Shown here: piece after piece, positions 1 to 48,886 of the stretch | How positions within the stretch are numbered: position 1 is the first letter of the stretch | Layout of the letters: every line of letters starts with the position of its first letter | Origin: Candidatus Omnitrophica bacterium CG11_big_fil_rev_8_21_14_0_20_64_10 | Lineage (GTDB): Bacteria; Omnitrophota; Gorgyraeia; 1-14-0-20-64-10 | Reading direction: 5' to 3' | Assembly: GCA_002787095.1 (NCBI GenBank) | Contig: PCVW01000045.1 | Location: 1 to 48,886, forward strand | Length of the DNA stretch: 48,886 nt | Notes under the pieces: model-generated | Told to the model about the DNA's origin: nothing | Seen by the model: the letters and a program-made list of their open reading frames with translations, nothing else | The model's database searches: none | Made by a program: the position numbers and the translations under genes

Positions 1-102
1 AATCGGACGATGTCGCAGCTGGGGTCGGCGGTCAAGGACCGGGTCAGCCACCGGGCCCGGGCGGTCCGGCAGCTGAGGGCCTGGCTCAGAAAATATCTTT
101 GA
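1..102 (+). CDS. rdgB: RdgB/HAM1-type non-canonical purine NTP pyrophosphatase, C-terminal fragment (5' end outside window)
   Basis: Frame 1 reads NRTMSQLGSAVKDRVSHRARAVRQLRAWLRKYL*, matching the RdgB C-terminal K(N/D)R(I/V)SHR-A pattern. Confidence 0.7.
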   Translation, partial: NRTMSQLGSAVKDRVSHRARAVRQLRAWLRKYL

Positions 103-2659
103 GCAGTCCCTGCAGGTCCGGCAGTTCCTGATTGAGGAGCTGCTCCATCGGTTTTGAGCTGACCTGCCGCTTGGGGTTCTTCCAGCTGCCGGTCATCCGC
201 ACATCGGCCACCAGCGCGCCGGCGCTCCGGGCGAGGATCTCCCCGATCTTGGAGGTTTTCCCCTTCGGCAGCAGCTCGGTCGTGAGGGCCGGCTGGATCC
301 GCCAGTCGATTGCGCTGTCGGCCCCCTGCAGGAACCCCCCGTTGCCGGTGATCAGCAGGGTCATCTGCGGCGCCCGGGCCTGGATGCCGGCGCTTTCCAC
401 CTGTCCCTGCCGGATCCCAAACGGACCGGTCACCTCTTGAAAGGTGACCTGTTCGAAGCCGGGCATCGAGAGCAGCTCGGCGAACGGCCCCAGGAAAGGG
501 AAGCTGAAGATCTTGCCGACGATCTGAAGGTTGCCGTTCCCCTGGATGGCCGCCAGCTTGTTCCCGCTCCCCTGGCCGGACCAGTCCATCTGCAGCAGCC
601 CGGAGGTTTGCTGGTCCTTCATCTGGAAATGCCGGGCCAGATCCTCCAGCCGGAGGTCCCTCAGGTTCATCTGTCCCCTCCAGGCCGGATTGGCCGGATC
701 GATCTTCCCGGCGCCGGAGACCGCGATGTTCCCCCCGAAGAGGCCGGCATCGAATCGTTCCAGCCGCCAGTCGTTCCCGCTCGCCTCCAACTCCAGGGCC
801 GCCCCCCGCAGCTCCATCCCCTGCGTCTTGAGCCGGGGGGAGTTGACATGCAGACTGGCGATCGTCCCTTCGCCGATCTTCAGCGGCCCTTCCCACTCCG
901 CCCGGGCCGAGAGATTGCCGTCCAGGTCGGCGGGGATCGGCAGGAGGGGACCGGCGATCTGCCGGGTCTCGGCGATCCCGACCGACGCCTCTCCATACAG
1001 ATGGGCCCGGGGCCCCTCGGCTTTCTTGAGGCCGGCGATCTCCCCGAAAACCCGCAGGGAGGAGCCCCCCCACCGGGCCTGGGCCGATTCGATCTTCATC
1101 CGGTCTCCATCCATCGTTTGGGCCTGGAGCTCTCCGGTCAGTTTTCCCCAATGGATGTTGGCGGTCGCTTCCGGGCGCTTGAAGTTGACAAGGGTCCCCT
1201 CCAGCCGCAGCGGTTGTCCCCCCACCTTGCCGCTGATCTCGCTGATCGTCAGCAGATCGGGTTTCAGATGCAGCGCTCCGGTGAGCCCCTCCACCCCCCA
1301 ATCCCCGGAGACCGGTCCCGAGATGCCGGTCAGTTGAATGGAGGCGTCCGGCGTGATCTCAAAGACCGGGAGCAGCTGCCCGGTCCCCTTGGCGTCGATC
1401 TCCACCTCTCCCTTCCATTGCCCCGGCTCCTTGATCTGAACCCCCGGGATGAATCCCGCCAGCTTGGAGGCCGGCAGGGAACCGGCGGCAGAGACCTCAA
1501 AGGAGTTGTAATCGTCATTGCGCAGCAGGAGGTTCAGATGGATCGGCCGCCCGCCGTTGATCTCCGCTCGAAGCCCCTTGGCCCGGATCCCTTCCTCCCC
1601 CAGCCCCAATTCTCCCTGGAGGTTCCGGATCTCTCCGATCTCCGGGAAGGGGCCGATCTCAACCCCCTTGAGGGTCAGACTGCCGGTTGCCTGCTTGAGC
1701 AGCGTTCGCCACTGAAGATTCTTAGCCCAATCCTGGGTCGAGAGGGAGGTGGCGATCTTGAGCCGGACATCGCCGCTGCCGGTCAATAGCTTCGGGGCCG
1801 CCGCGCCCCCGCGGCCGGGGAAGGGGTGGGGGATTGACCAGCCCAGCTCCTCGGTATCCAGTTTTAGGTTCGCCTTCAGGATGCCGCGGGGATCCCCTTC
1901 GATGTTGGCCACCAACTGGGCCTTCCCCCGCAGTTCCTGAACCGGCAGCTTCTCCATCTCCGGAATCAGCGCCGTCAGCGACCCCAGCGGCAGGGTGGAG
2001 AGGATCCCAGTCCGCAGCCGCTCGGTCTTGCCGTCGTACTGGAAGGAAACCTCCAGCGGCACCACCGCCGGCCGCTGCAGCTTGCCGGAGAAGACCGCCT
2101 GGACCTTGCCGGGCAGCTCCAGCTGGGCGGTCAGATCGAAGGGGTTCACAAAGAGGGGCGGCAATCCCGTCCGGTAAATCTCGGCGGTTCCCCGGACCAG
2201 GCTCAGCTTGGGGATCCAGACCGGCGGGGTCCCCCCCGGCTTCTTCTCGGGGGTCGCCTGAGCCGCCGGCCGGGCCGCCGGGACCGGCAGGTTCCAGCTC
2301 CCTTTCGCGTCCTGCCGCAGGAACAGCTGCGGCCGGGTGATCGTCAGCTCCGGCACCAGGAGCTTCAGCCCTTCGCCCGTCGGGAGGGGGACCACCCCGC
2401 CGCTGATCCGCTCCGCCTGAAGGAACATCTTTCCGTCGGAGCCGGCGACCGCGATCTCCCCGGCGTTGATGCCGTGCCAGAGACTCAGGGAGAGCTTGCC
2501 GATCGTGACCGGCTGACCCAGGGTCTTGGTCGCCTCCCGCTCGACCCGCCGGCGGATCTGATCGATCAGGGGGGTATGGTTAAGCCCCTCCAGCCCGGCC
2601 AGCAGAAGTCCCGCTCCGATCAGGAGGGTCAATAGAACGCGGATCCCAAGCTTGCGCAT
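86..2659 (-). CDS. AsmA family protein (AsmA-like C-terminal region)
   Basis: 857 aa; N-terminal TM helix; long beta-rich body; QGNGNLQIVGKIFSFPFLGPFAELL C-terminal pattern typical of AsmA-like proteins. Confidence 0.75.
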   Translation of the reverse strand: MRKLGIRVLLTLLIGAGLLLAGLEGLNHTPLIDQIRRRVEREATKTLGQPVTIGKLSLSLWHGINAGEIAVAGSDGKMFLQAERISGGVVPLPTGEGLKLLVPELTITRPQLFLRQDAKGSWNLPVPAARPAAQATPEKKPGGTPPVWIPKLSLVRGTAEIYRTGLPPLFVNPFDLTAQLELPGKVQAVFSGKLQRPAVVPLEVSFQYDGKTERLRTGILSTLPLGSLTALIPEMEKLPVQELRGKAQLVANIEGDPRGILKANLKLDTEELGWSIPHPFPGRGGAAAPKLLTGSGDVRLKIATSLSTQDWAKNLQWRTLLKQATGSLTLKGVEIGPFPEIGEIRNLQGELGLGEEGIRAKGLRAEINGGRPIHLNLLLRNDDYNSFEVSAAGSLPASKLAGFIPGVQIKEPGQWKGEVEIDAKGTGQLLPVFEITPDASIQLTGISGPVSGDWGVEGLTGALHLKPDLLTISEISGKVGGQPLRLEGTLVNFKRPEATANIHWGKLTGELQAQTMDGDRMKIESAQARWGGSSLRVFGEIAGLKKAEGPRAHLYGEASVGIAETRQIAGPLLPIPADLDGNLSARAEWEGPLKIGEGTIASLHVNSPRLKTQGMELRGAALELEASGNDWRLERFDAGLFGGNIAVSGAGKIDPANPAWRGQMNLRDLRLEDLARHFQMKDQQTSGLLQMDWSGQGSGNKLAAIQGNGNLQIVGKIFSFPFLGPFAELLSMPGFEQVTFQEVTGPFGIRQGQVESAGIQARAPQMTLLITGNGGFLQGADSAIDWRIQPALTTELLPKGKTSKIGEILARSAGALVADVRMTGSWKNPKRQVSSKPMEQLLNQELPDLQGLLKDIF

Positions 2660-2752
2660 ACCCCTATTATAGCTTCTTTGACCTTCCGGTTTGGGGAGGG
2701 GGAGCTTAAAATGGTTGGCAGGCGGACCCCGGAATCGGGCATGCTTGGGGTA

Positions 2753-2828
2753 CGGGGCGTAGCTCAGCTTGGTTTAGAGCGCTGCGTTTGGGACGCAGAA
2801 GTCGGCAGTTCGAATCTGCCCGCCCCGA
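2753..2828 (+). tRNA. tRNA-Pro(TGG)
   Basis: Acceptor CGGGGCG/CGCCCCG; anticodon arm GCGTTTGGGACGC; T-arm GGCAGTTCGAATCTGCC. Confidence 0.93.
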
Positions 2829-2831
2829 TTT

Positions 2832-2908
2832 GCGCCCATAGCTTAACTGGATAAAGCGGAGGATTTCTAATCCTCTGAGTGCAGGTTCGAGTCCTGCTGG
2901 GCGCGCCA
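2832..2908 (+). tRNA. tRNA-Arg(TCT), CCA encoded
   Basis: Acceptor GCGCCCA/TGGGCGC; anticodon arm GAGGATTTCTAATCCTC; T-arm GCAGGTTCGAGTCCTGC; encoded CCA at 2906-2908. Confidence 0.93.
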
Positions 2909-2913
2909 CTTCC

Positions 2914-2942
2914 TTGACGCAAGGTGTATCATATGGTATATA
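2914..2942 (+). promoter_or_regulatory. Sigma70-type promoter for brnTA
   Basis: TTGACG - 17 bp - TATATA, 7 nt before the ATG of the next ORF. Confidence 0.6.
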
Positions 2943-2948
2943 TAGTAA

Positions 2949-3245
2949 ATGGAGTTCTTTAAGGAGCCCCTGGAGTTCGAGTGGGATGCGGGCAATCGGG
3001 AAAAGAACTTTCTGAAGCACCGCGTGTCCACAACGGAGTGCGAGGAAGTCTTTTTCGATCCGCACAAGCGGATGATTCGGGAGGTTCTGTTTCCGGCCGG
3101 GGGACGCCGGGAGAGGCGGCATGTCCTGATCGGCCGGACCAGTGAAAAAAGAGTTTTGTATGTTGTTTTTACGATGCGAACCGGCCGGATCCGAGTCATT
3201 TCCGCTCGGGATTTGAGCCGGCGTGAGCGGGGGTTGTCGGCATGA
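2949..3245 (+). CDS. brnT: BrnT family type II toxin
   Basis: 98 aa; FEWDAGNREKNFLKHRVS... RHVLIGRTSEKRVLYVVFTMR..RIRVISARDLSRRER is the BrnT signature; stop overlaps the next ATG. Confidence 0.88.
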   Translation: MEFFKEPLEFEWDAGNREKNFLKHRVSTTECEEVFFDPHKRMIREVLFPAGGRRERRHVLIGRTSEKRVLYVVFTMRTGRIRVISARDLSRRERGLSA

Positions 3246-3508
3246 AGAAGAAGCTGAAGGTCCCGAAATTCAAGAACGAGGCTGAGGAATGGGAATTTTG
3301 GTCCAAGCTTGATTTGGCCGATTACTTTGAGGCCAAGGATCTCGTCCCGGTTTCCTTTCCGAATCTCAAGCCGACTTCAAGGGCTATCTCGATTCGCCTG
3401 TCCGAGGCGATGCTCGTGCGCTTGAAAGAGCAGGCCAATGAGATGCAGGTGCCGTATCAGGCGTTGATCAAACAGTACATCGCCCAAGGGCTGTCGAAAG
3501 CCGCGTGA
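3242..3508 (+). CDS. brnA: BrnA/CopG family antitoxin
   Basis: 88 aa; EEWEFWSKLDLADYF...ISIRLSEAMLVRLKEQANEMQVPYQALIKQYIAQGL ribbon-helix-helix C-terminus. Confidence 0.85.
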   Translation: MKKKLKVPKFKNEAEEWEFWSKLDLADYFEAKDLVPVSFPNLKPTSRAISIRLSEAMLVRLKEQANEMQVPYQALIKQYIAQGLSKAA

Positions 3509-4569
3509 AAAAGCTTCAGATCATTCTGATCCTGCTGATCGCCGCTTTGGCGGCCGGCTGGTGGTTTGCCTCCAACTGGCTCAAGGCCGAGCTGCCCGGG
3601 ATGCTTTCCCAGGCGCTGGCGGCCGAGGTGACGCTGAAGGAGACGAACCTGCGTTTCCCGCTGGGACTGGAGCTCAAGGGGATCCGGATCGCCCCCAAAA
3701 CGGGGGAGCCGGTCACCGCCGACGCCCTGACCGTCCAGGCCAACCCCCTCTCTCTTCTTTCCGGGCAGCCCCAAGTGACCCTGGAGCTGGACCGCCCCAG
3801 CTGGCGCCTGCACCGGACCGCCGCCGGGTTTGAGTGGCCCTTCCCGACCGGGACGCCGGCCGGAGGGAAGGGAGGAGCAGGGGTTCCTTCGAAGGAGGGC
3901 AAGGCCCCCCCGATCCTTTTCACCCTTCTGTCGGTCAAGAACGGCTCCCTGGCCCTGGTGGACGAAGCGGTCCAGCCCACGGTCACCTGGTCCCTTCAAC
4001 CGATTGAGGTGACGGTCCGGATGGACCCGGCTTCCCAGAGCGCCCACTGGCAGGTTCAGAGCGTTGTTTCAGAAGGGGGCAAGGAGATCGGCGCCATCAC
4101 CTCGGAAGGGGAAGGAAAGCTGGACGGCTCCGCCAAGGGCTCCTTTAAGATCCGCCACAGCGCCCTGCAGCAGCTGGCCCCCTACATCCGGCCGACCATC
4201 GGGACGGTGCCCGTCTCCGGCCGCCTGACGCTGGAGAGCCGCTTCGACCTGAAACAGGGGAACCTGCAGTCCGACAACGCCATCGCGGCCGAAGGGTTGG
4301 TCTTCCCGGAAGGAGATGAGACCCTCTTCGGCACTACCGGCAACCGGATGGTCAAACTGCTCCGGGACAGGGACGGCGTGATCCGGCTGAACATCCCGGT
4401 CTCCGGCCGGGTGGAGACCCCCGAGGATTGGGGCCGGCTGACCAGCGCGGCCGTCCAGGAAGCCCTGCGCCGGGCCCTGACCAAGACGATCCAGAATGTC
4501 CTGACCGACAAGGCGGAGCAGACGGTCGGGGAGCTGCTGAATAAGGCGCTGGAATCGATCAACCGCTAG
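3505..4569 (+). CDS. AsmA/DUF748-like protein
   Basis: 354 aa; N-terminal TM helix; LEWPFP/ASMA-like beta repeats; GTG start overlaps brnA stop (GTGA). Confidence 0.6.
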   Translation: MKKLQIILILLIAALAAGWWFASNWLKAELPGMLSQALAAEVTLKETNLRFPLGLELKGIRIAPKTGEPVTADALTVQANPLSLLSGQPQVTLELDRPSWRLHRTAAGFEWPFPTGTPAGGKGGAGVPSKEGKAPPILFTLLSVKNGSLALVDEAVQPTVTWSLQPIEVTVRMDPASQSAHWQVQSVVSEGGKEIGAITSEGEGKLDGSAKGSFKIRHSALQQLAPYIRPTIGTVPVSGRLTLESRFDLKQGNLQSDNAIAAEGLVFPEGDETLFGTTGNRMVKLLRDRDGVIRLNIPVSGRVETPEDWGRLTSAAVQEALRRALTKTIQNVLTDKAEQTVGELLNKALESINR

Positions 4570-4662
4570 CGGTAGCATGTTTGTGTACGGTTCAGCCGCC
4601 TGCTTCTCGCGTGTTCTTTTCAGAAATTACCACTGCCTTGAGCACCTGAAAATCAACTCAAT

Positions 4663-4734
4663 GGTGGCTATGGTGTAACGGCAGCACGAGAGATTGTGGA
4701 TCTCTCGGAACGGGTTCGATTCCCGTTAGCCACC
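4663..4734 (+). tRNA. tRNA-His(GTG)
   Basis: G-1 plus GTGGCTA/TAGCCAC acceptor; anticodon arm AGAGATTGTGGATCTCT; T-arm CGGGTTCGATTCCCG. Confidence 0.92.
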
Positions 4735-4816
4735 CCAACCTTTTCTCTCTTAAGGCCGCAACAGAGAGGCCAAAAGCCCCGATTCAGACGATGAATCGGG
4801 GCTTCTTCATGTCTTG
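4728..4816 (+). repeat. Direct repeat copy 1: tRNA-His 3' end plus terminator region
   Basis: AGCCACCCCAACCTTTTCTCTC..GAAGCCCCGATTCAGACGATGAAT.GGGGCTTCTTC is repeated at 11373-11460 with few mismatches. Confidence 0.88.
4774..4806 (+). terminator. Rho-independent terminator-like hairpin after tRNA-His
   Basis: AAGCCCCGATTCA gacga TGAATCGGGGCTTCTT. Confidence 0.7.
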
Positions 4817-5093
4817 GAAAACTCAAGAGATACGCGATTGTTTTCCGTCGAGAAGTTCCGAAATCCGCGTTTCCGCCATCGTCCGATAAAGCCACCCAAA
4901 CTCGCGCCCATTTTCCTCTGAAATAAGCCAAAACATCTCGGAAGTGGCTCCTATTTAAGCGTTCCTATTTAATGGAAATTCTCGGACTTCAGGCTTTGGT
5001 CGGGGAGAGAGGTATAGTGGCCCAACGAAACTGGACCAAAAACTAACCCCGGCTAAGATATAATTTGGCCGGGCAACCCCGGAGGTCCAGATC

Positions 5094-5366
5094 ATGGGCA
5101 TGCGCAAGCAATTTACGAACGAATTCAAAGCCAAGGTGGCCCTGGCAGCCTTAAAAGGCGACAAGACCATGGCGGAGCTGGCCAGCGAGTTTGCGGTCCA
5201 CCCCACCCAGGTATCCTCCTGGCGCAATGAACTGAAAGACAGAGCGGCTGAGGTTTTTAACGGTCCGGGAGGCAAGAGCGTCCGGGAATACAAAGACCAG
5301 ATCGAGGATCTTTACAAGGACATCGGCCGCACCCAGGTCGAGAACAACTGGCTCAAAAAAAATTAA
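5094..5366 (+). CDS. IS3-family transposase OrfA (HTH)
   Basis: MRKQFTNEFKAKVALAALKGDKTMAELASEFAVHPTQVSSWRNEL. Confidence 0.93.
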   Translation: MGMRKQFTNEFKAKVALAALKGDKTMAELASEFAVHPTQVSSWRNELKDRAAEVFNGPGGKSVREYKDQIEDLYKDIGRTQVENNWLKKN

Positions 5367-5394
5367 ATGTCTGAGTCTTGAGGAGAAGCGGGCA

Positions 5395-6234
5395 TTGATC
5401 GAGCGTGAGGCGTGCGAGACTTTGAGCGTCAGGCGCCAGTGTGAGCTCCTGGAGCTTAATCGGTCGAGCTTTTACTATGGGCCGGTTCCGGTGAGCGCAG
5501 AGGACCAAGCCGTCATGGACAAGATCGACGAGATCTACACCCAGTGGCCGTTCTATGGCGCACGGCGCATGTCCCTGGAGCTCAAAGGTCTTGGCCTTCC
5601 GGTCGGGCGAAAGCGCACGGGTTCTCTCATGCGTTTGATGGGTCTTGAGGCGGTGTTCCCCCAGAGGAACCTGTCCAAGCCCCATCCGGATCACCCGGTG
5701 TATCCGTACCTCCTGCGCGAAGTCGAGGTGACCCGCTCCAATCAGGTCTGGAGCATGGACATCACGTACATGAAGCTCAAGAAGGGATTCGTCTATCTGG
5801 CCGCCGTGATCGACTGGAAGAGCCGATATGTGCTCTCCTGGAAGATCTCCAACACGCTCACACCCGACTTCTGCGTCGAGGCGCTGAAGGAGGCGCTGGA
5901 ATACGGCACACCCGAGATCTTCAACACAGACCAGGGAAGCCAATTCACCAGTGACGAGTTCCTCCGGACGCTGAAGAACCGCGGCATCCAGATCAGCATG
6001 GACGGCAGAGGGCGAGCTCTCGACAACATCTTCGTCGAGCGGCTCTGGAGGAGTGTCAAGTACGAGAACATCTACCTGAAAGGCTACGAGACGATCCCGG
6101 AGGCCGAAGCGGGGCTCCGGGAATATTTTGAATTCTACAATACCGAACGGCGCCACCAATCACTGGGCTACAAAACCCCGTGGCGGGTCTATTCCGGATT
6201 GGAGGTGGGCCAAAACCAAAACCTGGCGGCCTAA
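5395..6234 (+). CDS. IS3-family transposase OrfB (DDE integrase core)
   Basis: RRQCELLELNRSSFYY; WSMDITYMKLKKGFVYLAAVIDWKSRYVLSW; NTDQGSQFTS; ERLWRSVKYENIYLKGYE. Confidence 0.93.
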   Translation: MIEREACETLSVRRQCELLELNRSSFYYGPVPVSAEDQAVMDKIDEIYTQWPFYGARRMSLELKGLGLPVGRKRTGSLMRLMGLEAVFPQRNLSKPHPDHPVYPYLLREVEVTRSNQVWSMDITYMKLKKGFVYLAAVIDWKSRYVLSWKISNTLTPDFCVEALKEALEYGTPEIFNTDQGSQFTSDEFLRTLKNRGIQISMDGRGRALDNIFVERLWRSVKYENIYLKGYETIPEAEAGLREYFEFYNTERRHQSLGYKTPWRVYSGLEVGQNQNLAA

Positions 6235-6288
6235 AAACTTCACCTTAAACCAACAGCAAAAATGGTCTAGACAAACGGAGCCACTATA

Positions 6289-7149
6289 GATAGCCAGGTC
6301 GAAGACTTGGTTTAGCTCGTTCCTTTTTTCTTTTAATTCGACCATGTGGAGAGGTACCGCAAATTTATCCTCGCGCCTAACGGCGGCGGCTATACCGGCA
6401 TTTTCAAATATTTCCTTGGCTTTCTCGATGTTGTCGCGCCCAACCCTCATGTAGAAACGGCAGTATCCTTCTTTGTGGCGAGGGGTGTACCAACTGAAAT
6501 TTCTTCGTGAGGTTCCGACAGCGATATGGTTTTTGTTGTAGGTAATTCGGACATTTGGATCGTGAGCTTTTGATAGGGCAACCAGGCCGTCGAATACCTC
6601 CATAGACTTTGGGTTTGATCGGCCTTCCCAATATCCCCGATCTTTCACTTCTCCGTCCAAAAGTTCTTCCTCAGCCGGTTCTTCGTAAATGTCTAAGACC
6701 GGGATGAAATCCAGAAATATCTTGTCCTCAAACGTGGTTGCGTGAAGCTTGATGGCGATGATTGGAATTGACCGGCTCATTAGCCCGATGACGTTAAAAA
6801 ACCGTTTGGTGATCTCTTCCGCGATGATGACGGCTTTGTGGTCTCTGGATGGGAAGCGACGGCTTTCAATGTCCCAATACTCTATAGTTCTGATGATGTG
6901 GCTTTCGTCCGTAGCACCAAGCATAAGTTCAACTTCATACATGGTGTTTGTCTCTGGATCGTTCAGAAGGAAGTCGAGCTTGCCGCCAGAGGACTGTTTT
7001 CTTTCGCGCTCTACGACAACCACGTCGCCCAGGCCAAACAGGGCGGGGTTTTCCTCAAGGCGTTCCTGTAGCCACTTTTCATTGAAGTCGGGATGGTTTT
7101 TTAGCCGGATGGTTTCATGCTTTACGTAGTTGAGCTTCTGCATATTCAT
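6289..7149 (-). pseudogene. PD-(D/E)XK nuclease-like protein, 3' end truncated by IS3 element
   Basis: GKLDFLLNDPETNTMYEVELMLGATDESHIIRTIEYWD resembles the PD-(D/E)XK core; the reading frame runs into the IS right end at 6288 and terminates within the IS at 6160. Confidence 0.6.
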
Positions 7150-7195
7150 ATTCCTTTCGGGGATTATTTTTCGAGGCGGGTCTGCGGCAGAATAA

Positions 7196-7459
7196 ATGTT
7201 GCTCGATCTTTTTTACTGCCATAGAATGCAATGTATGCAAACCCCACTTCCCAAGTCTAATCCTTCTCGAATCGTAAAGCAATTGGAGTTGTACCGCCTG
7301 GAAAATCGAATCCCGAAAGAAGTTTTAGCCGAGGCATTGGGCGTCAGCTTTTCGACGGTCAGCCGGTGGCTCGGCGGCAAGACTAAGCCCCAGAAGGTTC
7401 AGCAGTATCACATTGAGAAATTTTTGAAAGAGAAGATCAAAGCAAAGAGAAAGTCGTGA
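7196..7459 (+). CDS. XRE-type helix-turn-helix regulator
   Basis: IVKQLELYRLENRIPKEVLAEALGVSFSTVSRWLGGKTKPQKVQQYHIEKFL. Confidence 0.8.
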   Translation: MLLDLFYCHRMQCMQTPLPKSNPSRIVKQLELYRLENRIPKEVLAEALGVSFSTVSRWLGGKTKPQKVQQYHIEKFLKEKIKAKRKS

Positions 7460-9111
7460 GCGTACACGGCGGTTTATCCAAGGAGCAGTTGATCGAAAAG
7501 ATCAAATCGCTCCAGAAGCGCAAGAAATTTGGCTTGGTTTGGGAAGATAAGCCGGAGGATGTCGCCGAGCTTTGTAAAACAAAATTGCCGGTCTTAGTTC
7601 AGGCGGGTGAAAAAGAAATTTCAGATGGCGATCCTGGGGCCACAAATGTCCTGATAGAAGGCGATAACTACCATGCGCTCTCGGTTCTTAATTACACCCA
7701 TAAAAACAAGGTCGATGTTATCTACATCGATCCTCCATACAACACGGGGGCGCGAGACTGGAAGTATAACAACGACTTTGTAGACATCAACGATGCTTAT
7801 AGGCACAGCAAGTGGCTCAGCATGATGTCGAAGCGGCTACAGCTTGCCAAAAACTTGCTCAAGTCTGATGGGGTTCTGGTTTGCGCAATAGATGACAACG
7901 AGTTTCATCATCTCGGCACTTTATTAGAGGAAATATTCTTCGACCACGAAATTCATTGCGTAACCATCGTGCATAACCCCAGAGGCATACAGGGAAACAA
8001 TTTCTCTTATACCCATGAGTATGCGTATTTTGTTTTTCGGAGAGGATTAAAGATTGTTGGGCATAGAAAACTAAAGGACGAGGAGATTTATTGGAGCAAT
8101 CTAAGAAATTGGGGCAGTGAATCGTTGCGTAGTGATGCTAGAAATTGCTTTTATCCGGTTATTGTTAAGAAAGACAAGGTGGTCAGTTTTGGCAACGTTC
8201 CTTCCAATGATTTTCATCCTAGGAAACAAACGGAGACGAAAAATGGGCTGTATTATATCTGGCCTATTGATGTAAGGGGTGTCGAGAGAAAATGGCGATA
8301 TGCCAGACAGAGCGTCAAATCTATTCAGGATATTTTAAGGGTCAAGAGGTCCAATGGGCGAGTCGAGATAGAGATTGGAAAAGATTACGGGACGGTCAGG
8401 ACGGTGTGGAAAGATACGAGATATGACGCAAACGAATACGGAACAAAATTAGTCCATGCATTAGTGCCGGACTGCGAGTTCAATTTCCCCAAGTCTGTTT
8501 TTAACACTTACGACTGTATTGCTCCGATCCTGCGGGAAAAGAAAGATGCCCTAGTGCTTGACTATTTCGCTGGGTCAGGTACTACGGGCCATGCGGTATT
8601 AATTCTCAACAAAGAAGATAAGGGTCGAAGGAGTTTTATTCTCTGTACTAACAACGAAAACAAGATTGCCGATGAGGTTTGTTATCCTCGAATCAAGAAG
8701 GTCATTAAGGGGCATAGAGACTACCCGGACATTACGGGCGTCCCCGCTTGTTTGAGGTATTTCCGAACAGATTTTGTAGACGCCGACCCGACCGACCGGA
8801 ACAAGAAGAAACTAACCGTTCAAGCGACGGAGATGCTTTGTTTGAAAGAGGGTACTTTCAGGAGAGTTATCAATAAGAAGGCGTTCAAAATATTCAAGAA
8901 CACGAACCACTACACCGGAATCATTTTTGACCACACTGCGATCCCCGACTTCAAGAAGGCCATCGAAAAGCTCAAAGGGAAATTCAGTGTTTATGTATTC
9001 TCCCTTGGGGACGATACTTTCGACGAAGAATTCGAGGACGTAAGGCAAAGAGTAAAACTTTCACCTATCCCCGAAGTGATCCTCCGGGTTTACCGGAGAA
9101 TCTTCAAATGA
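7456..9111 (+). CDS. Type III restriction-modification DNA methyltransferase (Mod)
   Basis: NVLIEGDNYHALSVLNYTHKNKVDVIYIDPPYNTG (DPPY) and DYFAGSGTTGHAV SAM motif; GTG start overlaps XRE stop. Confidence 0.9.
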   Translation: MSVHGGLSKEQLIEKIKSLQKRKKFGLVWEDKPEDVAELCKTKLPVLVQAGEKEISDGDPGATNVLIEGDNYHALSVLNYTHKNKVDVIYIDPPYNTGARDWKYNNDFVDINDAYRHSKWLSMMSKRLQLAKNLLKSDGVLVCAIDDNEFHHLGTLLEEIFFDHEIHCVTIVHNPRGIQGNNFSYTHEYAYFVFRRGLKIVGHRKLKDEEIYWSNLRNWGSESLRSDARNCFYPVIVKKDKVVSFGNVPSNDFHPRKQTETKNGLYYIWPIDVRGVERKWRYARQSVKSIQDILRVKRSNGRVEIEIGKDYGTVRTVWKDTRYDANEYGTKLVHALVPDCEFNFPKSVFNTYDCIAPILREKKDALVLDYFAGSGTTGHAVLILNKEDKGRRSFILCTNNENKIADEVCYPRIKKVIKGHRDYPDITGVPACLRYFRTDFVDADPTDRNKKKLTVQATEMLCLKEGTFRRVINKKAFKIFKNTNHYTGIIFDHTAIPDFKKAIEKLKGKFSVYVFSLGDDTFDEEFEDVRQRVKLSPIPEVILRVYRRIFK

Positions 9112-11321
9112 TGCGCCTCAAGGAGTATCAGGAAGACGCGATTAAAGAATTGCTGACAAAGGCCAAAAAGCTCATCGCCTATCCTGATGGAAAGCGCATG
9201 ATTTTTAAGGCCCCTACGGGGTCAGGCAAGACAATCATGGTAGCCGAGTTTTTGAAGCGATTATGTGAAGACAAGGAAGTCCGCACCGCCCTTTCGTTTA
9301 TCTGGACTGCCCCAAGACAGCTACAGATTCAAAGCAGAAACAAGTTGGAACAGTATTACGAAACAAGCCGTGCGCTCAAATGTTCCTTTTTTGAAGATTT
9401 GGATGACAAGAGGATCGACGAAAACGAAATCCTCTTTTTCAACTGGGAGAGTATTAACAGGAGCGACAACATTTACATCCGAGAAAACGAGCAGGACAAC
9501 AATCTGTCGAACATCATCAGGCGAACAGGGGAGGAAGGTCGGACAATCGTTCTCGTCATTGATGAGAGCCATCACCACGCTACAAGCGAAATATCGCAAA
9601 ACCTGATCCGCGATATTGCCCCCAAATTCACCATCGAAGTATCCGCTACCCCTGTGATGGAAAGCCCGGACGAGATCGTTTCCGTTCAGCTTGAAGATGT
9701 AAAGGCGGAAGGAATGATTAAGAAGGCGGTCATGCTGAATCCGGGGTTTGAGAATATTCTCAGAGACAGGAGAATTCAAAGTCAGTTAAGAAAACAATCC
9801 GAGGAGTTGGTTATTGAAACTGCCCTTGAGAAACGGGATGCCATTAGAGAAGCCTACAGAAAAGAGAAAACGGGCATCAATCCGCTGATTCTTATCCAAC
9901 TGCCGGACAGAAGAACCTCACTTGAAGATGCGATCAAGGACAAGGTTATCGCAGTCCTCAAGAACAAGCACAGGATCACTGCTGAAAACGGAAAGTTAGC
10001 AATCCATCTGGCGAAGCATAAAGAAAATCTTGATGACATTGCACGCTACGACAATGAAGCAGAAGTTCTGATATTCAAACAAGCCCTTGCCTTGGGTTGG
10101 GACTGTCCCCGCGCCCACATCTTGGTTCTTTTTCGGGATTGGCGGAGCGTAGAGTTTTCGATCCAGACCATAGGACGCATCATGCGTATGCCAGAGCAGG
10201 ATCATTACGAGGCGGAAATCTTGAATTACGGATATGTGTTCACCAACATCGAGACCATCGAAATCCAGGAAGATTTAGCCAGGGATTACATCACGGTTCA
10301 TACCTCGAAGCGGGGACAAGAGTATTCGTCTTTGTCGTTGCTTTCGTGCCATTCTAAACGCTACCGAGAGAGGACCCGCCTATCCGCCCTTTTTATCAGA
10401 ATTTTCCTAGAAGAATCCGACGCCTATGGTCTTGCCGATAAAGTCAAAAAGAAGGTAAGAGGGTTAAGCGTCAAATTTATTTCCGACTACAAAGCTGAGA
10501 ACATTGATGCTTTGGCGGGGGAAATAATCCCCGGCAGAGAAGTCCTTAGAATGGGCGGTTTCGATATGCAAAAGTATTTCGATTTCTTTGTGAGAAAAAA
10601 TCTCTCACCGTTTTATCCAGAAGACAGGTCAGTTGGAAGAATGAAAGAGGCCATATACGGCTTCTTCGTTCAAAGGCTCAAGATGGACTACGAGGACGTG
10701 CAGGAAGGTATTATTCAGATAGTTTTGAGAGACAAAAATAGAGAACATTTTGTGAACGTGATCGACCAAGCTAAAAAGAAATATATTGACGACATATCGA
10801 AGCGCGAGAAAGAGCTTGAGTTTGACGGGGGGTGGGAAGTGCCAGCGGAGATCGGTTTCAATGCCCGTTATGCTATTGAAGAGCGGAAGAGATCTATCAT
10901 GCGGCCCTTTTTTAATAACGAGCATTCGGGTATCGAAGCCGCCTTTATGACCTTCTTGGATGGGCAAGAGAAGGTAGCTTGGTGGTTCAAGAATGAGGCC
11001 AAGAATCCAGCTTATTTTGCTGTTCCCTATGAGGAGAACGGCGACAAAAGTCCCTTTTACGTTGATTTCATTGTCCGGCTGAAAGACGGATCGGTCGGGC
11101 TTTTCGACACCAAAGCTGGTTTGACCCAAAGAGTAGCTGGGCCGAAAGTAGACGGGCTTCGGGCTTATATCAGGGAACAGGATAAAAAGGGCAAGAAGTT
11201 ATTTGGCGGAATCGTTACTAACACCGATGGCAGGAATTACGCCGGGCGGTGGGTTTACTTCGATAAAGAAGGTAAGGAATTGTCCGGCAGGCTGGATAAT
11301 TGGGAAACTCTCATTTTTTAG
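9108..11321 (+). CDS. Type III restriction endonuclease subunit (Res), SF2 helicase plus nuclease
   Basis: FKAPTGSGKT Walker A; VLVIDESHH (DEAH-like); IGRIMRMPEQ; C-terminal YVDFIVRLKDGSVGLFDTKAG nuclease motif. Confidence 0.9.
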   Translation: MMRLKEYQEDAIKELLTKAKKLIAYPDGKRMIFKAPTGSGKTIMVAEFLKRLCEDKEVRTALSFIWTAPRQLQIQSRNKLEQYYETSRALKCSFFEDLDDKRIDENEILFFNWESINRSDNIYIRENEQDNNLSNIIRRTGEEGRTIVLVIDESHHHATSEISQNLIRDIAPKFTIEVSATPVMESPDEIVSVQLEDVKAEGMIKKAVMLNPGFENILRDRRIQSQLRKQSEELVIETALEKRDAIREAYRKEKTGINPLILIQLPDRRTSLEDAIKDKVIAVLKNKHRITAENGKLAIHLAKHKENLDDIARYDNEAEVLIFKQALALGWDCPRAHILVLFRDWRSVEFSIQTIGRIMRMPEQDHYEAEILNYGYVFTNIETIEIQEDLARDYITVHTSKRGQEYSSLSLLSCHSKRYRERTRLSALFIRIFLEESDAYGLADKVKKKVRGLSVKFISDYKAENIDALAGEIIPGREVLRMGGFDMQKYFDFFVRKNLSPFYPEDRSVGRMKEAIYGFFVQRLKMDYEDVQEGIIQIVLRDKNREHFVNVIDQAKKKYIDDISKREKELEFDGGWEVPAEIGFNARYAIEERKRSIMRPFFNNEHSGIEAAFMTFLDGQEKVAWWFKNEAKNPAYFAVPYEENGDKSPFYVDFIVRLKDGSVGLFDTKAGLTQRVAGPKVDGLRAYIREQDKKGKKLFGGIVTNTDGRNYAGRWVYFDKEGKELSGRLDNWETLIF

Positions 11322-11330
11322 GCGATTCGA

Positions 11331-11380
11331 GGGGTCAGGCGGCTAAAAGACAGGTTCTAACATCATCCAGCCAGCCACCC
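11331..11380 (+). repeat. Modular ~50-bp direct repeat, copy 1
   Basis: GGGGTCAGGCGGCTAAAAGACAGGTTCTAACATCATCCAGCCAGCCACCC; cf. 14136-14184 and 14812-14831. Confidence 0.85.
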
Positions 11381-11460
11381 CAACCTTTTCTCTCCTAAGG
11401 CCTCGACAGAGAGGCCGAAAGCCCCGATTCAGACGATGAATTGGGGCTTCTTCCATGTCT
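11373..11460 (+). repeat. Direct repeat copy 2 of tRNA-His 3' end plus terminator
   Basis: AGCCACCCCAACCTTTTCTCTCCTAAGGCCTCGACAGAGAGGCCGAAAGCCCCGATTCAGACGATGAATTGGGGCTTCTTC. Confidence 0.88.
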
Positions 11461-11506
11461 GGTCTTTAACTCCAGCGTCTCCAGCCCGCGTTAGCCGCTC
11501 TCAGCC

Positions 11507-11535
11507 TTGAATAGTAGACATATGTATCCTATAAT
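11507..11535 (+). promoter_or_regulatory. Sigma70-type promoter for the YhcG/DUF1016 gene
   Basis: TTGAAT - 17 bp - TATAAT. Confidence 0.6.
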
Positions 11536-11560
11536 AAGAGATGGATACGTAGGAGGCGCA

Positions 11561-12676
11561 ATGAAACGAGAAAAGCAGGGCAATCTTCCCGCGGTTCGAT
11601 CACTCCATTCGGAGGTAGCGGCGGGTAATCTCCTGGGAGACGTCCGCTCTCTGATCGAGGGCGCTCGAAAGCGGGTCGCGCAAGCCGTGAATGCCGGCCT
11701 CGTGATGCTCTACTGGAACATCGGTAACCGCGTTCGCGAAGAGATCGGGGAGCAGGGAGCGACCTACGGGGAGAAAGTTGTGGATTCTCTGTCGAGCCAT
11801 CTGACCCTGCAGTATGGGCAGGGATTCTCGCGGGTGAACCTGTTCGGCATGATTCGCTTTGCTGAGGTGTTCCCGGATCCCAAGATTGTACAGACACTGT
11901 CTGAACAATTGGGGTGGAGCCACATGGTGGAGATCATCCGCCTTCCTGACGAGCTGCAGCGCGATTTCTATGCCGAGATGTGCCGGCTGGAGCGATGGAG
12001 CGTTCGGACCTTGCGGGCCAAGATTCAGGGAATGCTCTACGAGCGGACGGGGATTTCCAAGAAACCGGCCGAACTCGCCAAGCAGGAACTCAAAAAGCTC
12101 CGGGAGGAAGACCGCCTGACACCGGACTTGGTGTTCCGTGATCCTTATCTTCTGGATTTCCTCGGCCTGAAAGACGCGTACAGCGAGCGGGATCTGGAAA
12201 CCGCCATCCTCCGGGAGCTGGAGCGGTTCTTGGTGGAGTTGGGGAGCGACTTCGCGTTTCTTGCCCGCCAGAAGCGTATTACGGTGGATCAGGAGGATTA
12301 CTATCTCGACCTTTTGTTCTATCATCGCCGGTTGCACCGGCTGGTGGCCATTGACTTGAAGCTGGGTCGGTTTGAGGCGGCAGACAAGGGGCAGATGGAG
12401 CTCTACTTGCGGTGGCTTGAGCGGCATGAAAAGCAGTCCGGCGAAAATCCGCCCATCGGTCTTATCCTGTGCGCCGGGAAGTCCGCCGAGCACGTGGAGC
12501 TGCTGCGGCTGGAAAAGAGCGGCATCCGGGTAGCCCAATATCTGACCGAGTTGCCGCCCCGGAAGGTCTTGGAGCACAAGCTGCACGAGGCGATTCGGAT
12601 CGCGCGGGAGCACTTGGCTGTCCGGCAACTGCCTGCAGGAAAAAATGTCCGGCCAAAGCCGGGGGACAATCAGTAA
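11561..12676 (+). CDS. YhcG/DUF1016 family PDDEXK nuclease
   Basis: N-terminal LIEGARKRVAQAVNAGLVMLYWNIGNRVREE; C-terminal DPYLLDFLGL.. LGSDFAFLARQKRITVDQEDYYLDLLFYHRRLHRLVAIDLKLG..; AGGAGG before ATG 11561. Confidence 0.92.
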   Translation: MKREKQGNLPAVRSLHSEVAAGNLLGDVRSLIEGARKRVAQAVNAGLVMLYWNIGNRVREEIGEQGATYGEKVVDSLSSHLTLQYGQGFSRVNLFGMIRFAEVFPDPKIVQTLSEQLGWSHMVEIIRLPDELQRDFYAEMCRLERWSVRTLRAKIQGMLYERTGISKKPAELAKQELKKLREEDRLTPDLVFRDPYLLDFLGLKDAYSERDLETAILRELERFLVELGSDFAFLARQKRITVDQEDYYLDLLFYHRRLHRLVAIDLKLGRFEAADKGQMELYLRWLERHEKQSGENPPIGLILCAGKSAEHVELLRLEKSGIRVAQYLTELPPRKVLEHKLHEAIRIAREHLAVRQLPAGKNVRPKPGDNQ

Positions 12677-12885
12677 CCCACCCGAGTGTTTTTGGTTGCG
12701 AGTTTTTTCCCTCCCAAAAAGTGGACAAATTGGACAAGTCGTTGCTTCAAGCTGCCTCTCTGTTGGTTCGGCAGGGAGGCCTGCTTGCCATAGGCAGGGG
12801 TATAATGGCGGCTGAATCAGAGAGGTTCCTTTGACCGCATGGGGCCGGGGACCCCGGCTTTTATCTAACATATTGGAAATGACTT

Positions 12886-14151
12886 ATGCCTGATAGCACT
12901 CCAAGCGAGTCAAGCCGTTTGTCGAGGCGGCTTGATACGGCGGATGCGGTCATTATCGGTATGGGGGCGATGATAGGTACCGGCGTTTTTGTGGCGGCCG
13001 GCCCTGCCAGCGCCAGCGCGGGTTCCGGTATCCTGCTCGGCTTGGTCATCGCCGCCTTCGTCGCTTTCTTCAATGCCGCTTCCTCCGCTGAGTTGGCCGC
13101 CGTATACCCCGAATCCGGTGGAGCGTATGTTTACGGCCGGAAACAGTTGAGCCCTTTCTGGGGATGGCTCGCGGGATGGGGGTTTGTGGTCGGTAAAATA
13201 GCCAGCTGTGCCGCCGCGGCATTGACCTTCGGTTTCTATTTTTATCCCGGCCATGCCAAGGCCCTCGCGTTGGGCGCGGTTGTTCTTTTGACTGCGGTGA
13301 ACTACCGGGGAATTCATCAGACAGCCGGAGCGACGCGGTGGATTCTTGCGGTGGTTCTCGCGGCGCTTGGGGCCATTGTTTTTTCCTCTCTATTCGGGGG
13401 CCGGGCAGACATACGGAATCTTGCCCCTCTGGCTGGGACAGGCGGTCTCAGGGGTCTTTTGAGGGCCGCCGCGATCCTGTTCTTTGCTTTCGCGGGATAC
13501 GCCCGCATCGCGACGCTGGGGGAAGAGGTCAAGGAGCCCAAACGTGCGATTCCACGAGCGATTGTCATTGCCTTGTTGATCGTCCTGCTGATTTATTTTT
13601 CCGTGATGGCAAGCGCGCTGCTGGCGGTCGGCGGCGAGGCGCTGGCCGGGTCAAACGCCCCTCTTGCGCTCGCGGTTCAAGCGGGCCGTTTCGCGCGGCT
13701 GTCGCCGGTCGTGAGGATCGGAGCAACATTCGCGACACTGGGAGTTCTCCTTTCCCTGATGGTCGGCGTCAGCCGTACCGTATTCTCAATGGCGTCAAAC
13801 CGAGATCTTCCTTTCTGGTTCTCGGCCGTCCACCCGATCTACAAAGTGCCGCATCGCGCCGAAATCAGCGTTGGGCTGATCATCATGGTGATTGTTCTGT
13901 TGGGCGACGTGCGGTCTGCGATCGGATTCAGTTCTTTTGCCATCCTGATCTATTACGCGGTCACGAACGCCTCCGCGTGGGTTCTTTCTTCCGAAGATCG
14001 TCTTTGGCCGCGCTGGCTTTCACTCGCCGGCCTTGTGTCATGCGTGGTTCTGGCGGTCAGTCTTCCAAAGCAGACCTTATTGTGGGGCGGTGCGATGATG
14101 GGTCTTGGATCGGCAATCGGTTTGTCAAAAAGGTCAGGGTCAGGCGGCTAA
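12886..14151 (+). CDS. APC-superfamily amino acid permease
   Basis: RRLDTADAVIIGMGAMIGTGVFVAAGPAS.. with about 12 hydrophobic segments; last codons and stop lie in the modular repeat. Confidence 0.88.
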   Translation: MPDSTPSESSRLSRRLDTADAVIIGMGAMIGTGVFVAAGPASASAGSGILLGLVIAAFVAFFNAASSAELAAVYPESGGAYVYGRKQLSPFWGWLAGWGFVVGKIASCAAAALTFGFYFYPGHAKALALGAVVLLTAVNYRGIHQTAGATRWILAVVLAALGAIVFSSLFGGRADIRNLAPLAGTGGLRGLLRAAAILFFAFAGYARIATLGEEVKEPKRAIPRAIVIALLIVLLIYFSVMASALLAVGGEALAGSNAPLALAVQAGRFARLSPVVRIGATFATLGVLLSLMVGVSRTVFSMASNRDLPFWFSAVHPIYKVPHRAEISVGLIIMVIVLLGDVRSAIGFSSFAILIYYAVTNASAWVLSSEDRLWPRWLSLAGLVSCVVLAVSLPKQTLLWGGAMMGLGSAIGLSKRSGSGG

Positions 14152-14184
14152 AAGACAGGTTCTAATGTTGTCCGGCCAGCCACC
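14136..14184 (+). repeat. Modular ~50-bp direct repeat, copy 2
   Basis: AGGGTCAGGCGGCTAAAAGACAGGTTCTAATGTTGTCCGGCCAGCCACC; differences from copy 1 are all transitions. Confidence 0.85.
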
Positions 14185-14235
14185 CTGAATTAATACTTAC
14201 ACATCATATGTTAAATAGTGTATAATGAGTTTGAC

Positions 14236-14526
14236 ATGATAACGAGCTTTGGGGATGAGGCAACAGAGGATATTTTCAACGGAGAAAACACAAAAACCGC
14301 GAGACGCATCCCCATGGAAATCTGGAAAACGGCGTTTAGGAAGTTGGATATGGTTAACGCGGCTCACGAATTGCGAGACCTAATGATTCCGCCGGCTAAC
14401 CGCCTGGAAATGCTGCATGGAAATTTGGCAGGGAAACACAGTATTCGGATCAATGACCAATTCCGAATCGTCTTTCGTTGGAAAGATGGAAACGCTCATG
14501 AAGTTCAGATCAAGGATTATCATTGA
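14236..14526 (+). CDS. higB: HigB/RelE family toxin
   Basis: MITSFGDEATEDIFNGENTKTARRIP..RKLDMVNAAHELRDLMIPPANRLEMLHGNLAGKHSIRINDQFRIVFRW. Confidence 0.92.
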   Translation: MITSFGDEATEDIFNGENTKTARRIPMEIWKTAFRKLDMVNAAHELRDLMIPPANRLEMLHGNLAGKHSIRINDQFRIVFRWKDGNAHEVQIKDYH

Positions 14527-14540
14527 GTGGAGGTGAAACA

Positions 14541-14813
14541 ATGATTCCAAAGCACCGTAAACCCACGCATCCCGGAGAGATTTTACTCTCCGACTTTTTG
14601 GAGCCGATGGGTTTGAGCCAGGTGAAATTGGCGCATCGGATGAAGGTTTCTGTGCAGAGGGTGAATACCCTGATTAACGGCAAGCGGGATATCACGGCAG
14701 AGACCGCAATCCTGTTGAGCCGTGTCCTCAAGACGACCCCTGAGTTCTGGATGAATCTCCAGGACGCGTGCAATCTCTATGAGGCCAGGGAACGCCTCGC
14801 CCGCGCCGCTTAG
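14541..14813 (+). CDS. higA: HigA family antitoxin (HTH)
   Basis: HPGEILLSDFLEPMGLSQVKLAHRMKVSVQRVNTLINGKRDITAETAILLSRVLKTTPEFWMNLQ. Confidence 0.93.
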   Translation: MIPKHRKPTHPGEILLSDFLEPMGLSQVKLAHRMKVSVQRVNTLINGKRDITAETAILLSRVLKTTPEFWMNLQDACNLYEARERLARAA

Positions 14814-14831
14814 GGGTCAGGCGGCTAAAAG
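14812..14831 (+). repeat. Modular direct repeat, copy 3 (truncated)
   Basis: AGGGGTCAGGCGGCTAAAAG then switches directly into an IS end. Confidence 0.8.
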
Positions 14832-14845
14832 TATAGTGGCTCCGT
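14832..14845. mobile_element. Solo IS3 end remnant
   Basis: TATAGTGGCTCCGT identical to the outer 14 nt of the right end of the IS at 5013-6288. Confidence 0.65.
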
Positions 14846-15137
14846 CGCTTTATTGATTGCGGCGGGCCTGTGTGAGGTCGGAGCGGTTATTGAGTCTGGC
14901 AGGCGATCCGGGGCGGCAACTGGGGCGCCTCCTTGTTCCTGTTGGGCGTTGCCGTCATCATGTACTGGCCGCGCGGGTGAGGGGCCCCAGAGAGGTTCCC
15001 TTGACTGCGTCTGGTCAGGAGCCCCAATTCCTCGAGTTGGCCGGTTCCGGTTTCTTCAAGAATACTTGACAATTTTTTACTCCCCCCTGCGTCTAACCGA
15101 GGTATATGGAGGTGGTCCGCCTACAGAGGACCGAGGG

Positions 15138-16397
15138 GTGCGGTTAAAAATAACTTATCTCATTATAACACTTATAGTTAGCATCAGTTCTGCTGCTGGG
15201 GCGGAGGAGCTGACCTGGCAGGACTGTCTCCGGGAGGCGGCCCGGAATCACCCCGATCTGATCGCGGTCAAGGAGGGGATCGCCCAGCAGACCGCCAACA
15301 AGGGGATCGCCGCCAGTGACGGCCTGCCGGATGTCACGGCCGATTTGAATGCCTCCACTTCCGATAACGCCTCCTCCGGTTCCAGCAAGTCGTTCGATTA
15401 CGGCCTCTCCGGGTCTCAATTGTTGTTCGACGGTTTGAAGACCCTGAACAATGTTCGGGCCGCCTCCCAGAATATTCAGGCGGCCAAGGAGGGGTTTGCC
15501 TTCACCTCGTCCGATGTCCGGCTGCGGCTTCGGGCCGCCTTCGTCGGTTTGCTGAAGGCGCAGGCGCTGTTGAGTCTCACCGAGGAGATCGTCCGAATCC
15601 GGCAGGGGAGTCTGGGCCTGATCGATCTGCGTTATGAGTCCGGCACGGAGCATGAAGGGGCCCTGCTGACCGCCCGGGCCAATTTGTCTCAAGCCCAATA
15701 CGAGATCAATCAGGCCCGGCGGGGGCTGGCCACCTCCCAGCGGCGGTTGATTCGAGAGATGGGACGGGAGCGTTTTTCTCCGGTCGAGGTTGAGGGGGAC
15801 TTTGAGGTGAGCGATCGGGCGCTGGAGAAGCCGGATTTCGAGCAGGTGGTTCGGGACCATCCGGCGCTGCTGGAGGTGATCGCCAAGCGCAATGCCGCCG
15901 CCTTCGATGTGCAGGCCCGGAAGGGGGAGTTCTGGCCGGCGGTTTCGCTGACCGGGGGGATCGGCAGAAGCTCCGGCAGCTGGCCTCCGGAGGAGACGGA
16001 GAGCTCCGCGGGGCTGAAGGTCTCCCTGCCATTGTTCGAGGGGGGGAGCCGGCTGGCGCAGCTGGACCGCTCCAAGAGCGTCTACCGGCAACGGGAGCAG
16101 GAGGAGCGGAGTGTCCGGGACGGGGCGGTCCTGGAGCTGGAGCGGAGGTGGAACGAACTGCAGGATGCCGCCGAGAATGTCCAGGTGGAGGCGCGTTTTC
16201 TGGAGGCGGCTGAGGAGCGGGCCAAGATCGCTGAGCAGCAGTACTCGATCGGGCTGATCACCTTCGACAACTGGACGATCATCGAAGACGACCTGGTTCG
16301 GAACAAGAAGGCGTTCCTCGACGCGCAGGCCGAGGCGCTGTTGAGCGAAGCCAACTGGATTCACGCCAAAGGGGAGACCTTGGAGTATGAAAATTAA
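15138..16397 (+). CDS. TolC family outer membrane efflux protein
   Basis: Signal peptide LKITYLIITLIVSISSAAGAEELTWQDCLREAARNHPDL; two OEP coiled-coil repeats. Confidence 0.85.
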   Translation: MRLKITYLIITLIVSISSAAGAEELTWQDCLREAARNHPDLIAVKEGIAQQTANKGIAASDGLPDVTADLNASTSDNASSGSSKSFDYGLSGSQLLFDGLKTLNNVRAASQNIQAAKEGFAFTSSDVRLRLRAAFVGLLKAQALLSLTEEIVRIRQGSLGLIDLRYESGTEHEGALLTARANLSQAQYEINQARRGLATSQRRLIREMGRERFSPVEVEGDFEVSDRALEKPDFEQVVRDHPALLEVIAKRNAAAFDVQARKGEFWPAVSLTGGIGRSSGSWPPEETESSAGLKVSLPLFEGGSRLAQLDRSKSVYRQREQEERSVRDGAVLELERRWNELQDAAENVQVEARFLEAAEERAKIAEQQYSIGLITFDNWTIIEDDLVRNKKAFLDAQAEALLSEANWIHAKGETLEYEN

Positions 16398-17343
16398 GAA
16401 GATCATCCCGCTGGTTCTGCTGGCGGTGGCGGTTTCGTTGGGCTGGAGCTGGTTCTCCAGGCCCCGGGAGGGGGCCGGCGCTTCGGAGACCGTCCATGCC
16501 GCGCGGGGGGAGATCCGTTCGACGGTCTCGGCGACCGGGGTAGTCCTGCCCAAGAACCGGCTGGAGGTCAAACCTCCGGTCAACGGCCGGATCGAAGAGG
16601 TGCGGGTGACCGAGGGGCAGCAGGTTCGGGCCGGGGAGATCCTGGTGATCATGAGTTCCACCGAGCGGGCGGCTTTGCTGGACGCGGCCCGGGCGCAGGG
16701 GGAGGAGGAGCTCAACCACTGGAAGCAGGTCTACAAGCCGATCCCGTTGATCGCTCCGATCAGCGGAGAGGTGATCGTGGGGACCATTCAGCCGGGGCAG
16801 GCGGTCACCACGGGGGATGCGGCGGTGGTCCTTTCCGATCGGCTGATCATCCGGGCCCAGGTGGATGAGATCGACATCGGCAAGGTTCGGGAGGGGCAGG
16901 AGGCGGTGGTCAGTCTGGACGCCTATCCCGACGCCCGGATTCCGTCGGTCGCGGACCACATCTATTACGAGTCGAAGACCGTCAACAATGTCACCATCTA
17001 CCTGGTGGACCTCTCTCCGGAGACGGTCCCTTCCTTCTTCCGGTCAGGGATGAACGCCCATGTGGAGTTCGTCCTGCAGGAGAAGCCGGACGCCCTGCTG
17101 CTGCCGGTGGAGGCGATCCAGCGGGAGAAGGGGGCCGCCTTCGTCTGGGTGCAGGAGGGGGCCGGAGCGCCGGTGAAGAAGCCGGTGACGCTCGGGATCT
17201 CCGATGACCGGCGGGTGGAGGTCCTCTCCGGGATTGATGAGAAGGCGGCGGTGGTTCTCAAGACCAAGAAGTATGTTCCGCCCCGGGAGACCGGCGGGCG
17301 CAATCCCTTCGCGCCGCAGCGGCGCAGCAGCAACCGCTCATGA
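16387..17343 (+). CDS. MacA-like periplasmic adaptor (HlyD family)
   Basis: N-terminal TM, VSATGVVLPKNRLEVKPPVNGRIEEVRVTEGQQVRAGEIL lipoyl motif. Confidence 0.87.
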   Translation: MKIKKIIPLVLLAVAVSLGWSWFSRPREGAGASETVHAARGEIRSTVSATGVVLPKNRLEVKPPVNGRIEEVRVTEGQQVRAGEILVIMSSTERAALLDAARAQGEEELNHWKQVYKPIPLIAPISGEVIVGTIQPGQAVTTGDAAVVLSDRLIIRAQVDEIDIGKVREGQEAVVSLDAYPDARIPSVADHIYYESKTVNNVTIYLVDLSPETVPSFFRSGMNAHVEFVLQEKPDALLLPVEAIQREKGAAFVWVQEGAGAPVKKPVTLGISDDRRVEVLSGIDEKAAVVLKTKKYVPPRETGGRNPFAPQRRSSNRS

Positions 17344-19301
17344 TCGAATTTCAGGGGATCTCCAAGACCTACCGGATCGGAAAGATCGAGGTCAAGGCGG
17401 TCCGGGAGGTCTCCCTGAAGATCGAGGCCGGGGAGTTCGTGGCGATCATGGGGGCCTCCGGCTCCGGCAAGTCCACCCTCATGCACCTGATGGGGCTGCT
17501 GGACCGGCCCGACCAGGGGCGGTACCTCCTGGCGGGGCAGCCCATCTCCGGCTTGTCCGATGATGAGCTGGCCGCGCTGCGCAACCGCCTGATCGGCTTC
17601 GTCTTTCAGCAGTTCCATCTGCTGCCCCACATGACCGCCCTGGAGAACGCCGAGCTTCCCCTAATTTATGCCGGGCAGAGGGAGATGGTCGGGAAGGCCC
17701 GCCGGGAATTGGAGGCGGTTGGCCTCTCGGACCGGATGACCCACCGCCCCAATGAGCTCTCCGGCGGGCAGCAGCAGCGGGTGGCGATCGCCCGCTCCCT
17801 GGTCAACGATCCGCTCGTGATCATGGCGGATGAGCCGACCGGGAACCTGGACACCCGGAGCAAGGAGGAGATCCTGGCGATCCTGCAGCGGCTCAACCGG
17901 GAGGGGAAGACGATCGTGATGGTCACCCACGAGCCGGAGATGGCCGCCCATGCCGGCCGGATCATCCAGATGCGGGACGGCCGGATCATCGCGGATGACC
18001 GCAGGGGCGAGGGAGTTCCTTCGTCGGCCGCCGAGGGGGCCGGCCCGGCCCGGCCTCCCAAGCGGCCGTACGATTTCCTGAAGGTGGTGGATTCCACGCA
18101 TCAGGCGATCGCCGCGATGATCACCCATAAGATGCGCTCATTTTTGTCCATCCTGGGGATCCTGATCGGGGTCGCGGCGGTGATCGCGATGCTGGCGTTG
18201 GGGAGCGGGGCGCAGGCCTCGATCGAGCAGCAGCTCTCCTCCCTGGGGTCGAACCTGCTGCGGGTGCGGCCGGGGCGGTCGTTCGTTCAGGGGGTCGCCC
18301 TGGAGTCGGGGACGGTGACCCGGTTGACCCCCCGGGATATCGACGCGATCCATCGGCTGCCCGATGTCCGCCGGGTCAGTCCCTCGGTCTACGGGCGGGT
18401 GCAGGTGGTCTACCGGAGCAGCAACGCGAACACCACCCTGGAGGGGGTCAACATCGAGTATGCCCCGATGCGGGCTTCCGAACCGGTTGCCGGCCGCTTC
18501 TTTACCCAGGAGGAGCTGCGGACCCGGGCCAAGGTGGCGGTGCTGGGGCAGACGGTCATCCAGGAGCTGTTTGAGGGGGCCGATCCGATCGGGCAGACGG
18601 TCAAGATCAACCTGATCAACTTCCGGGTGATCGGGGTCCTGCCGGCCAAGGGGGCCAGTTTTGGGGGGTTCCGGGACCAGGACGACATCATCCTGGTGCC
18701 GGTGACGACGGCGATGAAGCGGCTGCTGGGCAAGGAGTACCTCGACGCGGTCTATGTGGAGGGGGCGTCGGCCGATGTGCTGGATGCTCTGCAGGAGGAG
18801 ATCCTGGATCTGTTGGTCCGGCGGCACCGTCTGATCAACCAGCCCAACGCCGACGACGCCTTCGACATTCGCAACATGGCCGACATCAAGGCGACGCTGG
18901 AGTCCACGACCAGGACGATGTCGGTCCTGCTGGGGGTGATCGCGGCGATTTCCCTGCTGGTCGGGGGGATCGGGATCATGAACATCATGCTGGTCTCGGT
19001 GGCGGAGCGGACCCGGGAGATCGGCCTGCGCAAGGCGATCGGGGCGACGCAGGGGGATATCCTGATGCAGTTCCTGACCGAGGCGACCTTGTTGTCCCTG
19101 ATCGGGGGACTGATCGGGATCGGGGTGGGGGTCGGGATCTCCGAATCCCTCGCCTTTTTCGCCGGCTGGGCCGTCAAGATCTCCCTCTTCTCGGTCGTGT
19201 TGGCGACCGGTTTTTCCCTGGCGGTCGGGATCGGTTTCGGGCTGTGGCCGGCCCGCCAGGCCTCCTTCCTCAACCCGATCGACGCCTTGCGCTACGAATA
19301 A
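17340..19301 (+). CDS. MacB-like ABC transporter (fused ATPase and permease)
   Basis: GASGSGKSTLMHLMGLLDRP; LSGGQQQRVAIARSLVNDPLVIMADEPTGNLD; MacB_PCD and FtsX C-terminus. Confidence 0.93.
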   Translation: MIEFQGISKTYRIGKIEVKAVREVSLKIEAGEFVAIMGASGSGKSTLMHLMGLLDRPDQGRYLLAGQPISGLSDDELAALRNRLIGFVFQQFHLLPHMTALENAELPLIYAGQREMVGKARRELEAVGLSDRMTHRPNELSGGQQQRVAIARSLVNDPLVIMADEPTGNLDTRSKEEILAILQRLNREGKTIVMVTHEPEMAAHAGRIIQMRDGRIIADDRRGEGVPSSAAEGAGPARPPKRPYDFLKVVDSTHQAIAAMITHKMRSFLSILGILIGVAAVIAMLALGSGAQASIEQQLSSLGSNLLRVRPGRSFVQGVALESGTVTRLTPRDIDAIHRLPDVRRVSPSVYGRVQVVYRSSNANTTLEGVNIEYAPMRASEPVAGRFFTQEELRTRAKVAVLGQTVIQELFEGADPIGQTVKINLINFRVIGVLPAKGASFGGFRDQDDIILVPVTTAMKRLLGKEYLDAVYVEGASADVLDALQEEILDLLVRRHRLINQPNADDAFDIRNMADIKATLESTTRTMSVLLGVIAAISLLVGGIGIMNIMLVSVAERTREIGLRKAIGATQGDILMQFLTEATLLSLIGGLIGIGVGVGISESLAFFAGWAVKISLFSVVLATGFSLAVGIGFGLWPARQASFLNPIDALRYE

Positions 19302-19326
19302 GTCGAACGGTTCGTTGGGCGGGTCC

Positions 19327-19354
19327 TTGACAAATCAAACAAATGTTTTAAACT
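19327..19354 (+). promoter_or_regulatory. Sigma70-type promoter upstream of tetR-RND operon
   Basis: TTGACA - 16 bp - TAAACT with AAACAAATGTTT palindrome in the spacer. Confidence 0.5.
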
Positions 19355-19380
19355 ATTGATTGAATTCGGAGCGCACACGG

Positions 19381-20025
19381 ATGACATCGACCCAGATCAC
19401 CCATGAAACCACCCGGAAACGCCTTTTGGAGGCCGCCGGCCAGGTATTTGCCCAGCATGGCTTTGAGAAGGCGACGGTCCGGGAGATCTGCCGCAAGGCG
19501 AACGCCAATGTCGCCTCGGTCAACTACCACTTCGGCGGGAAGGAAGATCTGTACGCCGAGGTCGTGGCCTACGGGGCGCAGCAATCGGTGGAGGCCTTTC
19601 CCCCCGATCGGGGCCTGGGGCCGAACCCCTTGCCCGAAGCGGAACTCAACGCCTTCATCCATTCCTTTTTATGCCGTTTCCTGAAGAAGAACCAGCGGGG
19701 GAGCTGGTACAGCACATTGTGCGCCCGGGAGATTGTTCTGCCGACTCGGGCGCTGGACCGGGTTGTCCGGGAGGTGATCCGGCCGTTGTCGGACCGGCTC
19801 GAAGCGATCGTCCGGCGGTTGGTTCCTCGCGCGTCCAAACTTGAGGTGGGACGATGCGCCAGGAGCATTGTGGGACAGTGCCTGTTTTATCACCACGGCC
19901 GGCCGGTCATCGAACGGATGGGCGGCCCGAAGAAGTACGCCGACGCCGACATCCGCCGGCTGGCGGACCACATCGCCCGTTTCTCCCTGCAGGGGCTGCG
20001 GGGATGGAAGGGGAGGGCCGCATGA
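19381..20025 (+). CDS. TetR/AcrR family transcriptional regulator (CecR-like)
   Basis: RKRLLEAAGQVFAQHGFEKATVREICRKANANVASVNYHFGGKEDLYAEV. Confidence 0.9.
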   Translation: MTSTQITHETTRKRLLEAAGQVFAQHGFEKATVREICRKANANVASVNYHFGGKEDLYAEVVAYGAQQSVEAFPPDRGLGPNPLPEAELNAFIHSFLCRFLKKNQRGSWYSTLCAREIVLPTRALDRVVREVIRPLSDRLEAIVRRLVPRASKLEVGRCARSIVGQCLFYHHGRPVIERMGGPKKYADADIRRLADHIARFSLQGLRGWKGRAA

Positions 20026-21053
20026 GGGTCCGTTTCGTTGCGGCGCTCCTCTTGGCGGGGCTGGCGGCCGGCTGCGGAAATAAGCCGGGCGGCGCAGGGC
20101 CGGCGGCCATGATCGTCCAGGTGGTTGGTTTTCAGAGCAAGCAGCAGCCGATTCAGGACAAGATCTCGCTCGTCGGCACCCTCCAGGCCAATGAGGCGGT
20201 GGAGATCAAGGCCGAGATCGACGGGACCATCGATGAGATCGGATTCGAGGAAGGGCAGCGGGTCTCCAAGGGGCAGATGCTGCTCCGGATCGACCGGGTG
20301 AAGCTGGAGGCGATGCTGGCGGAGGCCGAGGCCAACCTGAAGCTGGCCGACGCAAACCGCAAGCGTTATCAAGCCCTTTCGGAGACGCGGGCCGTTTCCC
20401 AGCAGGAGGTGGACCAGGCGGTCGCCGCGTTTGAGGTCGGCCGGTCGGCGGTCCATCTGGCCAAGGCCCGGCTGGAGGACGCGGTGATTGCCGCTCCCTT
20501 CGACGGCGTCACCGGGGCCCGTTCGGTCAGCGTCGGGCAGTTTATTGCCCAGGGGACGCCGTTGACGACCCTGATCAATTCCGACCCGATGAAGGCGGAG
20601 TTCCATGTGCCCGAGCGGTATCTCGCCCAGATCCGTGACGGCCAGACCGTGGAGGTCGCGGTGGCCGCTTATCCGGAGGATCGTTTCGCCGGTCAGGTCT
20701 ACTTCGTTTCCCCGCAGGTTGATGAGGCGACCCGGACGGTCTTGGTAAAGGCCAGGATCCCCAACCCGGACGGGAGGCTGCGCCGGGGCATGTTCGCCAA
20801 CCTCGATCTGATCGTGCGGGTGCGGGAACAGGCGATCGTCGTTCCCGAGGGCGCCCTGATGCTCAAGGGGGATGCCGCTTCCATCTTTGTCATCGGTCAG
20901 AACGACATCGCCGAGATTCGGCCGGTCGAGACCGGCGTCCGTTTGGCCGGCTGGGTGGAGATCGCCTCCGGGCTCTCCGAGGGGGAGACCGTGGTGATTG
21001 AGGGGACCCAGAAACTCTGGCCGGGGGCGAAGGTCAAAGTCGCTCTCCGATGA
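20022..21053 (+). CDS. RND efflux periplasmic adaptor lipoprotein (MFP)
   Basis: Lipobox LLAGLAAGC; GTLQANEAVEIKAEIDGTIDEIGFEEGQRVSKGQML. Confidence 0.9.
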   Translation: MRVRFVAALLLAGLAAGCGNKPGGAGPAAMIVQVVGFQSKQQPIQDKISLVGTLQANEAVEIKAEIDGTIDEIGFEEGQRVSKGQMLLRIDRVKLEAMLAEAEANLKLADANRKRYQALSETRAVSQQEVDQAVAAFEVGRSAVHLAKARLEDAVIAAPFDGVTGARSVSVGQFIAQGTPLTTLINSDPMKAEFHVPERYLAQIRDGQTVEVAVAAYPEDRFAGQVYFVSPQVDEATRTVLVKARIPNPDGRLRRGMFANLDLIVRVREQAIVVPEGALMLKGDAASIFVIGQNDIAEIRPVETGVRLAGWVEIASGLSEGETVVIEGTQKLWPGAKVKVALR

Positions 21054-21065
21054 AGTAGGCGGTCC

Positions 21066-24000
21066 GTGCACCTCTCTGAAGTCAGCATTCGGCGGCCGGT
21101 CCTGGCCTCGGTCATGAGTCTCGGGCTCATCTTGTTCGGGGTGATCGGGCTGACCCGGCTTCCGGTTCGGGAGCTTCCCGACGTCGACCCGCCGATTGTC
21201 AATGTCACCACGGTTTATCCCGGCGCCAGCGCCGCCGTCATCGAGGCGCAGATCACCGAACGGTTGGAGGAGACGCTGGCCAGCGTGGAAGGGATCAAGA
21301 CCCTGGCCAGCGAGAGCCGGGAACAGGTCAGCAACATCACGATCGAATTCGACCTGTCCCGGGATGTGGACCTGGCCGCGCAGGATGTCCGAGACCGGGT
21401 CGCCCGCGTTCGGGGGAAGCTGCCGGACGACATTGAGGAGCCGATCATGGCCAAGCAGGACGCCGACGCCCAGCCCTCGATGTGGATCGCCCTCTACAGC
21501 GATCGCTTCAGCACGCTGGAGTTGACCACCCTGGCGGAGGACCGGCTCAAGGACCGGCTGCAGACGATCCCGGGGGTCAGCGCGATCCTGCTGGGAGGGG
21601 AGAAGCGCTTTGCGATCCGGCTCTGGTTGGATCCCAAGAAGATGGCCGCCCGGGGGGTCGCGGCGCTGGACATCCAGAATGCGCTGCGCCGGCAGAATGT
21701 CGAATTGCCCAGCGGGCAGGTGGAAAGCCGTGAGCGGGAGCTGTCGATTCAAACCCAGGGGCAGCTCAAGACGCCGGAGGCGTACGACCGGTTGGTTATC
21801 CGGCAGGACGGGGCGGCCCCGGTCTACCTGCGGGATGTCGGGTTCGCCGCGGTCGGGGTCGAGGACGAACATTCGGTCGCCCGCTACAATTCGAAGCCGG
21901 CAGTCGGCCTGGGGGTCGTCAAGCAATCCAAGGCCAACGCGGTGGAGGTCGCGCACGGCATCAAGGCGGAGTTGGAGCGGCTGAAGCCGCTGCTGCCGGC
22001 CGGGGTGAACATGGCGGTTCCGTACGACGAGTCGCTGTATGTCGAGAAGGCGATCTGGGAGGTGTGGGGGACCCTCGGGCTGGCCTTCTTCCTGGTCGTC
22101 CTCTCCATCTTCTTGTTCCTGCGCAACCTCCGGTCCACCCTGGTCCCGAGTCTGACCATCCCGGTCTCGGTGATTTCCACCTTCGGGGTCCTGTATGCCT
22201 TCGGCTATTCGATCAACATCATCACGATGCTTTCCCTGATTCTCGCGATCGGTCTGGTGGTGGACGACTCCATCGTCGTGCTGGAGAATATTCACCGCCA
22301 CATCGAGGAGGGGATGGCGCCGTTCGAGGCGGCCTTCCTGGGGATGAAGGAGATCACCTTCGCGGTTATCGCCACAACCATCGCCCTGATCGCCGTTTTC
22401 CTTCCGATGGCCTTCCAGAGCAGCACAACCGGCCGGCTGTTCATCGAGTTCGCCGTGACCATTTCCTGCGCCGTCGGGATCTCCTCGTTCGTCGCGCTGA
22501 CCCTGGCGCCGATGACGGCGGCGCGGGTCCTGAAGCCCCATCCGCCCGAGGCGAGGAACCGTTTTGTGGCGTTCCTGGAGCGGACCCTCGAAACGATGAT
22601 CCGGCACTACGAGCGGATGCTGCGCTGGTCGCTGCGCCATTCCGGCCGGGTCCTCCTGGCGGGATTAAGCGCGGCGGCCTTGTCGGTGTTTTTCTTCACC
22701 CATCTGGAGAAGGAGTTTCTTCCGGATGAGGACAAGGGACGGCTGTTCTGCATCGCGATCGCGCCGGAAGGGTCCACCAGCGATTACACCAATCGGATGG
22801 TGCTCGGCATGGAGAAGCTGATCCGGGAGATCCCCGAGGTGGAGGGGTATTTCTCCGCGGTGGCGCTTGCCCGGGGCGGAGCGGGGAACAACAAGGAGGG
22901 GTTGGCCTTCATCCGCCTGAAGGAAAAGCGGAATCGCAGCGTCCAGGATATCGTGGCCGGCCCGCGGGGGCTCGGGAGCCGGTTCTTCAACGACATCGAG
23001 GGGGCGATCACCATTCCGATCGTTCCGAAGGCGATCGGGAGGGGGTTCGGACAGAGCTTTCAGCTGGTGCTCGAACACCAGGACCTGGAGACCCTCAATG
23101 CCGTCAGCGACCAGATGAGCAACCGGCTGCGGGGATTGGGATCCCTGCAGAATGTGCGGTCCACCTTCGAGGTCAACAAACCGGAGCTGCGCCTTCAGAT
23201 CGACCGGGACCGGGCAGCGGCGCTCGGGGTTTCGATCGAGGACGCCGCCCGGACGCTTCAGATCCTCTTCGGAGGGCTGGATCTCAGCAAGATCAATCTC
23301 AAGGGGAAGGAATACGATGTCATCGTCCAGTTGGAGCGCCAATCCCGTCTGACCCCCTCCGATCTGGATCTCCTGTACGTCCGGAACGACACCGGCCGGC
23401 TGATCCAGCTGGCGAGCATCGTCTCCTCCCGGGTGGGGGGCGGGCCGAGCGCGGTCTATCACTACAACCGGCTGCGTTCCTCCACGATTGAGGCGACTCC
23501 GGTCGGCGTTCCGCTCGGGACCGTGATGGACCAGGTCGAGTCTATTTTGAAAAAGGAGCTCCCGGAGGGTTTCCGATACGAGTGGGCGGGGGAGGCGAAG
23601 GACCTTCAGGAGGCCGGCAAGGACACGGTGTTCGTCTTCCTGCTGGCCATCGCGATCATCTACCTGGTGCTGGCCGCGCAGTTTGAGAGCTGGATGCATC
23701 CCTTCACGGTCATGCTGACGATCCCCCTGGGCACCTTCGGCGCCTTTGGATCGCTGTGGCTGTTGTCCCAGGTGAACCAGCTGGGGATCCTCCTTTACGG
23801 ATGGGCCCATTACGCCCCGAATCCCCCTGCGATCAGTCACTGGCTTTCGATGGCGGTCCCCCGCATCCCGGCGATGGGACTGAACCTGTTCAGCCAGATC
23901 GGGATGATTCTGCTGCTGGGGCTGGTCACCAAGAACGCCATCCTGCTGGTCGATTTCGCGAATCAGGAGATGAAGCGGGGGGTCTCCGCCCGGGAGGCGG

Positions 24001-24263
24001 CCCTGGCCTCCGGGATGATCCGCTTCCGGCCGATCCTGATGACGGCGATTTCGACGATTGCCGGCATTCTCCCGATCGCGATCGGTTTCGGGGCGGGGGC
24101 GGAGAGCCGCCGGCCGATGGGGGTCGCGGCGGTGGGGGGGATGGCGACCAGCACCTTTCTGACGCTGTTCGTGATCCCGGTTGTCTACGTGAAGCTCAGC
24201 GAATGGTTCGGCGGACGGAAATCCGGTCCGGGGAACGCGGCGCCGGCCGGAGGAACGCCATGA
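21066..24263 (+). CDS. RND (AcrB/HAE1) efflux permease
   Basis: 1065 aa; SIRRPVLASVMSLGLILFGVIGLTRLPVRELPDVDPPIVNVTTVYPGA; VVDDSIVVLENIHRH. Confidence 0.95.
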   Translation: MHLSEVSIRRPVLASVMSLGLILFGVIGLTRLPVRELPDVDPPIVNVTTVYPGASAAVIEAQITERLEETLASVEGIKTLASESREQVSNITIEFDLSRDVDLAAQDVRDRVARVRGKLPDDIEEPIMAKQDADAQPSMWIALYSDRFSTLELTTLAEDRLKDRLQTIPGVSAILLGGEKRFAIRLWLDPKKMAARGVAALDIQNALRRQNVELPSGQVESRERELSIQTQGQLKTPEAYDRLVIRQDGAAPVYLRDVGFAAVGVEDEHSVARYNSKPAVGLGVVKQSKANAVEVAHGIKAELERLKPLLPAGVNMAVPYDESLYVEKAIWEVWGTLGLAFFLVVLSIFLFLRNLRSTLVPSLTIPVSVISTFGVLYAFGYSINIITMLSLILAIGLVVDDSIVVLENIHRHIEEGMAPFEAAFLGMKEITFAVIATTIALIAVFLPMAFQSSTTGRLFIEFAVTISCAVGISSFVALTLAPMTAARVLKPHPPEARNRFVAFLERTLETMIRHYERMLRWSLRHSGRVLLAGLSAAALSVFFFTHLEKEFLPDEDKGRLFCIAIAPEGSTSDYTNRMVLGMEKLIREIPEVEGYFSAVALARGGAGNNKEGLAFIRLKEKRNRSVQDIVAGPRGLGSRFFNDIEGAITIPIVPKAIGRGFGQSFQLVLEHQDLETLNAVSDQMSNRLRGLGSLQNVRSTFEVNKPELRLQIDRDRAAALGVSIEDAARTLQILFGGLDLSKINLKGKEYDVIVQLERQSRLTPSDLDLLYVRNDTGRLIQLASIVSSRVGGGPSAVYHYNRLRSSTIEATPVGVPLGTVMDQVESILKKELPEGFRYEWAGEAKDLQEAGKDTVFVFLLAIAIIYLVLAAQFESWMHPFTVMLTIPLGTFGAFGSLWLLSQVNQLGILLYGWAHYAPNPPAISHWLSMAVPRIPAMGLNLFSQIGMILLLGLVTKNAILLVDFANQEMKRGVSAREAALASGMIRFRPILMTAISTIAGILPIAIGFGAGAESRRPMGVAAVGGMATSTFLTLFVIPVVYVKLSEWFGGRKSGPGNAAPAGGTP

Positions 24264-25687
24264 CGCTTCGGAACCGGTCCCTGCTGTTGAGCGCCGCGGT
24301 CCTCTTGTCCGGCTGCGCGATGGGGCCGAACTATCAGCGCCCCTCGGTCGAGATGCCGACGGAATGGAAGACCGCGGCCGACTCGGTCCAGTGGAAGGAG
24401 GCGGCCCCGCGCGATCAGGTCCCGCGGGGGGCCTGGTGGGAGATCTTCGGGGACGCCGAGCTGAACCGGCTGGAGATGCAGGCGGTTCAGGCCAATCAGG
24501 ACCTCCGGGCGGCGGCGGCCCGGGTGACCCGGGCCCGGGCGATCGCCCGCGTCAGCCAGGCGGAGTTTCTTCCAACGGTCGACCTTGATCCCTCCTACGA
24601 GCGTTTCCGCCGCTCCCTCTCCAGCATCGGGGCGGGGAATGCCGGTTTCGAGAACAGCACGATCCGGGTCCCGCTGGATCTGAGCTATGAGCTCGACCTG
24701 TGGGGGCGGGTCCGGCGCTCCTTCGAATCGGTCCTCGCCGAAGCCCAGGCCGGCGAGGCGGCTTACCACACGATGCTGCTGACCTTGACCGTTGATGTCG
24801 CGCAGAATTATTTCGCGCTGCTGGCGCTCGATTCCGAGGAGGCTATCTTCCGGGAGATGGTTGCGTTGAGAAGGGACGCGTTGGAGCTTGTCCGGAGCCG
24901 TTTGGATGCCGGCCTTGTGGGGGATTTGGATCTGGCCCGGGCTCAATCGGAGCTTTCCAGCGCCGAAGCGGAGGCGATGGATGTCGCCCGCCGCCGGGCG
25001 GAATTCGAGAACGCGCTTGCGGTCCTGTGCGGGCAGCCGGCCTCGAATTTCCGGCTGCCTCCGGGCTCCCTGGAGATCCAGCCCCCCGCACTTTCTCCGA
25101 GCATCCCGTCGGAGTTGTTGGAGCGCCGGCCGGATGTCGCCGAGGCCGAGCGGCGGATGGTGTCCGCCAACGCGCGGATCGGCGTCGCTCAAACCGCGTT
25201 TTTCCCGGTGGTCCGTTTGACGGCGGCCGGCGGGTATGAAAACTCCCATCTGGAGGACCTGTTTGAGTGGGACAGCCGGGTCTGGTCGGTCGGCCCGAGC
25301 GTTTCGCTGCCGATTTTTGCGGGGGGCAGAAACCGGGCCAACCTGAAGGCGGCCCGAGCCCGGTACGATGAAACGGTTGCCGCGTATCGTCAAAAGGTCT
25401 TGATCGCCGTCGGAGAGGCCGAAGACGCCCTGGTGAGCCTCCGGCTGCGGGCCGAGCAGGCGGACGCGCAGGAGCGGGTGGCGGCCAGCGCCCGGCAGGC
25501 GGCCGCCCTTTCCAGCGCCCGTTATCGCGAGGGGTTGGTCAGCTACCTGGAGGTGGTGGATGCCGAGCGGCAGCGCCTTCAGGCGGAGCGGGGGGTCGTC
25601 CAGATCTTGAATCAACGCTTGATTTCCACCACGCTCCTCGTCAAGGCGCTGGGGGGCGGATGGGATCTCCCGCCTGGTGTACAATGA
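24260..25687 (+). CDS. NodT/OprM-type outer membrane factor lipoprotein
   Basis: LLSAAVLLSGCAMGPNYQRPSVEMPTEWK; LPIFAGGRNRANLKAARARYDETVAAYRQKVL. Confidence 0.93.
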   Translation: MTLRNRSLLLSAAVLLSGCAMGPNYQRPSVEMPTEWKTAADSVQWKEAAPRDQVPRGAWWEIFGDAELNRLEMQAVQANQDLRAAAARVTRARAIARVSQAEFLPTVDLDPSYERFRRSLSSIGAGNAGFENSTIRVPLDLSYELDLWGRVRRSFESVLAEAQAGEAAYHTMLLTLTVDVAQNYFALLALDSEEAIFREMVALRRDALELVRSRLDAGLVGDLDLARAQSELSSAEAEAMDVARRRAEFENALAVLCGQPASNFRLPPGSLEIQPPALSPSIPSELLERRPDVAEAERRMVSANARIGVAQTAFFPVVRLTAAGGYENSHLEDLFEWDSRVWSVGPSVSLPIFAGGRNRANLKAARARYDETVAAYRQKVLIAVGEAEDALVSLRLRAEQADAQERVAASARQAAALSSARYREGLVSYLEVVDAERQRLQAERGVVQILNQRLISTTLLVKALGGGWDLPPGVQ

Positions 25688-25734
25688 GAAAGGAGCGCGC
25701 TTGGCGCCTTTTCGATAACAGAACGGAGGAGTCC

Positions 25735-26244
25735 ATGCTGTCGAAGAAGATGCAGGAAGCGTTGAACGACCAGATCACCGAGGAGGCCTACGCTTCGGAC
25801 TACTACCTTTCGATGGCGTCTTGGTGCGACACGCGGGGATATCGGGGCGCGGCCGGTTTCATGTACACCCACTCTGAGCAGGAACGGATGCACATGATGA
25901 AGCTCTTTCGATATGTCAACGCGGCCGGCGGCTACGCGGCCATCGGCGAGGTCGGGAAGCCTCCGCAGAAGTTTGAATCCCTCCAGCAGATCATGGAGAA
26001 GACCCTCGAGCACGAGCGGGATTTGACCAGGAAGATCAACGGGCTCGTGGGCGCGTGCTTGGCTGAGAAGGACTACTCGACCTTTAACTTCCTGCAGTGG
26101 TATGTCGCCGAACAGCACGAAGAAGAGCGGGTGCTTCAGCTCATCCTGGACCTCCTCAAGATCTCCGGCGCCGACGGCCGCGGCCTGCTTTTGGTCGACA
26201 AGGAGATCGGCGCTTTGGGCGGCAACGGGAAACCGCAAGCCTGA
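25735..26244 (+). CDS. ftn: Bacterial non-heme ferritin
   Basis: ALNDQITEEAYASDYYLSMASWCD..HSEQERMHMMKLFRYVN..FLQWYVAEQHEEE. Confidence 0.93.
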   Translation: MLSKKMQEALNDQITEEAYASDYYLSMASWCDTRGYRGAAGFMYTHSEQERMHMMKLFRYVNAAGGYAAIGEVGKPPQKFESLQQIMEKTLEHERDLTRKINGLVGACLAEKDYSTFNFLQWYVAEQHEEERVLQLILDLLKISGADGRGLLLVDKEIGALGGNGKPQA

Positions 26245-26356
26245 ACACCCCGGGATTCCTCCCCCGGCGTCCCTTCGACCCCTTCCGAAACCATGTGATC
26301 CCCGTCATGTTTTCCTGGCCGGGGCCTGTCTTATCGTAAGTCAGGAGGGACTCGCG

Positions 26357-26473
26357 ATGCGAAGACCGGCGCTTAATTTTCTCGTGGATGGGGCGGCATT
26401 CGTGGGAGCCGTCGGGCTGGTCTCCACCGGGTTGGTGCTGCATTTCCTCTATCAGCTGCAGCAGGAGAGATAG
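26357..26473 (+). CDS. 38-aa single-TM small protein directly upstream of P-type ATPase
   Basis: AGGAGG before ATG; MRRPALNFLVDGAAFVGAVGLVSTGLVLHFLYQLQQER; stop abuts ATG at 26474. Confidence 0.6.
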   Translation: MRRPALNFLVDGAAFVGAVGLVSTGLVLHFLYQLQQER

Positions 26474-29167
26474 ATGCACCCGCACACGGGTTCCGTTGAG
26501 GAGGCGCTGGTCGCGCTCAACGCCTCCCGGGAGGGGCTGAGTCAGGCCGAGGCCGCCAGGCGCCTGCAGGCCGTCGGCCTCAATGCCCTGCCGCAGCCCA
26601 AGCGGCCGGGCTTGTTCCTGATCTTCCTGCGCCAGTTCAAGAGTCCCCTGATCTATGTGCTGCTGGCGGCCGGGGCCGTCTCCGGGGCGCTCGGGGAATG
26701 GTCCGACGCCGGTTTCATCTTTCTCGTTTTGCTGGGCAATGCGGCCATCGGGACGGTCCAGGAATATTCGGCGGAGCGGAGCGCCGAGGCGCTGCGGCGG
26801 CTGGTCACGACCCGGGCCCGGGTTCTGCGGGCGGGGGAAGAATTTGAGGTGGACGCCCGGGAGCTGGTTCCGGCCGACATCGTTCTGCTGGAGTCCGGCA
26901 GCAAGGTGCCGGCCGACCTGCGGCTCCTCTCCGCCCAGGGGCTGCGGGTGGATGAGTCGCTGTTGACCGGGGAATCCCTGCCGGTGGAGAAGGACCCCTC
27001 GGCGGCGTTGGCGGCCGGGGCGGCTCTCGGGGACCGGGTCAACATGGCTTTTGCCGGCACCCTCGTGGAGCGGGGGCGGGGGGAGGGGGTCGTGGCGGCG
27101 ACGGGGCTGGCGACCGAGGTGGGTCATCTGGCTTCGGCCCTCCTGACCCGGGAAGGGGTCGGCAAGCCCCCCCTTCTGATCCGGATGGAGCGGTTCACCT
27201 GGGTCGTCGGGATCTCGATCGGAATCGCCGCGGCGCTGATCTTCGGGATCGAGCTCTTCCGGGGTTCCCCACTTCGGCAGACCTTCTTCGTCGCCGTGGC
27301 GCTGGCGGTCTCGGCGATCCCGGAGGGGCTTCCGGTGGCGTTGACGGTGGCGCTCACGATCGCCTCCCGGCGGATGGCCCGCCGCCATGTCGTAATCCGC
27401 CGCCTGCTGGCGGTGGAGGCGCTGGGCTCCTGTACCTGCATTGCCTCCGACAAGACCGGGACCCTGACTGTCAACCAATTGACCGTCCGCCGCGTCGTGG
27501 TTCCGGAGGAGGCCCCGTGGGAGGTCGAAGGGGAGGGGATGGCGCTGGAGGGGAGGATCCGTTCTCCCCGGGGGGCGCTGGCCCCGGCTGAGCGGGATTG
27601 TTTGGAGCGGCTCGCTCGGGCGGGAGCGATGTGCAACGAGGGGGTGCTGGCCCACCGGGACGGGCGATGGATCCACCACGGCGACGCGGTGGATGTGGCG
27701 CTGCTGGTTCTGGGACAGAAAGTGGGGGTGCGGCAGCATGAGGCGCTGGCGGCGCTGCCGCTGGTCCGGGCGATTCCATTTGAGCCGGAGCGGCAGTTCG
27801 CCGCGACCCTGCATCGGGCCGGGGAGGATCGGATCGTCTTCGTCAAGGGGGCGTTGGAGCGGCTGCTTCCGATGTGCCGGACGATGCGGACGCCGGCAGG
27901 AGAGCGACTGCTGGACCGGGCCGCTTTGGAGCGGCAGGTCGGGCGGCTCGCCGCCGGCGGGGACCGGGTCTTGGCGATTGCCTCCGGTCCGGCCGGGGCG
28001 GGCGATGGGGACTGGTCCGAACTCCATCTGAAGGGGTTGACCTTCCTGGGGCTGGTGGGGATGGCCGACCCTCTCCGGCCGGAGGCGCGGGAGGCGGTCG
28101 CCGCCTGCCGCCGGGCCGGCATCCGGGCGGTCATGGTGACCGGCGACCATCCGGAGACGGCCCTGGCGATCGCCCGGGAGCTGACCCTGGCCGACCGGAT
28201 GGAGCAGGTGGTGACCGGGCCCCAGTTGGCTGAAGCCGAGCGGTTCGGTCCGGAGCGGTTGGATGCCCTGACCGCCGACGCCACGGTCTTCTCCCGGGTC
28301 GAGCCCCGGCAGAAGCTCTCCCTCGTTCATTCCCTCTCCCGCCTCGGCCACTTCGTCGCGATGACCGGGGATGGGGCCAATGACGCGCCGGCCCTGCGGG
28401 CCGCGCATGTCGGGATCGCGATGGGGAAGGGGGGCACCGATGTGGCCCGGGAGAGCGGGGACCTGATCCTGACCGACGACCACTTCGCCTCGATCGTCGC
28501 CGGCGTGCAGGAGGGGCGGGTGGCCTACAGCAATGTCCGGAAGGTGATCTTCCTGCTGATCTCCACCGGCGGGGCGGAGATCGTCCTGATCGGTCTGGCG
28601 CTGGCCGCCGGCCTGCCGCTGCCCCTGCTGGCGACCCAGCTGCTCTGGCTCAACCTGGTCACCAACGGCATCCAGGATGTGGCGCTGGCCTTCGAGCCGG
28701 CCGAGGGGGACGAGATGGACCGTCCGCCCCGCCGCCCCCAGGAGCCGATCTTCGACCGGTTGATGATCGAGCGAGTGCTTCTTTCCGGGCTCCTCATGGG
28801 GGCGACCGCTTTCGGGCTGTACCGCGTGCTGCTCTCGGCGGGGTGGGAGTTGGCGGTCGCCCGCAACAGCGTTCTGTTGCTGATGGTCCTTTTCGAGAAC
28901 ATTCAGGTGCTGAACAGTCGCTCCGAGCGGCGGTCGGCCTTCCGGCACAGTCTCCTGCGCAATCCCTTCCTTCTTTGGGGGACTCTCGGGACCCAGGCGA
29001 TCCACATCGGGGCCCTCTACACGCCGGTTTTGCGCCGGGTGCTTGAGACCGGACCGGTCTCCTTCGCCCACTGGACGGTCCTGCTGGTGCTGGCACTGGG
29101 ACTTTTGGCGGTGATGGAGCTTCATAAGGCCCTGTGCCGTCGCTTTTCGAGAAGATTTTCCGAGTGA
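26474..29167 (+). CDS. Type II cation-transporting P-type ATPase
   Basis: Cation_ATPase_N; TGES; SDKTGTLT; GDGANDAPAL; 897 aa. Confidence 0.93.
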   Translation: MHPHTGSVEEALVALNASREGLSQAEAARRLQAVGLNALPQPKRPGLFLIFLRQFKSPLIYVLLAAGAVSGALGEWSDAGFIFLVLLGNAAIGTVQEYSAERSAEALRRLVTTRARVLRAGEEFEVDARELVPADIVLLESGSKVPADLRLLSAQGLRVDESLLTGESLPVEKDPSAALAAGAALGDRVNMAFAGTLVERGRGEGVVAATGLATEVGHLASALLTREGVGKPPLLIRMERFTWVVGISIGIAAALIFGIELFRGSPLRQTFFVAVALAVSAIPEGLPVALTVALTIASRRMARRHVVIRRLLAVEALGSCTCIASDKTGTLTVNQLTVRRVVVPEEAPWEVEGEGMALEGRIRSPRGALAPAERDCLERLARAGAMCNEGVLAHRDGRWIHHGDAVDVALLVLGQKVGVRQHEALAALPLVRAIPFEPERQFAATLHRAGEDRIVFVKGALERLLPMCRTMRTPAGERLLDRAALERQVGRLAAGGDRVLAIASGPAGAGDGDWSELHLKGLTFLGLVGMADPLRPEAREAVAACRRAGIRAVMVTGDHPETALAIARELTLADRMEQVVTGPQLAEAERFGPERLDALTADATVFSRVEPRQKLSLVHSLSRLGHFVAMTGDGANDAPALRAAHVGIAMGKGGTDVARESGDLILTDDHFASIVAGVQEGRVAYSNVRKVIFLLISTGGAEIVLIGLALAAGLPLPLLATQLLWLNLVTNGIQDVALAFEPAEGDEMDRPPRRPQEPIFDRLMIERVLLSGLLMGATAFGLYRVLLSAGWELAVARNSVLLLMVLFENIQVLNSRSERRSAFRHSLLRNPFLLWGTLGTQAIHIGALYTPVLRRVLETGPVSFAHWTVLLVLALGLLAVMELHKALCRRFSRRFSE

Positions 29168-29297
29168 GCGGAAGTGAGCATTTTTCAGTAATCCCCCGTT
29201 TCAATCGGGCTGAACGAGCAGGGCGGGGTCCCTTTTGCTCCTGTTGCCGTTTGCCACTTTGTGCAAGCTGACCTTGTATTTCTGCTAATCCCTCAAG

Positions 29298-29303
29298 TAT
29301 GCT
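29298..29303 (+). promoter_or_regulatory. Possible -10 (TATGCT) for riboswitch 1 transcript, with TTGTAT at 29274
   Basis: TTGTAT - 18 bp - TATGCT. Confidence 0.3.
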
Positions 29304-29329
29304 TAGAACGGAAACGAAAGTTTCCAGCA

Positions 29330-29412
29330 GGACGCGACAAAGGCAAACCATCCGAAAGGATGGGACGCAAAGCCAGGGGCCCTGAAATGCGGGTAGCCCA
29401 GCTGCCGAACGA
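29330..29412 (+). ncRNA. Cyclic di-GMP-I (GEMM) riboswitch 1
   Basis: GGCAAACCATCCGAAAGGATGGGACGCAAAGCCAGGGGCC...GCGGGTAGCCCAGCTGCCG matches the class I consensus core. Confidence 0.9.
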
Positions 29413-29435
29413 CAAATGGGGTTCCATTGCGTGAA

Positions 29436-29487
29436 GGCAGCCAGAGCTTTTCCCTGTCGCGGGAGGAGATTTGGCTGCTTTTTGTTT
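29436..29487 (+). terminator. Terminator-like hairpin downstream of riboswitch 1 (candidate expression platform)
   Basis: GGCAGCCA...TGGCTGCTTTTTGTTTT. Confidence 0.55.
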
Positions 29488-29525
29488 TGTTGATTGATCG
29501 TTCGGGAAAGGAGCGTGATCCCAAT

Positions 29526-29789
29526 ATGGATCAGCCGGAACAGAAGAATGAAGCGCGTCTCATGACGATCAAGGAGGTGGCCGAGTATCTGGCCATCCAT
29601 GAGATGACCCTGTACACCCTGCTTCACGAGTCGGACATTCCGGCGATGAAGCTGGGCGGCCAGTGGCGTTTCAACAAGCAGATACTGGACGCCTGGATCG
29701 TCAAGGAGATGGAGCAGGGGCGGATGCGGCAGTTGGGCGGCGGGAAGCCGGTCAAGGCCCATCCGGTCAAGGCCCGAAGGACAGCCTGA
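29526..29789 (+). CDS. Excisionase-type helix-turn-helix DNA-binding protein (HTH_17)
   Basis: LMTIKEVAEYLAIHEMTLYTLLHESDIPAMKLGGQWRFNKQILDAWI. Confidence 0.85.
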   Translation: MDQPEQKNEARLMTIKEVAEYLAIHEMTLYTLLHESDIPAMKLGGQWRFNKQILDAWIVKEMEQGRMRQLGGGKPVKAHPVKARRTA

Positions 29790-29847
29790 GCGTTATACAA
29801 TAGAAGCATCCGGAAGCAGGCACGACACCGTTCATCCTTGGAGGTGT

Positions 29848-30420
29848 GTGTTGAAGCATCCTGGAGGCAGGAAGGTTGGTTTCATCGGAGTCGTCGGTTG
29901 GATGTCCGTCCTGGGCCTGACCCTCTTCGGAGGGTTGGCCTGGGCGGATTCCGCCGAAGTCAACCACGCGGTCGCGGTGGTCGTGGTCCAGCCCGGGATC
30001 TCGATCACTGAGGAGACCGGGGACTTTACCCTTACCTTCGACAACTACACCGCCGGCACGCAGAGCGACACCCGCCAGGTCCAATACCGCATCAAGGGGA
30101 ACAGCTTTCCCACCAGCGCTCTGGATGGGGTGGTTTCCGCCAAGCTCAGCCAGACAATTGACGGGGTGGAGCTGCAGGCGGATGTCGGTTCCTACGACAA
30201 TCTGGGCTCGGAGGGAAACATCCAACTGGAGGAGACGCAGTCCGGTTTTCACGCGGTGGGGACCGCTCTGACTTCGTTGGCCGACAAGCGGGTGACCACC
30301 GGTTCCCAGGCCCGGGTCCTGAACGGCCGCCTCCCGATCGATTGGCGGGCGCAGGCCATTGAGGACCTTTCGGCCGGCAACTACACCACGACCCTGACCG
30401 TCACCGTCAAAGACGGCTGA
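29848..30420 (+). CDS. Secreted beta-rich subunit-like protein 1
   Basis: Signal peptide; ISITEETGDFTLTFDNYTAGTQSDTRQVQYRIKGNSF..LDGVVSAKLSQ..; paralogous to 30861, 31698 and 32289 ORFs. Confidence 0.7.
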   Translation: MLKHPGGRKVGFIGVVGWMSVLGLTLFGGLAWADSAEVNHAVAVVVVQPGISITEETGDFTLTFDNYTAGTQSDTRQVQYRIKGNSFPTSALDGVVSAKLSQTIDGVELQADVGSYDNLGSEGNIQLEETQSGFHAVGTALTSLADKRVTTGSQARVLNGRLPIDWRAQAIEDLSAGNYTTTLTVTVKDG

Positions 30421-30574
30421 TTGCCTCCCTTCGTTCCGTCCGGTTTCAAAAAGCCACCTTGCACAATAATCCGCATCTCATTTTATTTCAATAACTTATA
30501 AACATAGAAATCCTGCCGATTTTATCCGATCACTGAAGAATACTAAAGGATTTTAAAAAAATGAGCTCCGACCC

Positions 30575-30603
30575 TTGAATTTTGGGGAATTATCAGGTAA
30601 ATC
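30575..30603 (+). promoter_or_regulatory. Possible promoter for riboswitch 2 transcript
   Basis: TTGAAT - 17 bp - TAAATC. Confidence 0.4.
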
Positions 30604-30644
30604 TTGCCCTGAAGGTTCGGTTGTTTGACAAGTTGGATGGGTGT

Positions 30645-30722
30645 GGAGCGAAACGGCAAACCCGTCGTAAGGCGGGGGCGCAAAGCCAGGGGCCCTTGAA
30701 AGAGGGTCGCCCAGCTTCCGAA
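30645..30722 (+). ncRNA. Cyclic di-GMP-I (GEMM) riboswitch 2
   Basis: GGCAAACCCGTCGTAAGGCGGGGGCGCAAAGCCAGGGGCCCTTGAAAGAGGGTCGCCCAGCTTCCG. Confidence 0.87.
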
Positions 30723-30753
30723 ACCACGCATGGGTGTCACGGTCTCCAGGCCG

Positions 30754-30808
30754 AAGGCCCCCAAGCGTCTGAGCTCCACGGCTCAAACGGTTGGGGGCCT
30801 TATTTTTT
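30754..30808 (+). terminator. Terminator hairpin downstream of riboswitch 2 (candidate expression platform)
   Basis: AAGGCCCCCAAGCGTCTGAGC...GGCTCAAACGGTTGGGGGCCTTATTTTTT. Confidence 0.75.
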
Positions 30809-30860
30809 GGGTCTCCAGGGATGAACGCAGTCATAATGATAAAAGGGAGTGACGATTCCG

Positions 30861-31400
30861 ATGAAGAAGCTGACACTCGCGATGGGTTTGGTCCTGGCGC
30901 TGGGCATGGTGGGTTCCCCGGTCTGGGCCGCTTCTGTGAACGACACCGATCAGGTGACCATTTCGGTCAACGGTGTCCTGGCGATTTCCGATACCACGGG
31001 TGATTTCACGCTGACCTTCTCCGATTTCGAGATTGGGACGGACAGCGACACCCAGGCTGTGACATACCGGGTCAAGTCCAACAACATGGTGGACACCGCG
31101 CTGGATGGCGTTGTCAGCGCCCAGATTGACTCGGCGATTTACGGAGTCGCTTTGAAGGCCGATGTGGGGACCTATGCCAACATCGGTTCGACCGGGAATG
31201 TGGCGTTGACTGAGCACGCGGCCGGTTTCGCGACGGTCGGAACGACTGCCGTCAACTTGGCCAAGAAGGCGACCACGACCGGCAATCAGAAGAAGATCCT
31301 CAACGGGAACCTTCCGATCACTTGGAAGGCCACTGCGACCGAGGATCTGACCGAGGGTGACTACACCACGAACCTGACGGTCACTCTGAAGGACGCGTAA
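30861..31400 (+). CDS. Secreted beta-rich subunit-like protein 2 (candidate major subunit)
   Basis: MKKLTLAMGLVLALGMVGSPVWA signal; LAISDTTGDFTLTFSDFEIGTDSDTQAVTYRVKSNNM..GDYTTNLTVTLKDA. Confidence 0.75.
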   Translation: MKKLTLAMGLVLALGMVGSPVWAASVNDTDQVTISVNGVLAISDTTGDFTLTFSDFEIGTDSDTQAVTYRVKSNNMVDTALDGVVSAQIDSAIYGVALKADVGTYANIGSTGNVALTEHAAGFATVGTTAVNLAKKATTTGNQKKILNGNLPITWKATATEDLTEGDYTTNLTVTLKDA

Positions 31401-31418
31401 TCGAAGTTTATTTGAATA

Positions 31419-31454
31419 GGCGGGCCCGGGAACAATCCCGGGCCCGCTTCTTTT
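31419..31454 (+). terminator. Strong rho-independent terminator
   Basis: GCGGGCCCGGGA acaa TCCCGGGCCCGC TTCTTTT. Confidence 0.88.
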
Positions 31455-31603
31455 CCAGATGTTCCCCCAGCTCCATTCCAAGATAAGTCTTGGTATTTCA
31501 TCATATATAACCCATTGAAAATAATAATGATAAAAATATAAAAAATGCACATTGTAACTTGACAACCATCAGTTTGACCGGGTACACTTCAGAAGTCAGT
31601 CGA

Positions 31604-31629
31604 GGATCCGTTGTAAGGATCCGTTGTAA
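31604..31629. repeat. Tandem 13-mer
   Basis: GGATCCGTTGTAA x2. Confidence 0.9.
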
Positions 31630-31697
31630 GAAAATCTTTTTATAACCTTGTCATTTTTACACATGGCGTGGCATACTTGGGGTGAACGATCAAGCCG

Positions 31698-32264
31698 ATG
31701 ACAAAACTTCGAGCCAAAATGAGGAAGCTTTGGATGGTTGCCGCGGCGGCCTTGGTGATCAGCAGCCTGCCGGTCGGGCAGGTGGCCTATGCCGCCTCTG
31801 AGAATGTCTCCCACACGGTCACGATCCGGGTCAACGGCAAGCTCTCCATCACGGACGACACCGGGGACTTCACCCTGACCTTCGGCGACTTCACGACCGG
31901 CTCCGACAGTACCGTCCAGCAGGTCCAGTACCGGGTCCAGTCCAACGACATGACCCTTTCAGCCCTGAACGGCGTGGTCTCGGCCCAGATCTCCAGCGCG
32001 GTGGATGGGGTGGACCTCAAGGGAGATGTTGGGACGATCACCAACCTGGGCGGCCCCAACAATGTGCAGTTGGAGGAGCAGCACACCGGCTACGCGACGG
32101 TGGGGACCGCCGGCACCGAATTGTGCAAGAAGGGGGCCACGACCGGCAGCTCCGGGAAGATCCTGAACGCCCGGGTACCGATCGACTGGCGGGCCACCGC
32201 GACCAAGGATTTGGCCGCCGGCGATTACACCACGAAGCTGGTGGTGACTCTGAAAGATTCCTAA
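31698..32264 (+). CDS. Secreted beta-rich subunit-like protein 3
   Basis: Signal peptide; LSITDDTGDFTLTFGDFTTGSDSTVQQVQYRVQSNDM..VVSAQISSAVDGVDLKGDVGTITNLG. Confidence 0.75.
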   Translation: MTKLRAKMRKLWMVAAAALVISSLPVGQVAYAASENVSHTVTIRVNGKLSITDDTGDFTLTFGDFTTGSDSTVQQVQYRVQSNDMTLSALNGVVSAQISSAVDGVDLKGDVGTITNLGGPNNVQLEEQHTGYATVGTAGTELCKKGATTGSSGKILNARVPIDWRATATKDLAAGDYTTKLVVTLKDS

Positions 32265-32288
32265 GCTTTTCCTGCTATAATCCGAAGG

Positions 32289-32849
32289 ATGAGCCGCGCG
32301 ATCCTTTGGAAAAAATGGGGAGCCCGTTTCTTCTGGATCGGGCTCCTCTTTTTCTTTTCTGAGCTTGCTCCCTCCGCCTGGGCCGGTTTCGGCCTGGAGG
32401 GGGAGGCCCCGCCGATTCTCAGCATCCGGGACACGACCGGTCCCTTCCTCCTGGAGTTCGACGACTTCATGTCCGGCAGCGCCAGCAATGTCCAGCGGGT
32501 GACCTATCGGGTCCGGGCCAACAACATGTCGAAGGGAAAGGTGAAGGGGGCGGTGGAGGCCCGGATCTCCTCCGAGCTGGATTCCAAGGAAATTGAGTTT
32601 GAAGGGGATGTCCTGGGATACCGGAACCTCGGCGATCCCGATTTCGGCCGGCTGGAAGAGACCCACCAGGGGTTCCGGAAGGTGACGGACAAGGGGATGG
32701 CGCTGGCCGATAAAGCCAAGGGATCCGGGGCCCAGGACGATTGTCTGGATGGGGAGTTGGCCGTGGCCTGGCGGGCGGTCCTGAAGAAGCCGGCCGCGGC
32801 CGGGAAAACCGAGATCTCGCTGTTGGTGACCCTGACCGATGGCAGTTGA
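32289..32849 (+). CDS. Secreted beta-rich subunit-like protein 4 (divergent paralogue)
   Basis: LSIRDTTGPFLLEFDDFMSGSASNVQRVTYRVRANNMSKGKVKGAVEARISSELDSKEIEFEGDVLGYRNLGD. Confidence 0.7.
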   Translation: MSRAILWKKWGARFFWIGLLFFFSELAPSAWAGFGLEGEAPPILSIRDTTGPFLLEFDDFMSGSASNVQRVTYRVRANNMSKGKVKGAVEARISSELDSKEIEFEGDVLGYRNLGDPDFGRLEETHQGFRKVTDKGMALADKAKGSGAQDDCLDGELAVAWRAVLKKPAAAGKTEISLLVTLTDGS

Positions 32850-33378
32850 CCGCCGACCGGAATTCCGGGTCCTTTTTCTGTGGGCCGCCGGGCTCCTGCT
32901 GGGGCTTTCGGTTCCGGTGACGCCCGCCGCCGCCCAATCCTCCGCGACCGATACGATCGGCTTCGAGATCGAGGTGGAGCCGGCCTTCTTCCTGGACCTG
33001 GTGTCGGAGGGGGGGAACATCCTGGTCAGCCCGATGGTTCCGGACCGGCCTGCTTCCGACGCGATGCGGGTGGTCGTCCGGACCAACCGGGGTCAGCCTT
33101 ACCGGATCCTTCACACGCTGGAGGAGCCCCTCCGCGGGCCGGATGGGCGCCGGATCGATCCGGGGGCGTTCCTTTTCTCTGCTTCCGACGGCCTGCATGG
33201 AGGCCGCTCCAGGGTTCCCCATCCGGTTCCCCTCAAGTCCGGCCGCTCGGTGGTCTTCCTCTCCAACCGCCGGGGGGACGCGGATGAATTCCTGCTGACC
33301 TATACCGCCCCCGGCCGCTCGGTGATCGCCTCGGGGCGGTACCGGGGGCGGGTGGAAGTGGAGTGGGAGCTGCAATGA
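32839..33378 (+). CDS. Secreted beta-rich protein 5 (minor subunit/adaptor candidate)
   Basis: Signal peptide; beta-strand alternation; overlaps neighbours by a few nt. Confidence 0.6.
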   Translation: MAVDRRPEFRVLFLWAAGLLLGLSVPVTPAAAQSSATDTIGFEIEVEPAFFLDLVSEGGNILVSPMVPDRPASDAMRVVVRTNRGQPYRILHTLEEPLRGPDGRRIDPGAFLFSASDGLHGGRSRVPHPVPLKSGRSVVFLSNRRGDADEFLLTYTAPGRSVIASGRYRGRVEVEWELQ

Positions 33379-33875
33379 GACGCCTGCGGATCGGCGCGTG
33401 GGGGCTGGCGGTGGTTCTCGGAATCGGCTTGGCCGGGCCCGCGGCCGCGGCGGTGACGCTGCGGGTGGCTCCGGTGGAAGGGGGGCGGGACATGGATTTC
33501 GGCCTGGCCCGCTCCCTGAATCCGCAGGGGGAGCCGACCGGCGATCGGGTCACCCGCCAGGTGCGGCTCACGATCACTTCCAGCGACCCGGGCCGGTACC
33601 AGGTTTTTCAGAGCGCCGGCGGCCGCTGGACCGATCTTCAGGGGGAGGAATTCCCGCTGGATGCGGTAAAATTCTTTGTCGCCGAAGCGAATGGGCGGGG
33701 GATCGTTCGTTTCCCGAACCCGACCCCATTGACGCTGGGAGAGCGGGAGATCTTTCTCTCGGAGCCGAGCGGCGGGGACCGGGAACTTCTGGTGACCTAC
33801 ACGGTGCAGGTGCCGGCCGGGCAGCGGGCCGGCCGTTATCGGATGAACATGACTTACCGGGTGGTGGCGCAATGA
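33375..33875 (+). CDS. Secreted beta-rich protein 6 (minor subunit/adaptor candidate)
   Basis: MRRLRIGAWGLAVVLGIGLAGPAAAAVTLRVAPVEGGRDMDFG..; AGRYRMNMTYRVVAQ C-terminal strand. Confidence 0.6.
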   Translation: MRRLRIGAWGLAVVLGIGLAGPAAAAVTLRVAPVEGGRDMDFGLARSLNPQGEPTGDRVTRQVRLTITSSDPGRYQVFQSAGGRWTDLQGEEFPLDAVKFFVAEANGRGIVRFPNPTPLTLGEREIFLSEPSGGDRELLVTYTVQVPAGQRAGRYRMNMTYRVVAQ

Positions 33876-34720
33876 AACGGTTGTGGGGAACGCTTCTTCT
33901 ATCGGGGATGCTGGCGGTCGGCGTGATGCCGCCGGCCGAAGCCGGGATGGGGGTTTCCGTTTATCCGAGCCGTTTTCGTCTGCAGAAAGGGGCGGGGGAG
34001 ACCGCTTCCGGGAAGGTCCGGATCGACAACGAGGGGACCTATCCGGTCCAGATCGTCGTCGAGGTGACCGACATGATCAGCCGGGTCAACGAGGAGGGGA
34101 TTCTCCTGCGGGATGAGGCGCCGCCCGGCACCTCTCCCTATTCCTGCGCCCGCTGGATCCGGGTGGTCAGCGGAGAAGGGGCGGTGATTCCGGCCGGACA
34201 GTCTTCGGAGGTGGAGTTCGTGGTCTCTCCGCCGCCGAGCGTCACCTCCGGCGGCTACTCCGCCTATCTTTTCCTGCGGGGTCAGCCGGCTGAGGGATTC
34301 GACGAGCGGGACGCCGACCGCCCGCAGGTGCGTCTCGTCACGATCCCCCGGATGGGCGTTTCGGTGATCTATGAGGTGGAGGGAACGGTTGAGCGCACCG
34401 GGGAGTTGACCTCGCTGGAGTTCCAGCCGCCGGCCGACGGAAAACCAATGCGGGTCCTGTACGGCTTCCGCAACACCGGCAATGCCGAGGTGGTGGTGGC
34501 TGCCAGCTACCACATCCTGGACGGGCAGGGGCGGATGGCCGGCAACGGCGCGCTTCGGACGATGAAGTCCTTTCCGGGAGATGCCGGCAAGGCGGAGACC
34601 ACCCTGACCGACGCGCTGGCCCCCGGGAAATACACGATGCTGATCACCTTCGAGTTGGGGCCCGATTCCACCGAGGCGATCGTCCGCGAGCTGGAGTTTG
34701 AAGTTCCGGCCGGCGGATGA
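33872..34720 (+). CDS. Periplasmic pilus chaperone-like (PapD-like) protein
   Basis: AGMGVSVYPSRFRLQKGAGETASGKVRIDNEGTYPVQIVVEVTD...VIPAGQSSEVEFVVSPPPSVTSGGYSAYLFL: two Ig-like domains. Confidence 0.6.
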   Translation: MKRLWGTLLLSGMLAVGVMPPAEAGMGVSVYPSRFRLQKGAGETASGKVRIDNEGTYPVQIVVEVTDMISRVNEEGILLRDEAPPGTSPYSCARWIRVVSGEGAVIPAGQSSEVEFVVSPPPSVTSGGYSAYLFLRGQPAEGFDERDADRPQVRLVTIPRMGVSVIYEVEGTVERTGELTSLEFQPPADGKPMRVLYGFRNTGNAEVVVAASYHILDGQGRMAGNGALRTMKSFPGDAGKAETTLTDALAPGKYTMLITFELGPDSTEAIVRELEFEVPAGG

Positions 34721-37620
34721 GCTGGTCGTTCCTCCGGGTCGCTCCGCGGCTTGCCGCCTTGCTCCTGCTCTTTTCCCTCGCTTCCCCCGTTCGCGCCGAA
34801 CCGCTTGAACTCTTTGAGGTGGAGCGGAGCCGGACCGTTTCGGTGCCGACCCAGGGGGAGGTGACCCGGACCCTGATTCTCCGCCCCGATGTCGTCGCCG
34901 TTGAGCGGACGACCCCGACGGAGATCGTCTTCACCGGCTTGGCGATCGGCGACACCCTGGTCCATCTGTGGGACGACGCCGGCCGCCGAACCCTCCGGCT
35001 GCGGGTCACCGAGCTTCAGTCCATCGTGGATGAGATTCGTCAGCGGGAGGAGGCCGCACAGGCCCGGCGGCTGGGGATCCCGGATCGGACGCTGAAGCTC
35101 CATTACCGGGTCACCCAGGAGCATCTGGAGAGCGGGACGGGGAAGGTCAAACCGTCCGAGACCGACGAGAACATCCGGGTCCGGGACCAGCAGATGCATG
35201 CCGAGCTGGGGGTGCCGGGGGGACAGCTGGCGGCCGACCTGTATCTGGAGACCCGTCGGGACACCGACATCGCCCAGGAGGTGACGCAGCCCCGGCACAT
35301 GGCGCTGACCTACGGGATGCCGGCGCTCGCTTTCCTCGGCCCGGTGGAGTGGGTTCTGGGGGACCGGGACATCACCCTGTCGGACTTCACCCTGAGCGGC
35401 ACCCGGGTCCGGGGCGGGGGGCTTTTCCCGACGCCGCTGCGGTCCGGGGAGAAGCGGACCAACCGTTGGGAACTGTCGGTCTTCGGCGGGCAGGAGCGGG
35501 AGGGGTTCGGGCTGGACTCCCCGGCCGGTCAGATCACCCGGGGGGACCGGAACCAGGTGGCTGGGATTCGGACTGATTACCGGTTGTTCGATTTGGGGAC
35601 GGTCCATTGGACCGGGCTTGAGCGGCATGGGGATCTGCCCCAGGACCGGGCTGATCATGTTTTTGAGACCGGTCTGGACCTGGCTCTGTTCGGGGAGCGG
35701 GCGAGGGTTCAGGGGGAGGTGGCCCGCAACGGCACCGAGAGCGCCTCTCAATTGGAGCTGGCCCTCAATCCCTGGAACAACCTGCGCTCCCAGCACCTGC
35801 TTTGGCGGGTCGGCAAGGAATACAAGTCGGTGACCGGATCGACCGGCCGGGAGGGGCAGACCGGCTACGACGGCTCCGTCGAGTGGATCCTCCCGGGGTG
35901 GGACGAGGCGCTCTCCCTGAACGGCGCGGTGGAGCTTTACCGGGACCGCAACGCGGTCAACCCGGTCAATACCGATGAGTTGAACACCACCTACGCCGGC
36001 GGCGCTTCCATCGCCCTGCCGGCCGGGGTTCTCCTGAACACCGGCGTTTCCTACGCGGATCTCAGCGGCGCCTCCCTGCCGTCGGTCACAAAACGGGCCG
36101 ATATCAATCTCTCCAAGGAGATCCTGATTGAGAAGGGATGGCTGCAGGGGCTCTCCCTTTCGACCGGGGCGGAGCGGGTCGAGTGGTCAAAATCGGCCGG
36201 AGTGGTCGGTTTTGACGGCGTGCTGCGGTTGGCGCGGGCGGGGGTGCGGGCCCGGCTGATTCACGGTTTCTGGGGGGGCCTCTCCTGGGCGCTGGCCGAC
36301 CTGCGGGAAGACCAGCCGGAGGCGGGCAACACCAATACGGTTCATCCCGCGCAGATGGGGGCGGAACTGGGTTGGAGCCGGCGGTTCGACGGCTGGACTT
36401 GGCCGGTCAACATGAACCTTTCGTTCCGGTATCAGGATGCCGCCGAGACCTTCAGCCGGACCCATCAGCCCTTCTCCGACCGGGACCAGCTCAGCGGCAA
36501 CCTGGGGATTGTCGTGGATGCCAACGAGAACCAGCAGATGTTCCTGAATCTCTCGGCCGGCCGGCAGACCCCACAGACCGGCAGCGGGGCGCCGGATGTG
36601 GACATCTTCCTCAAGTTCGGGATGCGGACCGACTGGAACACCGGCTGGGTGCTGCCCCGCAACGGGATGGTCTCCGGAGTCCTGTTCGAGGACCTCAACG
36701 CCAACGGCAAGCCGGATCCGGAGGAGCCGGTCCGGCCCGGGGTGCGGGTCTCGGCGGATGACGGGCGGACCACCCGGACCAACGGCCGGGGGATGTACCG
36801 CCTGCGGGTCCCGGAGGGGGAGCGGACGATCCGGGTGGATTGGGGGGAGGTTCCCAAGGGGCATTACTTCACGACCCCCAATACCGTCACTTTGCTGATG
36901 GTGCCGGGGAAGCCGCAGACGGTTCATTTCGGGATCGCGACCGAGACCGAGATCCGGGGGCGGGTTTACAATGATGTCAATGAAAACGGCCAGTACGATG
37001 AATGGACCGACCAACCGGTCCAGGGGCTGCACTTCCAGGTCGCCGGCGGGGGCAGCGGGGTCTCCGGGCCGCTCGGCTTTTACCAGATCCGGCGGATTCC
37101 GCCGGGGGAACACACCCTGACCCTCGTGCCCACCTCGGTTCCCAACGGCTATCAGACGCTGGCGCCGATCCGCACCAGCTGGAGCGGCGGGGCGGGGGAG
37201 GTGACCGTCTACGACATGCCGCTCAAGGCGCGGCGGACCGTCTGGGGACGGGCCTTCCTGGACGAGACCGAGAACGACCAGTATGAGACGATCGAGGCGC
37301 CGGGCCTGCTGCCGGGGGTTCGGGTGATCCTGGATGAGGCGATGGTCTTCACGACCGGGGCGGACGGGTTCTACCGGATCCCGGATCTTTCCCCCGGAAA
37401 ACACACGATCCGGCTGGACCCGGAGAGTCTCCCCTCCGGCTGTTTCCTCTCCCCGACCGCGTCGGAGACAATCGAGCTGGATCTGCCGGCGGAGCCCTCC
37501 TTCCGAGAGGACCTCCATTTCCCGATCCGGAACGCCGAGACCGGCCCCTCCCACAAGGAGCATCTGCAGGGGTTCTGGGACCGGGTCGGACAGTTCATGG
37601 CTGACCGTTGGCGCTCATGA
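34717..37620 (+). CDS. Outer-membrane usher-like protein: secretin-N-like domain, beta-barrel, C-terminal SdrD/CNA-B-like modules
   Basis: N-term SRTVSVPTQGEVTRTLILRPDVVAVERTTPTEIVFTGLAIGDTLVHLWDDAGRRTLRLRV; amphipathic barrel strands; three GxVFxDxNxNGxxDxxE-type modules. Confidence 0.65.
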   Translation: MSWSFLRVAPRLAALLLLFSLASPVRAEPLELFEVERSRTVSVPTQGEVTRTLILRPDVVAVERTTPTEIVFTGLAIGDTLVHLWDDAGRRTLRLRVTELQSIVDEIRQREEAAQARRLGIPDRTLKLHYRVTQEHLESGTGKVKPSETDENIRVRDQQMHAELGVPGGQLAADLYLETRRDTDIAQEVTQPRHMALTYGMPALAFLGPVEWVLGDRDITLSDFTLSGTRVRGGGLFPTPLRSGEKRTNRWELSVFGGQEREGFGLDSPAGQITRGDRNQVAGIRTDYRLFDLGTVHWTGLERHGDLPQDRADHVFETGLDLALFGERARVQGEVARNGTESASQLELALNPWNNLRSQHLLWRVGKEYKSVTGSTGREGQTGYDGSVEWILPGWDEALSLNGAVELYRDRNAVNPVNTDELNTTYAGGASIALPAGVLLNTGVSYADLSGASLPSVTKRADINLSKEILIEKGWLQGLSLSTGAERVEWSKSAGVVGFDGVLRLARAGVRARLIHGFWGGLSWALADLREDQPEAGNTNTVHPAQMGAELGWSRRFDGWTWPVNMNLSFRYQDAAETFSRTHQPFSDRDQLSGNLGIVVDANENQQMFLNLSAGRQTPQTGSGAPDVDIFLKFGMRTDWNTGWVLPRNGMVSGVLFEDLNANGKPDPEEPVRPGVRVSADDGRTTRTNGRGMYRLRVPEGERTIRVDWGEVPKGHYFTTPNTVTLLMVPGKPQTVHFGIATETEIRGRVYNDVNENGQYDEWTDQPVQGLHFQVAGGGSGVSGPLGFYQIRRIPPGEHTLTLVPTSVPNGYQTLAPIRTSWSGGAGEVTVYDMPLKARRTVWGRAFLDETENDQYETIEAPGLLPGVRVILDEAMVFTTGADGFYRIPDLSPGKHTIRLDPESLPSGCFLSPTASETIELDLPAEPSFREDLHFPIRNAETGPSHKEHLQGFWDRVGQFMADRWRS

Positions 37621-37659
37621 GTTATCAACAACCAGGGACAGTCCCTCCCTGTGGAAAAC
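37621..37659. repeat. Nested inverted-repeat element
   Basis: GTTATCAACA acc AGGGACAGTCCCT ccc TGTGGAAAAC. Confidence 0.7.
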
Positions 37660-37663
37660 TTCG

Positions 37664-38203
37664 ATGAAGCGGCGCCTGTGGATCGGGGTGGTCGCGCTGG
37701 GGCTGCTGGCCGTCGCCGGCGTCACCTTCGGCCTGCGCTCCTACCAGGTCTTTACCCGGCAGGAGCCGGTCGCCTTCCTTCGCTGTGAGCGGGCTCCGGG
37801 GACCCCCCCGGGACAGTTCACCCTGTTGTTCACCCAATCGGCCGGTCCGCTGGAGGATTTGGCCCCGGTCGCCTATCGGATGACCGGCGACCAATGGATG
37901 ATCGAGGGGGATTTCCTGAAATTCCATCCCTGGCTTAACTGGGCCGGCATTGAAAACCGTCACAAGCTGACCCGGCTGACCTCCCGCTACTACTCCGCCA
38001 AGGATGAGCGGGAACGCCCCCGCACGGTCCATGAGCTGAATAGCGGCAGCGGCCCGGTCTGGCGTTGGCTGCATGAGCAGGGGCGGTGGCTGCCGGCGGT
38101 GCAGGCGGTCTACGGCTCAGGCAGCTATACGACCGCCCGGCCGGGCGGTCGCTGGACGGTCTACGTGACCCTCAGCGGCTACCTGGTCGAGCCTTCCAAC
38201 TAG
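37664..38203 (+). CDS. Membrane-anchored protein of unknown function
   Basis: MKRRLWIGVVALGLLAVAGVTFGLRSYQVFTRQEPVAFLRCE.. one N-terminal TM. Confidence 0.6.
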   Translation: MKRRLWIGVVALGLLAVAGVTFGLRSYQVFTRQEPVAFLRCERAPGTPPGQFTLLFTQSAGPLEDLAPVAYRMTGDQWMIEGDFLKFHPWLNWAGIENRHKLTRLTSRYYSAKDERERPRTVHELNSGSGPVWRWLHEQGRWLPAVQAVYGSGSYTTARPGGRWTVYVTLSGYLVEPSN

Positions 38204-38224
38204 AGCGGCCGGGGGAGGGGGGGA

Positions 38225-39838
38225 TTACGCGAAGATCAGGGTGGCGGTGGCTTGGCGCTGGTCCCCCGTGGTGTAGCCTCTGAGGACCAGCACGCCGGCT
38301 GCCTGAAGCTTGGGAGAGGTCTGGATGTAGCGCAGCAGCCCGGCGGTCACCAGATGGGCGCTCTTGGCATCCACTTCGATCCGGAGCTGCCCCGGCTGAG
38401 GTTCCATGGTGTCATCCCCCACCACGATCGCCGCCTGGGAAAGTTCCGTCACGATGGTGATATCGGCTGCCGCTTCAAGCTGCTCCCGGACCACATTGGC
38501 CCAGTTGGAATCCTGAACGAAGACCGGCAGCGCGGTTTGAAGCTCGGCTTCCGGCAGCCGGTTGTGGGGGATGATCTCGGCGACGCCGCCAGAGAAACCG
38601 CCCGCCTCGAGCTTGCCGCTGATCCCCTCGCCGAACAACCTTACCAGATCCACCGGTCCCTCTGTGTCCATCAGCAGATTGATCACATCCTCAATATCGT
38701 TATTCGCCAGGAAGTCGAACAACTCCTGCCGGGGCCCGGCCGCCGTCGCCTCCAGCCCGCTGGCGAGGGCCGGGTGGGCGGTCACGATGGCATGCTTGCC
38801 CAGCTGAAGCTGGAGGTCGTAGGTGTAGCCGTCAGGTGTCCCCTTCCCGCGGTTCTGAAGTTCCCGGGTCAGCGCGCTGGTGAAGTCCCCGTCTCGAATG
38901 AGGAGGGAAGTTGTTTCAAGAACGCCGGCGGTTTGGCCAGCGCCGGGAATATGCAGCTCAAAGGTATGCAGGTTGGCTGTTCTGGCGCTACCCTGCAGGG
39001 CAGTCAAGTTCGCTTGCTGCAGGAGGAAACCCCCTCCCGCCTCCAGCCCGCCGGCCGGGTTCTTCCTGACGCTGGAGGGGTAGAAGGCCCTCGTGAAATC
39101 GAGGCGCAGTTCCCCGGTTTCCAGGTCGAGGGTCCAGGACTCCGTTCCGGAGGTGACACCGGACCCGACGATGTGGTGACGCTCCAGTCGAAATTCGCCT
39201 GCCGTTTGATCGGTCGAAGCGCTGTCAGGCCGGTCGGTCATCCAAAAAAGACGGGATCCGATGGCTGAATCAAGAACCTCAGTGTTCTCTCTGACCGTTA
39301 TGATTTCTTCTCCATTTGAAAATTCCCGCGTGTATCGCCCGACAGCTTCTAATACTTTTTCCGTGTTCCAGTTGGGAGCTTCGTGTGTGCTTTCCGCCAA
39401 CAGGCGGCTTAATTGCGTGATGAAAATCCAGGAGATGGGGCGGGACGCTTTAATCAAGACAACTTCCGAGGATTCGGAGTGGTACAGCAGCAGGTAGCCC
39501 AGTTCGCTGGCCATCAGCCGCAAGAAGTTCATATAGGGCGTTCCCAAATCCGGCGTTAGATGGTAGATAAACGGGCTCTTGGGGGCGATTCCGGCTGCCG
39601 CCAAATAAGCGGTTGCTTCGAAGGGGAGGTCGTGGCCGCGTGAAAAGGTTGCCTCCAGTCCGCCGGCCGGCTGGGAAGCCAGGAGTGTTCGGCCCAGTTC
39701 TTGGGCGGTCGCCGTCTCCAGGCCCGCTTGGGCCCGCAAGGCGAAGGCGGGGGAAGGGAGCGCCAGGCCGCCGGCCAGGATGAGGGCCAGCAACCGGGGG
39801 AGCGGCGAGTGTGTGTATCTCATGGAGCGCTTGTTCAT
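38225..39838 (-). CDS. Secreted protein with repeated GLEA motifs, unknown function
   Basis: LLALILAGGLALPSPAFALRAQAGLETA then PAGGLEATFS, PAGGLEAGGG, ASGLEATAAG, GKLEAGGFSGG. Confidence 0.75.
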   Translation of the reverse strand: MNKRSMRYTHSPLPRLLALILAGGLALPSPAFALRAQAGLETATAQELGRTLLASQPAGGLEATFSRGHDLPFEATAYLAAAGIAPKSPFIYHLTPDLGTPYMNFLRLMASELGYLLLYHSESSEVVLIKASRPISWIFITQLSRLLAESTHEAPNWNTEKVLEAVGRYTREFSNGEEIITVRENTEVLDSAIGSRLFWMTDRPDSASTDQTAGEFRLERHHIVGSGVTSGTESWTLDLETGELRLDFTRAFYPSSVRKNPAGGLEAGGGFLLQQANLTALQGSARTANLHTFELHIPGAGQTAGVLETTSLLIRDGDFTSALTRELQNRGKGTPDGYTYDLQLQLGKHAIVTAHPALASGLEATAAGPRQELFDFLANNDIEDVINLLMDTEGPVDLVRLFGEGISGKLEAGGFSGGVAEIIPHNRLPEAELQTALPVFVQDSNWANVVREQLEAAADITIVTELSQAAIVVGDDTMEPQPGQLRIEVDAKSAHLVTAGLLRYIQTSPKLQAAGVLVLRGYTTGDQRQATATLIFA

Positions 39839-39971
39839 GTTGATGGAAGGAAGGATACCCTGTTTGAGCCCAGGATGTCAATAGTGTATTATAGATTTAT
39901 CTACCTCTAACAGTCTCGATAGGGGCGCTGGACGAAAGCGGTAACTTCCTTTAAAATAGGGGCTTCGCTCT

Positions 39972-41264
39972 ATGATTCCCCGATACACGCCCCTTGAGGT
40001 CGGCCGGATATGGACCGAGGAGGCCCGCTTCCGCGTCATGATGGAGGTGGAGCTCCTGGCCTGTGAAGCCCTATCCAAAGAAGGACGAATTCCCCGAGCG
40101 GCCCTCAAGCGCATCCTCAAGAAAGCCCGTCTTAATGTTTCCCGGATCGGGCAGCGGGAAGGGAAGACCAAGCATGATGTCGTTGCCTTTCTGGAGGAGC
40201 TTGGCGCTCACCTGGGGAAGGATGCCTGCTATCTCCATCTGGGGCTGACCTCCAGCGACGCGCTGGATACCGCCACCGCCGTCCAGATTGCCCAGTCCAT
40301 GAAGATCCTCCTGAAGGATTTGGAGATGCTCAGGCGGGTGGTTCGCCGACAGGCCCGCCGCTATCGGGAGACCCTCTGCATCGGACGCACCCACGGGATT
40401 CATGCCGAACCGACCACCCTGGGGTTGAAGCTGGCCCTCCATCATGGGGAGCTGGTTCGGGGGATTCAGCGCTTGACCGAGGCGGGGCGGGAGGCGGCGG
40501 TCGGCAAGATTTCCGGCGCCGTCGGCACCTACGCGCACTTGCCGCCATCGGTGGAGCGGCACATCTGCCGAAAATTGGGGATCCAGGCGGCTCCGATCTC
40601 CACGCAGGTGGTTCCCCGGGACGGGCTGGCGGTGCTGCTGGCCCAGATGGCGGTCACCGGCGGGACGCTGGAGCGGATGGCCACCGAGATCCGGCACCTG
40701 CAGAAGACCGAGGTGTTGGAGGCGGAGGAGCTGTTCGGGGAGGGGCAGACCGGTTCTTCGGCGATGCCTCATAAGCGCAATCCGATCAACTGCGAGCGGG
40801 TCACCGGGATGGCCCGGCTGCTGAGGGCCTATGCCGGCAGCGCCCTGGAAAACATCGCCCTCTGGCATGAGCGGGACATCTCTCACTCTTCGGTGGAGCG
40901 GGTGATCCTGCCCGACGCTTTCGCCTTGTTGGTCTTTATGATCCGGGAGATGACCCGGGTTCTCTCTGGGATGACGGTTTACCCGGATCGCATGAAGCGG
41001 AATCTGGAGCTGACCCGGGGATTGATTTTTTCCGAGTCGGTTCTTCTGGCCCTGATGGAGAAGGGGCTGACCCGGAAAGCGGCCTATGGGATCGTGCAGA
41101 AGCACGCGCTGGCGGCCTGGCGGGGGAAGGCCGCCTTCCGGGAGCGGCTGGCGGCCGACCGGCAGGTGCGGCGGTTGTTGACCGTCCGGGAGCTGGCCGG
41201 TTGTTTCGATGTGAAGCGGCATACGCGGCATGTGAAAACAATTTTCAAGAGGATGGGGATTTAG
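39972..41264 (+). CDS. purB: Adenylosuccinate lyase
   Basis: MIPRYTPLEVGRIWTEEARFRVMMEVELLACEALSKEG; GSSAMPHKRNPINCE. Confidence 0.97.
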   Translation: MIPRYTPLEVGRIWTEEARFRVMMEVELLACEALSKEGRIPRAALKRILKKARLNVSRIGQREGKTKHDVVAFLEELGAHLGKDACYLHLGLTSSDALDTATAVQIAQSMKILLKDLEMLRRVVRRQARRYRETLCIGRTHGIHAEPTTLGLKLALHHGELVRGIQRLTEAGREAAVGKISGAVGTYAHLPPSVERHICRKLGIQAAPISTQVVPRDGLAVLLAQMAVTGGTLERMATEIRHLQKTEVLEAEELFGEGQTGSSAMPHKRNPINCERVTGMARLLRAYAGSALENIALWHERDISHSSVERVILPDAFALLVFMIREMTRVLSGMTVYPDRMKRNLELTRGLIFSESVLLALMEKGLTRKAAYGIVQKHALAAWRGKAAFRERLAADRQVRRLLTVRELAGCFDVKRHTRHVKTIFKRMGI

Positions 41265-41990
41265 ATGACCACTCAAAGCACCGTCAAGAAGGGAAAGTTC
41301 CTCTACGAGGGGAAGGCCAAGAAGTTCTACGAGGCTCAAGAGGCCGATCTGGGGATCTTTGAGTACACCGACCGGGCCACCGCCTTCAACGCCAAGAAGG
41401 TGGGGCAGATTCATGACAAGGGGGCGGTCAACAACCAGGTTTCGGCCAAACTCTTCTCGGTGCTGGAGGGCAAGGGGATCCCGACCCACTTCGTGAAGCT
41501 CCTCTCCGACCGGGAGATGCTGGTTCGCCGGGTTGAGATCATTCCGCTGGAGGTGACGATCCGAAACCGGGTCGCCGGCGGGATGGCCCGGCAGTTCGGG
41601 ATCGAGGAGGGGCGGCGCCTCAAGCAGCCGGTCTACGAGCTGCATTACAAGTCGGATCCGCTTGACGACCCCCTGATGAACGAGGACCACGCGCTGGGAC
41701 TGGGGTTGGCGACCGAGCCCGAGCTCAAAACGATTCGGGAGCTTTCCTTCCAGGTCAATGCCGCCCTCCAGGAGTTCTTCAAGGCTCGGCAGTTGGAACT
41801 GATTGACTTCAAGCTGGAGTTCGGCCGCCACAAGGGGCAGGTGCTGCTGGCCGATGAGATCTCCCCCGACACGATGCGGCTGTGGCAGTTTGGGACCGAA
41901 GAGAAGATGGACAAGGACCGGTTCCGGCGGGATCTGGGCAAGGTGGAGGATGCCTACCAGACGGTCCTGACGCGGGTCCTGAATGACTGA
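41265..41990 (+). CDS. purC: SAICAR synthase
   Basis: LYEGKAKKFYE; VTIRNRVAGGMARQFG; FKLEFGRHKGQVLLADEISPDTMRLW. Confidence 0.97.
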   Translation: MTTQSTVKKGKFLYEGKAKKFYEAQEADLGIFEYTDRATAFNAKKVGQIHDKGAVNNQVSAKLFSVLEGKGIPTHFVKLLSDREMLVRRVEIIPLEVTIRNRVAGGMARQFGIEEGRRLKQPVYELHYKSDPLDDPLMNEDHALGLGLATEPELKTIRELSFQVNAALQEFFKARQLELIDFKLEFGRHKGQVLLADEISPDTMRLWQFGTEEKMDKDRFRRDLGKVEDAYQTVLTRVLND

Positions 41991-44931
41991 ACTTTCCGAG
42001 AAGCCGGCCCGGACCGGGAGCCTCTTCCGGGTCGCGGTCGGCCATCGGACGGGGGTCGCCGATCCCGACGGCCGCCGGCTTCTGGGGGATATCCTGGATT
42101 TGGGCATCTCCGGGATCGAGGCCGTCTCGGTCGCCCGGATTTATTATCTTTACGGCCGGCTGAGTGAAGCGGAGGCCCAGCAGATCACCCGGGAGCTGCT
42201 GGCCGATCCGGTCACGCAGGAGGCCCAGTTGACCCAAATGGATTTGGAGAAGCCGGCCGCCGCCGCTCCCTCCCCCACAGGGGCGTGGGTCGTTGAGGTC
42301 GGCTACCGTCCCGGCGTCATGGATCCGGTCGAGGCGTCCCTCAAACAGGCGGCAGCCGACCTGGGGGTTGCCGGGCTGACCCATGTCCGGACTGCGGCCG
42401 CCTTCACGCTGCGGGGCTCGGCGGACGGGGCGGCGATCGCCCGGATTTCCGAGAAGCTTCTGATCAACGGGACGATCCAGCAGCTGGTCACGCCCGAGAG
42501 TCTGCCGGGGCTCCTCTTTCCGTCGGAGACGCCGGGGGTCGAGGAGGAGACGGTCCAACTGACCCGGGCCAGCGACACCGTTCTGCAGCGGATTTCGCTG
42601 GATCACCAGCTTTCCCTGAACCTGGAGGAGATGAAGGCGATCCAGGCCTACTTCCGCCGGGAGAACCGGGAGCCGACCCTGATTGAGTTGGAGACTCTCG
42701 CCCAGACCTGGTCGGAGCATTGCAAGCACAAGACGCTGCGGGGGCCGATCCTCTACACCGAGGTGGTCGAGGGGTATGAGAAGAAGCGGTTGATCCCGAA
42801 TCTCCTCAAGGAGACGATCATGGGAGTCACCGAAACCCTGGCGCTTCCCTGGTGTGTTTCGGTCTTCAAGGACAACGCGGGGGTGGTTGCGTTCGATGAA
42901 GGGACCCACGCCTGCTTCAAGGTGGAGACCCACAACCATCCCTCGGCGCTGGAGCCCTTCGGCGGCGCCTCCACCGGCCTGGGGGGAGTGATCCGGGACA
43001 TCCTCGGGACCGGGCGGGGGGCCAAGCCGGTCGCTTCCACCGATGTCTTCTGCTTCGCCCCGCCGGCGACCGATCCGGCCGGGCTGCCTCCGGGCGCCCT
43101 GCATCCCCGGCGGCTGATCAGGGGGGTGGTGGCCGGCGTCAAGGATTACGGCAACAAGATGGGGATCCCGACGGTCAACGGGGCGGTGCTGTTCGACGAG
43201 CGGTTCGTCGGAAATCCGCTGGTTTACTGCGGCAATGTCGGGTTGATTCCGGCGGACAAGGTGGACAAACGGGTGGAGCCGGGGATGGCGATCGTCGTGA
43301 TCGGCGGCCGGACCGGTCGGGACGGGATTCACGGCGCCACCTTCTCCTCAATCGGGTTGGACAGCAGCTCCGAGACCGTCTCCGCCACCGCGGTGCAGAT
43401 CGGGGACCCGATCACCGAGAAGAAGGCGGCCGACGCCCTGATCGAAGCGCGGGATCGGCAGTTTTTCTCGGCGGTCACCGACTGCGGGGCGGGGGGGCTC
43501 TCCAGCGCGGTGGGGGAGATAGGGGAGATCACCGGCGCCCGGGTGGATTTGGAGAAGGTGCCGCTGAAGTACCGGGGGTTGACCCCGCGGGAGATCTGGA
43601 TCTCAGAATCGCAGGAGCGGATGGTGGTGGCGGCCGATGCCGAGCAGCTTCCGAAACTGCTCGCCTGGATGGAACGGCGGGGAGTGGAGGCGGCGGTGAT
43701 CGGTCAATTCACCGGCACCGGCCGGTTGGAGCTTCGCTTCGACGGCAAGCCGGTCGGGGAGCTGGCCATGAAGTTCCTGCATGACGGCCTGCCGCAGCTT
43801 CAGCGGCCGGCCCGCTGGACGCCGCCGGCCGGTTCCGAACCGGCCCTTCCGGCGGTCCAGGACCTAGGAGGAATGATCCGGCGGCTGCTGGGGCGTCTGG
43901 ACACCTGCAGCAAGGAGTGGATCATCCGGCAGTACGACCATGAGGTGCAGGGCGGATCGGTGGTCAAGCCGATCGTCGGGGCGGGGGCCGGCGGACCGGC
44001 CGACGCCGCGGTGATCCGGCCGCGGCTCTCCTCCGAGCGTGGGTTGGTCCTGGCCAACGGGATCAACTTCCGGTACGGCGACATTGATCCCTTCTGGATG
44101 GCGGCGCTGGCGGTGGATGAGGCAGTCCGGCAGGTGACCGCCGTTGGGGGGCGCCCCGACCGGATCGCCTTGCTGGACAACTTCTGCTGGGGAGACACCA
44201 CCCGTCCGCAGGTGCTGGGGACGCTGGTTCGGGCGGCTTTGGGGGCCGCCGAGGCAGCCCGGGCTTATCGGGCCCCGTTCATCTCCGGCAAGGATTCGCT
44301 GCACAATGAATTCCGGGTCGGGGAACGGGTGATCCAGATCCCCGGGACCCTGCTGATCTCGGCGATGGGGCAGATGGAGCGGGTGGACCGGGCGGTGACG
44401 ATGGATTTGAAGTCTCCGGGGAACGGGCTGTACGCGGTCGGCTGGACCCGGCCGGAATGGGGCGGCTCCAGCTGGTGGGCGGAGGAGAACCTCACCGGTC
44501 TGTCGGTTCCCCGGGTGGACTTTTCCGAGGGGCCCAAGATCGTCCGGGCTTTGGCCGGGGCGTTGGCCGACGGTCTGGCCGCCGCCTGCCACGACTGTTC
44601 CGAGGGGGGGATCGGGGTGGCGGCTGCCGAGATGGCCTTTGCCGGCGGGCTGGGTTTGGCGCTGGAGCTGAAAAAGGTTCCGATGCCGGCGCCGATCCGC
44701 CAGGAGGCCGGGATCCTTTTCTCCGAGTCGGCGACCCGGTTCCTGGTCGAAGTGCCGGCAGAAAAAGCCGCCGCCTTCGAGCGGGCGATGGCCGGGCTGC
44801 CGGCTGCCCGGATCGGGGAGGTGACCGCCGAACCGTTCCTGAAGATCGTCGGATTGGCCGGCCGGGAGGCGGCCCGGGTCGGATTGAATGAACTGCGGGC
44901 CGCCTGGGAGGGGCCGTTCAAGGAATGGTGA
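41983..44931 (+). CDS. purL: FGAM synthase PurL with two N-terminal PurS-like domains
   Basis: TWSEHCKHKTLRGPI; KVETHNHPSALEPFGGASTGLGGVIRDILGTGRGAKP; two PurS-like repeats before residue ~170. Confidence 0.95.
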   Translation: MTELSEKPARTGSLFRVAVGHRTGVADPDGRRLLGDILDLGISGIEAVSVARIYYLYGRLSEAEAQQITRELLADPVTQEAQLTQMDLEKPAAAAPSPTGAWVVEVGYRPGVMDPVEASLKQAAADLGVAGLTHVRTAAAFTLRGSADGAAIARISEKLLINGTIQQLVTPESLPGLLFPSETPGVEEETVQLTRASDTVLQRISLDHQLSLNLEEMKAIQAYFRRENREPTLIELETLAQTWSEHCKHKTLRGPILYTEVVEGYEKKRLIPNLLKETIMGVTETLALPWCVSVFKDNAGVVAFDEGTHACFKVETHNHPSALEPFGGASTGLGGVIRDILGTGRGAKPVASTDVFCFAPPATDPAGLPPGALHPRRLIRGVVAGVKDYGNKMGIPTVNGAVLFDERFVGNPLVYCGNVGLIPADKVDKRVEPGMAIVVIGGRTGRDGIHGATFSSIGLDSSSETVSATAVQIGDPITEKKAADALIEARDRQFFSAVTDCGAGGLSSAVGEIGEITGARVDLEKVPLKYRGLTPREIWISESQERMVVAADAEQLPKLLAWMERRGVEAAVIGQFTGTGRLELRFDGKPVGELAMKFLHDGLPQLQRPARWTPPAGSEPALPAVQDLGGMIRRLLGRLDTCSKEWIIRQYDHEVQGGSVVKPIVGAGAGGPADAAVIRPRLSSERGLVLANGINFRYGDIDPFWMAALAVDEAVRQVTAVGGRPDRIALLDNFCWGDTTRPQVLGTLVRAALGAAEAARAYRAPFISGKDSLHNEFRVGERVIQIPGTLLISAMGQMERVDRAVTMDLKSPGNGLYAVGWTRPEWGGSSWWAEENLTGLSVPRVDFSEGPKIVRALAGALADGLAAACHDCSEGGIGVAAAEMAFAGGLGLALELKKVPMPAPIRQEAGILFSESATRFLVEVPAEKAAAFERAMAGLPAARIGEVTAEPFLKIVGLAGREAARVGLNELRAAWEGPFKEW

Positions 44932-45704
44932 AGGCGGCGGTCCTGAAAGCTCCGGGCACCAACTGCGACGCCGAGACACTGCATGCTTTCGGGCTGGCCG
45001 GCGCGCAGGCGCAGCTCGTCTGGGTGGAGGAGATCGAGCGGGACCCGAAACGGCTCGACCGGTTTCAGATCCTGGCGATCCCGGGCGGCTTCTCGTACGG
45101 CGACGACCTGGGGGCCGGCCGGATCCTGGCCAACAAGCTGCTGCACCGGTTCCGGGAGGGGCTGACGCCGTTTCTGAAGCAGCAGAAACTGGTGATCGGG
45201 ATCTGCAACGGTTTTCAGGTGCTGGTGAAATCGGGGATCCTGCCCGGCGGCCTCGCCGCCGCCCGGCAGACCGTGACCCTGACCGAGAACGATTCCGGGA
45301 AGTTCGAGGACCGCTGGGTTTGGCTCAAGTCCGATCTGAGCACCTGCGTTTGGACGCAGGGGATCGAAGAGCCGGTGGAGTTGCCGGTGGCGCACGGGGA
45401 GGGGAAGTTCCTCCCCGGGGACCCGGCGGCGTTGGAACAGCTGCTGGGATTGGGACAGATCGTTTTCCAATACACCGATTCGGAGGGGCGTTCGGCCGGC
45501 TACCCCTGGAACCCGAACGGTTCGGTCGGGGACATTGCCGGGATCTGCGATCCCAGCGGCCGGATCTTTGGATTGATGCCCCATCCGGAGCGGCATCTGT
45601 TTTCGACGCAGCACCCCCGCTGGACGCGGGGCGGCCGGCCGGCCGACGGGGACGGCCTGAAGATCTTCCGCAACGGCGTGGCTTGGGCGAAAAAACACCT
45701 GTGA
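44925..45704 (+). CDS. purQ: FGAM synthase glutaminase subunit
   Basis: VLKAPGTNCDAET; IPGGFSYGDDLGAGRI; GICNGFQVLVKSGILPG; MPHPERHLF. Confidence 0.97.
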   Translation: MVKAAVLKAPGTNCDAETLHAFGLAGAQAQLVWVEEIERDPKRLDRFQILAIPGGFSYGDDLGAGRILANKLLHRFREGLTPFLKQQKLVIGICNGFQVLVKSGILPGGLAAARQTVTLTENDSGKFEDRWVWLKSDLSTCVWTQGIEEPVELPVAHGEGKFLPGDPAALEQLLGLGQIVFQYTDSEGRSAGYPWNPNGSVGDIAGICDPSGRIFGLMPHPERHLFSTQHPRWTRGGRPADGDGLKIFRNGVAWAKKHL

Positions 45705-45710
45705 GGCGAT

Positions 45711-47174
45711 ATGGGGGATGAAGCGAGGGAACATTGTGGGCTGTTCGGGGTCTACAACCACCCCGACGCGGTCCGCTTGACCTATCTGGGGCTCTTTTCC
45801 CTTCAGCATCGGGGGGAGGAGTCGGCGGGGATCGTCGCCTCCGACGGCCGGACGATGACCCGGCATGTCGGGATGGGGATGGTCCATGAGGTGTTCACCC
45901 CCGAGAACCTCTCGGCTCTGACCGGGAGTCTGGCGATCGGGCACACCCGCTACTCAACGACCGGCTCCAGCCGGGTGCAGAACGCCCAGCCGCTGCAGGT
46001 GGACTTCTCGCGGGGGTCGGTCGCGATCGCCCACAACGGCAACCTGATCAACGCCTTGCTGCTGCGGGACGAGTTGGAGGCGCACGGTTCGATCTTCCAG
46101 ACGACGATCGATTCGGAGGTGGTGCTGCACCTGCTGGCCGATCCTCGCTACGGGCGGTTTGAGGCCGGTCTCGTGGATACCCTGACGCAGCTCAAGGGAG
46201 CCTTCTCCCTGCTGATCCTGCGGGAGGATGCGCTGATCGGCGTCCGGGACCCGAACGGCTTCCGGCCCCTCTGCATCGGCCGGATCGGGGAGGGATGGGT
46301 GCTGGCTTCCGAGAGCTGCGCGCTGGACCTGATCGGCGCCCAGTTTGTCCGGGAGGTGGAGCCCGGCGAGGTGGTGATCATCGACCGCTCGGGACTTCGG
46401 TCCATCAAACCGTTCCCCAAGACCCCCCTCTCCCATTGCATCTTCGAGCACGTTTATTTCGCCCGGCCCGACTCCGTGGTCTTCGGGGAGTCGGTCCATC
46501 AGGTCCGGCGGTCGCTGGGCCGGATGCTGGCTCGGGAGCATCCGGTGGAGGCGGATGTCGTGATCGCGATCCCCGATTCCGGCAACTCGGCCGCGCTGGG
46601 CTACTCGCAGGAATCGGGGATCCCGCTCGATATCGGGATCACCCGGAACCACTATGTCGGCCGCACCTTCATCCAGCCGCGCCAGCGGGCGCGGGATTTC
46701 CAGGTGCGGGTCAAGTTCAACCCGGTCCGGTCGGTGCTGGCCGGCAAGCGGGTGGTGGTCGTGGACGACTCGATCGTCCGGGGGACCACCTGCCGGGCCC
46801 GGCTCAAGTCGATCCGGGAGGCGGGGGCCAAGGAGATCCACATGCGGGTCTCCTGTCCGCCGATCCGGCATCCCTGTTTCTACGGCATCGATTTCCCGAC
46901 CCGCAAGGAGTTGATCGCCAACACCCATTCGCTGGAGGAGATCCGCAGCTACCTGGAGGTGGATTCTCTGGGCTACCTCTCGATCGAGGGGCTTTTGAAG
47001 GCGGTCAACGGCCGGGGGGGGGACTACTGCACCGCCTGCTATTCCGGGAAATATCCGCTCGATTTCGGTTCGGAGGCGGACAAATACATCCTGGAACGGA
47101 AATTCGCCGGGGAGGCCCACCCCCCCGGCACCCCGCCGCCCGATTACTCTAAGCCGGCGAAACTGAGAACATGA
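45711..47174 (+). CDS. purF: Amidophosphoribosyltransferase
   Basis: EHCGLFGVYNH; SLQHRGEESAGI; VVVVDDSIVRGTT; Fe-S type cysteines (CPPIRHPCFYGIDFPT, CTACYSGKYP). Confidence 0.97.
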   Translation: MGDEAREHCGLFGVYNHPDAVRLTYLGLFSLQHRGEESAGIVASDGRTMTRHVGMGMVHEVFTPENLSALTGSLAIGHTRYSTTGSSRVQNAQPLQVDFSRGSVAIAHNGNLINALLLRDELEAHGSIFQTTIDSEVVLHLLADPRYGRFEAGLVDTLTQLKGAFSLLILREDALIGVRDPNGFRPLCIGRIGEGWVLASESCALDLIGAQFVREVEPGEVVIIDRSGLRSIKPFPKTPLSHCIFEHVYFARPDSVVFGESVHQVRRSLGRMLAREHPVEADVVIAIPDSGNSAALGYSQESGIPLDIGITRNHYVGRTFIQPRQRARDFQVRVKFNPVRSVLAGKRVVVVDDSIVRGTTCRARLKSIREAGAKEIHMRVSCPPIRHPCFYGIDFPTRKELIANTHSLEEIRSYLEVDSLGYLSIEGLLKAVNGRGGDYCTACYSGKYPLDFGSEADKYILERKFAGEAHPPGTPPPDYSKPAKLRT

Positions 47175-48184
47175 CCCCACCCCGAATGACCTACCGCGCC
47201 GCCGGCGTGGATGTGGCGGGGGCCGGCCGCTTCGTCAAGGCGCTGGCGCCGATGGCCCGGCTGACCCGCCGTTCCGGCTCGGTCGCCGGGATCGGCGGTT
47301 TCGGCGGGCTGTTCGCCCTCGATAAGGGGGGGCGGCAGTTGCTCGTCGCCTCGGCCGACGGGGTGGGGACCAAGCTCTGCCTGGCCCGGAAGGTCGGCTG
47401 GTACACCCCGCTCGGGGTGGACCTGGTGGCGATGAATGTCAACGACCTGATCTGCACCGGGGCCGAGCCCCTCTTTTTTCTCGACTACATCGCAACCGGA
47501 AAGCTCAAGCCCAAACCGCTGATGGATGTGCTGCGGGGGGTGACCCGCGGCTGCATCGAGTCCGGCTGCGCCCTGCTGGGGGGGGAGACCGCGGAGATGC
47601 CGCTGTTGTACGGCCCGGACGATTTCGATCTGGCCGGTTTCTCGGTCGGGCGGGTGGCCGCCTCCCGGCTGGTGACCGGTCGGGCGATCCGGCCCGGCGA
47701 CGCGGTACTGGGCCTGGCCTCCAGCGGCCCGCACGCCAACGGCTTCTCCCTGATCCAGAAGGTCCTCTCCAGCCGGACGCTCAAGACCCATGGCCGAAAA
47801 CTGCTGGCCCCGACCCGGATTTATGTCGGGCCGGTGCTGGGACTGTTGCGGGCGGGGGTCCCGCTTAAGGGGATTGCCCACATCACCGGCGGCTCCTTTG
47901 AAGAGAAGGGGGCCCGGATCCTCCCGGCCGGAGTGAATGCCCGGCTGGACCGGTCCGCCTGGCCGGTGCCGTCGGTCTTTCGCCTGATTGCCTCCGGCGG
48001 CGTTTCTCCGGCCGAGATGTACCGCACCTTCAACATGGGGGTGGGGATGGTCCTCTTCCTGCCGAAGCGGGCGGTGCCGGCCGCTCAGCGGCTCCTGACC
48101 CGCCGGGGGATGGCCCACTGGGTGATCGGGGAGGCGGTCCGGGGACGGGGGAAGGTGGTCTGGGCCTCCAGGGGGGCGGGGTGA
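47171..48184 (+). CDS. purM: AIR synthase
   Basis: YRAAGVDVAGAGRFV; GVGTKL; GCALLGGETAEMPLLY; NMGVGMV. Confidence 0.97.
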   Translation: MTPPRMTYRAAGVDVAGAGRFVKALAPMARLTRRSGSVAGIGGFGGLFALDKGGRQLLVASADGVGTKLCLARKVGWYTPLGVDLVAMNVNDLICTGAEPLFFLDYIATGKLKPKPLMDVLRGVTRGCIESGCALLGGETAEMPLLYGPDDFDLAGFSVGRVAASRLVTGRAIRPGDAVLGLASSGPHANGFSLIQKVLSSRTLKTHGRKLLAPTRIYVGPVLGLLRAGVPLKGIAHITGGSFEEKGARILPAGVNARLDRSAWPVPSVFRLIASGGVSPAEMYRTFNMGVGMVLFLPKRAVPAAQRLLTRRGMAHWVIGEAVRGRGKVVWASRGAG

Positions 48185-48886
48185 GGATCCTGGTGGTTGG
48201 TTCCGGCGGCCGGGAGCATGCGCTGGTCTGGAAACTGGCCCAATCGCAGCGGGCGGAGAAGCTGTTCGCCGCCCCGGGCAACCCCGGGATCGGCGCCCTG
48301 GCCGAGTGCATCCCGATCGAGCCGGGGAACTTCAAGGCGCTGGCCGATTTCGTGGTGCAGTCCCGGATCGACTTGACGGTCGTGGGGCCGGAGGCCCCGC
48401 TGGTCGGCGGGATCGTCGATTTCTTTCAAGACCGGCGGCTGGCGATCTTCGGCCCGACCCGGGCCGCCGCCCGGCTGGAGGGCTCCAAGCTGTTCGCCAA
48501 GCAGGTGATGAAGCGGGCGGAGGTCCCGACCGCCGACTTCGAAGTGTTCAATCAGTTGCAGCCGGCGCTGGATTTCATCCGTTCCCGCCCGGCCCCGATG
48601 GTCGTCAAGGCGGACGGCCTGGCGGCCGGCAAGGGGGTGCTGGTGGCTCAGACCCGCTCCCAGGCGGAGCAGGCGGTCCGCCGGATCCTGGAGGAGAAGG
48701 CTTTTGGGGAGGCGGGCAGCCAGCTGATCATCGAGGAATGCTTGAGCGGTCCGGAGTTGTCGGTGATCGGTCTGGTGGATGGGGAGCAGTTCATCCTGCT
48801 GGCCCCTTCCCAGGACCACAAACGGGCGCATGAGGGGGACAGGGGGCCCAACACCGGCGGCATGGGGGCGATCTGCCCGGTCCCGG
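48181..48886 (+). CDS. purD: GAR synthetase, 5' part (runs off window)
   Basis: GTG start; VRILVVGSGGREHALVWKL; VVGPEAPLVGGIVDFF; VVKADGLAAGKGV; GDRGPNTGGMGA. Confidence 0.96.
   Translation, partial: MRILVVGSGGREHALVWKLAQSQRAEKLFAAPGNPGIGALAECIPIEPGNFKALADFVVQSRIDLTVVGPEAPLVGGIVDFFQDRRLAIFGPTRAAARLEGSKLFAKQVMKRAEVPTADFEVFNQLQPALDFIRSRPAPMVVKADGLAAGKGVLVAQTRSQAEQAVRRILEEKAFGEAGSQLIIEECLSGPELSVIGLVDGEQFILLAPSQDHKRAHEGDRGPNTGGMGAICPVP

Follow-up and report, generated by a model that had tools for sequence, protein, structure and literature searches.

The Omnitrophota window analyzed here (the whole 48,886-nucleotide stretch of contig PCVW01000045.1) in all likelihood encodes a chaperone-usher-like pathway that would build a surface fibre by donor-strand exchange. 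This reading is drawn from the agreement of gene content, conserved gene order, profile homology to EcpB and to CfaE-CfaB, and barrel matches headed by ushers. The set is very probably a system of the chaperone-usher kind that has diverged past the reach of standard family models. Pfam and NCBIfam searches with the single window proteins found no pilin family, profile matches placed the set in no named, characterized pilus family, and phage records searched with the locus gave no match. A preliminary description had proposed a chaperone/usher-like locus with c-di-GMP control and a non-canonical barrel, and gene content, gene order, homologies and structural matches bear this out. The features of the locus are as follows.

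29333-29410, + strand: c-di-GMP-I aptamer 1, upstream of the HTH gene and A (Rfam RF03167, 72.7 bits, cut-off 59)
29429-29494, + strand: terminator-like hairpin with a U-run, the likely expression platform of aptamer 1 (fold)
29526-29789, + strand: small protein with an excisionase-type helix-turn-helix, encoded between aptamer 1 and A (Pfam HTH_17, 7e-15; TIGR01764, 4e-16)
29848-30420, + strand: A, secreted subunit with an N-terminal strand, a pilin-like domain and a C-terminal G-x-Y strand (paralogy; GTG start)
30645-30722, + strand: c-di-GMP-I aptamer 2, upstream of B (Rfam RF01051, 61.7 bits, cut-off 35)
30754-30808, + strand: terminator hairpin with a U-run after aptamer 2 (fold)
30861-31400, + strand: B, secreted subunit, paralogue of A (paralogy)
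31698-32264, + strand: C, secreted subunit, paralogue of A (paralogy)
32289-32849, + strand: D, divergent paralogue without most of the N-terminal strand and without the C-terminal G-x-Y
32839-33378, + strand: E, donor-strand-like N-terminus and pilin-like domain (tip-family profile)
33363-33875, + strand: F, pilin-like domain without the N-terminal strand, predicted distal tip subunit (tip-family profile)
33872-34720, + strand: G, putative periplasmic chaperone with two Ig-like domains by profile (family profile)
34717-37620, + strand: H, usher-like outer-membrane protein of 967 aa (Pfam, AlphaFold, Foldseek)

The overlaps of a few nucleotides described earlier for the genes from 32289 to 37620 are present and measure 4-16 nt each (D/E 11, E/F 16, F/G 4 and G/H 4 nt). 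The stretch after 37620 had also been counted as part of the locus; related loci contain no homologue of its ORF I, which also matches no family and seems not to be part of the system.

The system is spread phylum-wide in Omnitrophota. The chaperone profile matches 108 of 286 Omnitrophota genomes. For 53 of the 66 chaperone genes examined, the next gene on the 3' side codes for the barrel, with subunit genes upstream; the pairing of chaperone and SdrD-type barrel in the window is a synteny conserved across genomes. A barrel scan of 85,000 species, which reaches close relatives only, returned 43 relatives, all from Omnitrophota or from a MAG contig identical to the query. This spread was missed in the preliminary description, as was the split tip protein described below. 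A survey of the phylum lists type-4a pili, Tad pili and giant proteins, and no usher system (PMC10066038).

AlphaFold models were made of H and of a relative's three-domain tip protein, and the Ecp and Fim genes of K-12 served as comparators. The H model (pLDDT 86) is a membrane barrel, as had been predicted for the ORF at 34717. A secretin-type N-domain (34-97) is followed by a barrel of 27 strand elements (~127-658) and three SdrD/CarboxypepD-reg-like domains at the C-terminus (~660-940). In AlphaFold and Foldseek comparisons H shares the overall usher fold of an N-domain, a large barrel and C-terminal beta-sandwich domains. FimD and PapC take the top ranks for H in the PDB (FimD, E = 1.1e-18), and the best non-usher barrel, AlgE (~1e-7), trails FimD by ~11 orders of magnitude. 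TM-scores to the ushers are low (0.2-0.46) because the domains are arranged differently. H alone matched no solved structure in a sequence search, and its profile matches the E. coli ushers weakly (E = 1.4e-4, probability 53%).

The barrel is not a canonical FimD/PapC usher, as had been suspected. Pfam finds no Usher, PapC_N, PapC_C, TcfC or CooC_C match in H, whereas FimD itself matches PF00577, PapC_N and PapC_C. Usher (PF00577), PapC_N and PapC_C are absent among the leading families of 48 relatives, and PF00577 was found in 0 of 59 related genomes and detected in the E. coli control. Unlike FimD and PapC, H has a different N-domain, which matches T2SS-T3SS_pil_N and no secretin family, and lacks a plug-sized insert, the longest inter-strand gap within 127-658 being shorter than 20 residues. 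A very improbable alternative makes H a general exporter or porin of the outer membrane that bears surface domains of the Cna/SdrD type, with the Ig-like proteins leaving the cell by another route to form a matrix or a coat resembling an S-layer. Such a protein would fit the low TM-scores, the missing plug and the SdrD-type domains, which are known from surface adhesins; the lead of the ushers over every other solved barrel, the chaperone adjoining the barrel in 53 of 66 cases and the pilin signatures (the G-x-Y strand and the tip-family matches of E and F) argue against it.

The two-Ig-domain, PapD-like chaperone proposed earlier for the ORF at 33872 stands at the level of profiles only, with a match to WxLIP that is nearly full length and a match to EcpB that is partial. 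The G-family profile matches WxLIP (9i25) at 2e-8 over both domains, its best solved match, and EcpB (5dfk) at 8.9e-6 over part of domain 1. Against E. coli fimbrial chaperones it reaches 2.3e-7 (93%); an unrelated profile reaches 0.063. A search with the G sequence alone found no solved structure. Chaperones of the superfamily carry an invariant proline (PMC4654587); the position aligned to it is proline in 93% of the G family and Ser100 in the G of the window. This serine and the Gram-positive origin of the best solved match count against the chaperone-usher-like reading.

The WxLIP match raises the alternative of a WxL-like surface complex, in which G would be a WxLIP-like scaffold that stays on the Ig-like proteins, H would be an outer-membrane anchor or exporter, and no polymer would form. 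Pfam WxLIP_PGBD also matches 17 of 60 G-family members weakly. Unlike the WxL/WxLIP complexes of Gram-positives, the locus has no WxL domain (none in A-F at E up to 1) and combines a diderm-type outer-membrane barrel with usher-like architecture. The tip subunits resemble donor-strand-complemented pilins, ushers come first among the H matches and the gene order is that of a chaperone-usher operon, all of which makes a WxL-like complex improbable.

The pilin character of the subunits is clearest in E and F. The preliminary description had noted two more small secreted beta proteins here; both bear signals, are weakly paralogous and are pilin-like by profile. E aligns to positions 318-459 of the tip-family profile (1.1e-24), corresponding to the linker and domain 3, and F to positions 15-161 (7.5e-27), corresponding to domain 1. 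Judged by these alignments, E and F represent the two ends of a tip protein that has three domains in relatives and is split here at the donor strand. F as domain 1 and E as the linking strand plus domain 3 is the pattern that donor-strand exchange predicts. The tip-family profile matches the CfaE-CfaB fusion 3f83 (1.4e-4) in an alignment that spans a domain end, the donor strand and the next domain. The model of the relative's tip protein (pLDDT 90) has CfaB concatemers as its first structural matches, led by the engineered donor-strand-complemented CfaB trimer 3f85 (8e-15) and followed by 3f83 (2e-11) and 3f84 (1.5e-10). The tip family also shows a weak likeness to the CPR Pam pilus pilin (NCBIfam NF058581), with similarity in 9 of 30 members (best 2.7e-4); F is far below the cut-off (0.014; 15.5 bits against a model cut-off of 55). 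A literature search for the Pam system found no paper.

The four signal-peptide proteins A-D, described earlier as paralogous, match each other at E <= 1e-22 and share 35 invariant columns. They connect to pilins through the tip family only, by profile comparison: the A-family profile (A11) matches domain 1 of the tip family at 1.6e-6. The A-D profile matched no solved structure, and the major-pilin profile returned noise only against solved structures. A C-terminal pilin-like G-x-Y strand occurs in 95 of 200 ORFs upstream of the chaperone versus 30 of 844 other ORFs (p = 2e-51).

The locus shares pilin homology to CfaB/CfaE and chaperone homology to EcpB with the alternative (class 5/alpha) pili CFA/I and Ecp, along with the order of subunit, chaperone and usher genes and a CarboxypepD_reg-like C-terminal usher domain; the CfaB/CfaE-related pilins are matched via the relative's three-domain protein, and E and F belong to the same family. 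The mechanism could therefore be the same and the ancestry different, the locus being a remote but genuine member of this clade and not a separate lineage. EcpC, which likewise lacks PF00577 and has a CarboxypepD_reg-like C-terminal domain, speaks for such an origin, which we nevertheless consider unlikely. Arg89 of EcpB marks alternative and archaic chaperones (PMC4654587) and aligns with alanine in the G-family consensus, in a region where the alignment is significant but remote. TcfC and CooC_C were not found at these loci in the 59 related genomes, which held three stray matches elsewhere, and profile A5 gave no match against EcpC alone. Also unlike CFA/I and Ecp, H has the secretin-type N-domain, its family usually has two or three SdrD-like C-domains, and the Omnitrophota loci carry natural tandem pilin fusions and c-di-GMP riboswitches. 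With classical FimC/FimD and PapD/PapC the likeness consists of the FimD and PapC ranks in the structural search with H and a distant similarity of chaperone profiles.

The two GEMM-I riboswitch-like elements noted earlier are Rfam c-di-GMP-I-type aptamers, both above the covariance-model gathering cut-off; aptamer 1 scores 82.8 bits with model R1. Both are read as ordinary c-di-GMP-I aptamers, with c-di-GMP as the predicted ligand, because they carry A instead of G at the column that separates the GGC model from the ordinary consensus. The GGC variant class was set aside on this diagnostic base. The segment after aptamer 1 (29411-29500) folds with z = -3.78, 0 of 200 shuffles being as stable, and that after aptamer 2 (30723-30815) with z = -3.93, no shuffle being equally stable. 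The excisionase-type HTH protein is possibly a local regulator.

Across ~0.8 Mb of related loci, 44 classified riboswitches all occupy one of two positions: they precede either subunit genes or a small gene that lies 3' of the usher in convergent orientation. The latter position accounts for 34 of the 44, and the small convergent gene is absent from the window. Its protein is short in 30 of 32 cases, mostly with nothing but the donor strand of a pilin left; two (L092 and L027) are complete pilins that share this N-terminus. A first count of matches to the donor-strand profile of this protein among pilins was not significant. Mature pilin N-termini outscore other secreted N-termini on the profile (p = 4e-9) in a second, refined test limited to mature N-termini, in which the top "controls" include some pilins that the definition had missed. 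We tentatively suggest that this small secreted protein, a donor strand with a low-complexity tail, might be a c-di-GMP-tuned control of fibre length or anchoring; it would cap the groove of the last subunit, thereby terminating or anchoring the fibre. FimI and PapH are whole pilins, unlike the convergent protein with its donor strand and low-complexity tail only.

The computation supports the gene content and order, the homologies, the split tip protein, the aptamers and the terminators. From these we infer in which order the subunits assemble, that strands are exchanged between separate proteins, that H is the secretion route and that the function is adhesion. In the proposed pathway, G would bind the incomplete Ig-like subunits in the periplasm, and the H barrel would assemble and secrete them. 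F, without an N-terminal strand, would be the first and outermost subunit and would receive the N-terminal strand of E. The bulk of the fibre would consist of A-C, and perhaps D, each donating its own N-terminal strand in turn. The two riboswitches, each with an intrinsic terminator, would couple the HTH gene and A, and B and the downstream genes, to c-di-GMP.

The system is a candidate attachment organelle of Omnitrophota that has been overlooked so far. Omnitrophota are ultra-small bacteria, often host-attached or predatory. Expression can be checked at once because Ca. Velamenicoccus archaeovorus carries the system (NZ_CP019384.1, ~1117349-1130228) and proteome data of this organism are available as PXD025008 (cited in PMC12583861). 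The locus contributes a plugless usher-like barrel whose N-domain is of the secretin type, natural concatemers of pilins resembling engineered donor-strand fusions, and predicted direct control of a fibre by c-di-GMP riboswitches. With it, fibre assembly of the chaperone-usher type would reach into a large phylum with hardly any cultured members.

Along with two aptamers, the window carries the secreted paralogues A–D, two further secreted proteins (E, F), a chaperone-like protein (G) and a 967-aa usher-like barrel (H), in that order, with E–H in overlapping frames. Two elements described in the preliminary description as GEMM-I riboswitch-like score above Rfam cut-offs as c-di-GMP-I-type, and the paralogy it had assigned to the four secreted proteins is likewise seen by sequence comparison.

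29333-29410, + strand: c-di-GMP-I-type aptamer 1 (Rfam, above cut-off), preceding an HTH gene and A
30645-30722, + strand: c-di-GMP-I-type aptamer 2 (Rfam, above cut-off), preceding B

The top-scoring Rfam model for aptamer 1 is the GGC variant. This class was set aside: the diagnostic G column of the GGC model is A in both window aptamers, as in 12/12 aligned aptamers of these loci, and both are therefore read as ordinary c-di-GMP-I aptamers. A stable hairpin and a U run come after each of them (fold z -3.78 and -3.93; 0/200 shuffles equally stable for either). An excisionase-type HTH protein is encoded at 29526-29789, after riboswitch 1 and ahead of A, and is a possible dedicated regulator.

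Relatives encode upstream a three-domain protein of ~470 aa, the tip family. The single solved-chain match of the tip-family profile is the CfaE-CfaB fusion 3f83 (E 1.4e-4), and the alignment takes in a domain end, the strand that links it to the following domain, and that domain itself. In the model of a 462-aa tip protein (pLDDT 90), strands 169-180 and 317-328 each directly follow the final strand of the domain before them. Its best Foldseek match is the engineered donor-strand-complemented CfaB trimer 3f85 (8e-15), and it also matches the CfaE-CfaB fusion (2e-11) and the CfaB-CfaB fusion 3f84 (1.5e-10). The window has this protein in pieces: F spans tip-profile positions 15-161, which is domain 1 with nothing ahead of it; E takes in 318-459, which is the linking strand plus domain 3. 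Judged from these alignments, the strand that is covalently linked in relatives begins a subunit of its own in the window, with its N-terminus free, as donor-strand exchange requires. The split subtype with A–D-like genes also occurs at two related loci, L106 and L107. The A–D family aligns with tip domain 1 over the whole domain (hhalign E 1.6e-6). A pilin-like C-terminal G-x-Y strand ends 95/200 ORFs lying ≤3.5 kb upstream of the chaperone versus 30/844 elsewhere; D has neither this ending nor most of the N-terminal strand. At locus L028 (118-4483), a run of five pilin-like genes and one natural two-domain pilin fusion leads up to the chaperone, and L026 has a similarly large pilin-like set.

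A G-family profile built from 60 sequences matched the solved chains of WxLIP1 (9i25, E 2e-8, positions 37-272 of 279) and EcpB (5dfk, E 8.9e-6). Alignment of the family to ten E. coli K-12 fimbrial chaperones gave E 2.3e-7 and a probability of 93% (hhalign), versus E 0.063 for an unrelated control profile. Signature residues of chaperones include a superfamily-invariant proline and EcpB Arg89 (PMC4654587). The former aligns with a proline 93% conserved in the G family, which is Ser in the window's G; the Arg89 position is Ala in the family, and another arginine, R160, is 97% conserved. This comparison suggests that the G family relates to the described clades but is no standard member of them. 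In a few members, further Ig-like repeats follow at the C-terminal end (L026 9046-10158; L028 4499-5599; L091 6387-8093, a 568-aa protein with several). L099 (3680-12189) interleaves three chaperone genes with pilin-like genes and has no barrel up to the contig end. The window's own genome holds a second chaperone-like and barrel locus without an H-type barrel (L024, G000:C7, 5154-9881), which encodes a 668-aa barrel, secreted proteins of 368 and 221 aa, and a chaperone match (E 6e-60). In genomes of the same family, similar chaperone and subunit genes adjoin a HAD-type gene (L111, L112).

H matches T2SS-T3SS_pil_N at residues 34-97 and SdrD_B/CarboxypepD_reg past residue 655, and these matches are family-wide among 48 relatives (T2SS-T3SS_pil_N in 41, SdrD_B in 45, CarboxypepD_reg in 42). 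Besides an N-domain, the AlphaFold model (48-row alignment, pLDDT 86) has three small β domains, and residues 127-658 contain 27 strand elements. FimD and PapC complexes fill ranks 1-10 of the Foldseek search against the PDB (best E 1.1e-18), versus ~1e-7 for unrelated barrels such as AlgE. The likeness to ushers appears architectural rather than close, because the TM-scores are low (0.2-0.46). FimD has a plug, whereas every inter-strand gap in the modeled H barrel is ≤20 residues, so a FimD-like plug is missing. PF00577 was found in 0/59 related genomes. The K-12 alternative usher EcpC likewise lacks PF00577 and has a CarboxypepD_reg-like end, but it has TcfC and CooC_C, neither of which was found at the Omnitrophota loci. 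With PF00577 and the plug missing from H, the earlier reading of a barrel unlike a canonical FimD/PapC usher holds, and the pair of chaperone and SdrD-type barrel that it named for a synteny search recurs across genomes. The barrel lies directly 3' of 53/66 chaperone genes at the fetched loci, 47 of the 53 overlapping the chaperone gene or starting within 100 nt; 2 further chaperone genes reach contig ends. This adjacency is not built in, because most loci were recovered by the chaperone search alone.

The chaperone profile A1 matches 108/286 genomes of Omnitrophota, the phylum from which the window comes (E ≤ 1e-6). H relatives occur in 29/99 related genomes, with some matches spanning only the SdrD-like end, and a tip-family gene is present at 48/61 loci. 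A barrel-pattern scan of one genome per species (85,462 species), sensitive to close relatives only, returned 43 relatives; the titles of 42 read Omnitrophota, Omnitrophica or Velamenicoccus, and the remaining one is a MAG contig identical to the query. The ORF 3' of H (37676-38203) is predicted to be membrane-anchored or secreted and has no family match; a homologue is absent from every related locus compared. Elsewhere in the window, positions 6001-12000 have 45-50% G+C versus ~65% in the remainder and lie near three tRNA genes (2753-4737), a possible acquired island.

A covariance model from 12 aptamers of these loci gave 49 matches in 62 sources (814 kb), and the 44 clear ones were classified. 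Thirty-four lie 306-843 bp past the barrel stop on the opposite strand; the other 10 are upstream and share the barrel's strand, with none in other positions. The window's own genome has 8 in 1.73 Mb, a density that would give ~4. In the phylum, c-di-GMP-I riboswitches are almost universal (251/286 Omnitrophota genomes, with a maximum of 14 in one genome). A gene for a small secreted protein lies behind the convergent riboswitch:

L034 9187-9522, opposite strand to the usher: small convergent secreted protein
L037 6410-6688, opposite strand to the usher: small convergent secreted protein
L036 8710-9009, opposite strand to the usher: small convergent secreted protein
L084 11503-11802, opposite strand to the usher: small convergent secreted protein

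The protein also occurs at ~28 other loci, each behind its own c-di-GMP-I riboswitch. It is short in 30/32 loci and combines an xVxVSCxIP-type strand at the N-terminus with a low-complexity tail; a similar N-terminus leads into a full pilin domain in L092 and L027. Mature pilin N-termini outscore other secreted N-termini against its N-terminal profile (p 4e-9) in a later, refined test; a cruder earlier count gave nothing. These features suggest a cap or anchor made of the donor strand only. It would differ in this from FimI, a known terminator that is an entire pilin (PMC10673952). Read-through from the convergent gene could be antisense to the usher operon, an arrangement reportedly favored by c-di-GMP riboswitches (PMC9943018). 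This small convergent gene is absent from the window, whose two riboswitches precede HTH-A and B.

No tested family model covers the whole gene set, and a description of the locus was not found in the open-licence literature searched. The locus is very probably a new form of the chaperone-usher kind. The parts, their order and homology, the split tip protein and the switch positions, all obtained by computation, are most simply read as a chaperone-usher-like assembly line that would be tuned by c-di-GMP. F would be the tip, E the next subunit and A–C the body, assembled in that order with G as the chaperone and secreted through H as the usher, and the product may function in adhesion.
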